Shown piece by piece: positions 1-64,000 of a stretch of 64,000 nucleotides of DNA (the first letter of the stretch is position 1; each line of letters begins with the position of its first letter). The notes beneath the pieces are model-generated. The model was not told where the DNA came from. It was given only the letters and a program-made list of their open reading frames with translations, and did not search any database. Both the position numbers and the translations under genes were made by a program. The stretch is from assembly GCA_030407315.1 (NCBI GenBank), contig JALQPE010001709.1, positions 1 through 64,000 on the forward strand, in the 5' to 3' direction. The stretch comes from Asparagopsis taxiformis. Lineage: Eukaryota > Rhodophyta > Florideophyceae > Bonnemaisoniales > Bonnemaisoniaceae.

Positions 1-300
1 CTGACCACTACGGTGTTGAGAATGAAAACAGACAGTAAATTTACTGTCTGAGACAGTAAAAATTACTGTCTGGCCAAGACAGTGCGCGGAGACAGTAAAA
101 TTTACTGTCTGGAAATTTCAGAATACTGCTGCAGCAGTAAACTGGCACGAAATCTGGACAGTACCAAAAACAGTAAAATTTACTGTCCAGAACAGTAAAT
201 TTTACTGTCCGGAAGTGTTGCCGCCAGACAGTATGTGCAGACAGTACATTTTACTGTCTGAGACAATACATTGTACTGTATTACTGCACTGTCTGGGGAA
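1..300. repeat. ACAGTA/TACTGT palindrome array
   Basis: Short palindromes built on ACAGTAAA...TTTACTGT recur at least five times. A perfect 22-bp palindrome lies at 29-50, with near copies around 52-72, 91-109, 171-190, 191-211 and 238-262. Spacers are unrelated. The array runs off the left edge of the window. A looser array of the same hexamer lies at 55195-55505. No protein is supported here. It could be a fold-back repeat or a cluster of binding sites. Confidence 0.75.
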
Positions 301-905
301 ATCTGTAGACAGTAGTGTAGATAGCAAATTGTATTGTCTGCGGGTAGTACCGTGCATTGTTTGACAACACTGTCTGGTGGAGTGGACTTAGAGGAAATAT
401 GGAGCATAGTGTTGGTGTGAAGGTAAATATTGGAATGGTGTGTGGTATACGACTATATTAATTGTGATGGTGCTTTACAGATAGTTGGGTGCGGGGAAGC
501 TAGATGCTGAATAGGACGTTAGAAAGGAAGATTGGGAGAACAGAACATATCTGGTTTGTCTCACACGTAAGGAGAGAATGTACATAGTAGCTATAATATG
601 TTGAGTTTAGCATTTCAAATTATACCTATCTATCTTTGCATTGAAAGTGTCTAGTAGGAGACGTCAGTCTGGTAGCGAGGTGTGGTATGCACAGGACGTG
701 GGTGGTGGCAAAGGAAAGAATACGCACCATCCACCACTAAATTATGAAAAAAAACGTTACGGAGCACTGGGAAGCATTATTATTATGTAGAGTAGACCAG
801 GATGGATGCATCCACTGAAATGATATTTGCTACAACACTGCTGTACTAAGCGTGACATCCTTCAAAGCAATTCTCCTTTTAGCAAACTCCAATTGCAAGG
901 TCAAG
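301..905. other. intergenic, no gene seen
   Basis: A mixed A+T-leaning stretch without an open frame of note or a recognisable RNA gene. It probably includes the promoter of the gene starting at 906, but no clear TATA box was identified. Confidence 0.5.
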
Positions 906-2390
906 ATGAATCCCGAAAACCTCCGTAAGCATCGCCGCATTTTCCGAAATAACGCGTGAGGGCTTTTCGAACATCACTGCAGAGTTGAAAGCCCTGAGTG
1001 ATAAAATGGATGCCGTCGAGAAGAGCACCATTCAATTACGCGAGACTCTCGGAAATGTCGCCAAGACTGTCTCCATGCTAAACACCGATATGCAGGAGGT
1101 CAAGAGCATCGTCGATGGGCTTCTGAGCCAGGGACAAGGACATCCGAAGAAGATCGCCTCCGAGAAGGACAGGGAACGTCTCCGCATTGCGCAGGATGCG
1201 GAGAAATCGTTCACGTTCGAAATGGTGTGTGCTGTGCTGTGTGCTGTTGTTCCAACGTACACGAAGGCAATGGTGGATAAGAGGGATAGGCATTTCAACG
1301 GATGCCAGCTAATCAATACGCTGATGTTCGCCAGGCAGAGCAATGAGCGAAAGGATGTGTTCAATAGGACGCTTGCCGGCCGGAACCACATTGAATTGCG
1401 CTGCCAAGTTGTGACCTCTTTAATCAAGAATACGTGTCAAAACAATTCTTTCAGAGAGGGAGGAGACCGTTCCAGCTCCAATGGAACGTCGGAAGGTATC
1501 GAACGGTGGAGGGCGCGGGGGTATGTGACTACCGGGACCATTGAGGAGACAATTCGCGGAACGGACTCTGCTCGCATGGATGGAATGCATGGGACGTCCG
1601 AGGGAAGTGATGGGGCCGCTCGAAAGCAGAAGCGAAGAAAGGTTGGAGACAATGGGCCGTTGCACAGAAAGGAGGTAGGCATCACTGTGACGAAATCGGC
1701 ACTCACAGCAGTGACCGGGTTTATGAACAAGTCCAGAGATCATGTGCGAAACCGGTTCATCCGAGATCTTGGATTCGTTCTATACAGTGGGTTTCAAGGT
1801 TCAGTCCGAATGGAGCATCATTTGCACGACGGTGGCTGGACATTGAGTCAGTTCCAAGTCTGTACTCGGCGCAGAGGAAAATGAATGCAGCGGAGCGTGC
1901 AGCAATGGATGACAAGAATATGAAGATTCTTCGCGACTTCATTGCAGTGCGAAAAGAAATGCTATTCAAAGTCGAGTACGAAGTTCAAATAATTGGAGAA
2001 CCGGACAAGAGGTTTTTGACTAGGAGGATCAATTTAGTAGAGGTTGCACTGAACTTTGCAGTCGCCTACACGCAATGTTCTGATAAGAACATGTTCCTGC
2101 GACGTTCAGAATACTCCTTGCAATTCATCTACATACTTGCATACGGGTTCCGAACGATTTTGAAATTTCAAAGTGGAACAGAGGTGGAAGGAGCGCAAAT
2201 CCGGGAAATCAATGAAGCAGTGAAACTGCTTCTTCCCGGGGAGCGGGTGAGTAGTCGGTTCATGAATGAGGAGGTTTTGACTATATCGCGTGATAGATAT
2301 GAAGAACTGAACGTAGACGATGGGGGGAATCAGTGCTGGAGGAGAGCTTCAGGTCTATGGAAGAGGACGGAGGAGATGCAGAATATGTGA
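906..2390 (+). CDS. Hypothetical protein, three exons
   Basis: No family recognised. A continuous frame results if two GT-AG introns are removed: 925-982 (58 nt, GTAAGC to TGCAG) and 1675-1787 (113 nt, GTAGGC to ATACAG). Exons 906-924, 983-1674 and 1788-2390 then sum to 1314 nt, 437 residues, with phases that match exactly. The ATG at 906 begins the short first exon. The N-terminus has a heptad-like pattern (KALSDKMDAVEKS onward) suggesting a coiled coil, the middle is Gly/Ser/Arg-rich with a basic AARKQKRRKV segment that could be a nuclear signal, and the C-terminal third is helical and charged. At 2322-2327 there is a run of six G; one extra G would replace the last residues with a more plausible acidic tail ending at 2431, so the true end is uncertain. 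It converges on the gene at 2684-4067. The exon model is inference from splice sites and phase. Confidence 0.6.
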
Positions 2391-2683
2391 AGGTATTCGT
2401 CGATGATGAAATCGAGAATGAAGGGGAGTAGTATCGGATGAAACCAGTTTTCGGTGTAGTAGACGAAGAATGAAGAAATAAATTTCTGTTGAGGTGAATT
2501 TTGTAATAGATGGAAGTAGATAGGTGCGAGACATCAGGAAACCAGTCAGACGATAGTGTCAAGTCGAAGGAAGCGCAGAGACAGGTAGTGGAATAGTCGA
2601 AGTAGGAAGGGGCGAGGGTATCCGTCTTTACTAGAAATTGATGGCCACAGGAGCTCTAGAATGGAATACCCAGGAACAGGAAA

Positions 2684-4067
2684 CTACGGATAGGTGTGCT
2701 TTATCATTTTTGCTCCGGACTGCAGGTGGCAGGTGGAGGAGAGGGGTGGGTGGGTAGTGTCTGAATCCGCATTGAAGCCAAGACGAGAGATAGCCTCATA
2801 GCCAATGTCTTCAAGCTCCTGGCATATAGTAGTACCACTGAAAATACAGCAAGGTAAGCGTAGATGTAGTGTACCAAACGTCTCTCTGCGGTTGATAGAG
2901 GCTGGAAAGTGCTGTAACAAGCTCGGCGCTGAATACGTCTCCACAGTAACGAAAACGTTGCTCCATAAGTAACAGTAGCCTTATCACGTAGGTGGAAAGA
3001 GTCCACGATGCTAGACTGTGATAGTTGGCTAAGACATAGGGGATGTAAAAATGTATTGTTGACATGGTCAAACTCGTAGGAGTCTCTGCAAAGAACTGTC
3101 ATACGTTGGTCTGGGCTGGACAGGACGTAAGCAGATGAGCCGACGAGAAATGCGGAAGAAGGAGCATCATGAGAGCAGTCAACGTCGACTAGATTTCCTA
3201 AAATTCGGACAATCGATGAGCTGCCTCCATCGCGTTCCGCCCTGCTCTTCACCAATATTTTCTGGAACCCGTGTTGCGAGGTACCTATGGAGTCACATAG
3301 TGCCTGAAAGGTGGGGAAAATGATGGAAAGATCCGACTCATTTCCAGAGGAAAGGTGATGTCCTCAAAGGACGGCAGGAAGAGAACATCACGATTCTCTT
3401 TCGCCTTGCATTGAATGGCAATAGTGCGGAATTGAGCAAGGGAGCAGTCAGCCTGTACTCTGATTTCTTCTTGCGATGTTTGTCGCATTCCCCTGGAGTG
3501 CTCGGATTTTGTCATCCGGAGGGAGAGGGGCTTGTCCGTGTACACACCAAGCTTCTGAAACAGAATGCTACATACAGTCAGAGCAGAGGAGGTCATGGAG
3601 CTGTTGGAATCGAATGGAGGGGGAAGAGGATGTTTGGCAGCTGACTCCAGCTTTTCCAATCTTGCCAGCATTTCTGCTATGGTCTTCTTCATTTGATCCG
3701 CAGTGCAATCTTGAAGGATGCCGCGGTGGCGGTGGCGAGTGTGGTCAATGCCGTAGTCCGGGTCTCTCTCTGCTGGGGATGCAGGTGAGTCCATACTGCG
3801 AAGCTCACCACTTCGCCACGGGAGAACCCTTCCGGAATCCTTGTCGACGAGCTCGTTACGATCTGAAATCTTGACTTGAGAAAGGGTAGAGTCGAAACCA
3901 TATTCAGCTTTGTATTCGAGCAATGCATGGAGGAATGGGTCTGTTTCGGTCTTGACCTGAGTAATTTCCTTGACGATTGCAGACCACCACACAATTTTTC
4001 GTTTCCTCCCAAACGGCCGAAGTTCCCATTGAACTTCTATAACGTCGTTTGGAGCGAGAGGAAGCAT
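2684..4067 (-). CDS. Hypothetical protein, four exons
   Basis: Not a recognised family. Reading on the minus strand, exons 4067-3576, 3303-3105, 3028-2875 and 2837-2684 join in phase to 999 nt (332 residues). Introns are 3575-3304 (272 nt, GTATGT to a strong pyrimidine tract and CAG), 3104-3029 (76 nt, GTATGA to TTAG) and 2874-2838 (37 nt, GTACAC to TTTCAG; the weakest, because very short). The first 80 residues alternate hydrophobic and charged positions, with VIEVQWELRPFG, IVWWSAIVKEI and a later LPWRSGE. This pattern is reminiscent of small beta-barrel (Tudor/PWWP-like) folds, but that is only a resemblance. Later exons are Leu/Tyr-rich. The start ATG at 4067 is 513 bp from the divergent start of the methyltransferase gene, so the two could share a promoter region. 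Confidence 0.55.
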
Positions 4068-4580
4068 GTTGGGATAGCTATGGGATAGAATTGTTGTATT
4101 AGTGAAAGCCTAACCGTTACCTTCTGCTAAAGAGTAGTATATACTAGGAGGATTGGAAAGGTCCAGAAGAGATGTTTAGGTGGTGTAGAAATAGAATGGA
4201 CAATTGACAAAATTGACACGTCAGTGTGGATGATGTCTGCCATGAACTGATTGCAGCATAAAATTTGATGTGAATAATCGTTCTAGAAGTGAATGTCGGA
4301 TGCATACGATTGGACTACAAAGATACGCTTAGAGATGTTACGGGGCCCAATAAATTGCATGGAAAAATATTTTGAGTATTACTTTAGTATTACATTGATT
4401 ATTGAGCTAACAGTCGATGTAGTTATCTTGTAAAGGTTCGGACAGGGGTGGAAAGGAAACAGCCACCGAAGTGCTACCACTCGCTGACACTTTGTTTTAA
4501 ACAACCAACTTCTGCTTTGCGCCACCCTGGTCAAGCAGCAACCAACTATCCCTTTCTTAAAAACTCTACCTTTGTTCGCC
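4068..4580. promoter_or_regulatory. Shared upstream region of divergent genes
   Basis: This 513-bp gap separates the starts of the minus-strand gene at 4067 and the plus-strand gene at 4581. It contains no credible open frame. A palindromic AGTATATACT lies near 4136-4145. A role as bidirectional promoter is inferred from position only. Confidence 0.35.
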
Positions 4581-7500
4581 ATGGAAGGAACGTTCCACAA
4601 TCACGGTGAAAAGCACGACGGATGGGTGTTCATCGACCCCAATCAAGTCAGCAAATTCGTATCGATTCGCGATGTTGATGCAAGTCATGTGGAAGCGCTC
4701 ATGGAGAGCATTCGCAACAGCGGTTATGACACAGCTCATCCCGTGACTGGCAGGTTTCGAGAAGGCGTTCTGGAGATATTGGATGGAGCGCACCGCTGCA
4801 TGGCAATTGTACGTGGAATGGAGAAGGGCGTCTTTCCTCCTGGCGTTACGATTCCTATGCGAGAAGAGTCTATCGTGGCGGACACCAACAGCAGTACTGC
4901 TGTTGTGCTGGACCGTGTGAGAGCGACGACATCCAACGACATTGCAGGCCTGCAAAGGCGCATGATGTTTGTTGAGTATCTGATGATCGCCGTTGATCTC
5001 AGAGACGAGTACTGGGTCCAAAAAGGAAAGGACAAGTACGCTCATATTTCGTCTGTGAGGATGGCCGATGTGTTGGGCTGGATCAAGTCCTGCGATCCAA
5101 GCGGCCAAATTGCTTCAAGCCTGAGTGGTAAACCGCAGTACAGCTCATGCATGTCTATCCTGGCTGTGCTTCGGCCGTATCACCGAGCAGAAGATTCGAG
5201 TGCGATTGATTTGCGTCTGTGGCAAATGTTTTGTCATGCATGGGGACTCAATGCAGAGATGGGTGATTCTCCGAGGATGGTTGAGTTTCCGAAACAGGTG
5301 GGGGTGACTAGTTCTCGTGCCGTCGAAATGTTTGGCAAGACACCCCGCGGAGAATTGTCCTCTCCACTGAACCGCGAACTGCTTTCGAGCAGGTACTTTC
5401 TAGACGGCGCTACATCCGACATGCAAGATTCTTTGCAGGCTAGCCAGAAGCGGTTCAGGAGGCTGATGGTTATGATGTGCCAGTGTATCTTGGCTATTCG
5501 CAGTAAGGAGATGGGCAGTGCGCCATCTAGGCGGGCCAGAGCCACATCCGGGGACATTGGTGGTGGTGGAATGGTTGGAATTGCAACATCCAGTGCGCAA
5601 GCCAACCAGCTTGGATTTGTTGTCGACCGTGTGTTAGCTGCGTGGGATACCGGGGCAAGAGTGTTGGGGTATGAGGATGTTGAATCGATGTGCTGGCCGT
5701 TCATGGTATTCGATCCTGCGAGCCTTTGCTTCAGGTCACTCCCGAATCGGTCTGATGGCTGCGCGGTCGAGGAGCATCGGAAAAACCTGACCATTGTCCC
5801 GAAAACTGTAGACAGTGAAAACGGGTTCTGTGCCGACCTTCCAGTGGCTGTGGATGCAAGGCTGCGATCATTGACAAGCGCCTTCCTGCTGTCGATACGC
5901 CAATGTGTCACTGAGGTGAATGTGTTCGCCGAGCGTGGTCAGCTGATGCAGAGACTTCGAGCCTTGCTTTTCGACACTCCTGACAAGTTCGGATTGAACT
6001 CGTTCATGCGAGCCAAGTTGAACACGTCTCATGCCCTGGATGGTCAGAGGAGGCTGAAGGCTTGGTTATTGCGAACCCGAGAGCAACGAAAGCTTCCTCT
6101 GACCATGGATGAGTTGCACAGTCTTGAGGATACGCCCGAGCCTGGCATCCTTGAAGGTGCACCTGCGCAGATGGAAATATCCGCAGCAGTGCCAAACAAT
6201 GGCAGCGAGGATATAGAAGAGGATAGTCTGGAGCCACAGAGGAAGAAGGCTAGGCTGGAGCGCGGTGGTGGAGAGGACGATAATGCGGCGGTTGCTAGCG
6301 AAACAGCAACAAGAGAAGGTGCGGCCGAGGATGACGCTATGGAGGTTGACACTGTATCGCCTACAGAAGCACCGCTCGTTGACGTCGGAAAGGAATCCAA
6401 GCCGGAATATGTCACCAAGCTGGAAGCTGTGATGGGGCGTTACATTCACACTGTGAATTGTGACGCCACTGATGTAGCCAAAGAGGTGGAGGACAAAATT
6501 AGTTTCCTGGAAGATAGCGTGTTGGAGGACAGTGTTCAGCTTGTGCTCACTGATCCTCCATTCAACACGAGGCGGGAAGGCGGCAGAGAAAACTCGGAGT
6601 ACGATATTCTGGAGCCGGAAGAGTTGGCGAGTGTTGCGTGTGAAATAGTTCGAGTTCTTCGGCCTGGCGGTCATGCTCTAATCTATTCCAGCGTGCGCCA
6701 ACTCGTGGCATGGATGGATGCAATCAGAAATGCCGAGCCTGGCAAGATGATTGTGGACAGTGTTCCAGTCGTGCTATCTCGCCGACCACACAGCTTTACG
6801 TCCAATCCATCGACGAAAACGTGCACACTGCATAATATGCACGATTTCGTTATCCATGCGTATAAGCGGGGGAAGGGTATGGCTGCATACGATATGGTGG
6901 ATTACAGGTTGCACAATCCGGACATATCGAGGCACCCTGGGTTCACCAACGCGATTGACAACGTTCCGAGGTTGTCGGCTGGTGAAGCTCAATACGATGG
7001 GCAGAACAACCGACTGCGCCATGAGCAGAAGGCGTTGACCACTCTTCGTGAGCTTCTGGAACGATTTTCGAAGCAGAACGATATCGTGATGGATTTCTTC
7101 TCGGGAACATACAGCACAGCCATAGCGTGTATGACGTTGAGGGATGGTACGTATCGTCGGTTCATTGGGTGTGAGAAGGAAAAAAGGTGCCACGATGCAT
7201 CGCAGGAGTGGATACTGCATGCTTTCGTCAGTGAGGTGAAAGCCGGGCGATATGGGGGGATCTTGCAGCGTGAGGTGGAGAGTATTCTTGGGGACGAGTC
7301 GGTACCGGTCACAGGAAAAGCTCCAAGGCTTCGTCAGAAGCACATCTCAGATGCACCAGAAGGTTTACCTGCTGTGACAGCATTGCCGAACCATCTGCTT
7401 GTGTTCGTTGCGTCAATGAAGAAGGACGGTTCTATGCTTCACAGATTGAGCGGGGTGCCTATGGACCAGTGGCCGGCCGAGGACATGCACTCGTTTTGGA

Positions 7501-8048
7501 GCATAGACCCGGACGCGATTCTGGCTGCTGATGCCGCATTCTACGGTGTCTATGTTTCGCAATCGGAGGTAAGAGGTGGTGGGTTTGGCGTATTCGCGGC
7601 GAAGAAACTGAAGAAGGGGACGGTCATTGGCTGGTACAACGGGACGATTTTCTATGCGAAGATTCGAGACTCGGAACCGCAGAGATCAGTGATGTACGGC
7701 CCGGAAGGATTTGGGTGCACAGGACAGAGGTTCCAGGACTACAACATGGAATTGGAAACCACGTACATAGGGAGGGGTGCACCTGTTCGGAAGGTCTGGC
7801 TCGTTCCAGCGGTCTATAATTGTACCAGCTACCTCAATGATTGTCGGGTCATTGACGGAACGGAGAAAGCGACCGAGGTGAGTCGAACACAGTCAGCCGA
7901 GTTTCGACAAGGCGATGCCATAGACAAACCGGACTTTGCTTCGAATATCAAGAATCCCCATGCTGTCAAGGTCGTTCTGACCAGAGACGTTGAAGCTGAT
8001 GAGGAGATATTTGCTGACTATGGTAGAAAATATTGGCCAGCTAACTGA
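4581..8048 (+). CDS. ParB-like / DNA amino-methyltransferase / SET fusion protein
   Basis: A single uninterrupted frame of 1155 residues; the ATG at 4581 sits in a good context (GCCATGG) and no intron is needed. Residues about 18-85 look like a ParB/Srx-type domain (FIDPNQV, then ILDGAHR in place of the usual DGxHR). Residues about 555-600 are acidic after a basic RKKARLER stretch, a possible nuclear signal. At about 640-870 lies a methyltransferase: TDPPFN at D658 is catalytic motif IV, and DFFSGTYSTA at D838 is the AdoMet-binding motif I. Motif IV before motif I is the circular order of beta-class N4-cytosine/N6-adenine DNA methylases. Residues about 987-1155 form a SET domain, with GGGFGVFAAKKLKKG, YLNDCR and the closing EEIFADYGRKYW. 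ParB-like domains preceding such methylases are common in phages and prophages, so the front two thirds may be of bacterial or phage origin, with SET added in a eukaryote. A role in coupling DNA methylation to histone methylation is inference. The region between 90 and 540 is unassigned. Confidence 0.88.
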   Translation: MEGTFHNHGEKHDGWVFIDPNQVSKFVSIRDVDASHVEALMESIRNSGYDTAHPVTGRFREGVLEILDGAHRCMAIVRGMEKGVFPPGVTIPMREESIVADTNSSTAVVLDRVRATTSNDIAGLQRRMMFVEYLMIAVDLRDEYWVQKGKDKYAHISSVRMADVLGWIKSCDPSGQIASSLSGKPQYSSCMSILAVLRPYHRAEDSSAIDLRLWQMFCHAWGLNAEMGDSPRMVEFPKQVGVTSSRAVEMFGKTPRGELSSPLNRELLSSRYFLDGATSDMQDSLQASQKRFRRLMVMMCQCILAIRSKEMGSAPSRRARATSGDIGGGGMVGIATSSAQANQLGFVVDRVLAAWDTGARVLGYEDVESMCWPFMVFDPASLCFRSLPNRSDGCAVEEHRKNLTIVPKTVDSENGFCADLPVAVDARLRSLTSAFLLSIRQCVTEVNVFAERGQLMQRLRALLFDTPDKFGLNSFMRAKLNTSHALDGQRRLKAWLLRTREQRKLPLTMDELHSLEDTPEPGILEGAPAQMEISAAVPNNGSEDIEEDSLEPQRKKARLERGGGEDDNAAVASETATREGAAEDDAMEVDTVSPTEAPLVDVGKESKPEYVTKLEAVMGRYIHTVNCDATDVAKEVEDKISFLEDSVLEDSVQLVLTDPPFNTRREGGRENSEYDILEPEELASVACEIVRVLRPGGHALIYSSVRQLVAWMDAIRNAEPGKMIVDSVPVVLSRRPHSFTSNPSTKTCTLHNMHDFVIHAYKRGKGMAAYDMVDYRLHNPDISRHPGFTNAIDNVPRLSAGEAQYDGQNNRLRHEQKALTTLRELLERFSKQNDIVMDFFSGTYSTAIACMTLRDGTYRRFIGCEKEKRCHDASQEWILHAFVSEVKAGRYGGILQREVESILGDESVPVTGKAPRLRQKHISDAPEGLPAVTALPNHLLVFVASMKKDGSMLHRLSGVPMDQWPAEDMHSFWSIDPDAILAADAAFYGVYVSQSEVRGGGFGVFAAKKLKKGTVIGWYNGTIFYAKIRDSEPQRSVMYGPEGFGCTGQRFQDYNMELETTYIGRGAPVRKVWLVPAVYNCTSYLNDCRVIDGTEKATEVSRTQSAEFRQGDAIDKPDFASNIKNPHAVKVVLTRDVEADEEIFADYGRKYWPAN

Positions 8049-8335
8049 GCTACTTTGATAGATTTGAGTAAACACGCATTGACAGAGACAATAGACTGTG
8101 CATCATCTTCCAAGAGCGCTAGATATTATAGACTACACTACAACAATCGTGACATGACTGCAGGAAGGCATCTGCGGCCTGGAGTGCAAACTATCCACTT
8201 TTCAACTGCTATACCTATGGATACGAAAGGGAGAGAAACTAGAAAGATGTGAGTGCGAAATTGTGTAGCAACGCAGCATGTAGAACACCAGTAACAGAGC
8301 GATGTAGGAGAAGCAGTCACCCCATTACAGTGCGG
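8049..8335. other. 3' flank of the methyltransferase gene
   Basis: No gene or repeat recognised between the stop codon and the palindrome block. It should contain the 3' UTR of the upstream gene. Confidence 0.4.
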
Positions 8336-8773
8336 GCCGTTTACCGGGGATGCTGACAGCAAAGTCATCGTTACGATGACTTTGCTGTAAGAAAACAAAT
8401 CATTACAGCAGCCATGATTTCTTTACCGGGTAAAAAATTGTGGCCGCTGTAATGAAACGTTTTCTTACAGCAAAGTCATCGTAACGATGACTTTGCTGTA
8501 AGAAAGCAAAACATTACAGCGGCCACAATTTTTTACCCGGTAAAATTTCTTGCTGATTTTTTACCCGGTAAAAAATTCTTTGGCCACTGCAAGGAAACGG
8601 TTCCTTACAGCAAAGTCATCGTTACGATGACTTTGCTGTAAGAAAACGTTTCATTACAGCGGCCACAATTTTTTTACCCGGTAAAGAAATCGTGGCTGCT
8701 GTAATGATTTGTTTTCTTACAGCAAAGTCATCGTAACGATGACTTTGCTGTAAGGAACCCTGGTAAACGGCTT
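8336..8773. repeat. Nested long palindrome (fold-back element)
   Basis: The segment 8336-8503 is largely the reverse complement of 8605-8773, leaving a centre of about 100 bp. The outer ends match (GCCGTTTACC near the left edge and GGTAAACGGC at the right). Inside each arm are two smaller hairpins of CTTACAGCAAAGTCATCG facing its complement, near 8355-8391, 8466-8503, 8605-8642 and 8716-8753. Their central base alternates T, A, T, A as expected for mirrored arms. TTTACCCGGTAAA palindromes sit between them. No coding capacity. Structure suggests a fold-back or MITE-like element able to form a cruciform. Confidence 0.85.
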
Positions 8774-8783
8774 CAGCTGTAAG

Positions 8784-8861
8784 CAGCAGGGAGTTTCGTC
8801 CTTCTCCCTTCTTGGTAAAGGTACCTTTACCAAGATGGGAGAAGGACGAAACTCCCTGCTG
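8784..8861. repeat. 78-bp hairpin
   Basis: CAGCAGGGAGTTTCGTCCTT and its complement face each other with about one mismatch around a perfect GGTAAAGGTACCTTTACC centre. It follows directly on the nested palindrome but has unrelated sequence. Confidence 0.85.
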
Positions 8862-8945
8862 TCTCACATGAGAAGCGAAGTGTGAAGTAGGGAACATCAC
8901 GGGAGGATGGTTTGGACGGCTGTTGGTCGCAAAATCTACTCCTTG

Positions 8946-9035
8946 TGCCGTGAGCCACAGCGACCATATGGTACCTGTGCCTCACGGCATAAAATATATA
9001 TTCAACCCGCCCGGGCGGGAACCGGCGCCGGTTCC
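8946..9035. repeat. Three further adjacent palindromes
   Basis: An imperfect hairpin with arms TGCCGTGAGCCACAG and CTGTGCCTCACGGCA lies at 8946-8989 around ACCATATGGT. Perfect palindromes CCCGCCCGGGCGGG (9006-9019) and GGAACCGGCGCCGGTTCC (9018-9035) follow and overlap by two bases. The cluster ends about 100 bp before the 6.3-kb repeat. Confidence 0.8.
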
Positions 9036-9785
9036 GGTGCACTATAGTCGTCAATAAGTAGGACTCTAGCTACTCACTATACAACTATAATCGTAAGGTA
9101 GGATAGCCTAAGATCGTAGTACGGAAGAGACGGATGGGTCGCGCCGTGTCGCGTCGTAAATTTGCACAGAAAATTTGTTTCAAATCTTTGCTCCAATTAT
9201 CAGCTCAAATACGGCATTGATCTCCAGCTTCATCTGGACAGAAACACCGATCGCTCGATGTCTGTCTCAAATAAACCGCAGTCAAACGCCATGCGGAAAG
9301 TTTCATCGCTTCCCGTTGCGACTGAATCTGCAAACGCCACACAAAAATTTGCCCTTTCCGCGTCCGGAACGAACGCCGACTACATGTCGTCAGGTTCCTG
9401 ATCGACTGGATCGATGGAGCTTGCTCTGCAGGAGAGCAGGACAGGCGGTTTGTTATGCCTGGACAATTTCCATACCGATCTCCCTTCTTGAGTGCAAAAT
9501 TACGAGTCTAGAAATTGACCTGCATCGGCTGCTGTATCACATCTGTGCTAAGGATTGATGATACCCGTACCGCTGAGAAATTGCAGCTCTGGTAACGTGG
9601 GGATGATGTGCTGAACACGCAGAACGCTGATCCATAATGGGACTGCTTCATAGGCATAGTACGGAATGTATTGAGACAGCCCAAGCGAATTCAGGAGGGA
9701 GCACCAGGGCAGTGCGCGGTGACTCAGCAGATACCAGTGGTGAGTGGTCTAAATGGGGCTACACACGAGTTTGTCAATGAACAGT

Positions 9786-10139
9786 CTAGTTTAGTTTGGA
9801 AATGTTTCGGATGGATGGTATGTTGTAAATGTCGACAGATTTGAGGAAGCGATAGAAGCAATCAGCATCGTGTAGTTGCATCAAGGCTTTAGTGGCCATT
9901 GTTAGAGAACTTTCTCCAATGCCCTTATTGCAGGATGGGCAGAAAACCCGGCCGGCTTCGAGATTGAAGAATTCATTGCGCAGATTGAATGAATGCAATT
10001 GACGGAGAATGCAGAAGTATACAATGGTATCGTTTTGCAGGGTGACGTAGGGGAAACATGTTGGGCTTGTTGGAAATGCTGAGAGCGATGATGAGATCCA
10101 GTCGTTTCCGTCGTAGATGGCAGTGCTTGTTTTCTGCAC
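9786..10139 (-). CDS. Hypothetical 117-residue protein in 6.3-kb repeat
   Basis: An open frame from ATG to stop with varied, protein-like composition, including a CPSC pair (RVFCPSCNKG) that could bind metal with further Cys/His residues and a C-terminal helical part. It has no recognised family. An identical frame exists in the mirrored copy. Because it lies in a mobile repeat, it may be a remnant of an element-encoded protein or a chance frame. Confidence 0.3.
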   Translation of the reverse strand: MQKTSTAIYDGNDWISSSLSAFPTSPTCFPYVTLQNDTIVYFCILRQLHSFNLRNEFFNLEAGRVFCPSCNKGIGESSLTMATKALMQLHDADCFYRFLKSVDIYNIPSIRNISKLN

Positions 10140-10371
10140 GGCTAGCTTGTCTGCTGGGCGACTGGACGGTATTGGCGTACGATGAAGCGGGACTGGTGGT
10201 GTTTAAATGACATTTTTTGTTTGAAGATGGATGTATGTGTGCGACTAGAATGTAGTAAGAGCATGAAAATGTTTATGTTTGATGGGCGTCGCATGTTGGG
10301 GGACTTTATGTCGTGTGGGGCAATAATGTCTCAGGTATTTGAAGCAGACAGCAATCGCTTGAGCGCATATA

Positions 10372-12462
10372 GACGTCCGGTGAATGACCAGCGCAATTGC
10401 ATTGCTGGCGAGCCCAGAAATTCTAAAATTTCAGTCAGAAAAAAAATGCAAAAATACATCGATTTGGGCGGTCGAAAGTGCCGTACGGCACACCCCCATC
10501 TCAAAAACATGTTCACATGTGCATGTTTTTGAGAATAGCCCAAAAAATAAAGCAATTCAGGACGTCCGCCGGACATAGGCTTGATTCTAATTTGGCCACA
10601 ACGGCCCCAGAAGCTACCAAGCGCCCCGAGCGGCCCCTCCCCGCTCACTTACCCACTCACGCTGTTCAGCTTGGACGCTCACTGGAAGTACTCGTCTTCG
10701 ACATCCGCCAATGCAGGACAACACCATGAATACTAAACCCACCGTGGATCTCAGTCATCAACGGTGGGCGTCCTATAAATGACTGCTATAGAACCATTGT
10801 CCCAAGCCCTCCAATTTGGACGCTCAGCCAACAGCGATTGCTGCTCTACCTCCTTGGTCGTTCTCCGATGCATGTAAATGCGTCAAAGTACGACCGATGG
10901 GGCAGTCCAAATTTTTTGCACCAGTGCACGCCTAGGGATACCACAAGGTTCGTCGTGCACACACAAACACACAAACAACCACGCACTGCAGCACCCAACT
11001 TTCGCATGCGTCAGTGATGTGCTGCTGCAGTGTGTATGCGCCGTGCGGTAGCAAGATTTCCATGCTTGCAGCCATTGACATCCAGACATCCAGCTGCCGA
11101 CCAGGGAAGCCGTTTGCAGCCGATTCCCTCTTGTCTGCATGGCATCTCGGTGCTCTCAACACTTGCTTAGTTGCTGCGATGCGAGCAAATGTGCAGCACT
11201 AGCCTAACTTGAAATGGACGTCCAGTGGAAGTCCGCCTCGGTTACATTGCTGGTCAGCCCTGAAATTCTAAAATGTTGGGCTGAGAAATAGCTGCAAAAC
11301 TGTATCCATGTGCAATACTCGACCAACCTGAAATGGACGTCCGGTGAATGTCCATCTCAATTGCATTGCTGGCGAGCCCAGAAATTCTAAAATTTCAGTC
11401 AGAAAAAAAATTGCAAAATTATATCGATTTGGGAGGTCGAAAGTGCCGTACGGCACACCCCCATCTCAAAAACATGTTCACATGTGCATGTTTTTGAGAA
11501 TAGCCCAAATTTCAATTCAAATCAAGGTGTCTAATCTGGCCACAACGGCCCCAGAAGAAGCCATCCGACGCCCCGAGCGGGGCCATCGCTGGCTTCTGTA
11601 AGCACCAACTGTAAGCAAAGCCACATCTCACGAAGGATCGATTCCAGGCTCAGGCTCAATACGCCAGGGCGAAGTTTTGGTCCTTGTTTCGACATGCTCC
11701 CACCCCACTTTCTCACGACAAACACTGCTCATCCATCATGCTGCCCATGCTACGTGCACTTTGTATGAGTAGTGAGCCCGCCTGCTTAGTTGCTGCAATG
11801 CATGGATGTGGGCAGCACACGACCAACCTGAAATGGACGTCCGGTGGATGTCCAGCTTGATTGCACTGCTGGCCAGCCCAGAAATTCTAAAATTTCGGGC
11901 AGAAAAAAATTGTGAAAAATCATCGATTTGGGCGGGTCGATTGTGCCGTACGGCAGACCCCCATCTCAAAAACATGTTCACATGTGCATGTTTTTGAGAA
12001 TAGCCCAAATTTCAATTCAAATCAAGGTGTCTAATTTGGCCACAACGGCCCCAGGAACCGGCTGCCGCCCCGACCGGGGTCATCACTGGCTTCTGTAAGC
12101 ACCAACTGTAAGCCAAAATCGCGTCTTACGAAGGGTCGATTTCAGGCTCAACACGTCAGGGACATGTCTTGGTCCTTGTTTCATCATGTTCCCGCCCCAC
12201 TCTCTCACGACCAACCTGAAATGGACGTCCGGTGGATGTCCAGCTCGATTGCATTGCTGGCCAGCCCAGAAATTCTAAAATTTCCGAAAAATCAATTTGG
12301 TGGCCCAGCATCTCCTGTGCCGAAAAATCCCGCGCTCACTTCTGATGTACGTCTAGACGTGTTTCGCACTTGTACGCATCAGAGAAGGCCTCACGGAAGG
12401 TTGAGACTACGCTATTTGTGTACCGCGTCGTCTGAGATAGCGAGTAGAGTTTGTTGTATAGT
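10372..12462. repeat. 2.1-kb block with multiple 270-bp units
   Basis: Units begin near TGGACGTCCGGTG and contain CCCAGAAATTCTAAAATTTC, GTGCCGTACGGCA, a hairpin with arms CTCAAAAACATG and CATGTTTTTGAG (first at 10500-10533), GGCCACAACGGCCCCAG and a final CTGTAAGCACCAACTGTAAGC. Full or partial units start near 10372, 11205, 11330, 11822 and 12211. The same block occurs a third time in the window at 52589-54678, with breakpoints exactly here, so it behaves as a separate repeat unit inside the 6.3-kb repeat. No convincing protein. Confidence 0.75.
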
Positions 12463-13012
12463 ATTTATATTGTATTCCAAATGTGCGTTCGAGACCTCGT
12501 TTGTAATGTTCTCGTGGTTTTGTGGGTATCAGTTTTGTGCTCACTTCTGGCAGCCCAATGGTGGAATGTGCCTGAGCGATCAATCATCACCGCTAGGTCA
12601 CACATTTTGCTGGCAACGTGCGCTTGGAAGGACGAATGACCGCCGTGGGAGATGGATTTTCAATTAATTCATTTGAAATAATAAAATTATATTAACTGCG
12701 AACTTCATGGAATAAGTTTGTGCTTTACAGTGGATATTACAGGGATCATTTAAGGGAAGCAAATGGATTGTGATATATATGATTATACCATTCCGATGTT
12801 CTCGATCCGGATCTCATCATTCGGGAGTTCAGAGACCATGGCTTGGGCCATTATTAATCTCAATACCGGCGATGATATGGAGTATGCACAGCAGGACTTA
12901 AGCTGACGTTGAAAGCTGTCCAGTCGACGCCGCAGGTTAATCTGTGGAGTTCCACTTCTCCGCCGTCACTGGCTGAGGTTCTTTGGTCGTGTTTCCTTTG
13001 TTTGGTGTAGAG

Positions 13013-14585
13013 GATAGAACGACGGTGAGTATGCCAGTTTGGAGAGTATGCAGCGAGGGAAGCGTGTGTTTTGAGTCGTACTGTTGTCGTTGATGCGATA
13101 TTGATTCATTAGAAGCTTCGTGAGTCGTGGTTTGCATGTTGTGAACCATGGGAGGCAGGTAAGTAAGTTAGTCTCGCGGGTGTGCAATAAGGGATGCATG
13201 GGTTTTTAGTCTGACTGTTCTGGTTCATTTTGATGTTGTATAGGTGGTGCAGGAATAGTGATGAAGTAAGGTAAGTTTCATTGAGCTGAAAGACGGGTTT
13301 CGCGATGAAATGGAATGCTGACTACATTTTTTCGTTGCACGATTTGTGAATTATTGGTTGTATTGTTTGTATGATGCAACGAGATGAAGAGGTTAAGTGC
13401 GTCCTGAGGGTATGAAGCGAGGGAAGTGTTTGTTTTAAATTTGACTGTCGTCTTTTATGCAATATTTATTTATTGGGAGCTTAGTGAGTCATGGTGCATA
13501 TTTGCTGAAGGGTGGAAGGGAGGTAGGCGAGCATTTGAGGGGTGCAGTGAGTGGAATGTGGGTTTTGAGTCTGACTGCTGTGGTTGATGTTGATTTTGTG
13601 TAGGTGATTCTGGAATGGTGATGACGGAAGGTAAGTTACATTGAGCGCCTAGTTAAGTTGCGCGAAGATATGGAATGCTGACTACATTTTTTTGTACAAT
13701 TTTTGACTTATGGTTTCTATTGTGTGCAGGATACAACGAGGGTAAGTAAGTTCTGAGGGTATGCAGCGAGGGAAGCATGGGTTTTCAGTCCGACTGTTGT
13801 TGTTGATTTCGATTTTTTGTAGGTGATGCAGGAATGGTGATGACGGAAGGTAAGTTGCATTTAGCGTGCAGTCCGGTGGTGCGAAGATGCGGAATGTTGA
13901 CTTCATTTGTTGGTTGTGAGATTTTCGACTTTTGGTCTGTATTGTGTGTAGAATGAAACGAGAGTAAGTGAGTTCTGAGGGTATGCATCGAGAGAAGTGT
14001 TTGTTTCGAATCTGACTATTGCAGTTAATGCGATATTTATTCATTGGAAGCTTATCCAGTCATGGTGCGTATTGTGTCGAGCGAAGGAAAGTGCGGAAGT
14101 TTTGAGAGTATGCTGAGAGGGACATGTGGGTTTTGAGTCCGACTGTTGTGGTTGATTTCGATTTTATGCAGGTGATGCTGGAATGGTGATGACAGAAGGT
14201 AAGTTTCATTGAGCGCCAAGACTTGTTTTGCGAAGATATGGACTGCTGACTTTGATTATTCATTGCAAGGTTTTTGGATCATGGTTTGTATTGTGTGTAG
14301 GATCGATGAGAGGTAAGTAAGGGATTTTCTAAGATATCTGGCGTGGTAAGCGTTGCTTTTGAATCTGACTGTTGGGGTTGATGTTGTGTATGTGATGCAG
14401 GAGTGGTGAAGCAGGAACGGCAGGACTCAGGGAGAGTGAAGAAGGGATCTAGGAAGATGGGGAATGAAGCTGTGAGGTGTTTCTGGTATGTGTATATTTT
14501 CAGGCATACGATAGAAGTAAGAGTGGGTTTCAAGTCGTGTAAGATTTTGCTGACCATGTTCGTGTTTCATGTCTTGATGATTTAA
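13013..14585 (+). other. Train of 12- and 27-nt exon-like blocks
   Basis: Blocks of exactly 27 nt (13244-13270, 13604-13630, 13823-13849, 14172-14198; consensus begins GTGATGCAGGAATGG) alternate with blocks of exactly 12 nt (13013-13024, 13730-13741, 13952-13963, 14301-14312). Each is preceded by a YAG acceptor after a T-rich tract and followed by GTAAGT or GTGAGT. Gaps are about 80-100 nt, with one longer interval. Joined in phase, several blocks stay open (DAGMVMTEG, then GYNEG or GSMRG). The last block reads on, in the same phase, into an open stretch to a stop at 14585. Three blocks contain a stop in that phase (13244, 13013, 13952), so the train looks partly decayed. It could be the remains of a repetitive micro-exon gene or tandem repeats that keep splice signals. 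The 6.2-kb copy at 45751-47323 carries it in mirror image. Confidence 0.45.
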
Positions 14586-14760
14586 TGGGCTGGGGTGGTG
14601 TCGAGGAAAGCGGGGATGGTATTGGGAAGGAGCAGATTTTTTGTAATCTAGGTCGTGAGGGTTCTTGAAGTATGTGCGGATGGTGGTGCATGGCGTTCGG
14701 ATGGTAGGGAGAACGCGATAGTGAGGGAGATGGGTGATCGACGGTATGCTGACAGGTATT

Positions 14761-14892
14761 TTGTATTCTGGCTGGATACGTATTCCATATTCTAGCTGGA
14801 TACATATTCCGTATCCTGGCTTGATACGTATTTCCTATTCTAACCGGGTATTTATTTCCTATTCTGACCAGATATGTATTTCCTATTCTAGA
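14761..14892. repeat. 24-bp minisatellite
   Basis: About six copies of a unit like TATTCTGGCTGGATACGTATTCC follow head to tail. The unit is a multiple of three and leaves a frame open (repeats of about eight residues such as YSGWIRIP), but coding is not supported otherwise. Confidence 0.7.
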
Positions 14893-15014
14893 GAGACGTA
14901 TTGTATACGAGCAGTTTCGTAAATGAGAGAATAAAATACGGTCCGATATGGGCCCTTAATTTACCATCCGCTGTAATTTCTTCCCTCCGGGTTTTTGCTG
15001 ATATATTGTATACT

Positions 15015-15314
15015 GGATGTCGGGTCCTAGTATCCGGCCAAACGTACTAGAAAAACTGGATGTCGGGTCCTAGTACTCCGCCAAACGTACTAGAGAAAGT
15101 GGATGTCGGGTCCTAGTATTCCGCCGAACGTACTAGAGAAAGTGGATGTCGGGTCCTAGGATCCCGCTGAATGTACTAGAGAAATTGGATGTCGGGTCCT
15201 AGTATTCCGCTGAATGTACTAGAGAAATTGGATGTCGGGTCCTAGTATTCCGCCGAACGTACTAGAGAAAGTGGATGTCGGGTCCTAGTATTCCGCCGAA
15301 CGTACTAGAGAAAG
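15015..15314. repeat. 43-bp tandem array, seven copies
   Basis: Seven copies of a unit beginning TGGATGTCGGGTCCTAGTAT and containing CGAACGTACTAGAGAAA. The mirrored copy at 45148-45325 has four. The array lies about 130 bp inside the inner end of the 6.3-kb repeat, as subterminal arrays often do in DNA transposons. Confidence 0.85.
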
Positions 15315-15447
15315 TGGACGTCCGCATCCAAAAAATTTTTATTTTTTTTCGGACGCGGACGTTCATTTGTTCTAGTAAATCTCGGGGCCGACTAGGACCC
15401 GTACTAGAGAGACTGGACGTCCGCGTCCACTTCCGAAAACACAGACG

Positions 15448-16430
15448 TAGTAGGTAGAAAATCCGCAAAGCGGCAAAACCACCCTACAGGTGTCCCGAGC
15501 CTCGGTAGTGTGGTAGAGCAAGCGAATCTTGCGTCAACCGCCGATAGCGAGTATACCACGAAAGGTCTGCCGGTAATACCGGGTGAAGGTTGGGGGTGCT
15601 CACGCACGAAGTGCGTATTGATGGAGCGAAAGACGTAACCCGTCGAGCTGTATAGCTAAAGCTAATTCGTCCTGGAAGGATGGAATAGAGCAATGCAAAC
15701 ACTGTTCAGTGGAGTCGTAAATTCCACGTGAGTTTACGTTACCTCTAAAGGTTAAGCACTCTGGCTAATCCAGAGGCATTTTATACTAAACTAAGTTACT
15801 GTAAACAGTTAGGGTAGGTAGACAGTTAGGAATAAATATCCTTATGTGCACCAATCAGATACCTGATTATGGCGACTGCGGGAGCCCGCGAGATCACTGA
15901 CTGTTAGTGTTACAGTGTAAAGTTAGCTGAGTCATCTTAGTTAAAATTTGCCCCTTGTGGGGTCTTTAGTTGTCCCAATGGGTCCCTCTCCCTCACTGGT
16001 CGGAGGTACAGCGAGGCTGTTTCCATTGGTTATTCCCGAACCGGGGTCGTCCAATAGGATGTCGACACGACCCCACCAGGGCAGACCAATCCGTGGTATG
16101 ACAAGACTCCCTTCTGCTACCCCCACTCCAACCTTTTTCGCCTCGCAACGTATGCACACCACCCCCCGCGCGCACGACTAGACGCCGCCGGCCGCGTGCC
16201 CTCCGAACGCCGACGTGGGCAGCGGGCAAATACGGTTTCAAGCAACGACACGCGCGCCCCATCGCGGAAACACCGGCTCATACATGCATTTGACGGAACC
16301 CGCGTTGCGCTGTCGCTCACTCAAAAGCTGCAGGAACCCTGGCGTTTCACGGCCGCAAGCGTGTCGGGCGGGAGGAACCCTGAATTACGAAGCGCTATGT
16401 GGATGTAAGGGATCTGTCCTCTAGACCTCA
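15448..16430. other. Unassigned region inside the repeat pair
   Basis: No gene is supported. Short frames on the minus strand (15484-15702) look like degraded coding DNA, possibly of a retroelement, but no motif was found. A conserved block at 16204-16243 (CGAACGCCGACGTGGGCAGC onward) recurs in altered form at 28076-28117 and, on the minus strand, at 17326-17368 and 28393-28435. Confidence 0.4.
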
Positions 16431-17160
16431 TGGTAAACACTAGATTCCTGTTCTTACAATACCATACCCCGACCAACCAATAAGATAATAACATTCCACA
16501 GAGACTAAAGCTCACAACGACAAGGGAAGCTTACAGTAACCAATCCTACGAGGCTACTTACAGCTTTCCATATACCTTACACCACCTAGGAGACACTTGA
16601 GTAGGCTACTTACATGTTATGATACACTTACAACACCTGTCATGTGACTGCCACGGTTACTTACAAGATTACATGGCTTTTTCAGCCACTTTCGCCCCGC
16701 CCCGCTTACAGGGTTACTTACACCCATATGCCCGTATGACAGGTAACTTACAATTGTAACTGACGGAAACCTCGTTTTTTCAATGAAATTTCAACTGTAA
16801 GCTTACATATAAGAAATGTAAGCATACACTGTATGCCGCCCTGCGGGGCCCGGTCGCGCCCGGCTCCAGGTTTCCACGTGTCAGGGGTTCCTGCCAACCT
16901 CTTACACGTGTGCCATTGCTGGACTCTTACACGTGGCCCTCCGTGTCACACTCTCCTCATGACCGTTTCCAGATCCGCCACCACCAACAATATCTCCCAT
17001 TCTCTTCTCCTATTGGTTGATCTCCCGATACCTACTCCTCGTAGTTACCCTTCATTTTACCCCTCCTAGAGCTACCTCCTAGTCTATATAAACTACCCTC
17101 CGCTCCCCACCTCAGGGATTCGGAGGCACCTTCGACCGGAACACCTTCTCCCAAGTTGTG
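16430..17160 (+). promoter_or_regulatory. LTR-like region with CTTACA cluster and TATA box
   Basis: Between about 16450 and 16820 the hexamer CTTACA (or TTACA) recurs roughly ten times at 20-60 bp spacing. Three ACACGTG/CACGTGT boxes follow near 16875-16940. A TATATAAACTACCCTC motif at 17085-17100 resembles TATATAACTACCCT at 19892-19905, in the leader of the gypsy element. The combination suggests a promoter, perhaps of an LTR remnant. No partner LTR was found. Confidence 0.35.
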
Positions 17161-17243
17161 CCTTAACCCCCACAGTGGAGGTACAAACAAGGAGAGTTTA
17201 TTTCAAAGAGGATGCAATGCGAGGAGGGAGATCGAAGTGATAG

Positions 17244-18879
17244 CTAAGACGGAGGCGCGCGCGTGTCGTCGTCTCGACGCGAGGCGCGGCTCGACGAACT
17301 GGCTGCCGCACCGCGCGAATGAGCACGGCTTGAAGCCGTATCTGCCTGGTGACCGCGTCGCCGCTCGGAATTTAACACCTGAACGACGCGCCCGTCGTGT
17401 ACGCCAATCCGAAGTGGAGGGATGCCCGTACGTCTCGTGCGACCCGCGGAACTCGCTGCTGCACGTGAACGCGTCATGGGACGCGCCCCGCCACGACCCG
17501 AACCAACGTTTCCCGTCACGCCACGCGTCGCCTCTGCGCGTAACCCGCTCTCCGACTGCGTCGCGCTAGTCGACTCCCTTTCGTCGACAGAACCCGCAGG
17601 AGAACGCTGCATGAAGTTGACGACGTCATTCAATGCCGAGCCCATGCGATGAGCGCGCTCGATAGTTTCTTGAACCCGACGAACAGTCTCCCTCTCCCGA
17701 GCGCGATACCCATCACGCACAGCGGTGATTAGAGCAGCCAACCGACTCCTCTCCGCCTCTAAGTTAGACTCGACTTCAGCCAACGCGCGCTGCGCAGCCT
17801 CCTGCGCTGAACCGGCGGAATCGTAACGAGACTGGAGGGCCGCCATCGCTTCGCGACCATCTTCGACCTCCTTCTTTTGCGTAGCCGCACGACTTTGCAT
17901 TACGCCGATATCCTTATGCATGCGCTCGATTCGCACGGCATCTTCGTGGACCTTACGCTTCAACGCGCACGTTGAAGGCCGCGGCCTCGCGAGCCTCGGA
18001 TTCGGCTAGCGCTTCGCGAGTCTCGCGCAAGAATGACACGGCCTCGTCGCGCGCCTCGTTCGCATCGTCGCGAGCCTTAATCGCCTCGTCGCGGGCCTTG
18101 ATAGCCACGTCAAGGCGTCCCAGGGCTTCGTCTCGAGCTTGGGCAACCGACGCTACTCGCGAAAGCGCCTCATCGCGGTTTTGTTCAGTTGAAGAGATCT
18201 GTGCTTGCAAGTTGGCCGCGCCCGTCGAATCCGCTAACGCAACGGCGTCTTTGCCATCCACCACCGCAGGCGCCTCCGCCTGGTCAATAACCGCGGCCGC
18301 GCTCGACGGCGCGACGCTACCAACTGCCGCGCTCGCGCTCGCACCACCCGAAGCGTTAGCGATGTCTTGGCTCGGAATGGACTTCTTCAACTCCTGCAGT
18401 TCGTTATAAACTTTGACGTACTCCGCCCGCAGCGCCGTGTCCAACTGAGTAATGTCAACAGGAGGCCGAGGTAACTCGGAGAATAACGAATAGCGCCCGT
18501 CGCGGAAACGCCGGCGCTCGACGGCCAATAACGCAGCCATACCAAGGTATTGCGCGTACTCGCGCGAATTAGTTGCGCGCATCACATGCAACTCGTTGGA
18601 AGACAAGGCCGACAAGACGGCGTCCACGGTCAGAACATCACCCGCTTCCAAGTGCGCGAACGCGCTGCGCGACGGGTTACGCGGAGACTTCAACAACAAG
18701 TGCGGAATTTCGGTATGACGATGAACCCCGAGCGCGCCGTGCGCCCAGTCTATCAAGCCGCGTTCCGCGCTCCAGGGCAGCCACTGGTCACCTTCGTTAA
18801 AATCCACACCCGGGGCGACGTCGAAGACAGGCGTCTCGTCCCAAGGACATGCGCGATGCTCCGCCAAAAGACTTTCCAA
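17244..18879 (-). pseudogene. Truncated copy of gypsy antisense gene
   Basis: On the minus strand two overlapping frames (18879-17953 and 17963-17244) are homologous in order to the antisense gene at 28311-31091. Shared segments include DETPVFDVAPG, LLLKSPRNPSRSAFAH, NELHVMRATNSREYAQYLG, a long Ala/Arg/Glu-rich coiled coil and a basic C-terminus ending in TRAPPS. One frameshift near 17957 breaks it. The N-terminal part present in the other copy is missing: the homology stops within ten bases of the 5' LTR at 18890. The opal stop seen in the other copy is absent here. It looks like the 3' end of a second, related element joined to the LTR. Confidence 0.7.
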
Positions 18880-18889
18880 ATGCGCAACC

Positions 18890-19689
18890 TGTGGTACAAT
18901 TTATTCGGTCGACGCGCGCGCGCTCGTAACGACTGCGTCTGGCTGAGTCCGCATGCATCCGCGAATTAGTTAGTTAGTAGGCGAGCGTACGCGTAGCGAT
19001 CCGATTACGTGTCACGGCGCGCCTGAGCGAGCGCGTGCGCGCGAACGAACCTGCGAGCTTGGCGCCACGTGTAGCGCCTTTTGCGAATTTCCCTTTATTT
19101 CCCCTTTTTGGGTTTTTTATGACGAAAGTCTTTTTCCCAAATATTTCCCTTTTTGCGTGCGAGCGAGCGGCCGCCGGCCGGCCGCGCAAGGACAACCTGT
19201 CCTAGGTAGTTAGTTACTAATGGTTGTCCAGCTTCGCACCTTACCAATAAACAGCCAGCATCTTCGCAGCTACGAGTTAAGCGTTTAGCGAATCGCGAGG
19301 ACCGATTGCGTTACAACGTTGCGTGCGGGTTGCTCACGATCGCCGACGTTCGCGTGCGCGCTGCGCATAAACCGATCGTCGAACCGCGTCGCACCGCGAT
19401 AGCGCGCGTTGCGTCGCACGCCACTAGGCCAGGGATTTACGACCCCTGTGTGGATCGCGTTGTGCTCGAGTTTACTCGGTGATCTCACCCTGAGATCACG
19501 GCTTGCGCCGGCCCGCGAATCCCGTGTTGCGATCGTTCCCTACGCGTTCCGCCGTTGTACCACCCGTTCGCCAGCGCGACCGAGCGACGCGCGAACGCAA
19601 GTTCAACCAGCGCGATCCGGTTCACCTCGCCCTGACACGGTTGCAATTCTAGAACTCCCTTAGCGATCGCCACCCCGGCTGGTCCTACA
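18890..19689 (+). repeat. 5' LTR of young gypsy element
   Basis: It begins TGTGGTACAATT and ends GGTCCTACA, giving TG...CA ends. A polyadenylation-type AATAAA lies at 19246-19251. No TATA box was seen inside the LTR; a TATATAACTACC sequence lies just downstream at 19892. Confidence 0.9.
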
Positions 19690-19691
19690 AC

Positions 19692-19711
19692 TGGTCTCTC
19701 GACCTAGAATT
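19692..19711 (+). promoter_or_regulatory. Primer-binding site
   Basis: TGGTCTCTCGACCTAGAATT begins two bases after the LTR with the TGG that pairs with a tRNA CCA end. The same 20 bases occur at 32600-32619 after the LTR of the older element, so both probably use the same primer tRNA, which is not the initiator-Met type (TGGTATCAGAGC) common elsewhere. Confidence 0.7.
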
Positions 19712-20258
19712 GCGCGAACCGACGTGCGAACTCAGCGAAGCACAGAAACTCCGCTTGGGGAAAACACGGGACGCCAAACCTATCGCTTACTCTAATTCTT
19801 CTTTTATCCGTTCGTCGTGCGCGACAGCGAGGGCGATTGACGCGTGCGCGCGTATCGCTATCCCGGAAGCGGTGCTATAGCCTCTCTGGTTTATATAACT
19901 ACCCTACCTCTACTACGACGATTCGCCGCGCGGAACGACGCGATCGAAGACGCAGCGCGTGTGCGCGCTAGTTCGCAACCCTAACGCGGGTTCGGCGGTG
20001 CCGAAAATATTGGGTTCGCAGACGATCGAGACCCGTCTTTGCGCGTTCCGAGCGAGGAAGAAGCCCTCCTGCGAGCGAACTCGTCCCCCTCACCCTTACT
20101 ACGCGCGCCCGATACACAGACAATTTTCGGGAAGCGCTTCCCTTTTTACTTGCCAATTTTTCGACGCGCCGACGCGAGATTTTGACGCGCGCCGAATTCC
20201 CCTTTCTCCCTTCCCATCATCCCTTTTCCCTAGGCGACGATCGAACGCAACCGCGCCG

Positions 20259-22235
20259 ATGGATCCATCCGCGCCCGAGCGATCGAACGCGCCGACCGAA
20301 CCGCCGCCAGTCGCGTCGCAAACGCACGCAGTCGACGCGCTGGTCGCTTCACATATCCCTGACCCTACCGCTTCTCCGTGGCCGCCGTTACCGACGCAAG
20401 CGCTCGCGAGCATCGACGACGAGGCGCAAACGTCCGACGATGGCGCCGCAACGAAGCGCGAGGCCGAGTTCCGCGTTCCCGACGTGCACGCTACGCCGTC
20501 CGCAACGCTTCCGAGCTTGGTTCGACAAGTAGTGGACGACCCTACGTTCCAATGCATGCTCCAGGCTGAAGTACGAGCCGCGGTGGACCGCGCTATCAAG
20601 GGCCAATCACGTGGATTGACGGCTCAGATGAGGGCGCAAGTCCACAACCTAATCGTCACTACGATGGACTCCCGCGAGGAGCACAACACCGAACGCGCGA
20701 ACGTCGCTGCGCGCGAAAACCGAACGCGAACCGCAGCGCGCGCGACCCCTACGAACTACGCGCGCGACGCGGACCCCGAAGGATGGCTGGAACTGGCGCG
20801 CCAGGACCTGTCATTCGACGAACACCCGCCTTCGGACAGCGACAATGGACCCGCGCATCCCGGGCTGGTAGAGATCCAGCCGTTGAACGAGCTGTTCACG
20901 CGCGCGCTTTCGTATCGCACGTACCGCTTGCGCAATACGGACCGCGCGTTTAACCGAGCAATTGCGAGCGAATTGGCTAACACCGCGAAAATGGTGCGCC
21001 ATTCGATGCAAGGAGAGAATTTCACGGGCGCTGACGGAATCGCCGTGCTATCGTTCCTGAAGTATTTCAAGAGCGCATGCGACGACACCGGCGTATCCGA
21101 AGGCGCAGCGTTGCCGATTCTCAAGTATTTCCTCGCCGACGAGGCGCGCGACACGTTCCAAACGTACGTGGGACGAACGTTCCGAGGCTCGCGCGCGGGC
21201 GTCGATTCGATTACGTGCTACGCGGAAGCCGTTCAGTGGCTCCTGCTGACCTATGCGCGCGAAGGCGACGTCGCGCAAGCGTATCGTGACGTAGCGCAAC
21301 AAACGCAAGACCCGAAGGAAACCGAAACGCAATTCGCTACGAGACTACGACGCCGCGCGCTGCGCTGCGGCGATGCGTTTAGCGAGCGAACGCTTGTTTC
21401 TATTTTCGTCGGTGGTCTACGACCCTATGCGCAACACCTCGTACGGGACGCGCTGTCTCGCGACCCGCGTCGATACACCTTTCGAGAGCTAGTCTCTATG
21501 GCGCAGAGCCACGGGGACACGCACCGAGCGATGACGCCGACGACGAGCGCGCGACCGCTATTAAGGCGAACGCCTGCGCTCTACGTGGAAGAGGAGGAGA
21601 CACCAACGATGCAAGCGCTGACCGTGGGGCATACCCCGCCATCAGGCTTCTCATCGCCAAACGTCTCAACCTCCGCCGCGACGCCGCACGCTCCGCGCGA
21701 ACGGAAGTTCTCGACCCCGAGCCCCATGCGAAGTCGAACCTCGCTTGGCACCCCTTCGTCGAATTATCGCACGCCACGCTCTCGCGACGCATCGCCCGCC
21801 GACCGCTCGCGCCGCTTTGCGCATAACGACGACCGAGAACGCGAACGCGCGGGACCGTACACGGCGCACATACCGCGCGCAACTTACCCACCGCCTATCG
21901 TGAGACAGACGGCACCGGCCGACACGTCTCGCACAGCGGCGTTCCGCTGTCTGATATGCTGGAAGTTTGGGCACCCCATGGTAAGCTGCCCGCTGCTCTC
22001 ATCCGAGCAACAGGCCGCGATTCGCGAGATGCATAGCCACGCGCGCCTAACACCCGAAGAACTGAACCTGCAGCGTAACGTTCAGGTTTTCGAAGTTTCC
22101 GCGGACGATGACGATGACGCACGCGAACGCGAAAGCGAACGCACGCGCGAAGACGACGCGCACGACGGCGAGCAGCTCACGCCCCACTCAGTTCGCTTCG
22201 CAGAAGACCCGGGAAACGCCTACGAGGAGTCGTAG
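20259..22235 (+). CDS. gag: Gag polyprotein, gypsy element
   Basis: A 658-residue frame from the ATG at 20259 (MDPSAPERS); the frame is open further upstream, but this is the first well-placed ATG after the leader. The capsid part contains LFTRALSYRTYRLRNTDRAF and GISVLSFLKYF-like segments shared with the older element's Gag (FNRVLSYRRYRLRNVDARV). A CCHC zinc knuckle, CLICWKFGHPMVSC (C-x2-C-x4-H-x4-C), lies near residue 565, followed by an acidic tail. Gag packages element RNA in virus-like particles. It ends in TAG 44 bases before the protease ATG. Confidence 0.9.
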   Translation: MDPSAPERSNAPTEPPPVASQTHAVDALVASHIPDPTASPWPPLPTQALASIDDEAQTSDDGAATKREAEFRVPDVHATPSATLPSLVRQVVDDPTFQCMLQAEVRAAVDRAIKGQSRGLTAQMRAQVHNLIVTTMDSREEHNTERANVAARENRTRTAARATPTNYARDADPEGWLELARQDLSFDEHPPSDSDNGPAHPGLVEIQPLNELFTRALSYRTYRLRNTDRAFNRAIASELANTAKMVRHSMQGENFTGADGIAVLSFLKYFKSACDDTGVSEGAALPILKYFLADEARDTFQTYVGRTFRGSRAGVDSITCYAEAVQWLLLTYAREGDVAQAYRDVAQQTQDPKETETQFATRLRRRALRCGDAFSERTLVSIFVGGLRPYAQHLVRDALSRDPRRYTFRELVSMAQSHGDTHRAMTPTTSARPLLRRTPALYVEEEETPTMQALTVGHTPPSGFSSPNVSTSAATPHAPRERKFSTPSPMRSRTSLGTPSSNYRTPRSRDASPADRSRRFAHNDDRERERAGPYTAHIPRATYPPPIVRQTAPADTSRTAAFRCLICWKFGHPMVSCPLLSSEQQAAIREMHSHARLTPEELNLQRNVQVFEVSADDDDDARERESERTREDDAHDGEQLTPHSVRFAEDPGNAYEES

Positions 22236-22279
22236 CGGGTGGGCCGACTCCTCCCCACTCAACGGACACGCGACGCGCG

Positions 22280-23218
22280 ATGACGCAACCGCCGCGCGAA
22301 AGACCGCCTCCGTTACCACCCGAAACAGTGGTCCTGTTTCAGACCCCTACCGCGAACTATAAACTCGAGATACGCGTCGGATATAATCTACGCACGGCCA
22401 CCGCGGTGACCGCTGTGCTTGATACCGGCGCGGGCCCGAGCCTCATTCGCGAGAACGTATTAGGCGCTGATTGGAAGCGCCACGCCACGCCGCCGACGCT
22501 GCGTTGCGCGATTATCGACGCGAATGGACGACGCCTCGCGCCGAACGCGTCGTTGCGACGTAGCGTTCTTCTAGGTGCCCGCGCGCACCCTCAAACTTTC
22601 CTGGTGATGCCGCGCTTATCCGTCCCTTGCATTCTGGGAGCAGACTTCATCGACCGTGTGGTTCGGATGATCTATACTGGGCCGCAGCGCGCGTTGCGAA
22701 CCCGCTATGGAGACCACGTTCCAATGCTCCCACGCACGCCGACGAAACCGCGCCGCGCACCGACCCCCAAGACTACCCGACCAACAGATTTCGCACCAAT
22801 CCGCGTTGCGCGTCGCACGTCGATTCCGCCGCACGCGACACGAGCTATCGAAGTCACCACGGGCGCTGACGGACGCTGCATTACGATACCCGCGACCGAC
22901 CTCTATGGGCAGAAGTTGCTTCGTCTAGCCAACGGTGAAACGCAGGTTAAAAGGAACGTGCCCTTCAGTGTGCACGTGCACAACGCCGGCACCCGCCTAC
23001 AGGTATTGCCCAAAGGCATGAAGGTGGGCGCCGCCGTGCCCAACCCCGTAGGTTGCCTACAAGTTTCACAAGAGGCACCGACCCCGCAAGACCGACCGCC
23101 CGACGATGCAACGCCACGCAACGCGACGAACCCGCCGGACCCGCGCGAAACCGACGGGATTGCGAACGCGACACCGACGGGATTGCGAACGCGACGCCGC
23201 ACTGGGAAGACCTCTTAG
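22280..23218 (+). CDS. Aspartic protease, gypsy element
   Basis: A 312-residue frame with the retropepsin active site VLDTGAGPSLIR near residue 50 and the later flap-side motif CILGADFID. It lies in a different frame from Gag and from Pol. It overlaps the open part of the Pol frame from 23106, so Pol would need a +1 (or -2) shift or reinitiation. A 23-bp sequence (CCGACGGGATTGCGAACGCG...) is tandemly duplicated at about 23153-23199, exactly in the overlap, and may have altered the original frame relation. Confidence 0.85.
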   Translation: MTQPPRERPPPLPPETVVLFQTPTANYKLEIRVGYNLRTATAVTAVLDTGAGPSLIRENVLGADWKRHATPPTLRCAIIDANGRRLAPNASLRRSVLLGARAHPQTFLVMPRLSVPCILGADFIDRVVRMIYTGPQRALRTRYGDHVPMLPRTPTKPRRAPTPKTTRPTDFAPIRVARRTSIPPHATRAIEVTTGADGRCITIPATDLYGQKLLRLANGETQVKRNVPFSVHVHNAGTRLQVLPKGMKVGAAVPNPVGCLQVSQEAPTPQDRPPDDATPRNATNPPDPRETDGIANATPTGLRTRRRTGKTS

Positions 23219-26200
23219 CGCGACGCTACGCGATGAGCGAGTAGACGACGACCTACACGCGCGAATTATCGAGATGCTGCGAAAGCACGAGCGAATGTGG
23301 AATGGCACACTTGGAGCCATCCACGCGACAGAACACCGCATCGAACTGGTTCCGGGGGCGGCCCCCGTCAACCAACCGCCGTACCGCGCCGGACACGCGT
23401 CGCGCGAAATTATCCGTACGCAAGTGGATAAGATGCTCCGCGCTGGAGTGATCGAACCTGCTACATCGGAATGGGCAAGCCCGGTCGTAGTCGTACCCAA
23501 GAAGGACGGGACTTCCCGCTTCTGCATCGACTATCGCCGCTTAAACGCCGCTACCGTGAAGGACGCGTATCCGATTCCGCGCATGGACGATTGCGTCGAC
23601 TCGCTCGGTAACGCGATGGTCTTCACTACGCTGGACTGCAATTCGGGATACTGGCAAATCCCGGTAGCGCACGCCGACCGCGATAAGACTACGTTTACGT
23701 CGCATGTTGGTACGTATCGCTTCCGCCGTATGCCCTTTGGACTATCGAACGCGCCCGCGACGTTTCAGCGCGCGCTCGATATCTTGCTCGCGAACGTGAA
23801 ATGGCAGCATTGCCTTGTCTACTTGGATGACGTAATCATCTTCTCCGCCGACGCGAATGCACACGTGCATCACGTCGACGAGATACTGGGAATCCTCGGA
23901 CGCGCTGGCGTTTCGCTTAAATTCGCAAAGACCGAGTTCTTCAAACGCTCAGTGGACTACCTGGGACATACTATTTCGCCGGGGAAGCTATCCGTACCGA
24001 CGACGAAATGCGACGCGCTACGCGATGCGACGTACCCGACGACGAAAACGCAACTGCGCAGCTTCCTGGGGACGTGCAACGTATACCGCCGATTCGTTGA
24101 AAAATTCGCGTTCGTAGCAGCGCCGCTTACGCAGCTGTTGAAGAAGGACCAAGGAGATAACCTACCCGCGCCGACGCCCGAGCAAACGCGCGCGTTCGAG
24201 TCATTGCGACAAGCGATGCTATCTCCACCTATCCTTCGTCTACCGCGCGAAGGGCACCCGTATGTGCTCGACACCGACGCGTCGCAAGGCCAAATCGGGT
24301 GCGCGTTACTACAGTTAGACGCCGACGACGACGTATTACATCCAGTCGGATACTGGTCGCGCACGCTTAACGACGCGGAGCGTAATTACTCGACGACGGA
24401 ACGCGAATGCCTCGCAGTGGTATGGGCTGTGTTACTATTACGCGCATATCTAGAAGGACGGAAGTTCACGGTTCGCACGGACCATAATTCGCTGCGCTGG
24501 ATTCTAAATATGACCTCCGCGGAAGGACGACTCGCGCGCTGGCGATTGCGACTCGCCGAGTTCGAGTTCGACGTCGAATATAAAAAGGGTAAACGCCATG
24601 TTATCGCCGACGCGCTCTCGCGAATGGCCACGCGAAGCGGCGAAGAGACGGAAATACCGGACGAGATACCCTGCTTCGGCGCCGCGAACATCGTCGAACC
24701 GCACGCGGACGCTTACGTTCGAGCCGACGCCGCGCTACTATGCGACTACGCCGAATATTATCCTAGCCTGGATTGTCTGCTGACATCTCGAGCATGTATC
24801 GAACCACCCGTATCCGCTGACGAGTGGATACGCGAGCAGGCTCCGGACGAGTTCTGCCAGAACGCAAAACGCGACGTCGAAACCGCGCCGCGATCGCGTT
24901 TTCACCTATCCCCCGATGGGATTCTCATGAGGACCGCTCCGCTCGACAACGCCACGCAGATAGTCGTTCCCGAAGCGATTAAGGGGCGTATTCTGCGAGC
25001 TAACCACTACGCGGTAACTGCAGGACACCCGGGCGCGCGACGCATGTACGACGCAATTCGACGTGCATACTACTGGCCGATGATGAGCGTAGACGTCTAC
25101 ACTACAGTGAGACAGTGCGACGCGTGCGCACGTAATCGCGTTACGCAGTATCGCCACACGAACGCCCTGAAGCTCTTTCCCGCAACGCGCCCGCTCGAAG
25201 ACGTCGCCATCGATATTCTGGGTCCGCTACCCGAGACTCCGCGCCAACGCCGCTTCGTACTCGTAATCGCCGATCGCTATAGCAAGCTTTGCCGACTCAT
25301 CGCGCTCGGACGCGTATCTGCGCTCGCCGTCGCGAAGGCCTTTTGCAGAGACTGGGTCTTTGTATACGGACCGCCGCGCACGCTGCTTTCTGACAACGGA
25401 CCGCAGTTTCGCTCGAAGATATTTCAGGAAACGTGCGCGCTTATGGGAACGCGAAACATATTCACGACGACGTATCATCCGCAATCGAACGGACAAGTCG
25501 AGCGAATGAATCGTACCATCGTCGCGACGCTGCGCCATTACGTCGACGAAGAGCGAAAGGACTGGGATGAGCATTTGGATGCGCTAGCATACGCCTACAA
25601 TCGCGCGATACACCGCTCGACGAATACGTCGCCGTTCGAGCTTACGCTCATGCGCTACCCTGTGTCGCTGGGTACGGAACAAGTGGACACGATTCGCAGT
25701 ACGCCATTCCTTCGTATGGAATTCCTAGCGCGGCTATCAGACGCCTACGCGCGCGCGGCGAACGCGTTGAAGAAGGCGCAAGCGCGATATAAACGGGACT
25801 TCGCCCGCAGTGTACGCGCGGTGAATAAGGATATTAAGGCGGGTGACCAAGTGTACTTGGATATCCGCGCGGGAGCGACGACGCAAGCGCAGCGAAGTGA
25901 AGAGACGCGGGCATCGAAACTGGATTACCCCGTCTCTGGCCCTTTCCCCGTAATAGGTTGTCATGGCCATACTTACGAAATCGTAATAGACGGCGTACCC
26001 GAACTCGTTAGCTCCGATCGTATCCGCTTCGCGCCGCGTGATGCGACAAGCGCGCCTGATTCGCCCGGCGGCGAGGAAGATACCAACGACGCGGAGAACG
26101 CCGACGACGCGACACGGCGGGACGAACGCGACTTCGATAACACGCGCAAGGTCAACCCGGAGTCAGAGTACGGGGCGCGCGAATTTATGATCGACAAACT

Positions 26201-26747
26201 AACGGCCGAAGGCATCGATGACGCTGGCGCGTCCGTCTTTCGCGTAAGGTGGAAAGGATATTCGCCGCGCGACGATACGTGGGAGCCCGAGAGCTCGCTG
26301 CCCGCGCCGTTGGTCGCACGTTTCCGAAAGGACCTGAACCGACGCACGCCTAGGGTCCCCGCGCGCGATATCGCGAGCCAGCCTGCAACGCCGCACAACC
26401 GTCGAAAGAACCCGCCGAAGGTACCCGCCCGCAGGGAGAAGCGCGATGACGCGCAGCGAACCGCACCGCACAGCCGCGCGAGCGCGCGACTCAGGAACCG
26501 TAGGATGAATCCCGCACGCCACGCAATTGACGCCCGACAGGGCTTGACCAGAGACGCGCTCCGACAAATCACCGCCAGCCGCGGGCTCCGTAAGAGCTGC
26601 TGCCGACAGGTGAACCACGGCAAAAGTGATGACGCGATCAAGCGCACTCCTGCGCTCACGCGGGGCCACACATCACGAACTAAAAACGTGGCGACGCACC
26701 GGAAGAACAAGCGAGACGCCAAGCGGATGCCGCTGCGCCCCGCATAA
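23106..26747 (+). CDS. pol: Pol: RT, RNase H, integrase, chromodomain
   Basis: A 1213-residue open frame; the real first residue is unclear because it is expressed after the protease. Reverse transcriptase: FCIDYRRLN near 137 and the catalytic YLDDV near 238. RNase H: DTDASQGQIGCALL near 388 to IADALSRM near 500. Integrase: an H-x-H...C-x2-C zinc site (NHYAVTAGHPG, CDACARN, 632-674), then the DDE core with AIDILGPL (D702), LSDNGPQF (D763) and HPQSNGQVERMNR with its Glu near 798. At 1020-1075 a chromodomain reads FRVRWKGYSPRDDTWEPESSL and may steer integration to methylated histones. A basic tail follows. All catalytic motifs are present and no stop interrupts them, so the enzyme looks functional. 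Confidence 0.95.
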   Translation: MQRHATRRTRRTRAKPTGLRTRHRRDCERDAALGRPLSATLRDERVDDDLHARIIEMLRKHERMWNGTLGAIHATEHRIELVPGAAPVNQPPYRAGHASREIIRTQVDKMLRAGVIEPATSEWASPVVVVPKKDGTSRFCIDYRRLNAATVKDAYPIPRMDDCVDSLGNAMVFTTLDCNSGYWQIPVAHADRDKTTFTSHVGTYRFRRMPFGLSNAPATFQRALDILLANVKWQHCLVYLDDVIIFSADANAHVHHVDEILGILGRAGVSLKFAKTEFFKRSVDYLGHTISPGKLSVPTTKCDALRDATYPTTKTQLRSFLGTCNVYRRFVEKFAFVAAPLTQLLKKDQGDNLPAPTPEQTRAFESLRQAMLSPPILRLPREGHPYVLDTDASQGQIGCALLQLDADDDVLHPVGYWSRTLNDAERNYSTTERECLAVVWAVLLLRAYLEGRKFTVRTDHNSLRWILNMTSAEGRLARWRLRLAEFEFDVEYKKGKRHVIADALSRMATRSGEETEIPDEIPCFGAANIVEPHADAYVRADAALLCDYAEYYPSLDCLLTSRACIEPPVSADEWIREQAPDEFCQNAKRDVETAPRSRFHLSPDGILMRTAPLDNATQIVVPEAIKGRILRANHYAVTAGHPGARRMYDAIRRAYYWPMMSVDVYTTVRQCDACARNRVTQYRHTNALKLFPATRPLEDVAIDILGPLPETPRQRRFVLVIADRYSKLCRLIALGRVSALAVAKAFCRDWVFVYGPPRTLLSDNGPQFRSKIFQETCALMGTRNIFTTTYHPQSNGQVERMNRTIVATLRHYVDEERKDWDEHLDALAYAYNRAIHRSTNTSPFELTLMRYPVSLGTEQVDTIRSTPFLRMEFLARLSDAYARAANALKKAQARYKRDFARSVRAVNKDIKAGDQVYLDIRAGATTQAQRSEETRASKLDYPVSGPFPVIGCHGHTYEIVIDGVPELVSSDRIRFAPRDATSAPDSPGGEEDTNDAENADDATRRDERDFDNTRKVNPESEYGAREFMIDKLTAEGIDDAGASVFRVRWKGYSPRDDTWEPESSLPAPLVARFRKDLNRRTPRVPARDIASQPATPHNRRKNPPKVPARREKRDDAQRTAPHSRASARLRNRRMNPARHAIDARQGLTRDALRQITASRGLRKSCCRQVNHGKSDDAIKRTPALTRGHTSRTKNVATHRKNKRDAKRMPLRPA

Positions 26748-28310
26748 CTGGCCATCGCCGCTGCATACTCTATACCCCCGCAGTGCAGGGCGAATCGATG
26801 TCGCTCATGGCGCGACGTTTATTGGAATGACACGCGCGCATCTGTACAATGGGTCGCCCTAGGTTTAACTTAGGCACTGAGCGCCAGCGCCACGCGTCAC
26901 GGGATACGCGAACTACCGCGCTCGATTTGACGGCCGTCTACATTTGTATCTGCACACGCGTCTGAGTCGCCCCACGAGCGCTCGCAACGCCTGCCGCGTA
27001 AGTGTTTTTGGTGCGCCTTCATGGCATCCTACCCCCGCTCACGTTTGGGCCGCCACTTATTGCGCCACACAAGAATCGTCGCTATCACGCCACGCAAGTT
27101 TTTGTTTCCGTTTCGCCACGCAATACTCGACGTCCGCGCCCGGTTATTTTTCGCCGCATTCGCGCCACGCGCCGCCACGTCGTCGCCCACGCAATATCGT
27201 CGCACGCGCAAGTCAATACAGGCCTCCCGAAGTTCGAGAAGGGTCTGGCCTAGCGCAATGGAGCGCTGCCTATCTGGCTTTCGACTACCTCTGGGACCGC
27301 GGAGTGCGCTGGAACCAGCGACATATTTTCGCGCGAAAAAGGGGAGCGACGCTGACATCGCGAAGGCGGGCTGGCCCGGCTAGCTAGCAATTCGGCCGTC
27401 CCACGGAAACTGCCCCTCAGAAAGGCACCATGGAATGGGACACCTGTATCGCGCCGCCGCCAAGCTGAGCCCTCGCGCCGTGACGGGTTGTACCTCGCTG
27501 TCGTCACCTGATTGGTCGATCACACGCCCGGCTTGGCAGCGGAACGTATGGACTTGGTGGAAGGACGCCAGCCCCTGGAAGGACGCGGGTCTCTACTGGG
27601 AATGAAATGCTACCTACGCGCATGCCTCCCCCTCTAGCGAAAGGACGAAGACGAAAGACGGAGGCATGCTACTAAAAACGTAGCCCCCGCATAAACCCCC
27701 AAATAGAACCCCGACGACCCGCGCTAGTCACAAGAAGCGCACGACGAATCCGCCCAGCGAAGCGACGAGCGCTGTAGTGCGAAGCGAATAAGCGACGAAA
27801 TTAGCGAGCGACGAAGGGAATCACGCACGGAGAGCTGACGGCGCGAGCGAACGGCGACGAACCTCCCCTCACAGCTCACCGCACTCCCTCCTTTGTCCCG
27901 CGCCCCTCCTCATCGGACGAAAGATGCACGTTGCGATTCCTCCCTTTCGCCAACCTTCCTTGCCAAAACGCACGAGAACTGCGCTGCCGGCGCAAGAGAC
28001 CGCCCGCCGTCTCATGCGCCCCGACTCCGCACGCGTACGACGCGCGTATAATAGGCGCGTCGTACATGTGTCCCCCGAACGGCGACGCAGACATCTGGCA
28101 AGTACGGTTTCAAGCCGCGGCCCGCGCGCCCTTACTGTGACGTGGTAGCGCACCAGCCGTACGCAACGATGCTTCGGCCGCGCCGCCGCGCGAAGGATTC
28201 GCGATTCGAGGAAAGCGACAAGGGTAAAGGAGCGAAAGGCGAACACAAAGCAAGACAAGTTTAGTCTAAGAAGGAGGTGCAGCGAAGCAGCCGACGAAGC
28301 GGAACGAGAA
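26748..28310. other. Spacer between pol and antisense gene
   Basis: A CG-rich spacer of 1.5 kb without a recognised gene. It contains a 10-bp-arm hairpin (GCATGCCTCC at 27620-27629, GGAGGCATGC at 27660-27669) and, at 28076-28117, a conserved 40-bp motif that faces its own inverted copy at 28393-28435. Confidence 0.5.
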
Positions 28311-31091
28311 CTAAGACGGTGGTGCGCGCGTGTCGCCGTCCCGACGCGTGCGACGGCTCGACGAACTACGCGCAGTACCGCGCGAACGAGCACGGCTTGA
28401 AGCCGTATCTGCCTGGTGACCGCGTCGCCGCTCGGGATTCAACACCCGAACGACGCGCCCATCATGTACGCCAATTCGAAGTGGAGGGATGCTTGCCCGA
28501 CCCGCCGAGGCTGCAGCCGCACGCGAACGCGTCGTAGGGCGAGCGCCGCCGCGCCCCACGCCAACGCCCTCGGAGGCGCCACGCACCGATGCTTCCGCGC
28601 GCAGCCCACTCACAGACTGCGTTTCACCGGCCGATTCTTGTTCGTCAACCGACCCCGCGGGGGACCGCTGCAGGTAACCCACGACGTTATTCAACGCCGT
28701 ACCCAAACGGTGCGCGCGCTCGATAGTATCTTGGACTTGTCGTACGGTTTCCCGCTCGCGCGCTTGATATTCATCGCGCACCGCGGTAAGGCGATTAGCC
28801 GCTCGCTCCCTTTCGGCCCCAAGGTTAGTTTCGACTTCGACAAGCGCCCGTTCCGCCGTTTCGCGCGCCACCGAAGCCGCGTCTCAGCGAGTTTGGAGTT
28901 CCGTCACCTTAGCGCGAAGTTCTTCTTCGCTTCTCCTGTGCGCGCCTGCCCGACCCATCATCGTATTGATGTCCATCTGCATGCGTTCGATACGCACCGC
29001 ATCTTCGTCGACTTTGCGTTTTAACGCCACCTCGCGGACCTCGGTCTTTGTAAGCGCCTCCCTCGCCCCTTGCAAGAGCGACAGAGCCTCGTCTCGCGTC
29101 TTGTGCGCGGCGTCGCGCGCCCGATTCGCTTCGTCGAGGCGGACTAAGGCGTCGTCGCGAGCTTGCGCAATGGACGTCACGCGCGACAACTCTTCTTCAC
29201 CGGCTCGTTCGGCCTCAGCCAGTCGAGTTCGCAGTTCAGCCGCATCCGGTGCAATTGATGCCACGCCTTCAGCGACCGCGGCCGCACTTGCTATCGCGTC
29301 GTCAACCACAGCCGAAACTACGTTGGCTGCAGCACCCGCCGCGGCCCCACTAGCGCTCGCTTCGCCCGACGCCGCCGCAGTACTTTGACCCTGAGTGGCC
29401 TTCTTCAGTTCCTGCAGTTCGTTGTATACCTTGACGTACTCCGCCCGCAGCGCTGCGTCAAGCTGAGTAACGTCGATCGGAGCTCGAGGTGCCTCCGAAA
29501 ATAGCGAATACCGACCGTCTCGAAAGCGACGACGCTCTACGGCAAACAACGCCGCCATGCCGAGGTATTGCGCGTACTCTCGCGAGTTGGTCGCACGCAT
29601 CACGTGTAGCTCGTTGGTTGATAACGCGGACAATACGGCATCCACGGTCACGACGTCATGGGCTTCTGGATGCGCGAACGCGCTGCGCGACGGGTTTCGC
29701 GGCGATTTTAACAGAAGATGCGGAATCTCTATGTGACGATGGACACCGAGCGAACCGTGCGCCCAGTCCACACTGCCGCGTTCCGCGTTCCACGGCAACC
29801 ATTGGCCGCCTTCGTTGAAATCGATACCCGGCGCGACGTCGAAGACGGGCGTTTCGTCCCATGCGCAAGCGCGATGTTCCGATAGAAGACTTTCCAAGTG
29901 TGCCGTAGAATACGAACCGCCGCGCACGACCGCCGACGCGCTCGATCCCAGCGATAAGTTTATCGCTTAAACGCACTATGCGACGCTCGACGTAAGCGAT
30001 ATGGAGCCACGCACAGGCTATCATCACGACCCATTCGCTTAAAGCAACGGCCCAGAAGTACGAGCGCGTTTCGACGGGGACATTAAGACCAAGGAGGACA
30101 GACGGCGCGTAATGGAAAACGCAAGGCAAAGGAGCCGACAAGGATTCGGGCGCTTCAGGCCAGTCGCGCGCGTCGTAACGAGGGAAGAAAGCGCCGATAC
30201 GATCTTCGGGGAATTCACGGAACTCGACGTCGCGGTGCGTGACGAAGTATCCGGACGTGCGACGCAAGCGTAATTCGCGGCGCGCCTCGGGGCGCATACT
30301 CGCGTCGAGAAACCAAGGTTCGCTCGTTGCCCCCTCGTGTTCCACGTCGTTCCACGGAACGCCCCCGTCTAATAAGAAGCCAGCGCTTGGCGCTGCCGCC
30401 CACGGATCGAGATGCGCGAATTCGTCGCGACGCATTGTACGGAGCCTCGCCAAGTGGCGTACGAGCCGTTCGTCAGCAGCGTCTTCGAGGAAATAGGCGT
30501 CGCATGGCAGGTTCGCGGGTACGGCCAAATCGCACAACGCCGATTCACGTCGCGCGTCCCATAACGTTTGCGCGTTGCGATGACCGGGCAGGACGGCGTA
30601 GCGATTAACGTCGGCGATGCGGTCCCATTGAAAGCAGCGTGGATAATACTGTAGCCGACTTAGCTCTGACCACGTTGGTAGCGTACGCGGCAGAAAGCGA
30701 AACGCGGACGGATCTTCGTAACGAGCGCGCGGCGTCGGGATGGGAGCGTTTTGCGCGGCCGACGGAAGGGATACGGAGGAAGGAGCGGGTATGGAGCGGA
30801 GAGGAACGCCGATAGAAGAGTGACCGCCAGTCACCGACGCCGGCGTACCCGTGACGTCCACGGTCTCGACGACGTTTGGTGTCGCATCGACGCTGTTCGC
30901 ATCGGAACCGCTCGCGACCGCCGACGGCGATGCCTGGGCTAAGGGAAGGTAGAACGGGCTCTCAGGACTTGCCGGTAAAGGAGTTGCGAAGCGCGGAGCG
31001 GCAGTCGGCGTGCGAGTAGGCGTCGTCATTTCGTCGCCAGGAGCGACGCCGGCACGGAGCCAGCCAGGAAGAGATTCGTCGTCGTGCGCCA
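28311..31091 (-). pseudogene. Long antisense gene of gypsy element
   Basis: Minus-strand frames 31091-29935, 29927-28884 and 28871-28311 read as one protein of about 920 residues with a single frameshift near 29935 and one TGA at 28884-28886. The related copy at 17244-18879 reads through the TGA position. The start ATG at 31091 (MAHDDESLPGWLR) is about 190 bp inside the 3' LTR. The N-terminal third is Pro/Ser/Thr-rich. The centre has conserved aromatic blocks (RYDARDWPEAPESL, YAPSVLLGLNVP, WAVALSEWVVMIACAWLHIAY). Then follow DETPVFDVAPG, a 250-residue Ala/Glu/Arg coiled coil and a basic C-terminus. No known domain was recognised. Antisense genes between pol and the 3' LTR are known in some plant gypsy lineages; whether this is homologous cannot be told by eye. 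Confidence 0.7.
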
Positions 31092-31281
31092 TCGCAACGA
31101 AGGAGCGGGCGACGATGGCGAAACGGAGAACGTGAGTAGAGGAGAGAGAACGAAAGAGGAAGGAAAGTGACAGCGAAGGAGAAGAACGAGGAAAGAGAAA
31201 AGTGGACGCGAGAAGAAGCAGCGGAAGGTATGCGTGAGAAGATGACGCGCGAGGACGCGCTGTGGAGTTAGTAGGGGGGAG

Positions 31282-32082
31282 TGTGGTACAATTTATTCGG
31301 TCGACGCGCGCGCGCTCGTAACGACTGCGTCTGGCTGAGTCCGCATGCATCCGCGAATTAGTTAGTTAGTAGGCGAGCGTACGCGTAGCGATCCGATTAC
31401 GTGTCACGGCGCGCCTGAGCGAGCGCGTGCGCGCGAACGACCCTGCGAGCTTGGCGCCACGTGTAGCGCCTTTTGCGAATTTCCCTTTATTTCCCCTTTT
31501 TGGGTTTTTTATGACGAAAGTCTTTTTCCCAAATATTTCCCTTTTTGCGTGCGAGCGAGCGGCCGCCGGCCGGCCGCGCAAGGACAACCTGTCCTAGGTA
31601 GTTAGTTACTAATGGTTGTCCAGCTTCGCACCTTACCAATAAACAGCCAGCATCTTCGCAGCTACGAGTTAAGCGTTTAGCGAATCGCGAGGACCGATTG
31701 CGTTACAACGTTGCGTGCGGGTTGCTCACGATCGCCGACGTTCGCGTGCGCGCTGCGCATAAACCGATCGTCGAACCGCGTCGCACCGCGATAGCGCGCG
31801 TTGCGTCGCACGCCACTAGGCCAGGGATTTACGACCCCTGTGTGGATCGCGTTGTGCTCGAGTTTACTCGGTGATCTCACCCTGAGATCACGGCTTGCGC
31901 CGGCCCGCGAATCCCGTGTTGCGATCGTTCCCTACGCGTTCCGCCGTTGTACCACCCGTTCGCCAGCGCGACCGAGCGACGCGCGAAACGCAAGTTCAAC
32001 CAGCGCGATCCGGTTCACCTCGCCCTGACACGGTTGCAATTCTAGAACTCCCTTAGCGATCGCCACCCCGGCTGGTCCTACA
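31282..32082 (+). repeat. 3' LTR of young gypsy element
   Basis: 801 bp, TGTGGTACAATT to GGTCCTACA, preceded by a polypurine tract at 31271-31281. AATAAA at 31638-31643. Nearly identical to the 5' LTR: one A-to-C difference near 31441 and one extra A near 31986 were seen, which implies a recent origin. Confidence 0.92.
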
Positions 32083-32083
32083 C

Positions 32084-32204
32084 TCGCCACGTTGGTGGAA
32101 TCGATATTTCGTAGAGGTACGACTCTAGTCAGCTTCGTGAAGCGGTCCGTTATAACGAGAATAAATCGGTTACCACGCGTGGTCTTTGTCAGCGGACCTC
32201 GCCT
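32084..32204 (-). pseudogene. Gypsy integrase fragment
   Basis: About 40 codons on the minus strand read GPLTKTTRGNRF, ILVITDRFTKLT and VPLRNIDSTNVA, the start of a gypsy integrase catalytic core. It starts abruptly after a sequence (CGCCTGTGTTCTCGGAAATG read on the plus strand) resembling the inner end of the 6.3-kb repeats, and it stops at the LTR. It comes from a third gypsy element of opposite orientation. Confidence 0.75.
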
Positions 32205-32245
32205 GTGTTCTCGGAAATGGACGCGGACGTCCACAACCTCTAGTT

Positions 32246-32598
32246 TGTAGTATAGTGAAAGTCAGAACAGGGAATACTGTAAGCCTGTATCACCCTTACA
32301 GTGCAGGCTGGCCATGTAAGCTCTCTAGTATTGCTGTGTAAGCTCTCTAGTATTGCTGTAATTGGACTTTTAGAGACAATTTGAAACTTTTAGCCTTTTC
32401 GCGCTGCGCCGAATTAATTCGGAATTTTACTGAATAAAGGTGTGCGACACCGGCGCGGAGCGAGGAGGCAGCGTTAGCTCCGGCGGCTCTGCGCCGGTGA
32501 CCTTCCCGGTTCTAGTGTCTATTCTAACCACCCACTAGCTCTACCAACCTCTTGTCTGACGTTACGTTCGCGTCGGCATTGCTACTTACGAGACGACA
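32246..32598 (+). repeat. Probable 5' LTR of older gypsy element
   Basis: The right edge is set by ...GAGACGACA one base before the primer-binding site at 32600-32619. AATAAA at 32433-32438 is followed by a 14-bp-arm hairpin (CACCGGCGCGGAGC at 32448, GCTCTGCGCCGGTG ending 32499). TGTAAGCTCTCTAGTATTGC is present twice in tandem at 32325-32365. The left edge is uncertain because no second copy exists in the window. Confidence 0.45.
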
Positions 32599-32706
32599 TT
32601 GGTCTCTCGACCTAGAATTCGGGAATCTAACGTTCTTTTCTTTGTTTCACCTTTTATTTACTACTACTTTCTGCGCGGGTTTTGTCTCTGTTGCCATTAT
32701 TGCGCC

Positions 32707-35213
32707 ATGGACTCCCCGCGCCGCCCATCGACGGCACCATCAAGTTATGGATCAAGGCGAGGGACTCGCACCCAGGTACTCCGTCGACTACATCGTGAAA
32801 GGCAGAGCCCACGAGTCACCCAAGGATCCGATAGCGCTCGTCATGTGAGCGGCCAATCACAGGTACCATCGCATACTAACGCGAATTCACGCGTCAATCC
32901 GACAATTTCGGAGGTACTGGAACATGTGGGAATTGGTTCCAGTTTTCCTTCCCCTTCCGCCGATACACCATCTGTCGTAAGGCTGGAAACCCCTCGTGCA
33001 GACGCTAAAAACCTGGTCGTAACATGCCGAGAACGATTTCACGTCCAATCTGGAAAACTGCCCTTTCTCACACGGCCACAACCACTGGTGCAGCTAATCG
33101 ACAAATTGACCATGAAACAACGGCCCCACCACCAGCGCCAGAACTGCCGGGATCACCCGTTGCAGTGACCGCGGCAATTAGCCCAAGTGGCATTGACAGG
33201 ATAATGGACAAAATCACACAATTGGAGAAAAACATAAATCGTGTCGTCACTGAAGTCGTTTCGGAAAAAATGCAACACGTGCAAGACTACATATCCGCTC
33301 AGATCAAGACGGAAGTACACAGCTTGATGGACAGGTATATGTCTGAAGTACCTGCTGTCGAACGAGTCGATCGCATCGCCGATGATGTGACTGCACTGAG
33401 TAATGCGCTACATCAGGCACAGGCGAAAATAACTTCGCTGGAGGATGGACAATCCAAGGTAATCGAGTTGAGTGAGCGGGTGGATGGCATAGCTAAAAAT
33501 ATCACAGCACCCATGCAAAACGCCGCGAAAGAAACACTCAAATCGTTTGATACACTGGGGGCGGACTCTTCAAGTTCAGATGACAACAGAGAACGGCCTA
33601 TGACACGCTTGGGAATGGCGAATAGGCGTGCACTCCGCCATGCACACAACCCGAAAATGAGGGTTATTTTACCGGAATGCTATTGCACTGATTGCGAAAA
33701 TGATCCGTCGCATAATCGACGCGGTCATGTGTGGAAGGGACCTCACGAACGGGATCTAGAAGAGCTGTGCTCATCAGACACACAGTTTAACAGGGTGCTA
33801 TCTTACAGGCGTTATCGCCTTCGCAACGTCGACGCTCGAGTCGACCGAACTGTTACCGCCAATATTGGGGCATACAGGAGGCTTCTGTCACACTCGATTA
33901 GTGAGCGTAAGTTTGACGGCAGCACCCCAATCGGAATTCTAGAGTTTCTGGCTGTCTTTAAACGCCAATGTGATGAAAATGATATTAGCGAAGGTGCAGC
34001 GATGCTATTATTACCCTCTTTTCTTGAAGGAGATGCAAGGGAAAACTATTTAGCGCACTTTGATCTTGGCACCGAACAGCTCGGCGGATTTCACTTCTAT
34101 TCGCAAGCAGTTCAACACCTATTAAGAACGTACGCCAAGGACATATATATTGATAAGGCTGTTGCCGAACTTGACGCGACTCGTCAGCAAGCTAATGAGG
34201 ACGAAATGACGTATGGTACTCGCTTGCGTCGCAGAGCCAGGGTATGTGGTAACGTGTACTCTGAGCAGCAGCTCATAACCAAGTTTATTAGAGGTGTGAG
34301 GGGTGATATCAGGCCACTTCTACAAGCAGCCAGGGGAGCGGAGTTGCAAATGACATACACGGAGTGTGTGGAACGTGCACAGGCTATTGGTGACTCTAAT
34401 CGTGCGTTGTTGTCTGCACATACCCCAAGGCGGGCTACACAGGACCGGGCTCATACAGCCATGTTGGTGGATGCAAATGCTCCCATGCCACCCCACCGGG
34501 TGGATCGGAGACTCAAGGCGACAGGGCGTCAAGAAATGACGGCTGACGCCGTCTTCGCCACACAACCCACATTGGAGCCGCCATCCAACGGCTGCTCTGT
34601 TTCTTATGACACAGACTACGAAGCTTTCATGCAGCAAACTCCTACGGAGTCAATGGCAGTCAATTCAGACCCTTCTGGTCCATTCCCCCCTGTTGCCATT
34701 CAATGGAATCCAAACCAAAACCGCACAGGATGGCATAACAATTCCGATTCTTTCCGCAGCAGCCAGTCGGAGGCCCCAAAATCACCCGACAGACAAGCCC
34801 AGAAGCCCTCCAATGCAAACCAACCAGCAGATATATGTTTTGACTGTTTCGCGGTTGGGCACAGAAAGCCAAACTGTCCTCTTCTCTCCACCTCATTTCC
34901 AGAATCAAACATAATGGCTATACAGATGGCTAACTACGAAATACTCACGCCTTCACAGAAGCAGTGGCTAGTCAGAGTCGGGCGTTCACCAACATTTTCA
35001 TTGCCGGTAACATCTGCACAGAACTCGAGACCAACGCAAGAGGCACCGCATGATAACCGGGCGCAAGACGCCAGGTACTGCAAGACAAGGGCAAATTCTG
35101 GGAATACGCGCGACCACCGCTTCCGCCGCCCACCGTCATCTGCGGGCAGAGTGAAAACTGCTGGAGACATAACAACAAACCCACCGGCGAAAAACGCCCA
35201 GAGGCGGGCATAG
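32707..35213 (+). pseudogene. gag: Gag, older gypsy element (frameshifted)
   Basis: The ATG at 32707 (MDSPRRPST) opens a frame that must shift between about 33010 and 33160 to continue in the frame that ends at 35213. The capsid region (LSYRRYRLRNVDARVDRTV, ILEFLAVFKRQCDENDISEG) parallels the younger element. A CCHC knuckle, CFDCFAVGHRKPNC, is intact near 34838-34880. Confidence 0.8.
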
Positions 35214-35395
35214 CTGACACGTTATCCTTACAGAGGCCATCCGTTACAGCCATACCTAGTCCGAAAAGGCTTAACGCACAAGTAAACACGGCATTACCGT
35301 ATGGCCTACCTCCCAACATATCGTTGGAAAAGTACGAACAAGGAAGTGTGTCCTATCTGCCCGCCTGGAATTACAAAGGGACCGCGAAAATTTGA

Positions 35396-38300
35396 TTGTC
35401 AGCAAAAGAACAGATCGAACGACTCACAGTGTTTGACACTGGAGCCGGTCCAAACTTGATTCGTGCCGATTTATTACCTGCTGATGCCAAAGCAAAAATC
35501 AACAAAACGAGACGCATCGTCAATTTATCCAGCGCTTCTAACAACAGGCTAAATACGTTGGGGATCATTTATTTAGCGGTTACTATCGCGAAGTACACCG
35601 TGCGCCAGCCGTTCGTCGTCGTGGAGAAACTAGGTGCTGATGTCATTCTTGGCGCCACCTATATTGATGAGCACGTCGAATCTATTCAACCCCAAAACCA
35701 GCGGGTACTCCTTGTTAACGGATACTTGGCAAAAATTACACGGAAAAGCGCCCTCCATGCACCGACCCGGAATTCATTTCCACAGCCACTGCAGGTGCGT
35801 CAACCAGCGACGGTGAGTGGGAAAATACGTGTGGCTGCAAGTATAACGTTGCCGAGCCACACTGAAGTCAACGTATTGGTGCAAACAGACGTCACGGGTC
35901 TCCACTTCATGGAGACGAGCCCCCATCTATATTCAAAACTCCAAATAGCGCTGAGCAATGGCGTAATCGATATGCAAAAAAATGTCGCTCGTGTGGTACG
36001 AGTGGCAAATTTTGCAGCTATACCGCAAAAGCTCACAAAAGGCCAAGTCATCGGATCAGCAATACCGGCCCCGACAACCATTATCACTATCAACCTAGCC
36101 GAGAATGACGAACCGAGTACACCGCTGGTCACACATGCTGATGGTAGTAGAAGTGGAAGTGGCACAGAGCTCATCGCAATTCCTACAAGGATGAGGACTG
36201 ATTTGTCGCAAAATATACGAAAGCATCAAGCTAAAGATGTGTTCCCCTCTCCTGAAAATCATAGCACGGTCTCCTCATCTCCCGGCAAATCTATTCCAAA
36301 AATCTCAATTGAACAAGCTGGGTCGAACAATAATTCTCCATCCCCTGTCTACGACATTGATTTATCACATTTGACCTCCGATGTACAGTCAAAAGTACGA
36401 GCTATGCTTGATCAGTATTCCAACATGTGGCAAGGACAGCTTGGCGAAATAAGTGTCACTGAACACCGCATAAGACTGAAAGAGGGATCAGAGCCTGTGT
36501 ATTGCCAGCCGTACAGAGCAGGTCCGAAAGCGCGAGAGTCCGAACGGAAGCAAGTTCAGGAGATGCTTCAGAGTGGTGTTATTGAGCCCGCTTCATCAGA
36601 GTGGGCGTCTCCAGTCGTGCTAGTCCCCAAACCAGACGGCTCCCTTCGATTTTGCATTGACTATCGCAAACTAAATTCCCTCACTGTCAAGGATACATAC
36701 CCTTTGCCATGTATGGATGAGTGTCTGGATTCACTGGGTGAGGCTGGCTGGTTTACGACGTTGGATTGTAATGCAGGCTATTGGCAAATTCGAGTTGCAG
36801 CGCAAGACCGTGACAAAACTACCTTCACATGTCACTGCGGAACCTACCAATTTTGCCGCATGCTCTTTGGGCTTTGTAACGCACCGGCCACATTTCAGAG
36901 AACTATCGATATATTACTCGCCAGATACCGTTGGAGATCATTCATGGTATACTTGGACGATATAATTGTCTTTTCAAGAACGGTCCGTGAACACCTGCTT
37001 CACGTTGACCAGGTGCTTTCTGTATTGTTCTCTGCAGGGCTCTCACTCAAGCTACGAAAATGCAAGTTCTTCACACAGAGCGTTGATTACCTCGGGCATG
37101 TTATACGCCCAGGCCTGCTGGAAGTTGCTACGAAAAATACGGCTGCAATCAAGGACAGCCACGAGCCTCAAACCCAAACACAGCTGCGTTCATTTATTGG
37201 ACTTTGCAACGTGTACCGCCGCTTTGTGCCAAACTTTGCTCGCGTGGCCTCTCCACTAACGGATCTCCTACGCAAAGGAGCCGGACCGAAACTATTACCT
37301 CTCACTCAGGAGAAGCGCCATGCATTCAAGACGCTCAAGTTAGCTCTAGCATCACCTCCTATACTGCGCCTCCCACGATCCGACTTACCGTTCTCGGTCG
37401 ACACCGATGCATGTGAATATCAAATCGGCTGTGCACTTTTACAAACATACCCCGACAAAAAGCGCTATCCCGTAGGCTTCTGGAGTCGCTCGCTTACGGC
37501 CGCCGAAAAAAATTACTCAGTAGGCGAAAAAGAATGCCTAGCAGTCGTTTGGGCCATCCAGATGTTGCGACCATATCTGGAACGCTCTCATTTTGAGCTT
37601 AACACTGATCATCAGGCGCTAAAATGGATGATGAATTTATCTGATGCTAGTGGCCGTTTGGCGCGCTGGCGGTTGCGATTATTGGAATTTGACTTTACCA
37701 TCCGATACAAGAAAGGATCTACAAACACAATTGCTGATTGTGTCAGCCGTCTGCCTACCTACAGTGAAACCGACCCAGACATAGATATGGACGTCCCCGT
37801 TTTCCACCTACGCACCGAGACAAAAAAACCTCAAACTTCAAAACATGATATAGCTCAAAGTGTTGACTGGGAGAAGCTGGAACCGGAAATGCTGGATGAA
37901 TTTGGAAAGGAACCCACATTATCGGTGAAGCAATGCGACATATCCCCAATACCAATCGACTTGCTAGTTGAGGCACAGCGCAATGACGACTATTGTCGTC
38001 AGAAAATGGAAAAGCTGGAGGAAGGCACAAAATGCCCTTTCGATATAGATGATCGTGGCCTCCTCGTCAGAGTGTCACCAGTCGACAGTTCAAGACAGAT
38101 TGTCGTCCCAAAGGACTTGAGATCCAAAATACTATATCTAGCCCATTACCCCCGCATGAGTGGCCACTCAGGTGGCACGCGTATGTTTTACACACTCCGT
38201 CAAAGTTATTACTGGCCTTCTATGTCAATGGATGTTTATGCCACAGTACGCGGATGCCAGGAATGCGCCAAGGAACGCATAAATTTGCGGAAGCACGCGT

Positions 38301-39541
38301 CGTTCTTGAAGTTGTTTCCCGCAGCCGCCCCTCTTGAATTTGTCGCTATCGATATACTTGGGCCTTTGAAGCCCACTCCATCCGGAAATAAGTACCTACC
38401 TACTGGTAATAACCGACCGCTATTCGAAACTCACCAAGACGGTGCCACTAAAATCAATCACTGCGTTCACTGTGGCCAAAGCGTTTTGCAATAGTTGGGT
38501 GTTTTCATACGGTCCCCCAGTGTACCTACTCTCTGATAACGGCGGGCAGTTCACTTCAAAATACTTTTCCACTATCTGCGAAACCCTCGGCATTCGCAAC
38601 CTTTACACTTCCGCATACCACCCCCAAACAAACGGCCAAGCGGAGCGATTCAACCGCACAATACTTTCCGCCCTACGCCGATACGTTTGCGAGGATGCCA
38701 CCGATTGGGACCAATTCAGTGATGCAGTCACGTACGGATATAACTGCCAAGTCCATCGAATCACGGGAGTGGCGCCATTCGAATTAGTACTTTCACGACC
38801 ACCAGGCCATTTGTCACTTGAAAAGACAGAAGAATACGGCCGCCTACGGAAGCTATTGAAGTTGGCTATTACGTTTATTTACGCCGTGAAACTGCAGTCG
38901 ATGGTGTCAAACATAAGTTAAGCAGCCCAGTTTCCGGCCCATTCAAGGTTCTAAAACGCGGCTCGCACACAATCGTCATTTTAACGGACGAGGGGCTGGA
39001 GGATACGGTTTCCTTGGATCGTGTAGTGTCAGCACCGCGACCCCTTCAAAGCTCAGAGCGGCAGTCCCAACGCGGACATAATGATACTCAAGATGACCTT
39101 TAGGCCCCTACATCCGACCGAATTACAGAGTCCGGCTCTGAACAAAATATCCCCTCACACCTACCAGAAGTAGAGGGTAACGACGAGTCTATACATCACG
39201 AAGAACAGGAGGAAGATGCGGAAAGGGAGTATACTATACGGCACTTAGTCCGATATAACGCTGCTGAAAATAGGTTCCGCGTAAGATGGGAGGGGTTTGA
39301 CGCGAAAGACGACACCTGGGAGCCCCCTGAGCACATCCCTTACAACTACATCCTGCGATTCTTCCGCAAACGCAAGAAATCCATACCGCAGAAAGTCGTT
39401 GATGCACTGCCGGTACATATCAGAAATGAACTATCTGGGCCGCCACGTTTGGCTGTTGCAACAGAGAAAGTGGCTCTTTTGCAAAGGAACCCTCGACAAA
39501 CAGGGAGAGGAAGCTATATTCCCAGTTTGGGACGTGAATAG
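35396..39541 (+). pseudogene. pol: Protease-Pol, older gypsy element (broken)
   Basis: The first open part (to 38494) holds the protease site FDTGAGPNLIR, RT with FCIDYRKLN and YLDDIIVFS, RNase H with DTDACEYQIGCALL, and the integrase zinc site (HYPRMSGHSGG, CQECAKER). A TACCTACC direct repeat at about 38393 marks a 4-bp slippage that throws the integrase core out of frame; the core continues to 38921 (LLSDNGGQF, YHPQTNGQAERFNR). Next, roughly 80 codons are missing near 38860, after which YYVYLRRETA, SSPVSGPFKVL and, past a TAG at about 39103, a chromodomain (FRVRWEGFDAKDDTWEPPEHI) follow in one frame. It cannot make a complete Pol. Confidence 0.88.
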
Positions 39542-41040
39542 GTGAAATCTGGATAAGTCTGCGGGGATGTTGGTGCATCCCGCATCCTCTGGTTCGGGAA
39601 TGAGGATTCTGCGGCCGTTGCGTTCACGCTTGTTATCAGCATATCCAAAACTGCGCCTACATACGAGCCGATTTCCCGGCAATTATGAAACTTGCCACGG
39701 TGCGCGACGCACCGTTTATTTCTGAATTGTGGGCACATAGATTCGAGCCTATCATTGGCCAAGCGCGTAATTTTATCAAAACGTGTCTAAACCGGGCAAA
39801 CGATTCAAATCGCCCCTGCACATTGCCCACCAATATGCTCTCTCTTTCGCGTTTCTACCGCTCCTCGCACACTTTTAATCCTTCTATCACGATCACACTT
39901 CCTATGCCGCATGACGTTTCGCAATCGAGGGACAGTTCCGACGCGCCTAGCCGGACGATACCGGACACACGGATGAAGGGCAACTTGAAACCTGCAAGGG
40001 CTACGTTGAATCAGATGCATGGCTGTGCGATTCCGTGATCACTTCTTTGCATTGACCCCATACCCTCATCCATTTTCAATTCGCTCGTGTCACCTAATTT
40101 CGTACCAGCCGCAAGTTCCCTCAATGGTACCACAAGTTGCCCACCAACGTACAATCTCCACGCTTGTTTCATATCTACCGCAGCACCCAATTGATTGGAT
40201 CTAGTCCTATTAACCCCATCCACCAAGCCGCATTTACGACTCTACGCAAACGTCGACATTGGTCTTGATCCGTTTCCGTACGCGGACACATTGACCATGT
40301 GCAAATCCATGCCCCGGAGAGTGCCTGTGGTAACCCTGAGCGTCGCACCAGAGGCGAGCAATCTCGCACACTTGTCATCCTCCTAGTCATTGGCGCCTAC
40401 ATCACCAACTTATTCTGGCTGATGCGCGATGGCTCTTGTCGGATTCAAATCATTATCGAACGATTTCGCGCGCAATGCAACAGCCAGGAGCAACGTCTTT
40501 GCTTTCTCCTTCTCCGACAGACCGCGCGGTCTGTACAGACGCTCCCAGCGCTGGGATTTATCGCCAAATTCATCGATAACACTAGCACCATCGTCTCCTT
40601 CAATGCTTTCGTAACAGCACCCCTGCCTTGTGGAAATCATGGTACGGCTAGCGACACGTCATTCTGCATTATTACGTCGCTGCCGCGAGCGACAGGCTAT
40701 GGCGACCCCGAGACGCGTTGTCTGGAATGCGTTCGACAAGCCGTTTGCAGGCTCATCTGTCTTCGTTATGCATTTTCAACGCGCGGTCACACTCGCCGTT
40801 GCGACTCGTGCGAGTCCGGGACTGTTCTACGGCAAGTAGGCTTCAGCATCATCGTCTTCGATGTTCTCTAGGGCGCAGCTGAGTTCTGCGACGTTTTAGT
40901 TGCGGTGGACTCCAATCAACGAAAGTTGGCGTTGAAAGGCATGGGCATCGATTGAAAATTTGGCGCGAGTTCGGCTATTTATCTGCCAGTGAACATTGTT
41001 TTTATATTGCGGTCAACAGTACCGTCATCGAATTGTCACT
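39542..41040. other. Unassigned stretch before NB-ARC pseudogene
   Basis: Short frames on both strands overlap without recognisable domains. It may include the remaining 3' part of the older gypsy element and the decayed N-terminus of the NB-ARC gene. Confidence 0.4.
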
Positions 41041-44000
41041 CATCTAATGACTTACCCAGTTGCACTCAAAATGATGCGGCGCCACGAGCGAGAATCCATT
41101 CGGATTGACCGTTGGCTACAACCACATGATGCGCGCGATATCACCCGAACTGACGATATGCACATTCATTGTATGCGCGTGGTTAGAGCCTACTTTACAT
41201 GCTCGGAAACTGATGCACATACTTGTTTTCAACCACCCGGCAGCCCAATCCCTCCGGAAAAGCTAGCAGGTTTTTGCTGCCGTTTTACCGATTCAATTGG
41301 CTTGTCTGCGAATTTCATGATGCGCACTGACGAGTTACATCCTTCTGTTGGGTATATCAATCACTTGCGAATCATCCGTCCGCGCTTTGCACATTCTCGC
41401 ATGGCGTACATTTGACTCAACTAGGACAGGAAGCGACACTTGCAGATTTGCAACGCAAACTCATCCGAATATCCCGTGTCACCTGTGGTGATTTCTCACA
41501 CTCGTTTCAGCAACTGATCGCCGATGATGCGACCCGATTGGAGGCTGCGGTACAACTTGTATCCCATTTAGCTGCGATGAAACTGCTCTTTATTTTCGAC
41601 GATTTCTGGATGACCGCTGATGTTTTCAGATGGTTCATGACGATCGTCACACAAGTTTGCAATCTGGGGGCGTCGTCTTTCAGACTACTCATTTCGACAC
41701 GTTCGAAAAACATCGCCATGGAGTCTTCAGTTGCTATTCTTTTACAGCCTGTACAGTCCGTTGGCGTATCCGCAGAGCCTATTCTGTGTCATTATGCTGC
41801 TGTCGATCATTGCTCCCTATCTGATGTGACGAGTGTGAATCGCGGAGCACTCGCCGTCATTCTGCAGAAATGTGCAGGCTTACCATTAGCACTAGCCATA
41901 GCCGGTCGCGGCGTGAAAAGCCTCATGCTGCATGATTCGCATCATGACACACAACCAGCCTGGCAGCGCTATCGAATCCGTCTGGAAGAAAATAATCAGC
42001 TTCTCGCGGGTGCAACGATGCATCACACAGGATTGTTCATCTCCATACAATCCAGTCTCAATGTGCTACAGAACTCCTCGAATGTTCCACACATCTCCTT
42101 GCATCAGGTGTTCCGCTCTCTATGCATTTTGAAGAAACAGATGCTCATTCCAATAACCGTCCTGAAACACATGTTGCGCGCCAAGACACACGGTACGCTG
42201 ATAGCAGACCTTCTGCCCGAGAGTAGTTTGGTGACCATTGTACCCAAGCAGGACGGCACCGAGGTGTTGAGGGTGCATGACTTGGTGCATGACATTTGCG
42301 TCGGTCTAGCGCAACGAGAAGGGGAGTATCAGAGTTGGCATGAACGTCTTTTGGAACCATACGCGACTGAGTTATGCGATGGTTCGACAACCAAGTGTCG
42401 CGTATGGTGGACGTTGAACTGTGATGACGGTTATATCGAGGATAATTTGGTTCGACATCTACTGTCCGCTGGTCATGTCAAAGATGTTGTTCAGTTATTG
42501 ACCGACTATCGGTAGCTTGAGAAATTGAACGATAATGATAATCAGATCCCACTCCAACAAGTAATATTCAACAGTGCTTTTTGCGCGTGGAACTTGTTGA
42601 ACATGATGAAGACTTGACAACATTAGCCGAAGATCTCGATCTCATCGCGAAAACAATGGAAATGTGTATGGTGCCATATTGTATGACCAACCGTTTTGAA
42701 TGTGCCTTTCAACTATACGGACGTTTATCGTCCTTGCGGTCAACTTCATTGCTCGCAACCCGGCTCTTATGGACTCTCGAACAGTATGCGCAAGAACCGT
42801 GGATTCGACCGCGAAGAGCAGTGTTGAAGAGTGCGGAAAGCAATTTACGCCGAGTGATTCCGTTTAGATACGAAGCGTAGTACATGGAGATAACAGGAAA
42901 TAAGAACGAGATAGTCATTGAAACCAAGGATAGAACGCTTCGCGTCACCAATATGCGCGACGGAATGGATCGACAATTCCAGTCCAGACATATGGGACGT
43001 GTGTTGACGATCTGTGCCGACTCTTCTGCACGGCAAATGTACCCGTGCGATGAGAACGGTGAGGTGACCGTGTGGAGAAATGAGGAAAGAGTGCAGAGTT
43101 TTTCAGTCAACTGTTGGGAGTCGAACGAATGGATCACCGCCATGCTGTTACAACAGCCGAAACACATGATCATGAGCACGACAACTGGTCATTTGGTACT
43201 ACTCGACGTCGCGTCGGAACATATCACGAAAATCTGGAAAGCTCACGACAATGGAATATCGTGTATAGCGATCAGACAAAACGATCATCTACTCGCATCT
43301 GCTTCATGGGATCACACGATGCGATTCTGGAATAGTCGAACACTTGATTCGATCGGACAAGCACATCATAGTCAACATGGTGTGATTTATTGCGCGCAAT
43401 TTTCTACCAATGGGTCGTTGATGGCGTTTCCGTCACGCGACGGCTCCATTAACATTTGGAACATGCACAATCGACAGCCGATCTGCGCCCCGTTAACAAC
43501 GCATAGCAATCGCGTCGAGGCCATCGCGTTCAATGCCGCTTGCGATGTGCTCTACACCGCAAGTCATGCGCAGATTGTCGTCTGGGCCGTGAGTAACCCG
43601 TCGTACGGCGTGACCTTGCGCCATAGATTTGAAGATTCATGCATGCATGCCGTGCGCTCGTTGCGTGCCAGTGACGAAGATGATGAATTGCTCGCTCTTA
43701 CTGACGAGCATTTATTCGTCAAGGATGCGAAGGAGACGCCGGTCGGGGACGTTGCATGTGGAGAGACGGAGTATATGACCGTCGTTGGCGGTGGAAGAAT
43801 TGCAAAATCAGCGGATGATGAGACTACGGTTTGTTATGATGCAAAGAGAAACTGCTTCGATATTAGGAGTGTGGTCGATGTTGCAGAGGGAAGATATCAA
43901 CCATTGACAACCTGCCGACCGCCATTTGAATTGTATTCTTGCCATGTTGCTGTGTCGAATGAGCGTCACGTGGTTCCTTTTACACAGGACGAATGCGATG

Positions 44001-44386
44001 CTTATGTGCGTGACGTAGCGTCGGAAGAACTACGGTATGCGTCCTCCGGTCATTCAGCTGCAAACACTGCCCAATATGTGGAGCACATGCCCGTCGACTC
44101 GAGTAATATTCTGACTGTATACGTGAGTTGTAGAGATTTGAACGATGCGTAGTCGGCGGATTGTATATCATGGGACCTTGGCACCGGAGAACAAGTCAAG
44201 CATGGACGCGCTGTTGTTGACGAGGCTACTGATAATGGGTTCCAGCTTTCTTGCGAACAGCTGAGTTACGCCGTGGAAGCTGTCATAGGTGGTGTTTCGA
44301 ATACAATCGGCACGCTGGAAAACCGTGCCTACCATACATTGCACATACGCAAACGGAGTGAATTATGCGAGATGACGACGTTCTAA
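41041..44386 (+). pseudogene. NB-ARC/WD40 (STAND) gene, decayed
   Basis: The frame at 41412-42515 carries NB-ARC landmarks: Walker B LLFIFDDFW, the sensor-like LLISTRSKNIA, GLPL as CAGLPLALAIAG and an MHD-like LRVHDLVHD. No P-loop is recognisable upstream, where the frame is broken. It continues past a TAG at 42513, shifts frame in a poly-T near 42576, reads a helical linker to a TAG at 42878 and then a WD40 propeller (42884-44152) with blades such as GHLVLLDVASEHITKIWKAH and HLLASASWDHTMRFWNS. Past a TAG at 44150 the frame stays open to 44386. STAND proteins of this type act as intracellular sensors in immunity or cell death; this copy cannot bind nucleotide normally. A homologous WD40 region lies at 60663-62239. 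Confidence 0.82.
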
Positions 44387-44407
44387 ACATACTGGAATAC
44401 ATCATTG

Positions 44408-44529
44408 AGGAAATACCAACAAGACTGCTTGGATTGGTTGGCATTTTTTGAATAGATATGGTCTACATGGGGCCTTGTGCGACGACATGGGACTTGGAAA
44501 GACTTTGATGACATTGTGTATGATCGCAG
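44408..44529 (+). pseudogene. MOT1/BTAF1-like SNF2 helicase fragment
   Basis: About 40 codons encode the Q-motif-like RKYQQDCLDWLAFF and, after a one-base shift in a T run near 44446, NRYGLHGALCDDMGLGKTLM with the Walker A DDMGLGKT. This matches the ATPase start of the TBP-removing SNF2 factor MOT1/BTAF1 better than other SNF2 families (the LHG-LCDDMGLGKT spacing). The similarity ends exactly at CAG|GTAACT, a consensus 5' splice site. It appears to be a captured exon end plus intron, not a working gene. Confidence 0.75.
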
Positions 44530-44639
44530 GTAACTATACTATTGTATCAGCTGTTGAAACGAATTGGTCGCTTACCGAGCGTTTATTGAATCTGCGAGCT
44601 CACTACATTATTTGTATTCTCGCCGAGGTGCGCCGGCGG

Positions 44640-44762
44640 TGCTAAGGACAGCCTGTTCAAGGCTGCTCCAGACAGAGTGTCACTGACAGTCTGTCCTAGC
44701 AAACACCCGCTGCCAATCTGGTACACGTGGGCTTCTCAATCATATCACCCACACGTGTACAC
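44640..44762. repeat. Two imperfect hairpins
   Basis: TGCTAAGGACAG (44639) faces CTGTCCTAGCA (ending near 44702), and GGTACACGTGGG faces CCCACACGTGTAC near 44720-44760. No coding. They lie between the MOT1 fragment and the right 6.2-kb repeat. Confidence 0.5.
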
Positions 44763-45018
44763 TTATCATAACATTTTCCCTCTGCCATGATGGCAACCCA
44801 TCTTGGCATTTCGAATTACTAATTGAAAGTCTGACAAACAAATTGAAACTTCAGACGCTATTATCTCCATGAAGAAAGGTCGTAGAAGCTTCGGAGAAGT
44901 TGCTACCCGACTAATTCGGGCACGCTGAACACGATGAGATATGTTTCGGAGCGCCTAGAGCACTCCTTCTAGGAGAAATCGAGGGTCAAAGTTTTCTCAC
45001 GTAATTGAGCCCCTCAGC
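44763..45018. other. Short unassigned stretch
   Basis: Nothing recognised between the hairpins and the inner end of the right-hand repeat. Confidence 0.4.
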
Positions 45019-45147
45019 GTCTGTGTTTTCGGAAGTGGACGCGGACGTCCAGTCTCTCTAGTACGGGTCCTAGTCGGCCCCGAGATTTACTAGAACAAAT
45101 GAACGTCCGCGTCCGAAAAAAAATTAAAATTTTTTGGATGCGGACGT

Positions 45148-45325
45148 CCACTTTCTCTAGTACGTTCGGCGGAATACTAGGACCCGACATCCAGTTTCTC
45201 TAGTACGTTCGGCGGAATACTAGGACCCGACATCCAGTTTCTCTAGTACGTTCGGCGGAATACTAGGACCCGACATCCAGTTTCTCTAGTACGTTTGGCG
45301 GGATCCTAGGACCCGACATTCAGTA
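45148..45325. repeat. 43-bp tandem array, four copies
   Basis: Mirror of the seven-copy array at 15015-15314. The three missing units explain the full 130-bp length difference between the two large repeats. Confidence 0.85.
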
Positions 45326-45750
45326 TACAATATATCAGCAAAAACCGGGAGGGAAGAAATTACAGCGGATGGTAAATTGAGGGCCCATATCGGACCGTAT
45401 TTTATTCTCTCATTTACGAAACTGCTGGTATACAATACGTCTCTCTAGAATAGGAAATACATATCTGATCAGAATAGGAAATAAATACCCGGTTAGAATA
45501 GGAAATACGTATCCAGCCAGGATACGGAATATGTATCCAGCTAGAATATGGAATACGTATCCAGCCAGAATACAAAATACCTGTCAGCATACCGTCGATC
45601 ACCCATCTCCCTCACTATCGCGTTCTCCCTACCATCCGAACGCCATGCACCACCATCCGCACATACTTCAAGAACCCTCACGACCTAGATTACAAAAAAT
45701 CTGCTCCTTCCCAATTCCATCCCCGCTTTCCTCGACACCACCCCAGCCCA

Positions 45751-47323
45751 TTAAATCATCAAGACATGAAACACGAACATGGTCAGCAAAATCTTACACG
45801 ACTTGAAACCCACTCTTACTTCTATCGTATGCCCGAAAATATACACATACCAGAAACACCTCACAGCTTCATTCCCCATCTTCCTAGATCCCTTCTTCAC
45901 TCTCCCTGAGTCCTGCCGTTCCTGCTTCACCACTCCTGCATCACATACACAACATCAACCCCAACAGTCAGATTCAAAAGCAACGCTTACCACGCCAGAT
46001 ATCTTAGAAAATCCCTTACTTACCTCTCATCCATCCTACACACAATACAAACCATGATGCAAAAACCTTGCAATGAATAATCAAAGTCAGCAGTCCATAT
46101 CTTCGCAAAACAAGTCTTGGCGCTCAATGAAACTTACCTTCTGTCATCACCATTCCAGCATCACCTGCATAAAATCGAAATCAACAACAACAGTCGGACT
46201 CAAAACCCACATGTCCCTCTCAGCATACTCTCAAAACTTCCGCACTTTCCTTCGCTCGACACAATACGCACCATGACTGGATAAGCTTCCAATGAATAAA
46301 TATCGCATTAACTGCAATAGTCAGATTCGAAACAAACACTTCTCTCGATGCATACCCTCAGAACTCACTTACTCTCGTTTCATTCTACACACAATACAGA
46401 CCAAAAGTCGAAAATCTCACAACCAACAAATGAAGTCAACATTCCGCATCTTCGCACCACCGGACTGCACGCTAAATGCAACTTACCTTCCGTCATCACC
46501 ATTCCTGCATCACCTACAAAAAATCGAAATCAACAACAACAGTCGGACTGAAAACCCATGCTTCCCTCGCTGCATACCCTCAGAACTTACTTACCCTCGT
46601 TGTATCCTGCACACAATAGAAACCATAAGTCAAAAATTGTACAAAAAAATGTAGTCAGCATTCCATATCTTCGCGCAACTTAACTAGGCGCTCAATGTAA
46701 CTTACCTTCCGTCATCACCATTCCAGAATCACCTACACAAAATCAACATCAACCACAGCAGTCAGACTCAAAACCCACATTCCACTCACTGCACCCCTCA
46801 AATGCTCGCCTACCTCCCTTCCACCCTTCAGCAAATATGCACCATGACTCACTAAGCTCCCAATAAATAAATATTGCATAAAAGACGACAGTCAAATTTA
46901 AAACAAACACTTCCCTCGCTTCATACCCTCAGGACGCACTTAACCTCTTCATCTCGTTGCATCATACAAACAATACAACCAATAATTCACAAATCGTGCA
47001 ACGAAAAAATGTAGTCAGCATTCCATTTCATCGCGAAACCCGTCTTTCAGCTCAATGAAACTTACCTTACTTCATCACTATTCCTGCACCACCTATACAA
47101 CATCAAAATGAACCAGAACAGTCAGACTAAAAACCCATGCATCCCTTATTGCACACCCGCGAGACTAACTTACTTACCTGCCTCCCATGGTTCACAACAT
47201 GCAAACCACGACTCACGAAGCTTCTAATGAATCAATATCGCATCAACGACAACAGTACGACTCAAAACACACGCTTCCCTCGCTGCATACTCTCCAAACT
47301 GGCATACTCACCGTCGTTCTATC
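45751..47323 (-). other. Train of exon-like blocks, mirrored copy
   Basis: The 12- and 27-nt blocks and their splice-like borders described for 13013-14585 are repeated here on the minus strand without indels. The terminal open stretch differs by at least one substitution (an Arg codon becomes Gly). Confidence 0.4.
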
Positions 47324-50196
47324 CTCTACACCAAACAAAGGAAACACGACCAAAGAACCTCAGCCAGTGACGGCGGAGAAGTGGAACTCCACAGATTAAC
47401 CTGCGGCGTCGACTGGACAGCTTTCAACGTCAGCTTAAGTCCTGCTGTGCATACTCCATATCATCGCCGGTATTGAGATTAATAATGGCCCAAGCCATGG
47501 TCTCTGAACTCCCGAATGATGAGATCCGGATCGAGAACATCGGAATGGTATAATCATATATATCACAATCCATTTGCTTCCCTTAAATGATCCCTGTAAT
47601 ATCCACTGTAAAGCACAAACTTATTCCATGAAGTTCGCAGTTAATATAATTTTATTATTTCAAATGAATTAATTGAAAATCCATCTCCCACGGCGGTCAT
47701 TCGTCCTTCCAAGCGCACGTTGCCAGCAAAATGTGTGACCTAGCGGTGATGATTGATCGCTCAGGCACATTCCACCATTGGGCTGCCAGAAGTGAGCACA
47801 AAACTGATACCCACAAAACCACGAGAACATTACAAACGAGGTCTCGAACGCACATTTGGAATACAATATAAATACTATACAACAAACTCTACTCGCTATC
47901 TCAGACGACGCGGTACACAAATAGCGTAGTCTCAACCTTCCGTGAGGCCTTCTCTGATGCGTACAAGTGCGAAACACGTCTAGACGTACATCAGAAGTGA
48001 GCGCGGGATTTTTCGGCACAGGAGATGCTGGGCCACCAAATTGATTTTTCGGAAATTTTAGAATTTCTGGGCTGGCCAGCAATGCAATCGAGCTGGACAT
48101 CCACCGGACGTCCATTTCAGGTTGGTCGTGAGAGAGTGGGGCGGGAACATGATGAAACAAGGACCAAGACATGTCCCTGACGTGTTGAGCCTGAAATCGA
48201 CCCTTCGTAAGACGCGATTTTGGCTTACAGTTGGTGCTTACAGAAGCCAGTGATGACCCCGGTCGGGGCGGCAGCCGGTTCCTGGGGCCGTTGTGGCCAA
48301 ATTAGACACCTTGATTTGAATTGAAATTTGGGCTATTCTCAAAAACATGCACATGTGAACATGTTTTTGAGATGGGGGTCTGCCGTACGGCACAATCGAC
48401 CCGCCCAAATCGATGATTTTTCACAATTTTTTTCTGCCCGAAATTTTAGAATTTCTGGGCTGGCCAGCAGTGCAATCAAGCTGGACATCCACCGGACGTC
48501 CATTTCAGGTTGGTCGTGTGCTGCCCACATCCATGCATTGCAGCAACTAAGCAGGCGGGCTCACTACTCATACAAAGTGCACGTAGCATGGGCAGCATGA
48601 TGGATGAGCAGTGTTTGTCGTGAGAAAGTGGGGTGGGAGCATGTCGAAACAAGGACCAAAACTTCGCCCTGGCGTATTGAGCCTGAGCCTGGAATCGATC
48701 CTTCGTGAGATGTGGCTTTGCTTACAGTTGGTGCTTACAGAAGCCAGCGATGGCCCCGCTCGGGGCGTCGGATGGCTTCTTCTGGGGCCGTTGTGGCCAG
48801 ATTAGACACCTTGATTTGAATTGAAATTTGGGCTATTCTCAAAAACATGCACATGTGAACATGTTTTTGAGATGGGGGTGTGCCGTACGGCACTTTCGAC
48901 CTCCCAAATCGATATAATTTTGCAATTTTTTTTCTGACTGAAATTTTAGAATTTCTGGGCTCGCCAGCAATGCAATTGAGATGGACATTCACCGGACGTC
49001 CATTTCAGGTTGGTCGAGTATTGCACATGGATACAGTTTTGCAGCTATTTCTCAGCCCAACATTTTAGAATTTCAGGGCTGACCAGCAATGTAACCGAGG
49101 CGGACTTCCACTGGACGTCCATTTCAAGTTAGGCTAGTGCTGCACATTTGCTCGCATCGCAGCAACTAAGCAAGTGTTGAGAGCACCGAGATGCCATGCA
49201 GACAAGAGGGAATCGGCTGCAAACGGCTTCCCTGGTCGGCAGCTGGATGTCTGGATGTCAATGGCTGCAAGCATGGAAATCTTGCTACCGCACGGCGCAT
49301 ACACACTGCAGCAGCACATCACTGACGCATGCGAAAGTTGGGTGCTGCAGTGCGTGGTTGTTTGTGTGTTTGTGTGTGCACGACGAACCTTGTGGTATCC
49401 CTAGGCGTGCACTGGTGCAAAAAATTTGGACTGCCCCATCGGTCGTACTTTGACGCATTTACATGCATCGGAGAACGACCAAGGAGGTAGAGCAGCAATC
49501 GCTGTTGGCTGAGCGTCCAAATTGGAGGGCTTGGGACAATGGTTCTATAGCAGTCATTTATAGGACGCCCACCGTTGATGACTGAGATCCACGGTGGGTT
49601 TAGTATTCATGGTGTTGTCCTGCATTGGCGGATGTCGAAGACGAGTACTTCCAGTGAGCGTCCAAGCTGAACAGCGTGAGTGGGTAAGTGAGCGGGGAGG
49701 GGCCGCTCGGGGCGCTTGGTAGCTTCTGGGGCCGTTGTGGCCAAATTAGAATCAAGCCTATGTCCGGCGGACGTCCTGAATTGCTTTATTTTTTGGGCTA
49801 TTCTCAAAAACATGCACATGTGAACATGTTTTTGAGATGGGGGTGTGCCGTACGGCACTTTCGACCGCCCAAATCGATGTATTTTTGCATTTTTTTTCTG
49901 ACTGAAATTTTAGAATTTCTGGGCTCGCCAGCAATGCAATTGCGCTGGTCATTCACCGGACGTCTATATGCGCTCAAGCGATTGCTGTCTGCTTCAAATA
50001 CCTGAGACATTATTGCCCCACACGACATAAAGTCCCCCAACATGCGACGCCCATCAAACATAAACATTTTCATGCTCTTACTACATTCTAGTCGCACACA
50101 TACATCCATCTTCAAACAAAAAATGTCATTTAAACACCACCAGTCCCGCTTCATCGTACGCCAATACCGTCCAGTCGCCCAGCAGACAAGCTAGCC

Positions 50197-50550
50197 GTGC
50201 AGAAAACAAGCACTGCCATCTACGACGGAAACGACTGGATCTCATCATCGCTCTCAGCATTTCCAACAAGCCCAACATGTTTCCCCTACGTCACCCTGCA
50301 AAACGATACCATTGTATACTTCTGCATTCTCCGTCAATTGCATTCATTCAATCTGCGCAATGAATTCTTCAATCTCGAAGCCGGCCGGGTTTTCTGCCCA
50401 TCCTGCAATAAGGGCATTGGAGAAAGTTCTCTAACAATGGCCACTAAAGCCTTGATGCAACTACACGATGCTGATTGCTTCTATCGCTTCCTCAAATCTG
50501 TCGACATTTACAACATACCATCCATCCGAAACATTTCCAAACTAAACTAG
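50197..50550 (+). CDS. Hypothetical 117-residue protein, second copy
   Basis: Identical in sequence to the frame at 9786-10139, in mirror position. See that entry for the CPSC motif. Coding is uncertain. Confidence 0.3.
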   Translation: MQKTSTAIYDGNDWISSSLSAFPTSPTCFPYVTLQNDTIVYFCILRQLHSFNLRNEFFNLEAGRVFCPSCNKGIGESSLTMATKALMQLHDADCFYRFLKSVDIYNIPSIRNISKLN

Positions 50551-51194
50551 ACTGTTCATTGACAAACTCGTGTGTAGCCCCATTTAGACCACTCACCACT
50601 GGTATCTGCTGAGTCACCGCGCACTGCCCTGGTGCTCCCTCCTGAATTCGCTTGGGCTGTCTCAATACATTCCGTACTATGCCTATGAAGCAGTCCCATT
50701 ATGGATCAGCGTTCTGCGTGTTCAGCACATCATCCCCACGTTACCAGAGCTGCAATTTCTCAGCGGTACGGGTATCATCAATCCTTAGCACAGATGTGAT
50801 ACAGCAGCCGATGCAGGTCAATTTCTAGACTCGTAATTTTGCACTCAAGAAGGGAGATCGGTATGGAAATTGTCCAGGCATAACAAACCGCCTGTCCTGC
50901 TCTCCTGCAGAGCAAGCTCCATCGATCCAGTCGATCAGGAACCTGACGACATGTAGTCGGCGTTCGTTCCGGACGCGGAAAGGGCAAATTTTTGTGTGGC
51001 GTTTGCAGATTCAGTCGCAACGGGAAGCGATGAAACTTTCCGCATGGCGTTTGACTGCGGTTTATTTGAGACAGACATCGAGCGATCGGTGTTTCTGTCC
51101 AGATGAAGCTGGAGATCAATGCCGTATTTGAGCTGATAATTGGAGCAAAGATTTGAAACAAATTTTCTGTGCAAATTTACGACGCGACACGGCG

Positions 51195-52588
51195 GAGGGT
51201 GGATAACTCAACGTTAGATGTTATTGGTTGAGCCAACATTACAAGACCGTACCGACGACACGCGCAATCATTGATTTTTCGCTCATTGCTTAGGGAGCAA
51301 AACTGTCCTATGGTCGTATCAAGTTAGACCAGCACATATTTCCGCAACATCTTGGTGGAACGAAGTCGGTGCTCACGAAAGCCTGAGAGCTGCCTTGAGT
51401 CGAGGATTTTGTACGCCGCCTTATCTGTGGTAGTTTCATACTGCGTTGTTTCACCGTTGGACCTGTGCCACGCACACTTGGATCTCTCTCCATACGTACG
51501 TGTAGATAAGATGTGAATTGAGCTACAATAGCATACCAAACTGGAAACCAGTATCTACATGCTTTGTGAGAATATAATGCCTCTTCCTCGAGAAAAGGCC
51601 TCCTTCGGAATACTAGATTTCATTCAACCATATCCATCCATCTCCCATCGCTTCAGCATGAAATCATCACCATTCCATCCATCGCAACGTTCGTCTCTAT
51701 CGAAACACTACTCTCCACACATCTCCCCGATCTTTCAGTCCGACCGTACCCGGCGGCGGCCGAGAGAAACGTACTGGCCATTGTTAAAAGTATCTACGAC
51801 GGCAATGAGCGCATATATTAAATCATTCTCTATGTGAACACAGACCCTGATTGCCTCTCGTTTGTGGCAGAAATGAAACAAACACAAAGACTGCAACTCG
51901 TCCATGCGAGAAGCAAAAGCTACAGATTTTTAGCAAGTATCGATAGCTACAAAGAACCACTGCAACGTTTATTCTAGACTTGTATACATTTTCATTAGCA
52001 CTTACATTACCATACACGAATAGTATTGCATTAAAGATGTTTATGAGAATGACAGGGGTCAGCGGCCGGGTTCCCTCCAGCTCAGCTTGGCTCAGCTCCG
52101 GATGCAGATGTGGTGAAGGGAAGAGAGAAAAGTCAGATATTCTACCATGATCTGATTTGATTTGCAATCCGAGAACTTCTTGACTCCCAAAAGGTGTAAA
52201 CAGTATCCCTGCATATTGGCATCGCCCAAAAGAACTGCAGCACTAACTCAATTTTCATTGCAGAGATCAGCACAACGTATTCGTCTTGAGTGTCACAAGT
52301 TGCAATTAGATGGCGCTGACTCGAAGCTAGGAGAGTTGGTAGTTGTGCCGAGTCGGCGTCTTCGGTTTGATCGCTCGTGTAAATATCCAAGCAAAATGGC
52401 AGGCAAGGAGATACAAAGCCACGCAACAATCAAGCTTACCACATTCCCCAGCCAGAATCACCATAGAAATCCTTGCAGTCTGCATCACACAGATCATCTT
52501 ACGCAGTGCGTGCTGCCCAGGTCGTTATTCGGCCCTATCCAGAAACACTTTCAGGCCTAGTGCAACCAGTAGATCTGAAATGGAAATG
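51195..52588. other. Unassigned, no gene recognised
   Basis: Several short overlapping frames on both strands (for example 52142-52429 minus and 52162-52560 plus) have no recognisable domain and no clear splice structure. It separates the right 6.2-kb repeat from the third partial copy. Confidence 0.4.
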
Positions 52589-54678
52589 GACGTCCGGTGA
52601 ATGACCAGCGCAATTGCATTGCTGGCGAGCCCAGAAATTCTAAAATTTCAGTCAGAAAAAAAATGCAAAAATACATCGATTTGGGCGGTCGAAAGTGCCG
52701 TACGGCACACCCCCATCTCAAAAACATGTTCACATGTGCATGTTTTTGAGAATAGCCCAAAAAATAAAGCAATTCAGGACGTCCGCCGGACATAGGCTTG
52801 ATTCTAATTTGGCCACAACGGCCCCAGAAGCTACCAAGCGCCCCGAGCGGCCCCTCCCCGCTCACTTACCCACTCACGCTGTTCAGCTTGGACGCTCACT
52901 GGAAGTACTCGTCTTCGACATCCGCCAATGCAGGACAACACCATGAATACTAAACCCACCGTGGATCTCAGTCATCAACGGTGGGCGTCCTATAAATGAC
53001 TGCTATAGAACCATTGTCCCAAGCCCTCCAATTTGGACGCTCAGCCAACAGCGATTGCTGCTCTACCTCCTTGGTCGTTCTCCGATGCATGTAAATGCGT
53101 CAAAGTACGACCGATGGGGCAGTCCAAATTTTTTGCACCAGTGCACGCCTAGGGATACCACAAGGTTCGTCGTGCACACACAAACACACAAACAACCACG
53201 CACTGCAGCACCCAACTTTCGCATGCGTCAGTGATGTGCTGCTGCAGTGTGTATGCGCCGTGCGGTAGCAAGATTTCCATGCTTGCAGCCATTGACATCC
53301 AGACATCCAGCTGCCGACCAGGGAAGCCGTTTGCAGCCGATTCCCTCTTGTCTGCATGGCATCTCGGTGCTCTCAACACTTGCTTAGTTGCTGCGATGCG
53401 AGCAAATGTGCAGCACTAGCCTAACTTGAAATGGACGTCCAGTGGAAGTCCGCCTCGGTTACATTGCTGGTCAGCCCTGAAATTCTAAAATGTTGGGCTG
53501 AGAAATAGCTGCAAAACTGTATCCATGTGCAATACTCGACCAACCTGAAATGGACGTCCGGTGAATGTCCATCTCAATTGCATTGCTGGCGAGCCCAGAA
53601 ATTCTAAAATTTCAGTCAGAAAAAAAATGCAAAAATACATCGATTTGGGCGGTCGAAAGTGCCGTACGGCACACCCCCATCTCAAAAACATGTTCACATG
53701 TGCATGTTTTTGAGAATAGCCCAAATTTCAATTCAAATCAAGGTGTCTAATCTGGCCACAACGGCCCCAGAAGAAGCCATCCGACGCCCCGAGCGGGGCC
53801 ATCGCTGGCTTCTGTAAGCACCAACTGTAAGCAAAGCCACATCTCACGAAGGATCGATTCCAGGCTCAGGCTCAATACGCCAGGGCGAAGTTTTGGTCCT
53901 TGTTTCGACATGCTCCCACCCCACTTTCTCACGACAAACACTGCTCATCCATCATGCTGCCCATGCTACGTGCACTTTGTATGAGTAGTGAGCCCGCCTG
54001 CTTAGTTGCTGCAATGCATGGATGTGGGCAGCACACGACCAACCTGAAATGGACGTCCGGTGGATGTCCAGCTTGATTGCACTGCTGGCCAGCCCAGAAA
54101 TTCTAAAATTTCGGGCAGAAAAAAATTGTGAAAAATCATCGATTTGGGCGGGTCGATTGTGCCGTACGGCAGACCCCCATCTCAAAAACATGTTCACATG
54201 TGCATGTTTTTGAGAATAGCCCAAATTTCAATTCAAATCAAGGTGTCTAATTTGGCCACAACGGCCCCAGGAACCGGCTGCCGCCCCGACCGGGGTCATC
54301 ACTGGCTTCTGTAAGCACCAACTGTAAGCCAAAATCGCGTCTTACGAAGGGTCGATTTCAGGCTCAACACGTCAGGGACATGTCTTGGTCCTTGTTTCAT
54401 CATGTTCCCGCCCCACTCTCTCACGACCAACCTGAAATGGACGTCCGGTGGATGTCCAGCTCGATTGCATTGCTGGCCAGCCCAGAAATTCTAAAATTTC
54501 CGAAAAATCAATTTGGTGGCCCAGCATCTCCTGTGCCGAAAAATCCCGCGCTCACTTCTGATGTACGTCTAGACGTGTTTCGCACTTGTACGCATCAGAG
54601 AAGGCCTCACGGAAGGTTGAGACTACGCTATTTGTGTACCGCGTCGTCTGAAATAGCGAGTAGTGTTTGTTGTATAGT
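52589..54678 (+). repeat. Third copy of the 2.1-kb block
   Basis: Direct copy of 10372-12462 (offset 42217, then 42216 after one missing base near 53630). It begins at GACGTCCGGTGAATG and ends at TTGTTGTATAGT. Neither end of the larger 6.3-kb repeat is present, so this block moves or duplicates on its own or is a remnant. Confidence 0.85.
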
Positions 54679-55194
54679 TGTGGAGTATGCGTCTAGTGGT
54701 TTGTAAAGCTTGCAGAACGGGATAGGGATGTGGGTGGCCCTATTTTATGAATACATGAGTACCAATATTCAGGGTTGACAAAGCGGAAAGGCATACGTTC
54801 ATACATGTTTGAGATTGCATAGTGGAGAAAATATTTACATCGAAATTTAGATGGAGCTGATGGAGGTTTTAAGGATGAGGTATGAGAGGAAGAAAATTCT
54901 TCTGTGGTATGAGGATGTGTTCTCTGGAGGGATGCAATCTTGGAATAGTACAGGGGGAGGTGGAAATGTACGGAGTGCGGGTTTAGATTGGATTGTGATT
55001 CGGAGAGGAGTGCCGACGAGCATATGATGGGGATTGGGGAGACACTGCGGGGTGTTGGGGTAGTGAGGGCGGAGGAGGTGTTTAGGTGGGACCGTAGGAG
55101 GGTGCGGTTGAAGGCGCCGAGAGGAGGGGTTTTTTAGGAAAGTGAGGAGAAAGAGGCGGGAAGGGGGTGGCGTCTGTTCACTAGGAGGGCATGA
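54679..55194. other. Purine-rich unassigned stretch
   Basis: The plus strand is strongly G- and A-rich over most of 54840-55180, with long runs such as GGAGGAGGTG and GAGGAGAAAGAGG. No open frame of note. Confidence 0.45.
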
Positions 55195-55505
55195 AGGTTC
55201 CAGAACAGTAAAAATAGTGTCTCAGAACAGTATTTCTAGTGTTCTTCAGAAGAAACAGTACCAACATCGTCTCAGGACAGTGTGCAGTGCGCCATGAACA
55301 GTGAATGTACTGTTCTTCCTCGAAATACACTGATTTGAGAGCGGTGTATATTGTTCTGGAGATTCGAATGTACTGCTCTACGAAAGAACAGTAAATAGTG
55401 TCCTGAAAAACAGTAAAAACAGTATTCATTGAACACAGAACGGTAAATGTGGTAACCGAGATGGTGAACTACTCTCATACGGAACAGTGTAAACTGTTCC
55501 AAAGA
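55195..55505. repeat. Second ACAGTA array
   Basis: GAACAGTA and its complement recur about twelve times, several times as short inverted pairs, as in the array at 1-300 but less regular. Confidence 0.65.
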
Positions 55506-56084
55506 TTTAAATCAGTGTTGTTTAAGGTCAATGTTACTACGAATTGATCAGTCTAGACCGAACTCAGTCTAAAGCAAGAACTAAAACTTCCGGACAATGT
55601 TCTGGTCACTGGCGTGGCAACCATCACGACGAATGACCAAGGTTCCCCTTTTCAGTGAAGTCAAATGCGCTCGTTGACAAATTCAAACATCGTAGGATGT
55701 CAAAACCTGGTGTCGACAAATAGAGATGTGAAATAGACAGAGCTAGAGTCACTAAGGATAAACTGCCAGCTTCCCGCACCCGCGCCCAAACTCGCCCCCC
55801 ACCCGAACCGCCCATCACTTACACTCGAATGCAGCTTCGTCTGCAAGCTCTATCCGATCCTCAAATGCGCCCCGCACCCAAGTCCCACTTGGCAGCCTGG
55901 GAGCGTCCCTCCGCACCGACCAGCGCTACCTCCCTCGTCGCGCCCTCCGCAGCCCTGGGAAAGCTCACCTAGACCCCTGCCATCGCAACAATGGCGCACC
56001 AGTGCCATCAGCCCGCGGGAGCAAGAAGCGCGCCCAAATATCCGCACTGCTACGCATCGTCGCCGCATTATTATCCGACAATGC

Positions 56085-57730
56085 ATGGACGCCGCCGGCC
56101 AAATCTTCGATCTATGCGGCGGATGCGGACGCACAGCCCTCGTACTAGCATACGCGCTACCGTCATGCCGCGTCACACTCGTCGACGCCAATAAAACCGC
56201 ACTCTCCGTCGCTGTGTCGCGCGCCGCTGCAGCCAGACTCTGCAATTTCGCGACACTCAATGCGACAATCGAGACGCTCCGTCCACGAAAAGCCGCTCTG
56301 GTGCTCGCATTGCACGCGTGCGGCGGCGCTTCCGACATCGCGCTTGCATATGCCATGCGTTGCAATGCTGCTTTCGTCGTTACCCCATGCTGTGTGGGCG
56401 GCCTCGTGTCCTCGAAGTCCGCTGTGAGCGGGGCCGGTGCCGCAACGCCGGTAACCGGCCCCGGTGGCTCCCAGATTAACTGGCAGAAACCGCGTAGTGA
56501 GCTGTTTCGTGCCCTGCTGACGGACGATGAGTACGTGCGACTCGCGCAAGCGACAGATTGTGCAGAGTTGCTTTCGGGGCGTGATGCGTGGCGGGGTGTT
56601 GCGAAAGCTATGCTGGAGCAGGATAGAATGTTGTGGTTGCTTGCGCAGCGGTACTGCGTGCGTTTGGTGAAGATTCCTGCCGAATGTACTCCGAAGAATG
56701 ATGTGCTTGTTGGCTGGGATGGTGCCGCTATGGATGCTTTGCTGGACGCGCAGTGGTTGTTGGATGATGCTGCCAATGCTGTTATACGCGACGTGCGTGA
56801 AGAGAGTGTAATTCGTGGGTTTAGTGTGGAGGAAATACGAACCGTTGAAGCGGTGTTGAAGGAACATGTTTTGAATAATCCATCCGGCAATTATGCCTTC
56901 CCAGAGACCCTTGGGTCGCGAGAAAGAAAGGTTGTTCATGCGGTCGCAGAATCACTTGGATTGTATCATATCAGCTCCGGCAAGGGGTCGAGTCGGTTCG
57001 TCAGCGTGAGTCGCACAGAATTCTTGCCTGTGTTTTTCGACGGATTCGTCGGGATAGGCGGTCAAGTTGTTGAACAGCTGTGCGCGTCGTTGAATAATTT
57101 GTTCCAAAAGCGTGCCGTGAAAGAAGAGAAGAGTTACGCGGTGACTCGCACCACGTGCCAATTCTGTCGCCTTGAGAGATTCCACAATTGGCTTATCGGT
57201 ATAAACATGATACAACCGCGTTGCTGCGTAAAGTATATGAGCGATTGCAAGGCACGTCGTTTTGTGTGCATGGAATTGGTCGCGCGGCAAAATCGGTGCG
57301 TCGACATGGAGATGTGTCCATCGATGGTTCGCTATATGACGAACGATTTGTGCGTGAAAGCGAGCTGGAGCACGTAGACAACGAGGCGTATATCGCGGTG
57401 GTTACCTGGTCGGAGGCTGATCAGTTGCGGACGGACTTGGGATTGGGTATGGCAGATTTACATATCACACTCGGATTTTCTGAGAAGGACATTTACAATG
57501 TTGCCAAAGATCAGAGTACAATTTTGCACAGAAAGGAAGCTTCTGTTCGCCATGGAAGACTTCATAAAGTTGCACGTCAAAGCATTTGCACAAACTCATA
57601 TTCGCACCAGCTGTTTCCCACTTTTATGAAAATCAAAACGTTCCCAACGCCCATACAGTTTCCCCAATTCTATCACATAGTTAAACCCACTGACTATTTC
57701 GTTGCTACAAACCCACACAATATTTTCTAG
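56085..57730 (+). CDS. GSTCD-like methyltransferase with R3H and 2H-like domains
   Basis: The ATG at 56085 opens a 430-residue frame beginning in a Rossmann methyltransferase: IFDLCGGCGRTALVLA (AdoMet motif I), YALPSCRVTLVDANKT, then VLALHACGGASD and TPCCVG, which together match the domain of the GSTCD family. An R3H domain (residues about 255-310, with RKVVHAVAESLGLYH) follows, indicating binding of single-stranded nucleic acid. The frame then changes near 57141-57178, by a frameshift or a very short intron (GTGACT to GAGAG, 38 nt). The last 180 residues contain DLHITLGFSEKDIY, one HxT motif of a 2H-phosphoesterase-like fold. Family-like coding also precedes the ATG in another frame (55882-56080, ending AQISALLRIVAALLSDN), so the true protein starts earlier and a frameshift lies near 56080. 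Probably an RNA-modifying or repair protein; either lesioned or a site of sequence error. Confidence 0.7.
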
Positions 57731-57801
57731 GGTTGTTGAGCAGCAATGCCTTCCAATGGAGGTCTTGCACCCTCCGGCATGATATCCTAAATTCTTATCA
57801 A

Positions 57802-58419
57802 TCAGCCAGTTCCATCCTTATCGAGGCCTCGGCCGAACATATCGCGCTCCAGATATTCCCAATTTGTTGCAACAGGTTCATCAACGCTAGACACAACACA
57901 AAAGTTTGTCACAGTCAACCATGTTGCGACGGTGACAACGACAGCAAATGCAGCAACGATTCCTAGAACACGGGCAATTGCTCCCCCACTACAACCACCA
58001 ACTCCGCTGATCGAATCGTTTTCATTAATTGGATTGCCATCGGGAACTGGAGCAGCAATTCTCGTCAAATTCCAAGCGACAAATAGACCTTCATTGCTTG
58101 TTCTCATAATGATGACATTTTCTTCCGACGTAAAATCAACATAATCTTTTTCATCAAGAGCCAAGTTATAACATGTCTATGGTGAACATGTGGGTCGTTC
58201 CAGTGAAATGGGATTCACAAGTCTTCCCACAACAATTTGGTCGAATGGAGTTGAATCAAAACTTGAAGAATTCCACCTAGTGCGAAGTTCCAGGCATTGT
58301 TCGGGAAGAGATTCGTTATCGCCCTTCATGAGTATATACGGAAACACGTCGGCGAAATTTTCAACTTCAGTCACAAAGCCAGAGTCGATGATTGATTTTT
58401 TCGGCACTTCAGCAAGCAT
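57802..58419 (-). pseudogene. Membrane protein remnant with in-frame TAG
   Basis: The minus strand is open from the ATG at 58419 to 57802 apart from one TAG at 58177-58179. The first part has 80 residues of mixed composition; the second has an N-x-T site and a hydrophobic segment (AIARVLGIVAAFAVVVTVATW) close to the C-terminus, like a type I membrane protein with a short tail. No family recognised. The stop may mark a pseudogene or a mis-sequenced base, or an intron may remove it. Confidence 0.45.
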
Positions 58420-58695
58420 GATTTAGAGACGATTTGGCTGTGAGAAAGCCTCCGTATACACCTTGAGAGTAGTAACATCACCAACCATTGGTTCGGCCAA
58501 TGATTATTCTATTCAATCTTCTCTGTAATCACACCATCCATCCAACTCCATCTTGCTTCCCGACATGCACCCATCCACCCACATTCTTCAACCAGCTGTA
58601 CCCATCCACATCACCCAACGTACTTCAACACGCATAACCGCTCTAATTAGCCCAAATCTGCCAATGATCCACCAAGCACGCCACATGCAATCGTC

Positions 58696-58702
58696 TATAA
58701 AA
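58696..58702 (+). promoter_or_regulatory. TATA box of secreted-protein gene
   Basis: TATAAAA lies 92 bp upstream of the ATG at 58788, a spacing that leaves a 5' leader of about 60 nt. Confidence 0.6.
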
Positions 58703-58787
58703 CCGCAACGATATCCGCATCCATCAAGCTATTCACACCAACTACCACACCATCATCACCACCCTCGCACGATCTACCAACTACAAA

Positions 58788-59405
58788 ATGGCCTCCAAAT
58801 CTCTCGTCACAACCATCTTCCTATCCATGCTGCTCACCACAGCCCTCTGTCATTCGACCAACCCCGTTGCATCCACCACACTTCGCCAACTCTCACGTCC
58901 AAGGCGCTTTCGTCTCAACCAGGCAGCCACCGAACGTCTCTGCCAACGGAGCGGATGTGAATTGACCCGATGCTTCCGCAGACGCAGGACAGGAACCACA
59001 GCACCGATTCGTGGATTCCGATGCCGCGTTTCAAGAACATCTCCTTTACCAACGCCAACTGCGCCGCCGACAGGCCGAATCCTGCTGTGCAATATCGACA
59101 AACAGCTGCTTCTCACCGTTCGCACAACGCTCAACGGCGTGAGAGGCGTGCTAGTGTTCAGAACGTACGGTCAAGCTTTCGACGCGGATCGACAGAGAGA
59201 GGCCATGTGTCTCCAAAATGGCTCGGCTGGTATCTCAATCTCCAACGCCATTCGTCTGTCAGGGCCCGGATGCGTCCCGCAGCAAACGTGCAAGATCCGC
59301 TCCGGCGGTCGCTGCACCTGCTTGCCGGAGACGATGTTCTGCCTCCGAACACCGATTTCTAACGCGCTGGAGATGAACTGTCCGGCGCCGACACTGATTG
59401 ACTAG
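58788..59405 (+). CDS. Secreted Cys-rich protein
   Basis: 205 residues. The start is supported by the context ACAAAATGG and an upstream TATA box. The N-terminus is a classic signal peptide (MASKSLVTT, then IFLSMLLTTALC). The mature part contains about twelve Cys residues, including a RCTCLP pair, and is rich in Arg, so it is probably disulfide-bonded outside the cell. No family recognised. An AATAAA occurs about 170 bp after the stop, at 59579. Confidence 0.7.
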   Translation: MASKSLVTTIFLSMLLTTALCHSTNPVASTTLRQLSRPRRFRLNQAATERLCQRSGCELTRCFRRRRTGTTAPIRGFRCRVSRTSPLPTPTAPPTGRILLCNIDKQLLLTVRTTLNGVRGVLVFRTYGQAFDADRQREAMCLQNGSAGISISNAIRLSGPGCVPQQTCKIRSGGRCTCLPETMFCLRTPISNALEMNCPAPTLID

Positions 59406-59731
59406 AGCGCTTCGGGTATGACAGCCGGTGTAGGCGTTGCTGAGTTTTCGTTTTAGTAACGATTTACCTAGAATCACTATTAAATTTCTACTCTATTACA
59501 CATGGTCGCTGAAAGTCATTCCTAGCCAATAGACCCGTTTTTCTTCATAATTACATCCAAAATTCAACCCCAACTACCCAATAAAAAATCAGCAGCAGCG
59601 AATCTCATAATCTACTCGCCCACTTGGCATTGTACAGTACGCTACTCTACGAAATACTCTATCCCTACTGGCCCGTATGGCCACACGTTGCACACAGGGC
59701 ACGCTAAGTTGTACTTGGCCAACCGCTACAC

Positions 59732-60565
59732 ATGGCCATTTCAGTAGTGTACAGTGAAGTAGAAGGAGAATCGTGTATGCACAGGGTGCTCTGCCCTGGA
59801 TTCCGGCGATTGTGGCTTGTGAGGCTCTTCTTGCCATGGTTTCGCAAATCCATTTTTGCGGGATCACAAACCAACCCACGCACACGTCTGCAGCCCCTCC
59901 GCAAAATCCGCCCCACTTTTCGCCTATCTATTCTTGCCGTGTTTATCGCTGCTGCGTTTTACATCTCCACTTCCCGTGATCTATACTTCTTCAACTTTCT
60001 ATTGGTCAAATCAGATGTATCGTCCACCTTTCTGCATTCTACATCGACTGATGAGCAAGTACCCAGCTCCTCTAATCGTTCCGTGATGGCAGGTTATGTG
60101 TCGTCTACACGTGTGCCTCCATTTCAAGAAAGCGTCGTGCCGTTGAGGCTGGGTCAGTTTGCGCGGCAGGTGGCGAGACGCGTGCATTCACAACTGTTAG
60201 GTAACAAGTCGTACGTAGCGATACAGATGCGTACTGGGAAGGCATTTTCGTACTTTGAAAAAGCCGAGACCAGGAGGGGGGCTGCGAGAGAGAAGGTACA
60301 CCGATACCGCGCGTTTGTAAACTGGATTGCGAATTGCACGGAAGAAGTGATATCAGAGGCGAAACGACAAGCCGAAGGGCTTGGGAATAGTGCTGTGTTT
60401 TATATTGCATCTGATATGTATAATCACGGGTGGAAGGGCGGAGAAACGGCGTCGATTCGAGCTTATCTGGCGACGAATGCGGCGAAGACAACTGTGCGGC
60501 ATAATTACGTCCCCCGACACAGTTTGCGCCCCCGTCCCAACATCTCTATTCGTTTGCGTCAATAA
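59732..60565 (+). CDS. Type II membrane protein, possible glycosyltransferase
   Basis: 277 residues from the ATG at 59732. A basic cytoplasmic part is followed by a transmembrane segment near 67-82 (LSILAVFIAAAFYIS), as in Golgi type II enzymes. The lumenal part contains YVAIQMRTGKAF, similar to the YVAxHxRTG strand of fucosyltransferase-like folds, and YIASDMYNHGWKGG. It is shorter than full enzymes of that type and ends in an atypical basic tail, so it may be truncated. The assignment is tentative. AATAAA overlaps the stop. Confidence 0.5.
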   Translation: MAISVVYSEVEGESCMHRVLCPGFRRLWLVRLFLPWFRKSIFAGSQTNPRTRLQPLRKIRPTFRLSILAVFIAAAFYISTSRDLYFFNFLLVKSDVSSTFLHSTSTDEQVPSSSNRSVMAGYVSSTRVPPFQESVVPLRLGQFARQVARRVHSQLLGNKSYVAIQMRTGKAFSYFEKAETRRGAAREKVHRYRAFVNWIANCTEEVISEAKRQAEGLGNSAVFYIASDMYNHGWKGGETASIRAYLATNAAKTTVRHNYVPRHSLRPRPNISIRLRQ

Positions 60566-60662
60566 ATCTACTTTTCGGCTACATGCGTGATCGTGTGATG
60601 CATTTCCCCTCTTTATCAGTCGTATCCGTAATGGCTTTCAGACAGAACGCTTCTTGCAATAG

Positions 60663-62239
60663 TTAACCGCTAGGTCCAGCAGCTCCCCCGCTTTCCAGCC
60701 GCGTGTTCGCCTCTTCTACTATAGTCAACTTGTCAGTACCGGCGTGACTAATGAACACGTCGTAGACTTCATCTGATGGAGGTGGATGTGGTTGTGAAAG
60801 GAGTGGCAGAGGAGGCTCATCTCGGCGCGGGAGTTGAGTGCTGTCTATGACCAGATCAATGTGATTCATACGGTACAACGATGAAATAAATAGTCGGGAT
60901 GTATCAGGGAAATAATGAGCCCCATCGACAGCACCTTCCACGGTGGCTATAGTGAAGGATGAGTCGCCTTCCTTGTATGTTACATTCGATGGAAATAAAA
61001 ATGAAGAAGAGCGCCAGGAGAACTCTTGATTGCAAACAAGCAGAGGATTTGCAGCTATGTTCGATGCAGTACTGTCGCCATCGGGTTGTACTCCGTCAAA
61101 CAGCTCCCCTGACGATACATTCCACGACATTGATTTGCTCTCACCTGCCCCTATCTCTCCGTCTACCAAGGCACCTGCAATAGCTGAGATGAGGCTACAA
61201 TCCGGGCTGAACCACATCGACTCAATGCCTCGGTTCGGACCTTCTTGCGCCGTACTACCGGAGTCATCAGAACCTGAAGAATGCGATGACACTTCTTCAC
61301 CGTCGGGTGTTAACGACAACGCCTAATCATCAAAATCTGAGAATGAGTGCAGCACATTGCCGTTCTGCACGTCGACGACTTGTACGAAACAATTTCTTGA
61401 ACCAGCTTGAAATGCAACGAATCGGCGATTATTTGACACAGCGAGTTGTTCAGGCCAATGAAAATTAATCGAAATTTTGCAGCTGGAAATGACGCGATCG
61501 GTTTGTTGTGACACGTCCTCCATGCTGCGTATCTCCAGACATTTCGACGGATCATTCCACGTCAACATTGTTGCCGCATCCTCAGAAACTGCAAATCCGA
61601 CCACGCCTGGTAAGAACACATCGTCTTGTTCGTTGCTGCTGCTGACGGGCTGCGCATCCCAACTTGTACTTTTCTCCCATCCAACCCGAACAATTCCGAG
61701 TCATCTCTGACACAAAACTCACAGTCAGAATAAATGGATACATTGAGAAGAGTCTGCATCAACGATGCTTCCCGACCGTCGTTGCTAACACGCCAAATCC
61801 AGATAAAATATAAACTCGTAGAATATAAAAAGCGCCCATCACTATTGAATAGTACACTTTCCACCTCATCGATAGATTGTTCAGGTGACATCCAGAGATT
61901 TTCGCCGCTCCGCACATCCCAAATCCGAGTCGTGTCATCAGACGATCCTGAGGCCAGTAAGTTCCCATCACGTGTCAGCACCACGCAGTTCACATGATGT
62001 GCGTGCCCCTCAAACACTTTCGCACTGTCCTCAAAGCTTTCAGTTTCCCAAACATGGATATTTCGATCCAATGACCCGGATACCATAATATCTTCACTTC
62101 CACTCACTGGCAGCGAAGACACGCGATTATCATGCGCGTTGACAGTCTGAATTGTCGTACCGCTATCTATATCCATCACTACTAGTCGTCCTCGACTAGT
62201 ACCAACAACCAATTTCCCCACCGATGGCAGTACTTGCAT
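60663..62239 (-). pseudogene. WD40 gene ending in a TIR start
   Basis: From 62239 the minus strand encodes WD40 blades (GRLVVMDIDSGTTIQTVNAH, NLLASGSSDDTTRIWDV) homologous to those at 42884-44152. A one-base shift in an A run near 61680 and a TAG at 61323-61325 interrupt it. The last part ends EVYDVFISHAGTDK, the first strand of a TIR domain, and stops after some 20 more residues, so TIR is cut short. The N-terminus, including any NB-ARC part, is missing; the region upstream is a local duplication. The family architecture would be STAND-WD40-TIR with TIR at the C-terminus, if the read is right. Confidence 0.7.
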
Positions 62240-62308
62240 GCATGCTGGTGGAATTCTCTTTGTGTTCTAGTTTAGCTTTCATAGATCTCCAATTCTCGTA
62301 CTCGAGGT

Positions 62309-62498
62309 CGTGCAGCCGATGACCACACGTGCAGCCTGGATACATTGTGGTACACGTGTTATGGTCAGCGGTACTAGAACCAGTTACAAGATTGGCCCAC
62401 TGCACACCGGAAATGGGAGGTATGCACCAGAGGTCGTGCAGCTGATGACCACACGTGCAGCCTGGATACATTGTGGTACACGTGTTATGGTCAGCGGT
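62309..62498. repeat. Two 66-bp direct repeats, 124 bp apart
   Basis: TCGTGCAGCCGATGACCACA...GGTCAGCGGTA occurs at 62309-62374 and 62433-62498 with one difference seen. The minus-strand frame through both (62591-62196) has a Cys-rich repeated motif (DHNTCTTMYPGCTCG), but it is not assigned to a protein. The repeat truncates the WD40 gene's N-terminus. Confidence 0.75.
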
Positions 62499-62816
62499 AG
62501 TGAAACCAGTGACACAAACGCACTCATTGACCGTACAATGTGGTTCGGAACACTTATGAGGGGTAGCGAATTCAGTGGCGAGGGTGTTCACAACGTTATT
62601 GAAACGTGACCCCTAGAAGCAGTGATATCGATGACCCCTGCAATGCTAATGGAAATGTTGATTGTTTTGTTCTGGTTCGTGTCACTTGCTTTTCGATGAT
62701 CATCGTTGTATCAACGACGACAACGCATACGGTCCTGGCTCTGCGGAAAGGTAACATATCTAAATTGCGCCGTAACCTCCGGTGTGTTTCATGGGCCATT
62801 CTTGATCTCTAGATAG

Positions 62817-63495
62817 GTGATAAATAAAAGTACACTGGGGGATATCAAATCTCGCTTAGTTCTATTACGGAGGTCTACGGGTTCGTACTCTGCACTTCGC
62901 AGTTCAATGTACCACTGGTCGTGTGGTATCGTGGTATTCATCTCATTCGTTGGTAACCAGCCTGGAAATGGTTCGGCACAGACTTCTACGTTCTGGAACG
63001 CATTACAGGCAGCGGAAAGATCGATTCAGAGCTTGCACAACTACTGGAAACGCAAATGCAATAGCATGTGTTCCACCTACGACGGAAAGTCTTCCCAGCC
63101 GGACTAGCTTCACAGAAAGTGTTCTGGATGAAGTTGTTGATGCTTTAATCGACAGGATACTCAGCAACCTCGATGAGGAAGACGAGTCCGATACCGAAAA
63201 CGGCGAGGAATACTCTTTCCACTTTAAATGGAAATCTCTGATCGCTGTTATGTCCGTGGCTGGATTAGTGCGTTTCTCAGTAGATCAGTACAAAAAATTT
63301 GTTACCTGTGTGAACTGTCTCACTTCTTCCGTGATTCGAGTTGCAACTATACATGCATGTTCCACAGAACACAAATGTTCTGCAAACACTACCGCCCACC
63401 ATGTCAGCCACTCATCAGCACTCCTGGATGGCGGTTCACAATACGTCGTAGATAGATCCCTGGGTACCCTTCTAGAACGGCATAAACTGTACTGA
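62817..63495 (+). CDS. Hypothetical, two overlapping frames
   Basis: Frame 62817-63107 (ending in WNALQAAERSIQSLHNYW) and frame 62923-63495 (with VLDEVVDALIDRILSNLDEE and an acidic run) overlap and may be one protein joined by an intron or frameshift. No family recognised. Low certainty that it is expressed. Confidence 0.3.
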
Positions 63496-63529
63496 TCCAC
63501 AACCCGAAATATACAATTCGTTTCGGCAG

Positions 63530-63655
63530 TCATCGGTTTCGAAACCTTTTTCTGCTTCATTGTCACCGGTTTCGAAACCTGTTTCTGCTTCAGTGTCACC
63601 AGTTTCAAAACCTGTTTCTGCTTATGTGTGTCCGTCACTGGTTTCGAAACAACTG
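63530..63655. repeat. 33-bp minisatellite
   Basis: Four imperfect units of GTCACCGGTTTCGAAACCTG plus TTTCTGCTTCA. The unit is a multiple of three and on the minus strand gives an 11-residue repeat (KQKQVSKPVTM). Confidence 0.8.
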
Positions 63656-63751
63656 CCATTGTTCTATTACAATAAATTGGTTACATTAGGCAGCCCTTGC
63701 ATATTTTGCCGCTCTTCTATTCTCGCGTGAAAGCTGCAGCTTTCTTTCTTT

Positions 63752-63818
63752 CTTGCATTTCATGAAATGCAAGTGCACTTGAGAAGGAAATCCTCCGACG
63801 TCTGAGGCTTTCCTTCTC
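63752..63818. repeat. Perfect palindrome and adjacent hairpin
   Basis: A perfect 22-bp palindrome lies at 63752-63773 (CTTGCATTTCATGAAATG...). At 63781-63818, GAGAAGGAAATCCTC faces GAGGCTTTCCTTCTC around GACGTC. No gene in the remaining bases to 64000. Confidence 0.75.
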
Positions 63819-64000
63819 TAGTTAAATGCTACATTTGCGCTACACCACTGCCCTCAGCTGTCAGTGGTTGTGCAACCCATGGTCTCTTCAACAACTGCAG
63901 CCCTCCATCTCATGTTCCACTACTGTGCATACCCATCAATATGCCGACAAACACACATGCTTGTCAGAGGTTCTCCAGCCGATGACATCCTCCGTCATGG

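Follow-up and report, generated by a model that had tools for sequence, protein, structure and literature searches.

Several DNA transposons are known to carry genes for DNA or chromatin modification, and the descriptions used here are those in the available parts of the respective sources. In algae, transposons encode accessory proteins with a ParB-like domain and an N4/N6 methylase, such as the 1104-aa protein of Sola1-1_Ec32 from Ectocarpus, and it has been proposed that such proteins bind and mark the DNA of their own element (PMC12477816, where Iyer 2011 and Petroll 2025 are cited for these proteins). Red algae harbor giant EnSpm elements with accessory genes (PMC12477816), those of the EnSpm/CACTA type in Chondrus measuring 16-20 kb with 4-5 ORFs (PMC6431247). 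HarbingerS and MuDR elements of Phytophthora carry a SET histone methylase gene, while TET/JBP genes reside on fungal DNA transposons including EnSpm, where the DNA-modification genes are thought to counter silencing (PMC12730594).

The locus analyzed here lies in a 64,000-nucleotide stretch of the genome of the red alga Asparagopsis taxiformis (contig JALQPE010001709.1, positions 1 to 64,000; hereafter the window). An earlier note on this DNA had claimed that a ParB-like domain, a DNA amino-methylase and a SET domain are united in one protein, and the intact frame of 1155 codons bears this out. The note had also suspected an involvement of mobile elements, and this fusion gene is in fact itself transposon cargo: the inverted ends, the conserved gene position, the high copy number and the near-identical best copies identify it not as a host gene but as an accessory gene belonging to a giant CACTA-type DNA transposon with recent activity. 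Its features in the window are collected in Table 1.

Table 1. Features of the transposon copy in the window
Feature	Position	Strand	Remarks
Left part of the transposon, window copy	6..9138	+	left end at 6
Left terminal inverted repeat CACTACGGTGTTG	6..18	+	13 bp common to right end of element A
Subterminal GACAGT/ACTGTC inverted repeats	30..380	.	candidate transposase binding sites
Counterpart of 508-aa element ORF, no assigned function	906..2431	+	split by 1-base indels: 299 aa + 169 aa
Counterpart of 453-aa element ORF, no assigned function	2704..4067	-	split by small indels: 183 aa + 260 aa
ParB-methylase-SET gene (fusion gene)	4581..8048	+	single frame
ParB/sulfiredoxin-fold domain, DGAHR-bearing	4614..4883	+	about residues 12-101, N-terminal
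Beta-class DNA amino-methylase domain	6534..7205	+	residues 652-875; TDPPFN ... DFFSGT
SET domain, C-terminal	7581..8024	+	residues 1001-1148; GGGFGVFA, YNG, ND, EIFADYG
39-bp near-palindrome, 4 copies	8353..8754	.	candidate cis-acting site

Profile searches supported two of the three domains directly. The methylase part matches Pfam PF01555 (N6_N4_Mtase; 2.3e-16, 60.9 bits against a cut-off of 26.7) and the SET part also lies above its cut-off (4.2e-6, 27.6 bits against 22.4), whereas Pfam ParB_N gave no match in the fusion protein at E<=10, although the N-terminal domain has the ParB/sulfiredoxin (Srx) fold. Genome-wide, ParB_N matched only one sequence, a 290-aa frame on C1526, and no transposon copy. 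The helical region following the ParB/Srx-fold domain probably binds DNA. In the methylase part the DPPY/F-type motif precedes the FxGxG-type AdoMet motif, which is the order of the beta class; this bacterial-type methylase probably adds an N6-methyl group to adenine or an N4-methyl group to cytosine. The SET domain, whose profile matches enzymes of the EZH2, KMT5A, MLL and EHMT2 types with none clearly favored, is probably a lysine methylase with histones or some other protein as substrate. The AlphaFold model of the full-length protein was poor (mean pLDDT 40.5, below 50 in the SET region).

A misassembly that joined adjacent genes, or a frame open by chance, could give the same appearance. 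Since the frame is intact in all 30 fetched copies, each 0-2 bases off the window copy, and since an independent relative, P0002, shows the identical domain order at 43% identity over 99% of the length, an assembly fusion is ruled out and the probability left for any such artefact is negligible. The note had proposed to look for orthologues of the same order, and P0002 is a relative that has it; a second protein search with alignment A1 yielded no new relatives, and one with the 1086-aa protein returned only a 100% copy.

The relatives also bear on the SET domain. Pfam was run on six of them; SET lies above the cut-off in P0002 and P0003 and below it in P0004 (0.0078), which is without the final DYG. 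A second high-copy subfamily, L057, retains SET in a single frame with the methylase, and no ParB-like match was found in it. The scored SET matches belong mostly to a weak class (140 of 150), eight of these 140 being immediately preceded by a same-strand methylase match. Because the SET-bearing proteins form one clade on the methylase tree, separate from the methylases without SET, the sequences fit a single capture of this domain. NHS is the usual motif of SET enzymes, and all four aligned SETs carry ND instead. Together with the low Pfam score of the domain, its weakness in P0004 and the multi-copy methylase genes of this genome in which Pfam SET was not found (L001, L003, L004 and L056), this would suit a passenger that was captured once and now acts, devoid of lysine-methylase activity, as a folding or protein-binding module, leaving the ParB-methylase as the part that matters. 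We nevertheless regard this as improbable, as GxG, YxG, an Asn and the final Tyr do not vary among the four aligned SETs, the other three of which are only 25-55% identical to that of the window protein, and as solved SET enzymes match at both ends of the domain.

A second copy of the transposon, element A, spans 26,546 bp and ends in matching inverted repeats, the 13-bp repeat CACTACGGTGTTG being present at both ends as CACTA...TAGTG termini; the GACAGT/ACTGTC motif is dense at its right end too. The left-end 30-mer occurs at 331 sites genome-wide at <=1 mismatch and the right-end 24-mer at 1056 sites, with no site for either control (reversed in the case of the left end). Elements of the CACTA/EnSpm type are expected to encode a DDE transposase with C(2)C and H(3-4)H motifs. 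The transposase candidate of element A is a 1267-aa ORF in which CHIC and a later His-containing stretch are visible by eye, and for which Pfam gave no match at E<=10. Also encoded in element A are paralogous genes whose N-terminus is ParB-like. In this second ParB gene type, HxD and a later His are invariant in two paralogues as judged by eye; going by the motif alone, it may tentatively be read as an iron-dependent oxygenase, a reading on which Pfam and PDB searches yielded nothing useful (in element A, frames 10140-12452 and 11912-13786 served as separate, unjoined queries). The target-site flanks agree in one of three presumed elements (TA/TA) and differ in the remaining two (TT/TA and GT/TT), whose ends are presumed to pair because of their positions; the duplication is given as 2-5 bp in the wider group and 3 bp in EnSpm in the available part of PMC12730594.

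The copy in the window suffers a truncation or interruption at 9138, beyond which the shared sequence continues in the other 29 of the 30 fetched copies. Compared to element A, both left neighbor genes carry indels, and the fusion gene differs by two substitutions and no indel. Among 548 candidate copies of the fusion gene, the best-scoring 40 are full-length and about 100% identical, which, together with the 0-2 bases that separate the fetched copies from the window, is indicative of recent amplification. A host or domesticated gene is ruled out because 30 of the 39 further full-length copies have a listed left end at 4576-4583 bp upstream; the remaining nine comprise six outside the left-end matches listed, two near a contig end and one with a variant end. 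Many copies beyond the best 40 have shorter frames, and of the 78 rows that make up the largest equal-scoring class (65.6 bits, spanning more than one subfamily), an open frame of >=1155 codons is present in only 46.

Element A contains 18 copies of the 39-bp near-palindrome in three intergenic clusters in its right half. A prior comparison had picked copies by core match; the scan with a wide mismatch limit found these 18 at 0-3 mismatches and none at 4-13. The 31-bp core has 8354 exact copies genome-wide, and the palindrome is absent from loci L001-L008, L056 and L057 (3.3-3.7 kb each, the last two extending little beyond the gene). For the role of the fusion protein we lean, with belief and doubt close to balanced, towards a marking of the element's own copies against silencing. 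The ParB part would guide the enzyme onto the DNA of the transposon, perhaps at the candidate palindrome clusters; the enzyme would then set marks on both the DNA and the chromatin of these copies, which would protect them from silencing. In favor of this reading are the recent amplification, the retained domain order, the palindromes of element A and the precedent of the algal transposon ParB-methylases. Against it we count the non-intact copies, the absence of ParB_N, the poor model, ND in place of NHS, the weak SET of P0004, the missing ParB-like match in L057, the loci free of palindromes, the target-site flanks that agree in one of three elements, a transposase candidate without Pfam match and the break of the window copy at 9138. 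In an extended form, which we consider doubtful, ParB would bind the 31-39-bp palindromes in a parS-like manner, load and spread, the methylase and SET would write DNA and histone marks in pairs, and the oxygenase-like ParB-fused genes would erase them; if so, the element carries its own set of writer and eraser directed at its own DNA.

The opposite effect is conceivable as well, namely that repressive DNA methylation and a heterochromatin-type lysine mark limit copy number or shut down related elements. The SET types named above would allow for a repressive mark, and silencing across families might be useful in a genome shared by several related subfamilies of many copies each. Strong self-silencing is disfavored because the element amplified recently (40 near-identical scored copies, 331 left ends), and we rate this restraint as unlikely, if still worth weighing. 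In bacteria, Dam controls Tn10/IS10 transposition relative to replication. By analogy, the methylase might mark ends or palindromes and thereby hold the transposase back until replication has taken place, with SET modifying the transposase or a chromatin partner. The inverted repeats dense at both ends, the intergenic location of the palindrome clusters and a methylase nearest to N6-adenine enzymes of the CcrM, MboIIA and HpyAVI type are in line with such a control; the SET domain, however, is not simply explained by it and methylation at the ends is hypothetical, which makes it rather unlikely. Should the enzyme be active, a single protein of a mobile element could set a lysine mark at the same place as a non-standard mark on DNA. 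Whether transposons are able to establish an epigenetic state of their own could then be tested directly, as could the question of whether sequence guides the deposition of 6mA or 4mC in algae of this lineage. Owing to the many copies and the conserved palindromes, such a mark would be easy to seek in long reads.

The proposal that the methylase is phage-derived was not supported. Phage matches are weak or short, and searches of phages, IMG/VR and prokaryote genomes revealed no specific source. The window protein matched five phage records at about 24-25% identity over 20-21% of its length; the methylase of the sister family L056 matched 24 (24-47%, the higher values over short stretches only), and five IMG/VR loci matched solely residues 550-706 (25-40%). 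In the prokaryote search with alignment A5 (first row L056), at least 589 stretches fit the pattern and at least 242 were confirmed; among the best 80 kept, identity to the L056 methylase was 22-29% where nearly full-length. In a tree of seven algal-type rows and 29 prokaryotic rows, hand-picked for spread from these 80 with none dropped for stops, the algal-type rows formed one clade (99/98) and no specific sister was seen among the 29.

The note had named no described protein with this domain order. A literature search, which did not cover the key red-alga paper, brought up no ParB-amino-methylase-SET triple fusion; since algal transposon ParB-methylases are already published (PMC12477816, available part), novelty relative to the literature found would be confined to the SET part and the element around it. 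Like those accessory proteins, the fusion protein combines ParB-like and amino-methylase domains and is encoded within a DNA transposon. As far as the available parts of the sources go, the protein of Sola1-1_Ec32 and the fusion protein each unite the same two domains of prokaryotic type and are encoded in a large DNA transposon of an alga, on the strand opposite to the transposase (here the candidate ORF), whereas the former belongs to a Sola-1 and not a CACTA-type element and its account mentions neither a SET domain nor the extra ParB-like genes and palindrome clusters present here (PMC12477816). The red algal giant EnSpm/CACTA elements resemble ours in their CACTA-type ends, very large size and several cargo genes, but cargo functions are not given there and the 26.5 kb found here compare with 16-20 kb in Chondrus (PMC6431247, PMC12477816, available parts). 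The Phytophthora elements likewise place a SET domain on a DNA transposon, yet they belong to other superfamilies and a joining with ParB or a DNA methylase goes unmentioned, and the fungal TET/JBP elements are also DNA transposons with DNA-modification genes, which are 5mC erasers unlike the methylase here (PMC12730594, available part). Prokaryotic ParB-methylases of the Bce_0392 type join a ParB/Srx domain to an amino-methylase and are without SET, a likeness drawn from their description in the available part of PMC5512222 and not from an alignment with the Bce_0392 sequence. The N4CMT of bdelloid rotifers, whose solved structure came up as a fold match to our methylase, similarly couples a bacterial-type amino-methylase to a eukaryotic chromatin domain; it is described in the available part of PMC8885841 as an intron-bearing host gene and not transposon cargo, with ParB unmentioned, and its partner is a chromodomain, a reader, in place of the SET domain, a writer, of the fusion protein.

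The gene for the 1155-aa protein, which joins a ParB-like domain, a beta-class amino-methylase and a C-terminal SET domain, is carried by a transposon that has spread recently and in which the catalytic motifs of the protein are kept. Thirty gene copies, including that of the window, were fetched from the genome (141.5 Mb, 3156 contigs searched), and the other 29 have shared sequence on either side of the gene. In three copies followed further, leftward similarity to the window ends at position 6, the start of CACTACGGTGTTG. The 30-mer of this left end has 331 genome sites at up to one mismatch and none for its reversed control. Among the left ends listed, one lies 4576–4583 bp upstream of the gene in at least 30 of 39 other full-length copies, at exactly 4579 bp in 26 of these 30; of the remaining nine copies, six fall outside the left ends listed, two lie close to a contig end and one has a variant end. 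The right end was placed in a second copy, element A, where it reads CAACACCGTAGTG at position 87757 of contig C1569; its 24-mer has 1056 genome sites, its control none. Element A measures 26,546 bp and its ends form an inverted repeat of 13 bp. It is flanked by TA/TA, and two other presumed elements are flanked by TT/TA and GT/TT, so only one of the three has the matching flanks expected of a target-site duplication. The left end of another copy seems to interrupt the copy on contig C788 as a nested insertion, contig C272 carries two left ends in opposite directions 3.4 kb apart, and an inverted partial copy of the family sits left of element A. These copies inside or right beside one another hint that the family inserts into its own kind.

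Window positions 6–9138 are 99.7% identical to element A, and the 1155-codon gene differs between both copies by two substitutions and no indels. The two genes to its left are broken in the window copy by small indels, either assembly errors or real. Alone among the 30 copies, the window copy departs from the common sequence at 9138, and three stretches of element A with its right-hand genes (L040, L047 and L049) match nothing in the window except its palindrome block at 8.3–8.9 kb (E ≤ 1e-10). Hence, the copy in the window is either truncated or interrupted, and its methylase-SET gene is intact.

Two frames of element A (770 and 624 aa) resemble the two halves of its 1086-aa gene with 35% and 34% identity, and by eye this group has a ParB-like N-terminus with DGSHR. 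In the C-terminal part of the paralogous DGSHR proteins, HxD and a later His are invariant, and this part is suspected, by motif only, to be an iron-dependent oxygenase; Pfam and PDB searches of these paralogues gave no match, nor did a phrogs search of the L040 frames. The 1267-aa protein has no match in Pfam and is a transposase candidate by its position, size and CxxC motif.

Features of element A, of related loci and of the window
Feature	Location	Strand	Remark
508-aa gene	element A	+	
453-aa gene	element A	-	
1155-aa gene	element A	+	
770-aa and 624-aa frames	element A	-	resemble two halves of 1086-aa gene
1086-aa gene	element A	-	next after 770/624-aa frames
1267-aa gene	element A	-	transposase candidate
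Paralogous element genes	L047 874-4134; L040 652-4367		DGSHR N-terminus, HxD...H C-terminal part
ParB-like plus methylase proteins	L056 161-3364; L003 1-2691		without Pfam SET
Methylase then SET, weak SET class	C23, C67, C178, C266, C279, C306, C1862, C2225		
Tandem array, 24-bp unit	window 14757-14900		adjoins next; 14757-15365 overall
Tandem array, 43-bp unit	window 14971-15365		
Retrotransposon	window 22280-26747		protease, reverse transcriptase, RNase H, integrase, chromodomain
Second retrotransposon, like the first	window 33024-38494		gag, reverse transcriptase, RNase H, integrase zinc finger
NB-ARC ATPase frame, then WD40-repeat frame	window 41412-44152		possible NLR-like host gene
R3H domain joined to methyltransferase domain	window 56085-57377		

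The 39-bp near-palindrome CTTACAGCAAAGTCATCGTTACGATGACTTTGCTGTAAG occurs in four copies at window 8353–8754 and is absent from the rest of the window at up to three mismatches. Element A contains 18 copies in three clusters (8.35–9.6, 14.0–15.1 and 19.3–19.8 kb), all intergenic, which differ by 0–3 mismatches, with no copies at 4–13, and are flanked by varying sequence. The 31-bp core of the near-palindrome has 8354 exact genome copies (reversed control, 0). The near-palindrome is absent from loci L001–L008, L056 and L057 of the same genome, the last two of which extend little beyond the gene. It could be recognised by one of the ParB-like proteins, form a hairpin at transcript ends or be a site for the transposase.

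The best 40 of 548 candidate gene matches, window included, are all full-length and about 100% identical, and the frame is intact in 30/30 fetched copies, with 0–2 bases differing from the window. All 150 scored of 2605 methylase candidates matched; in the largest equal-scoring class (65.6 bits; 78 rows comprising more than one subfamily), a frame of at least 1155 codons is open in only 46. The SET search (150 scored of 1661) gave ten strong matches (E ≤ 2.6e-11), by inference host-type, and 140 weak ones (9.8e-7 to 4.3e-6). Among the methylase matches scored, SET stands directly behind a same-strand methylase match in 8 of the 140 weak rows; in L057 (C1862), the sole one of these eight that was read, methylase and SET share one frame, with no ParB-like match.

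GxG, YxG and NHS are motif names of SET enzymes, NHS being the usual form. An alignment of the SETs of the window, L057 and the protein relatives P0002 and P0003 reveals that GxG, YxG, an Asn and the final Tyr-Gly are kept and that ND stands in place of NHS. The profile of these four SETs matches EZH2 (5.6e-7), KMT5A (3.3e-6) and MLL-type enzymes (from 2.4e-5); P0002 (2.2e-5) and P0003 (7.1e-5) pass the Pfam SET cut-off, and a third relative, P0004, stays below it (0.0078). The SET part of the fusion claimed in the earlier note is thus borne out: judged from its sequence, the C-terminal region is a SET domain with predicted lysine methylation activity.

P0002 (1169 aa) is 43% identical to the window protein over 99%, P0003 (1180 aa; DGAHR N-terminus by alignment) 38% over 46% and P0004 (742 aa) 31% over 45%. 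Loci L001, L003, L004 and L056 of the same genome also encode a methylase, but Pfam gives no SET match in them at E ≤ 10; L003 and L056 show, by eye, a ParB-like DGMHR or DGEHR. The C-terminal tail of L056 is cysteine-rich and zinc-finger-like by eye. In a midpoint-rooted methylase-domain tree of 7 algal-type rows (P0002 to P0004 classed so by kinship) and 29 prokaryotic rows hand-picked from 80 loci, one clade (99/98) unites all seven algal-type methylases. The five with a SET or SET remnant form one subclade (100/99) separate from L056 and L003, which fits a single SET capture by a transposon lineage already possessing the ParB-methylase. The methylase had also been called phage-derived, a description that finds no backing: neither the phage and prokaryote searches nor the tree point to a particular phage or bacterial source.

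Elsewhere in the window, G+C is 56–63% at 16–32 kb, which holds the first retrotransposon, of the Ty3/Gypsy type, versus 43–53% around. On contig C469 of the genome lies rbcL, with 8bdb, from Griffithsia, as its best solved relative; adjoining frames resemble rbcS, trxA and rpl28 by eye, and by these likenesses the gene set is plastid of red-algal type.

In the mechanism that we propose, the ParB part would bind DNA, the methylase would write 6mA or 4mC and the SET domain would methylate lysine. This marking would be aimed at the element itself, which would gain by anti-silencing. The gene might instead silence its own element; since copies with the intact gene have spread recently, a benefit to the element is weakly favoured.

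In the portions of the literature available to us, we found no published description of a ParB-methylase that also carries a fused SET domain; Petroll 2025 (red algae) may contain one. The same portions describe ParB-like plus N4/N6-methylase proteins of algal transposons (PMC12477816), giant EnSpm elements of red algae (cited in PMC12477816) and of Chondrus (PMC6431247), HarbingerS and MuDR elements that carry SET genes and fungal transposons, including EnSpm, that carry TET/JBP genes (both PMC12730594), prokaryotic ParB-methylases (PMC5512222) and a rotifer methylase with a chromodomain (PMC8885841).
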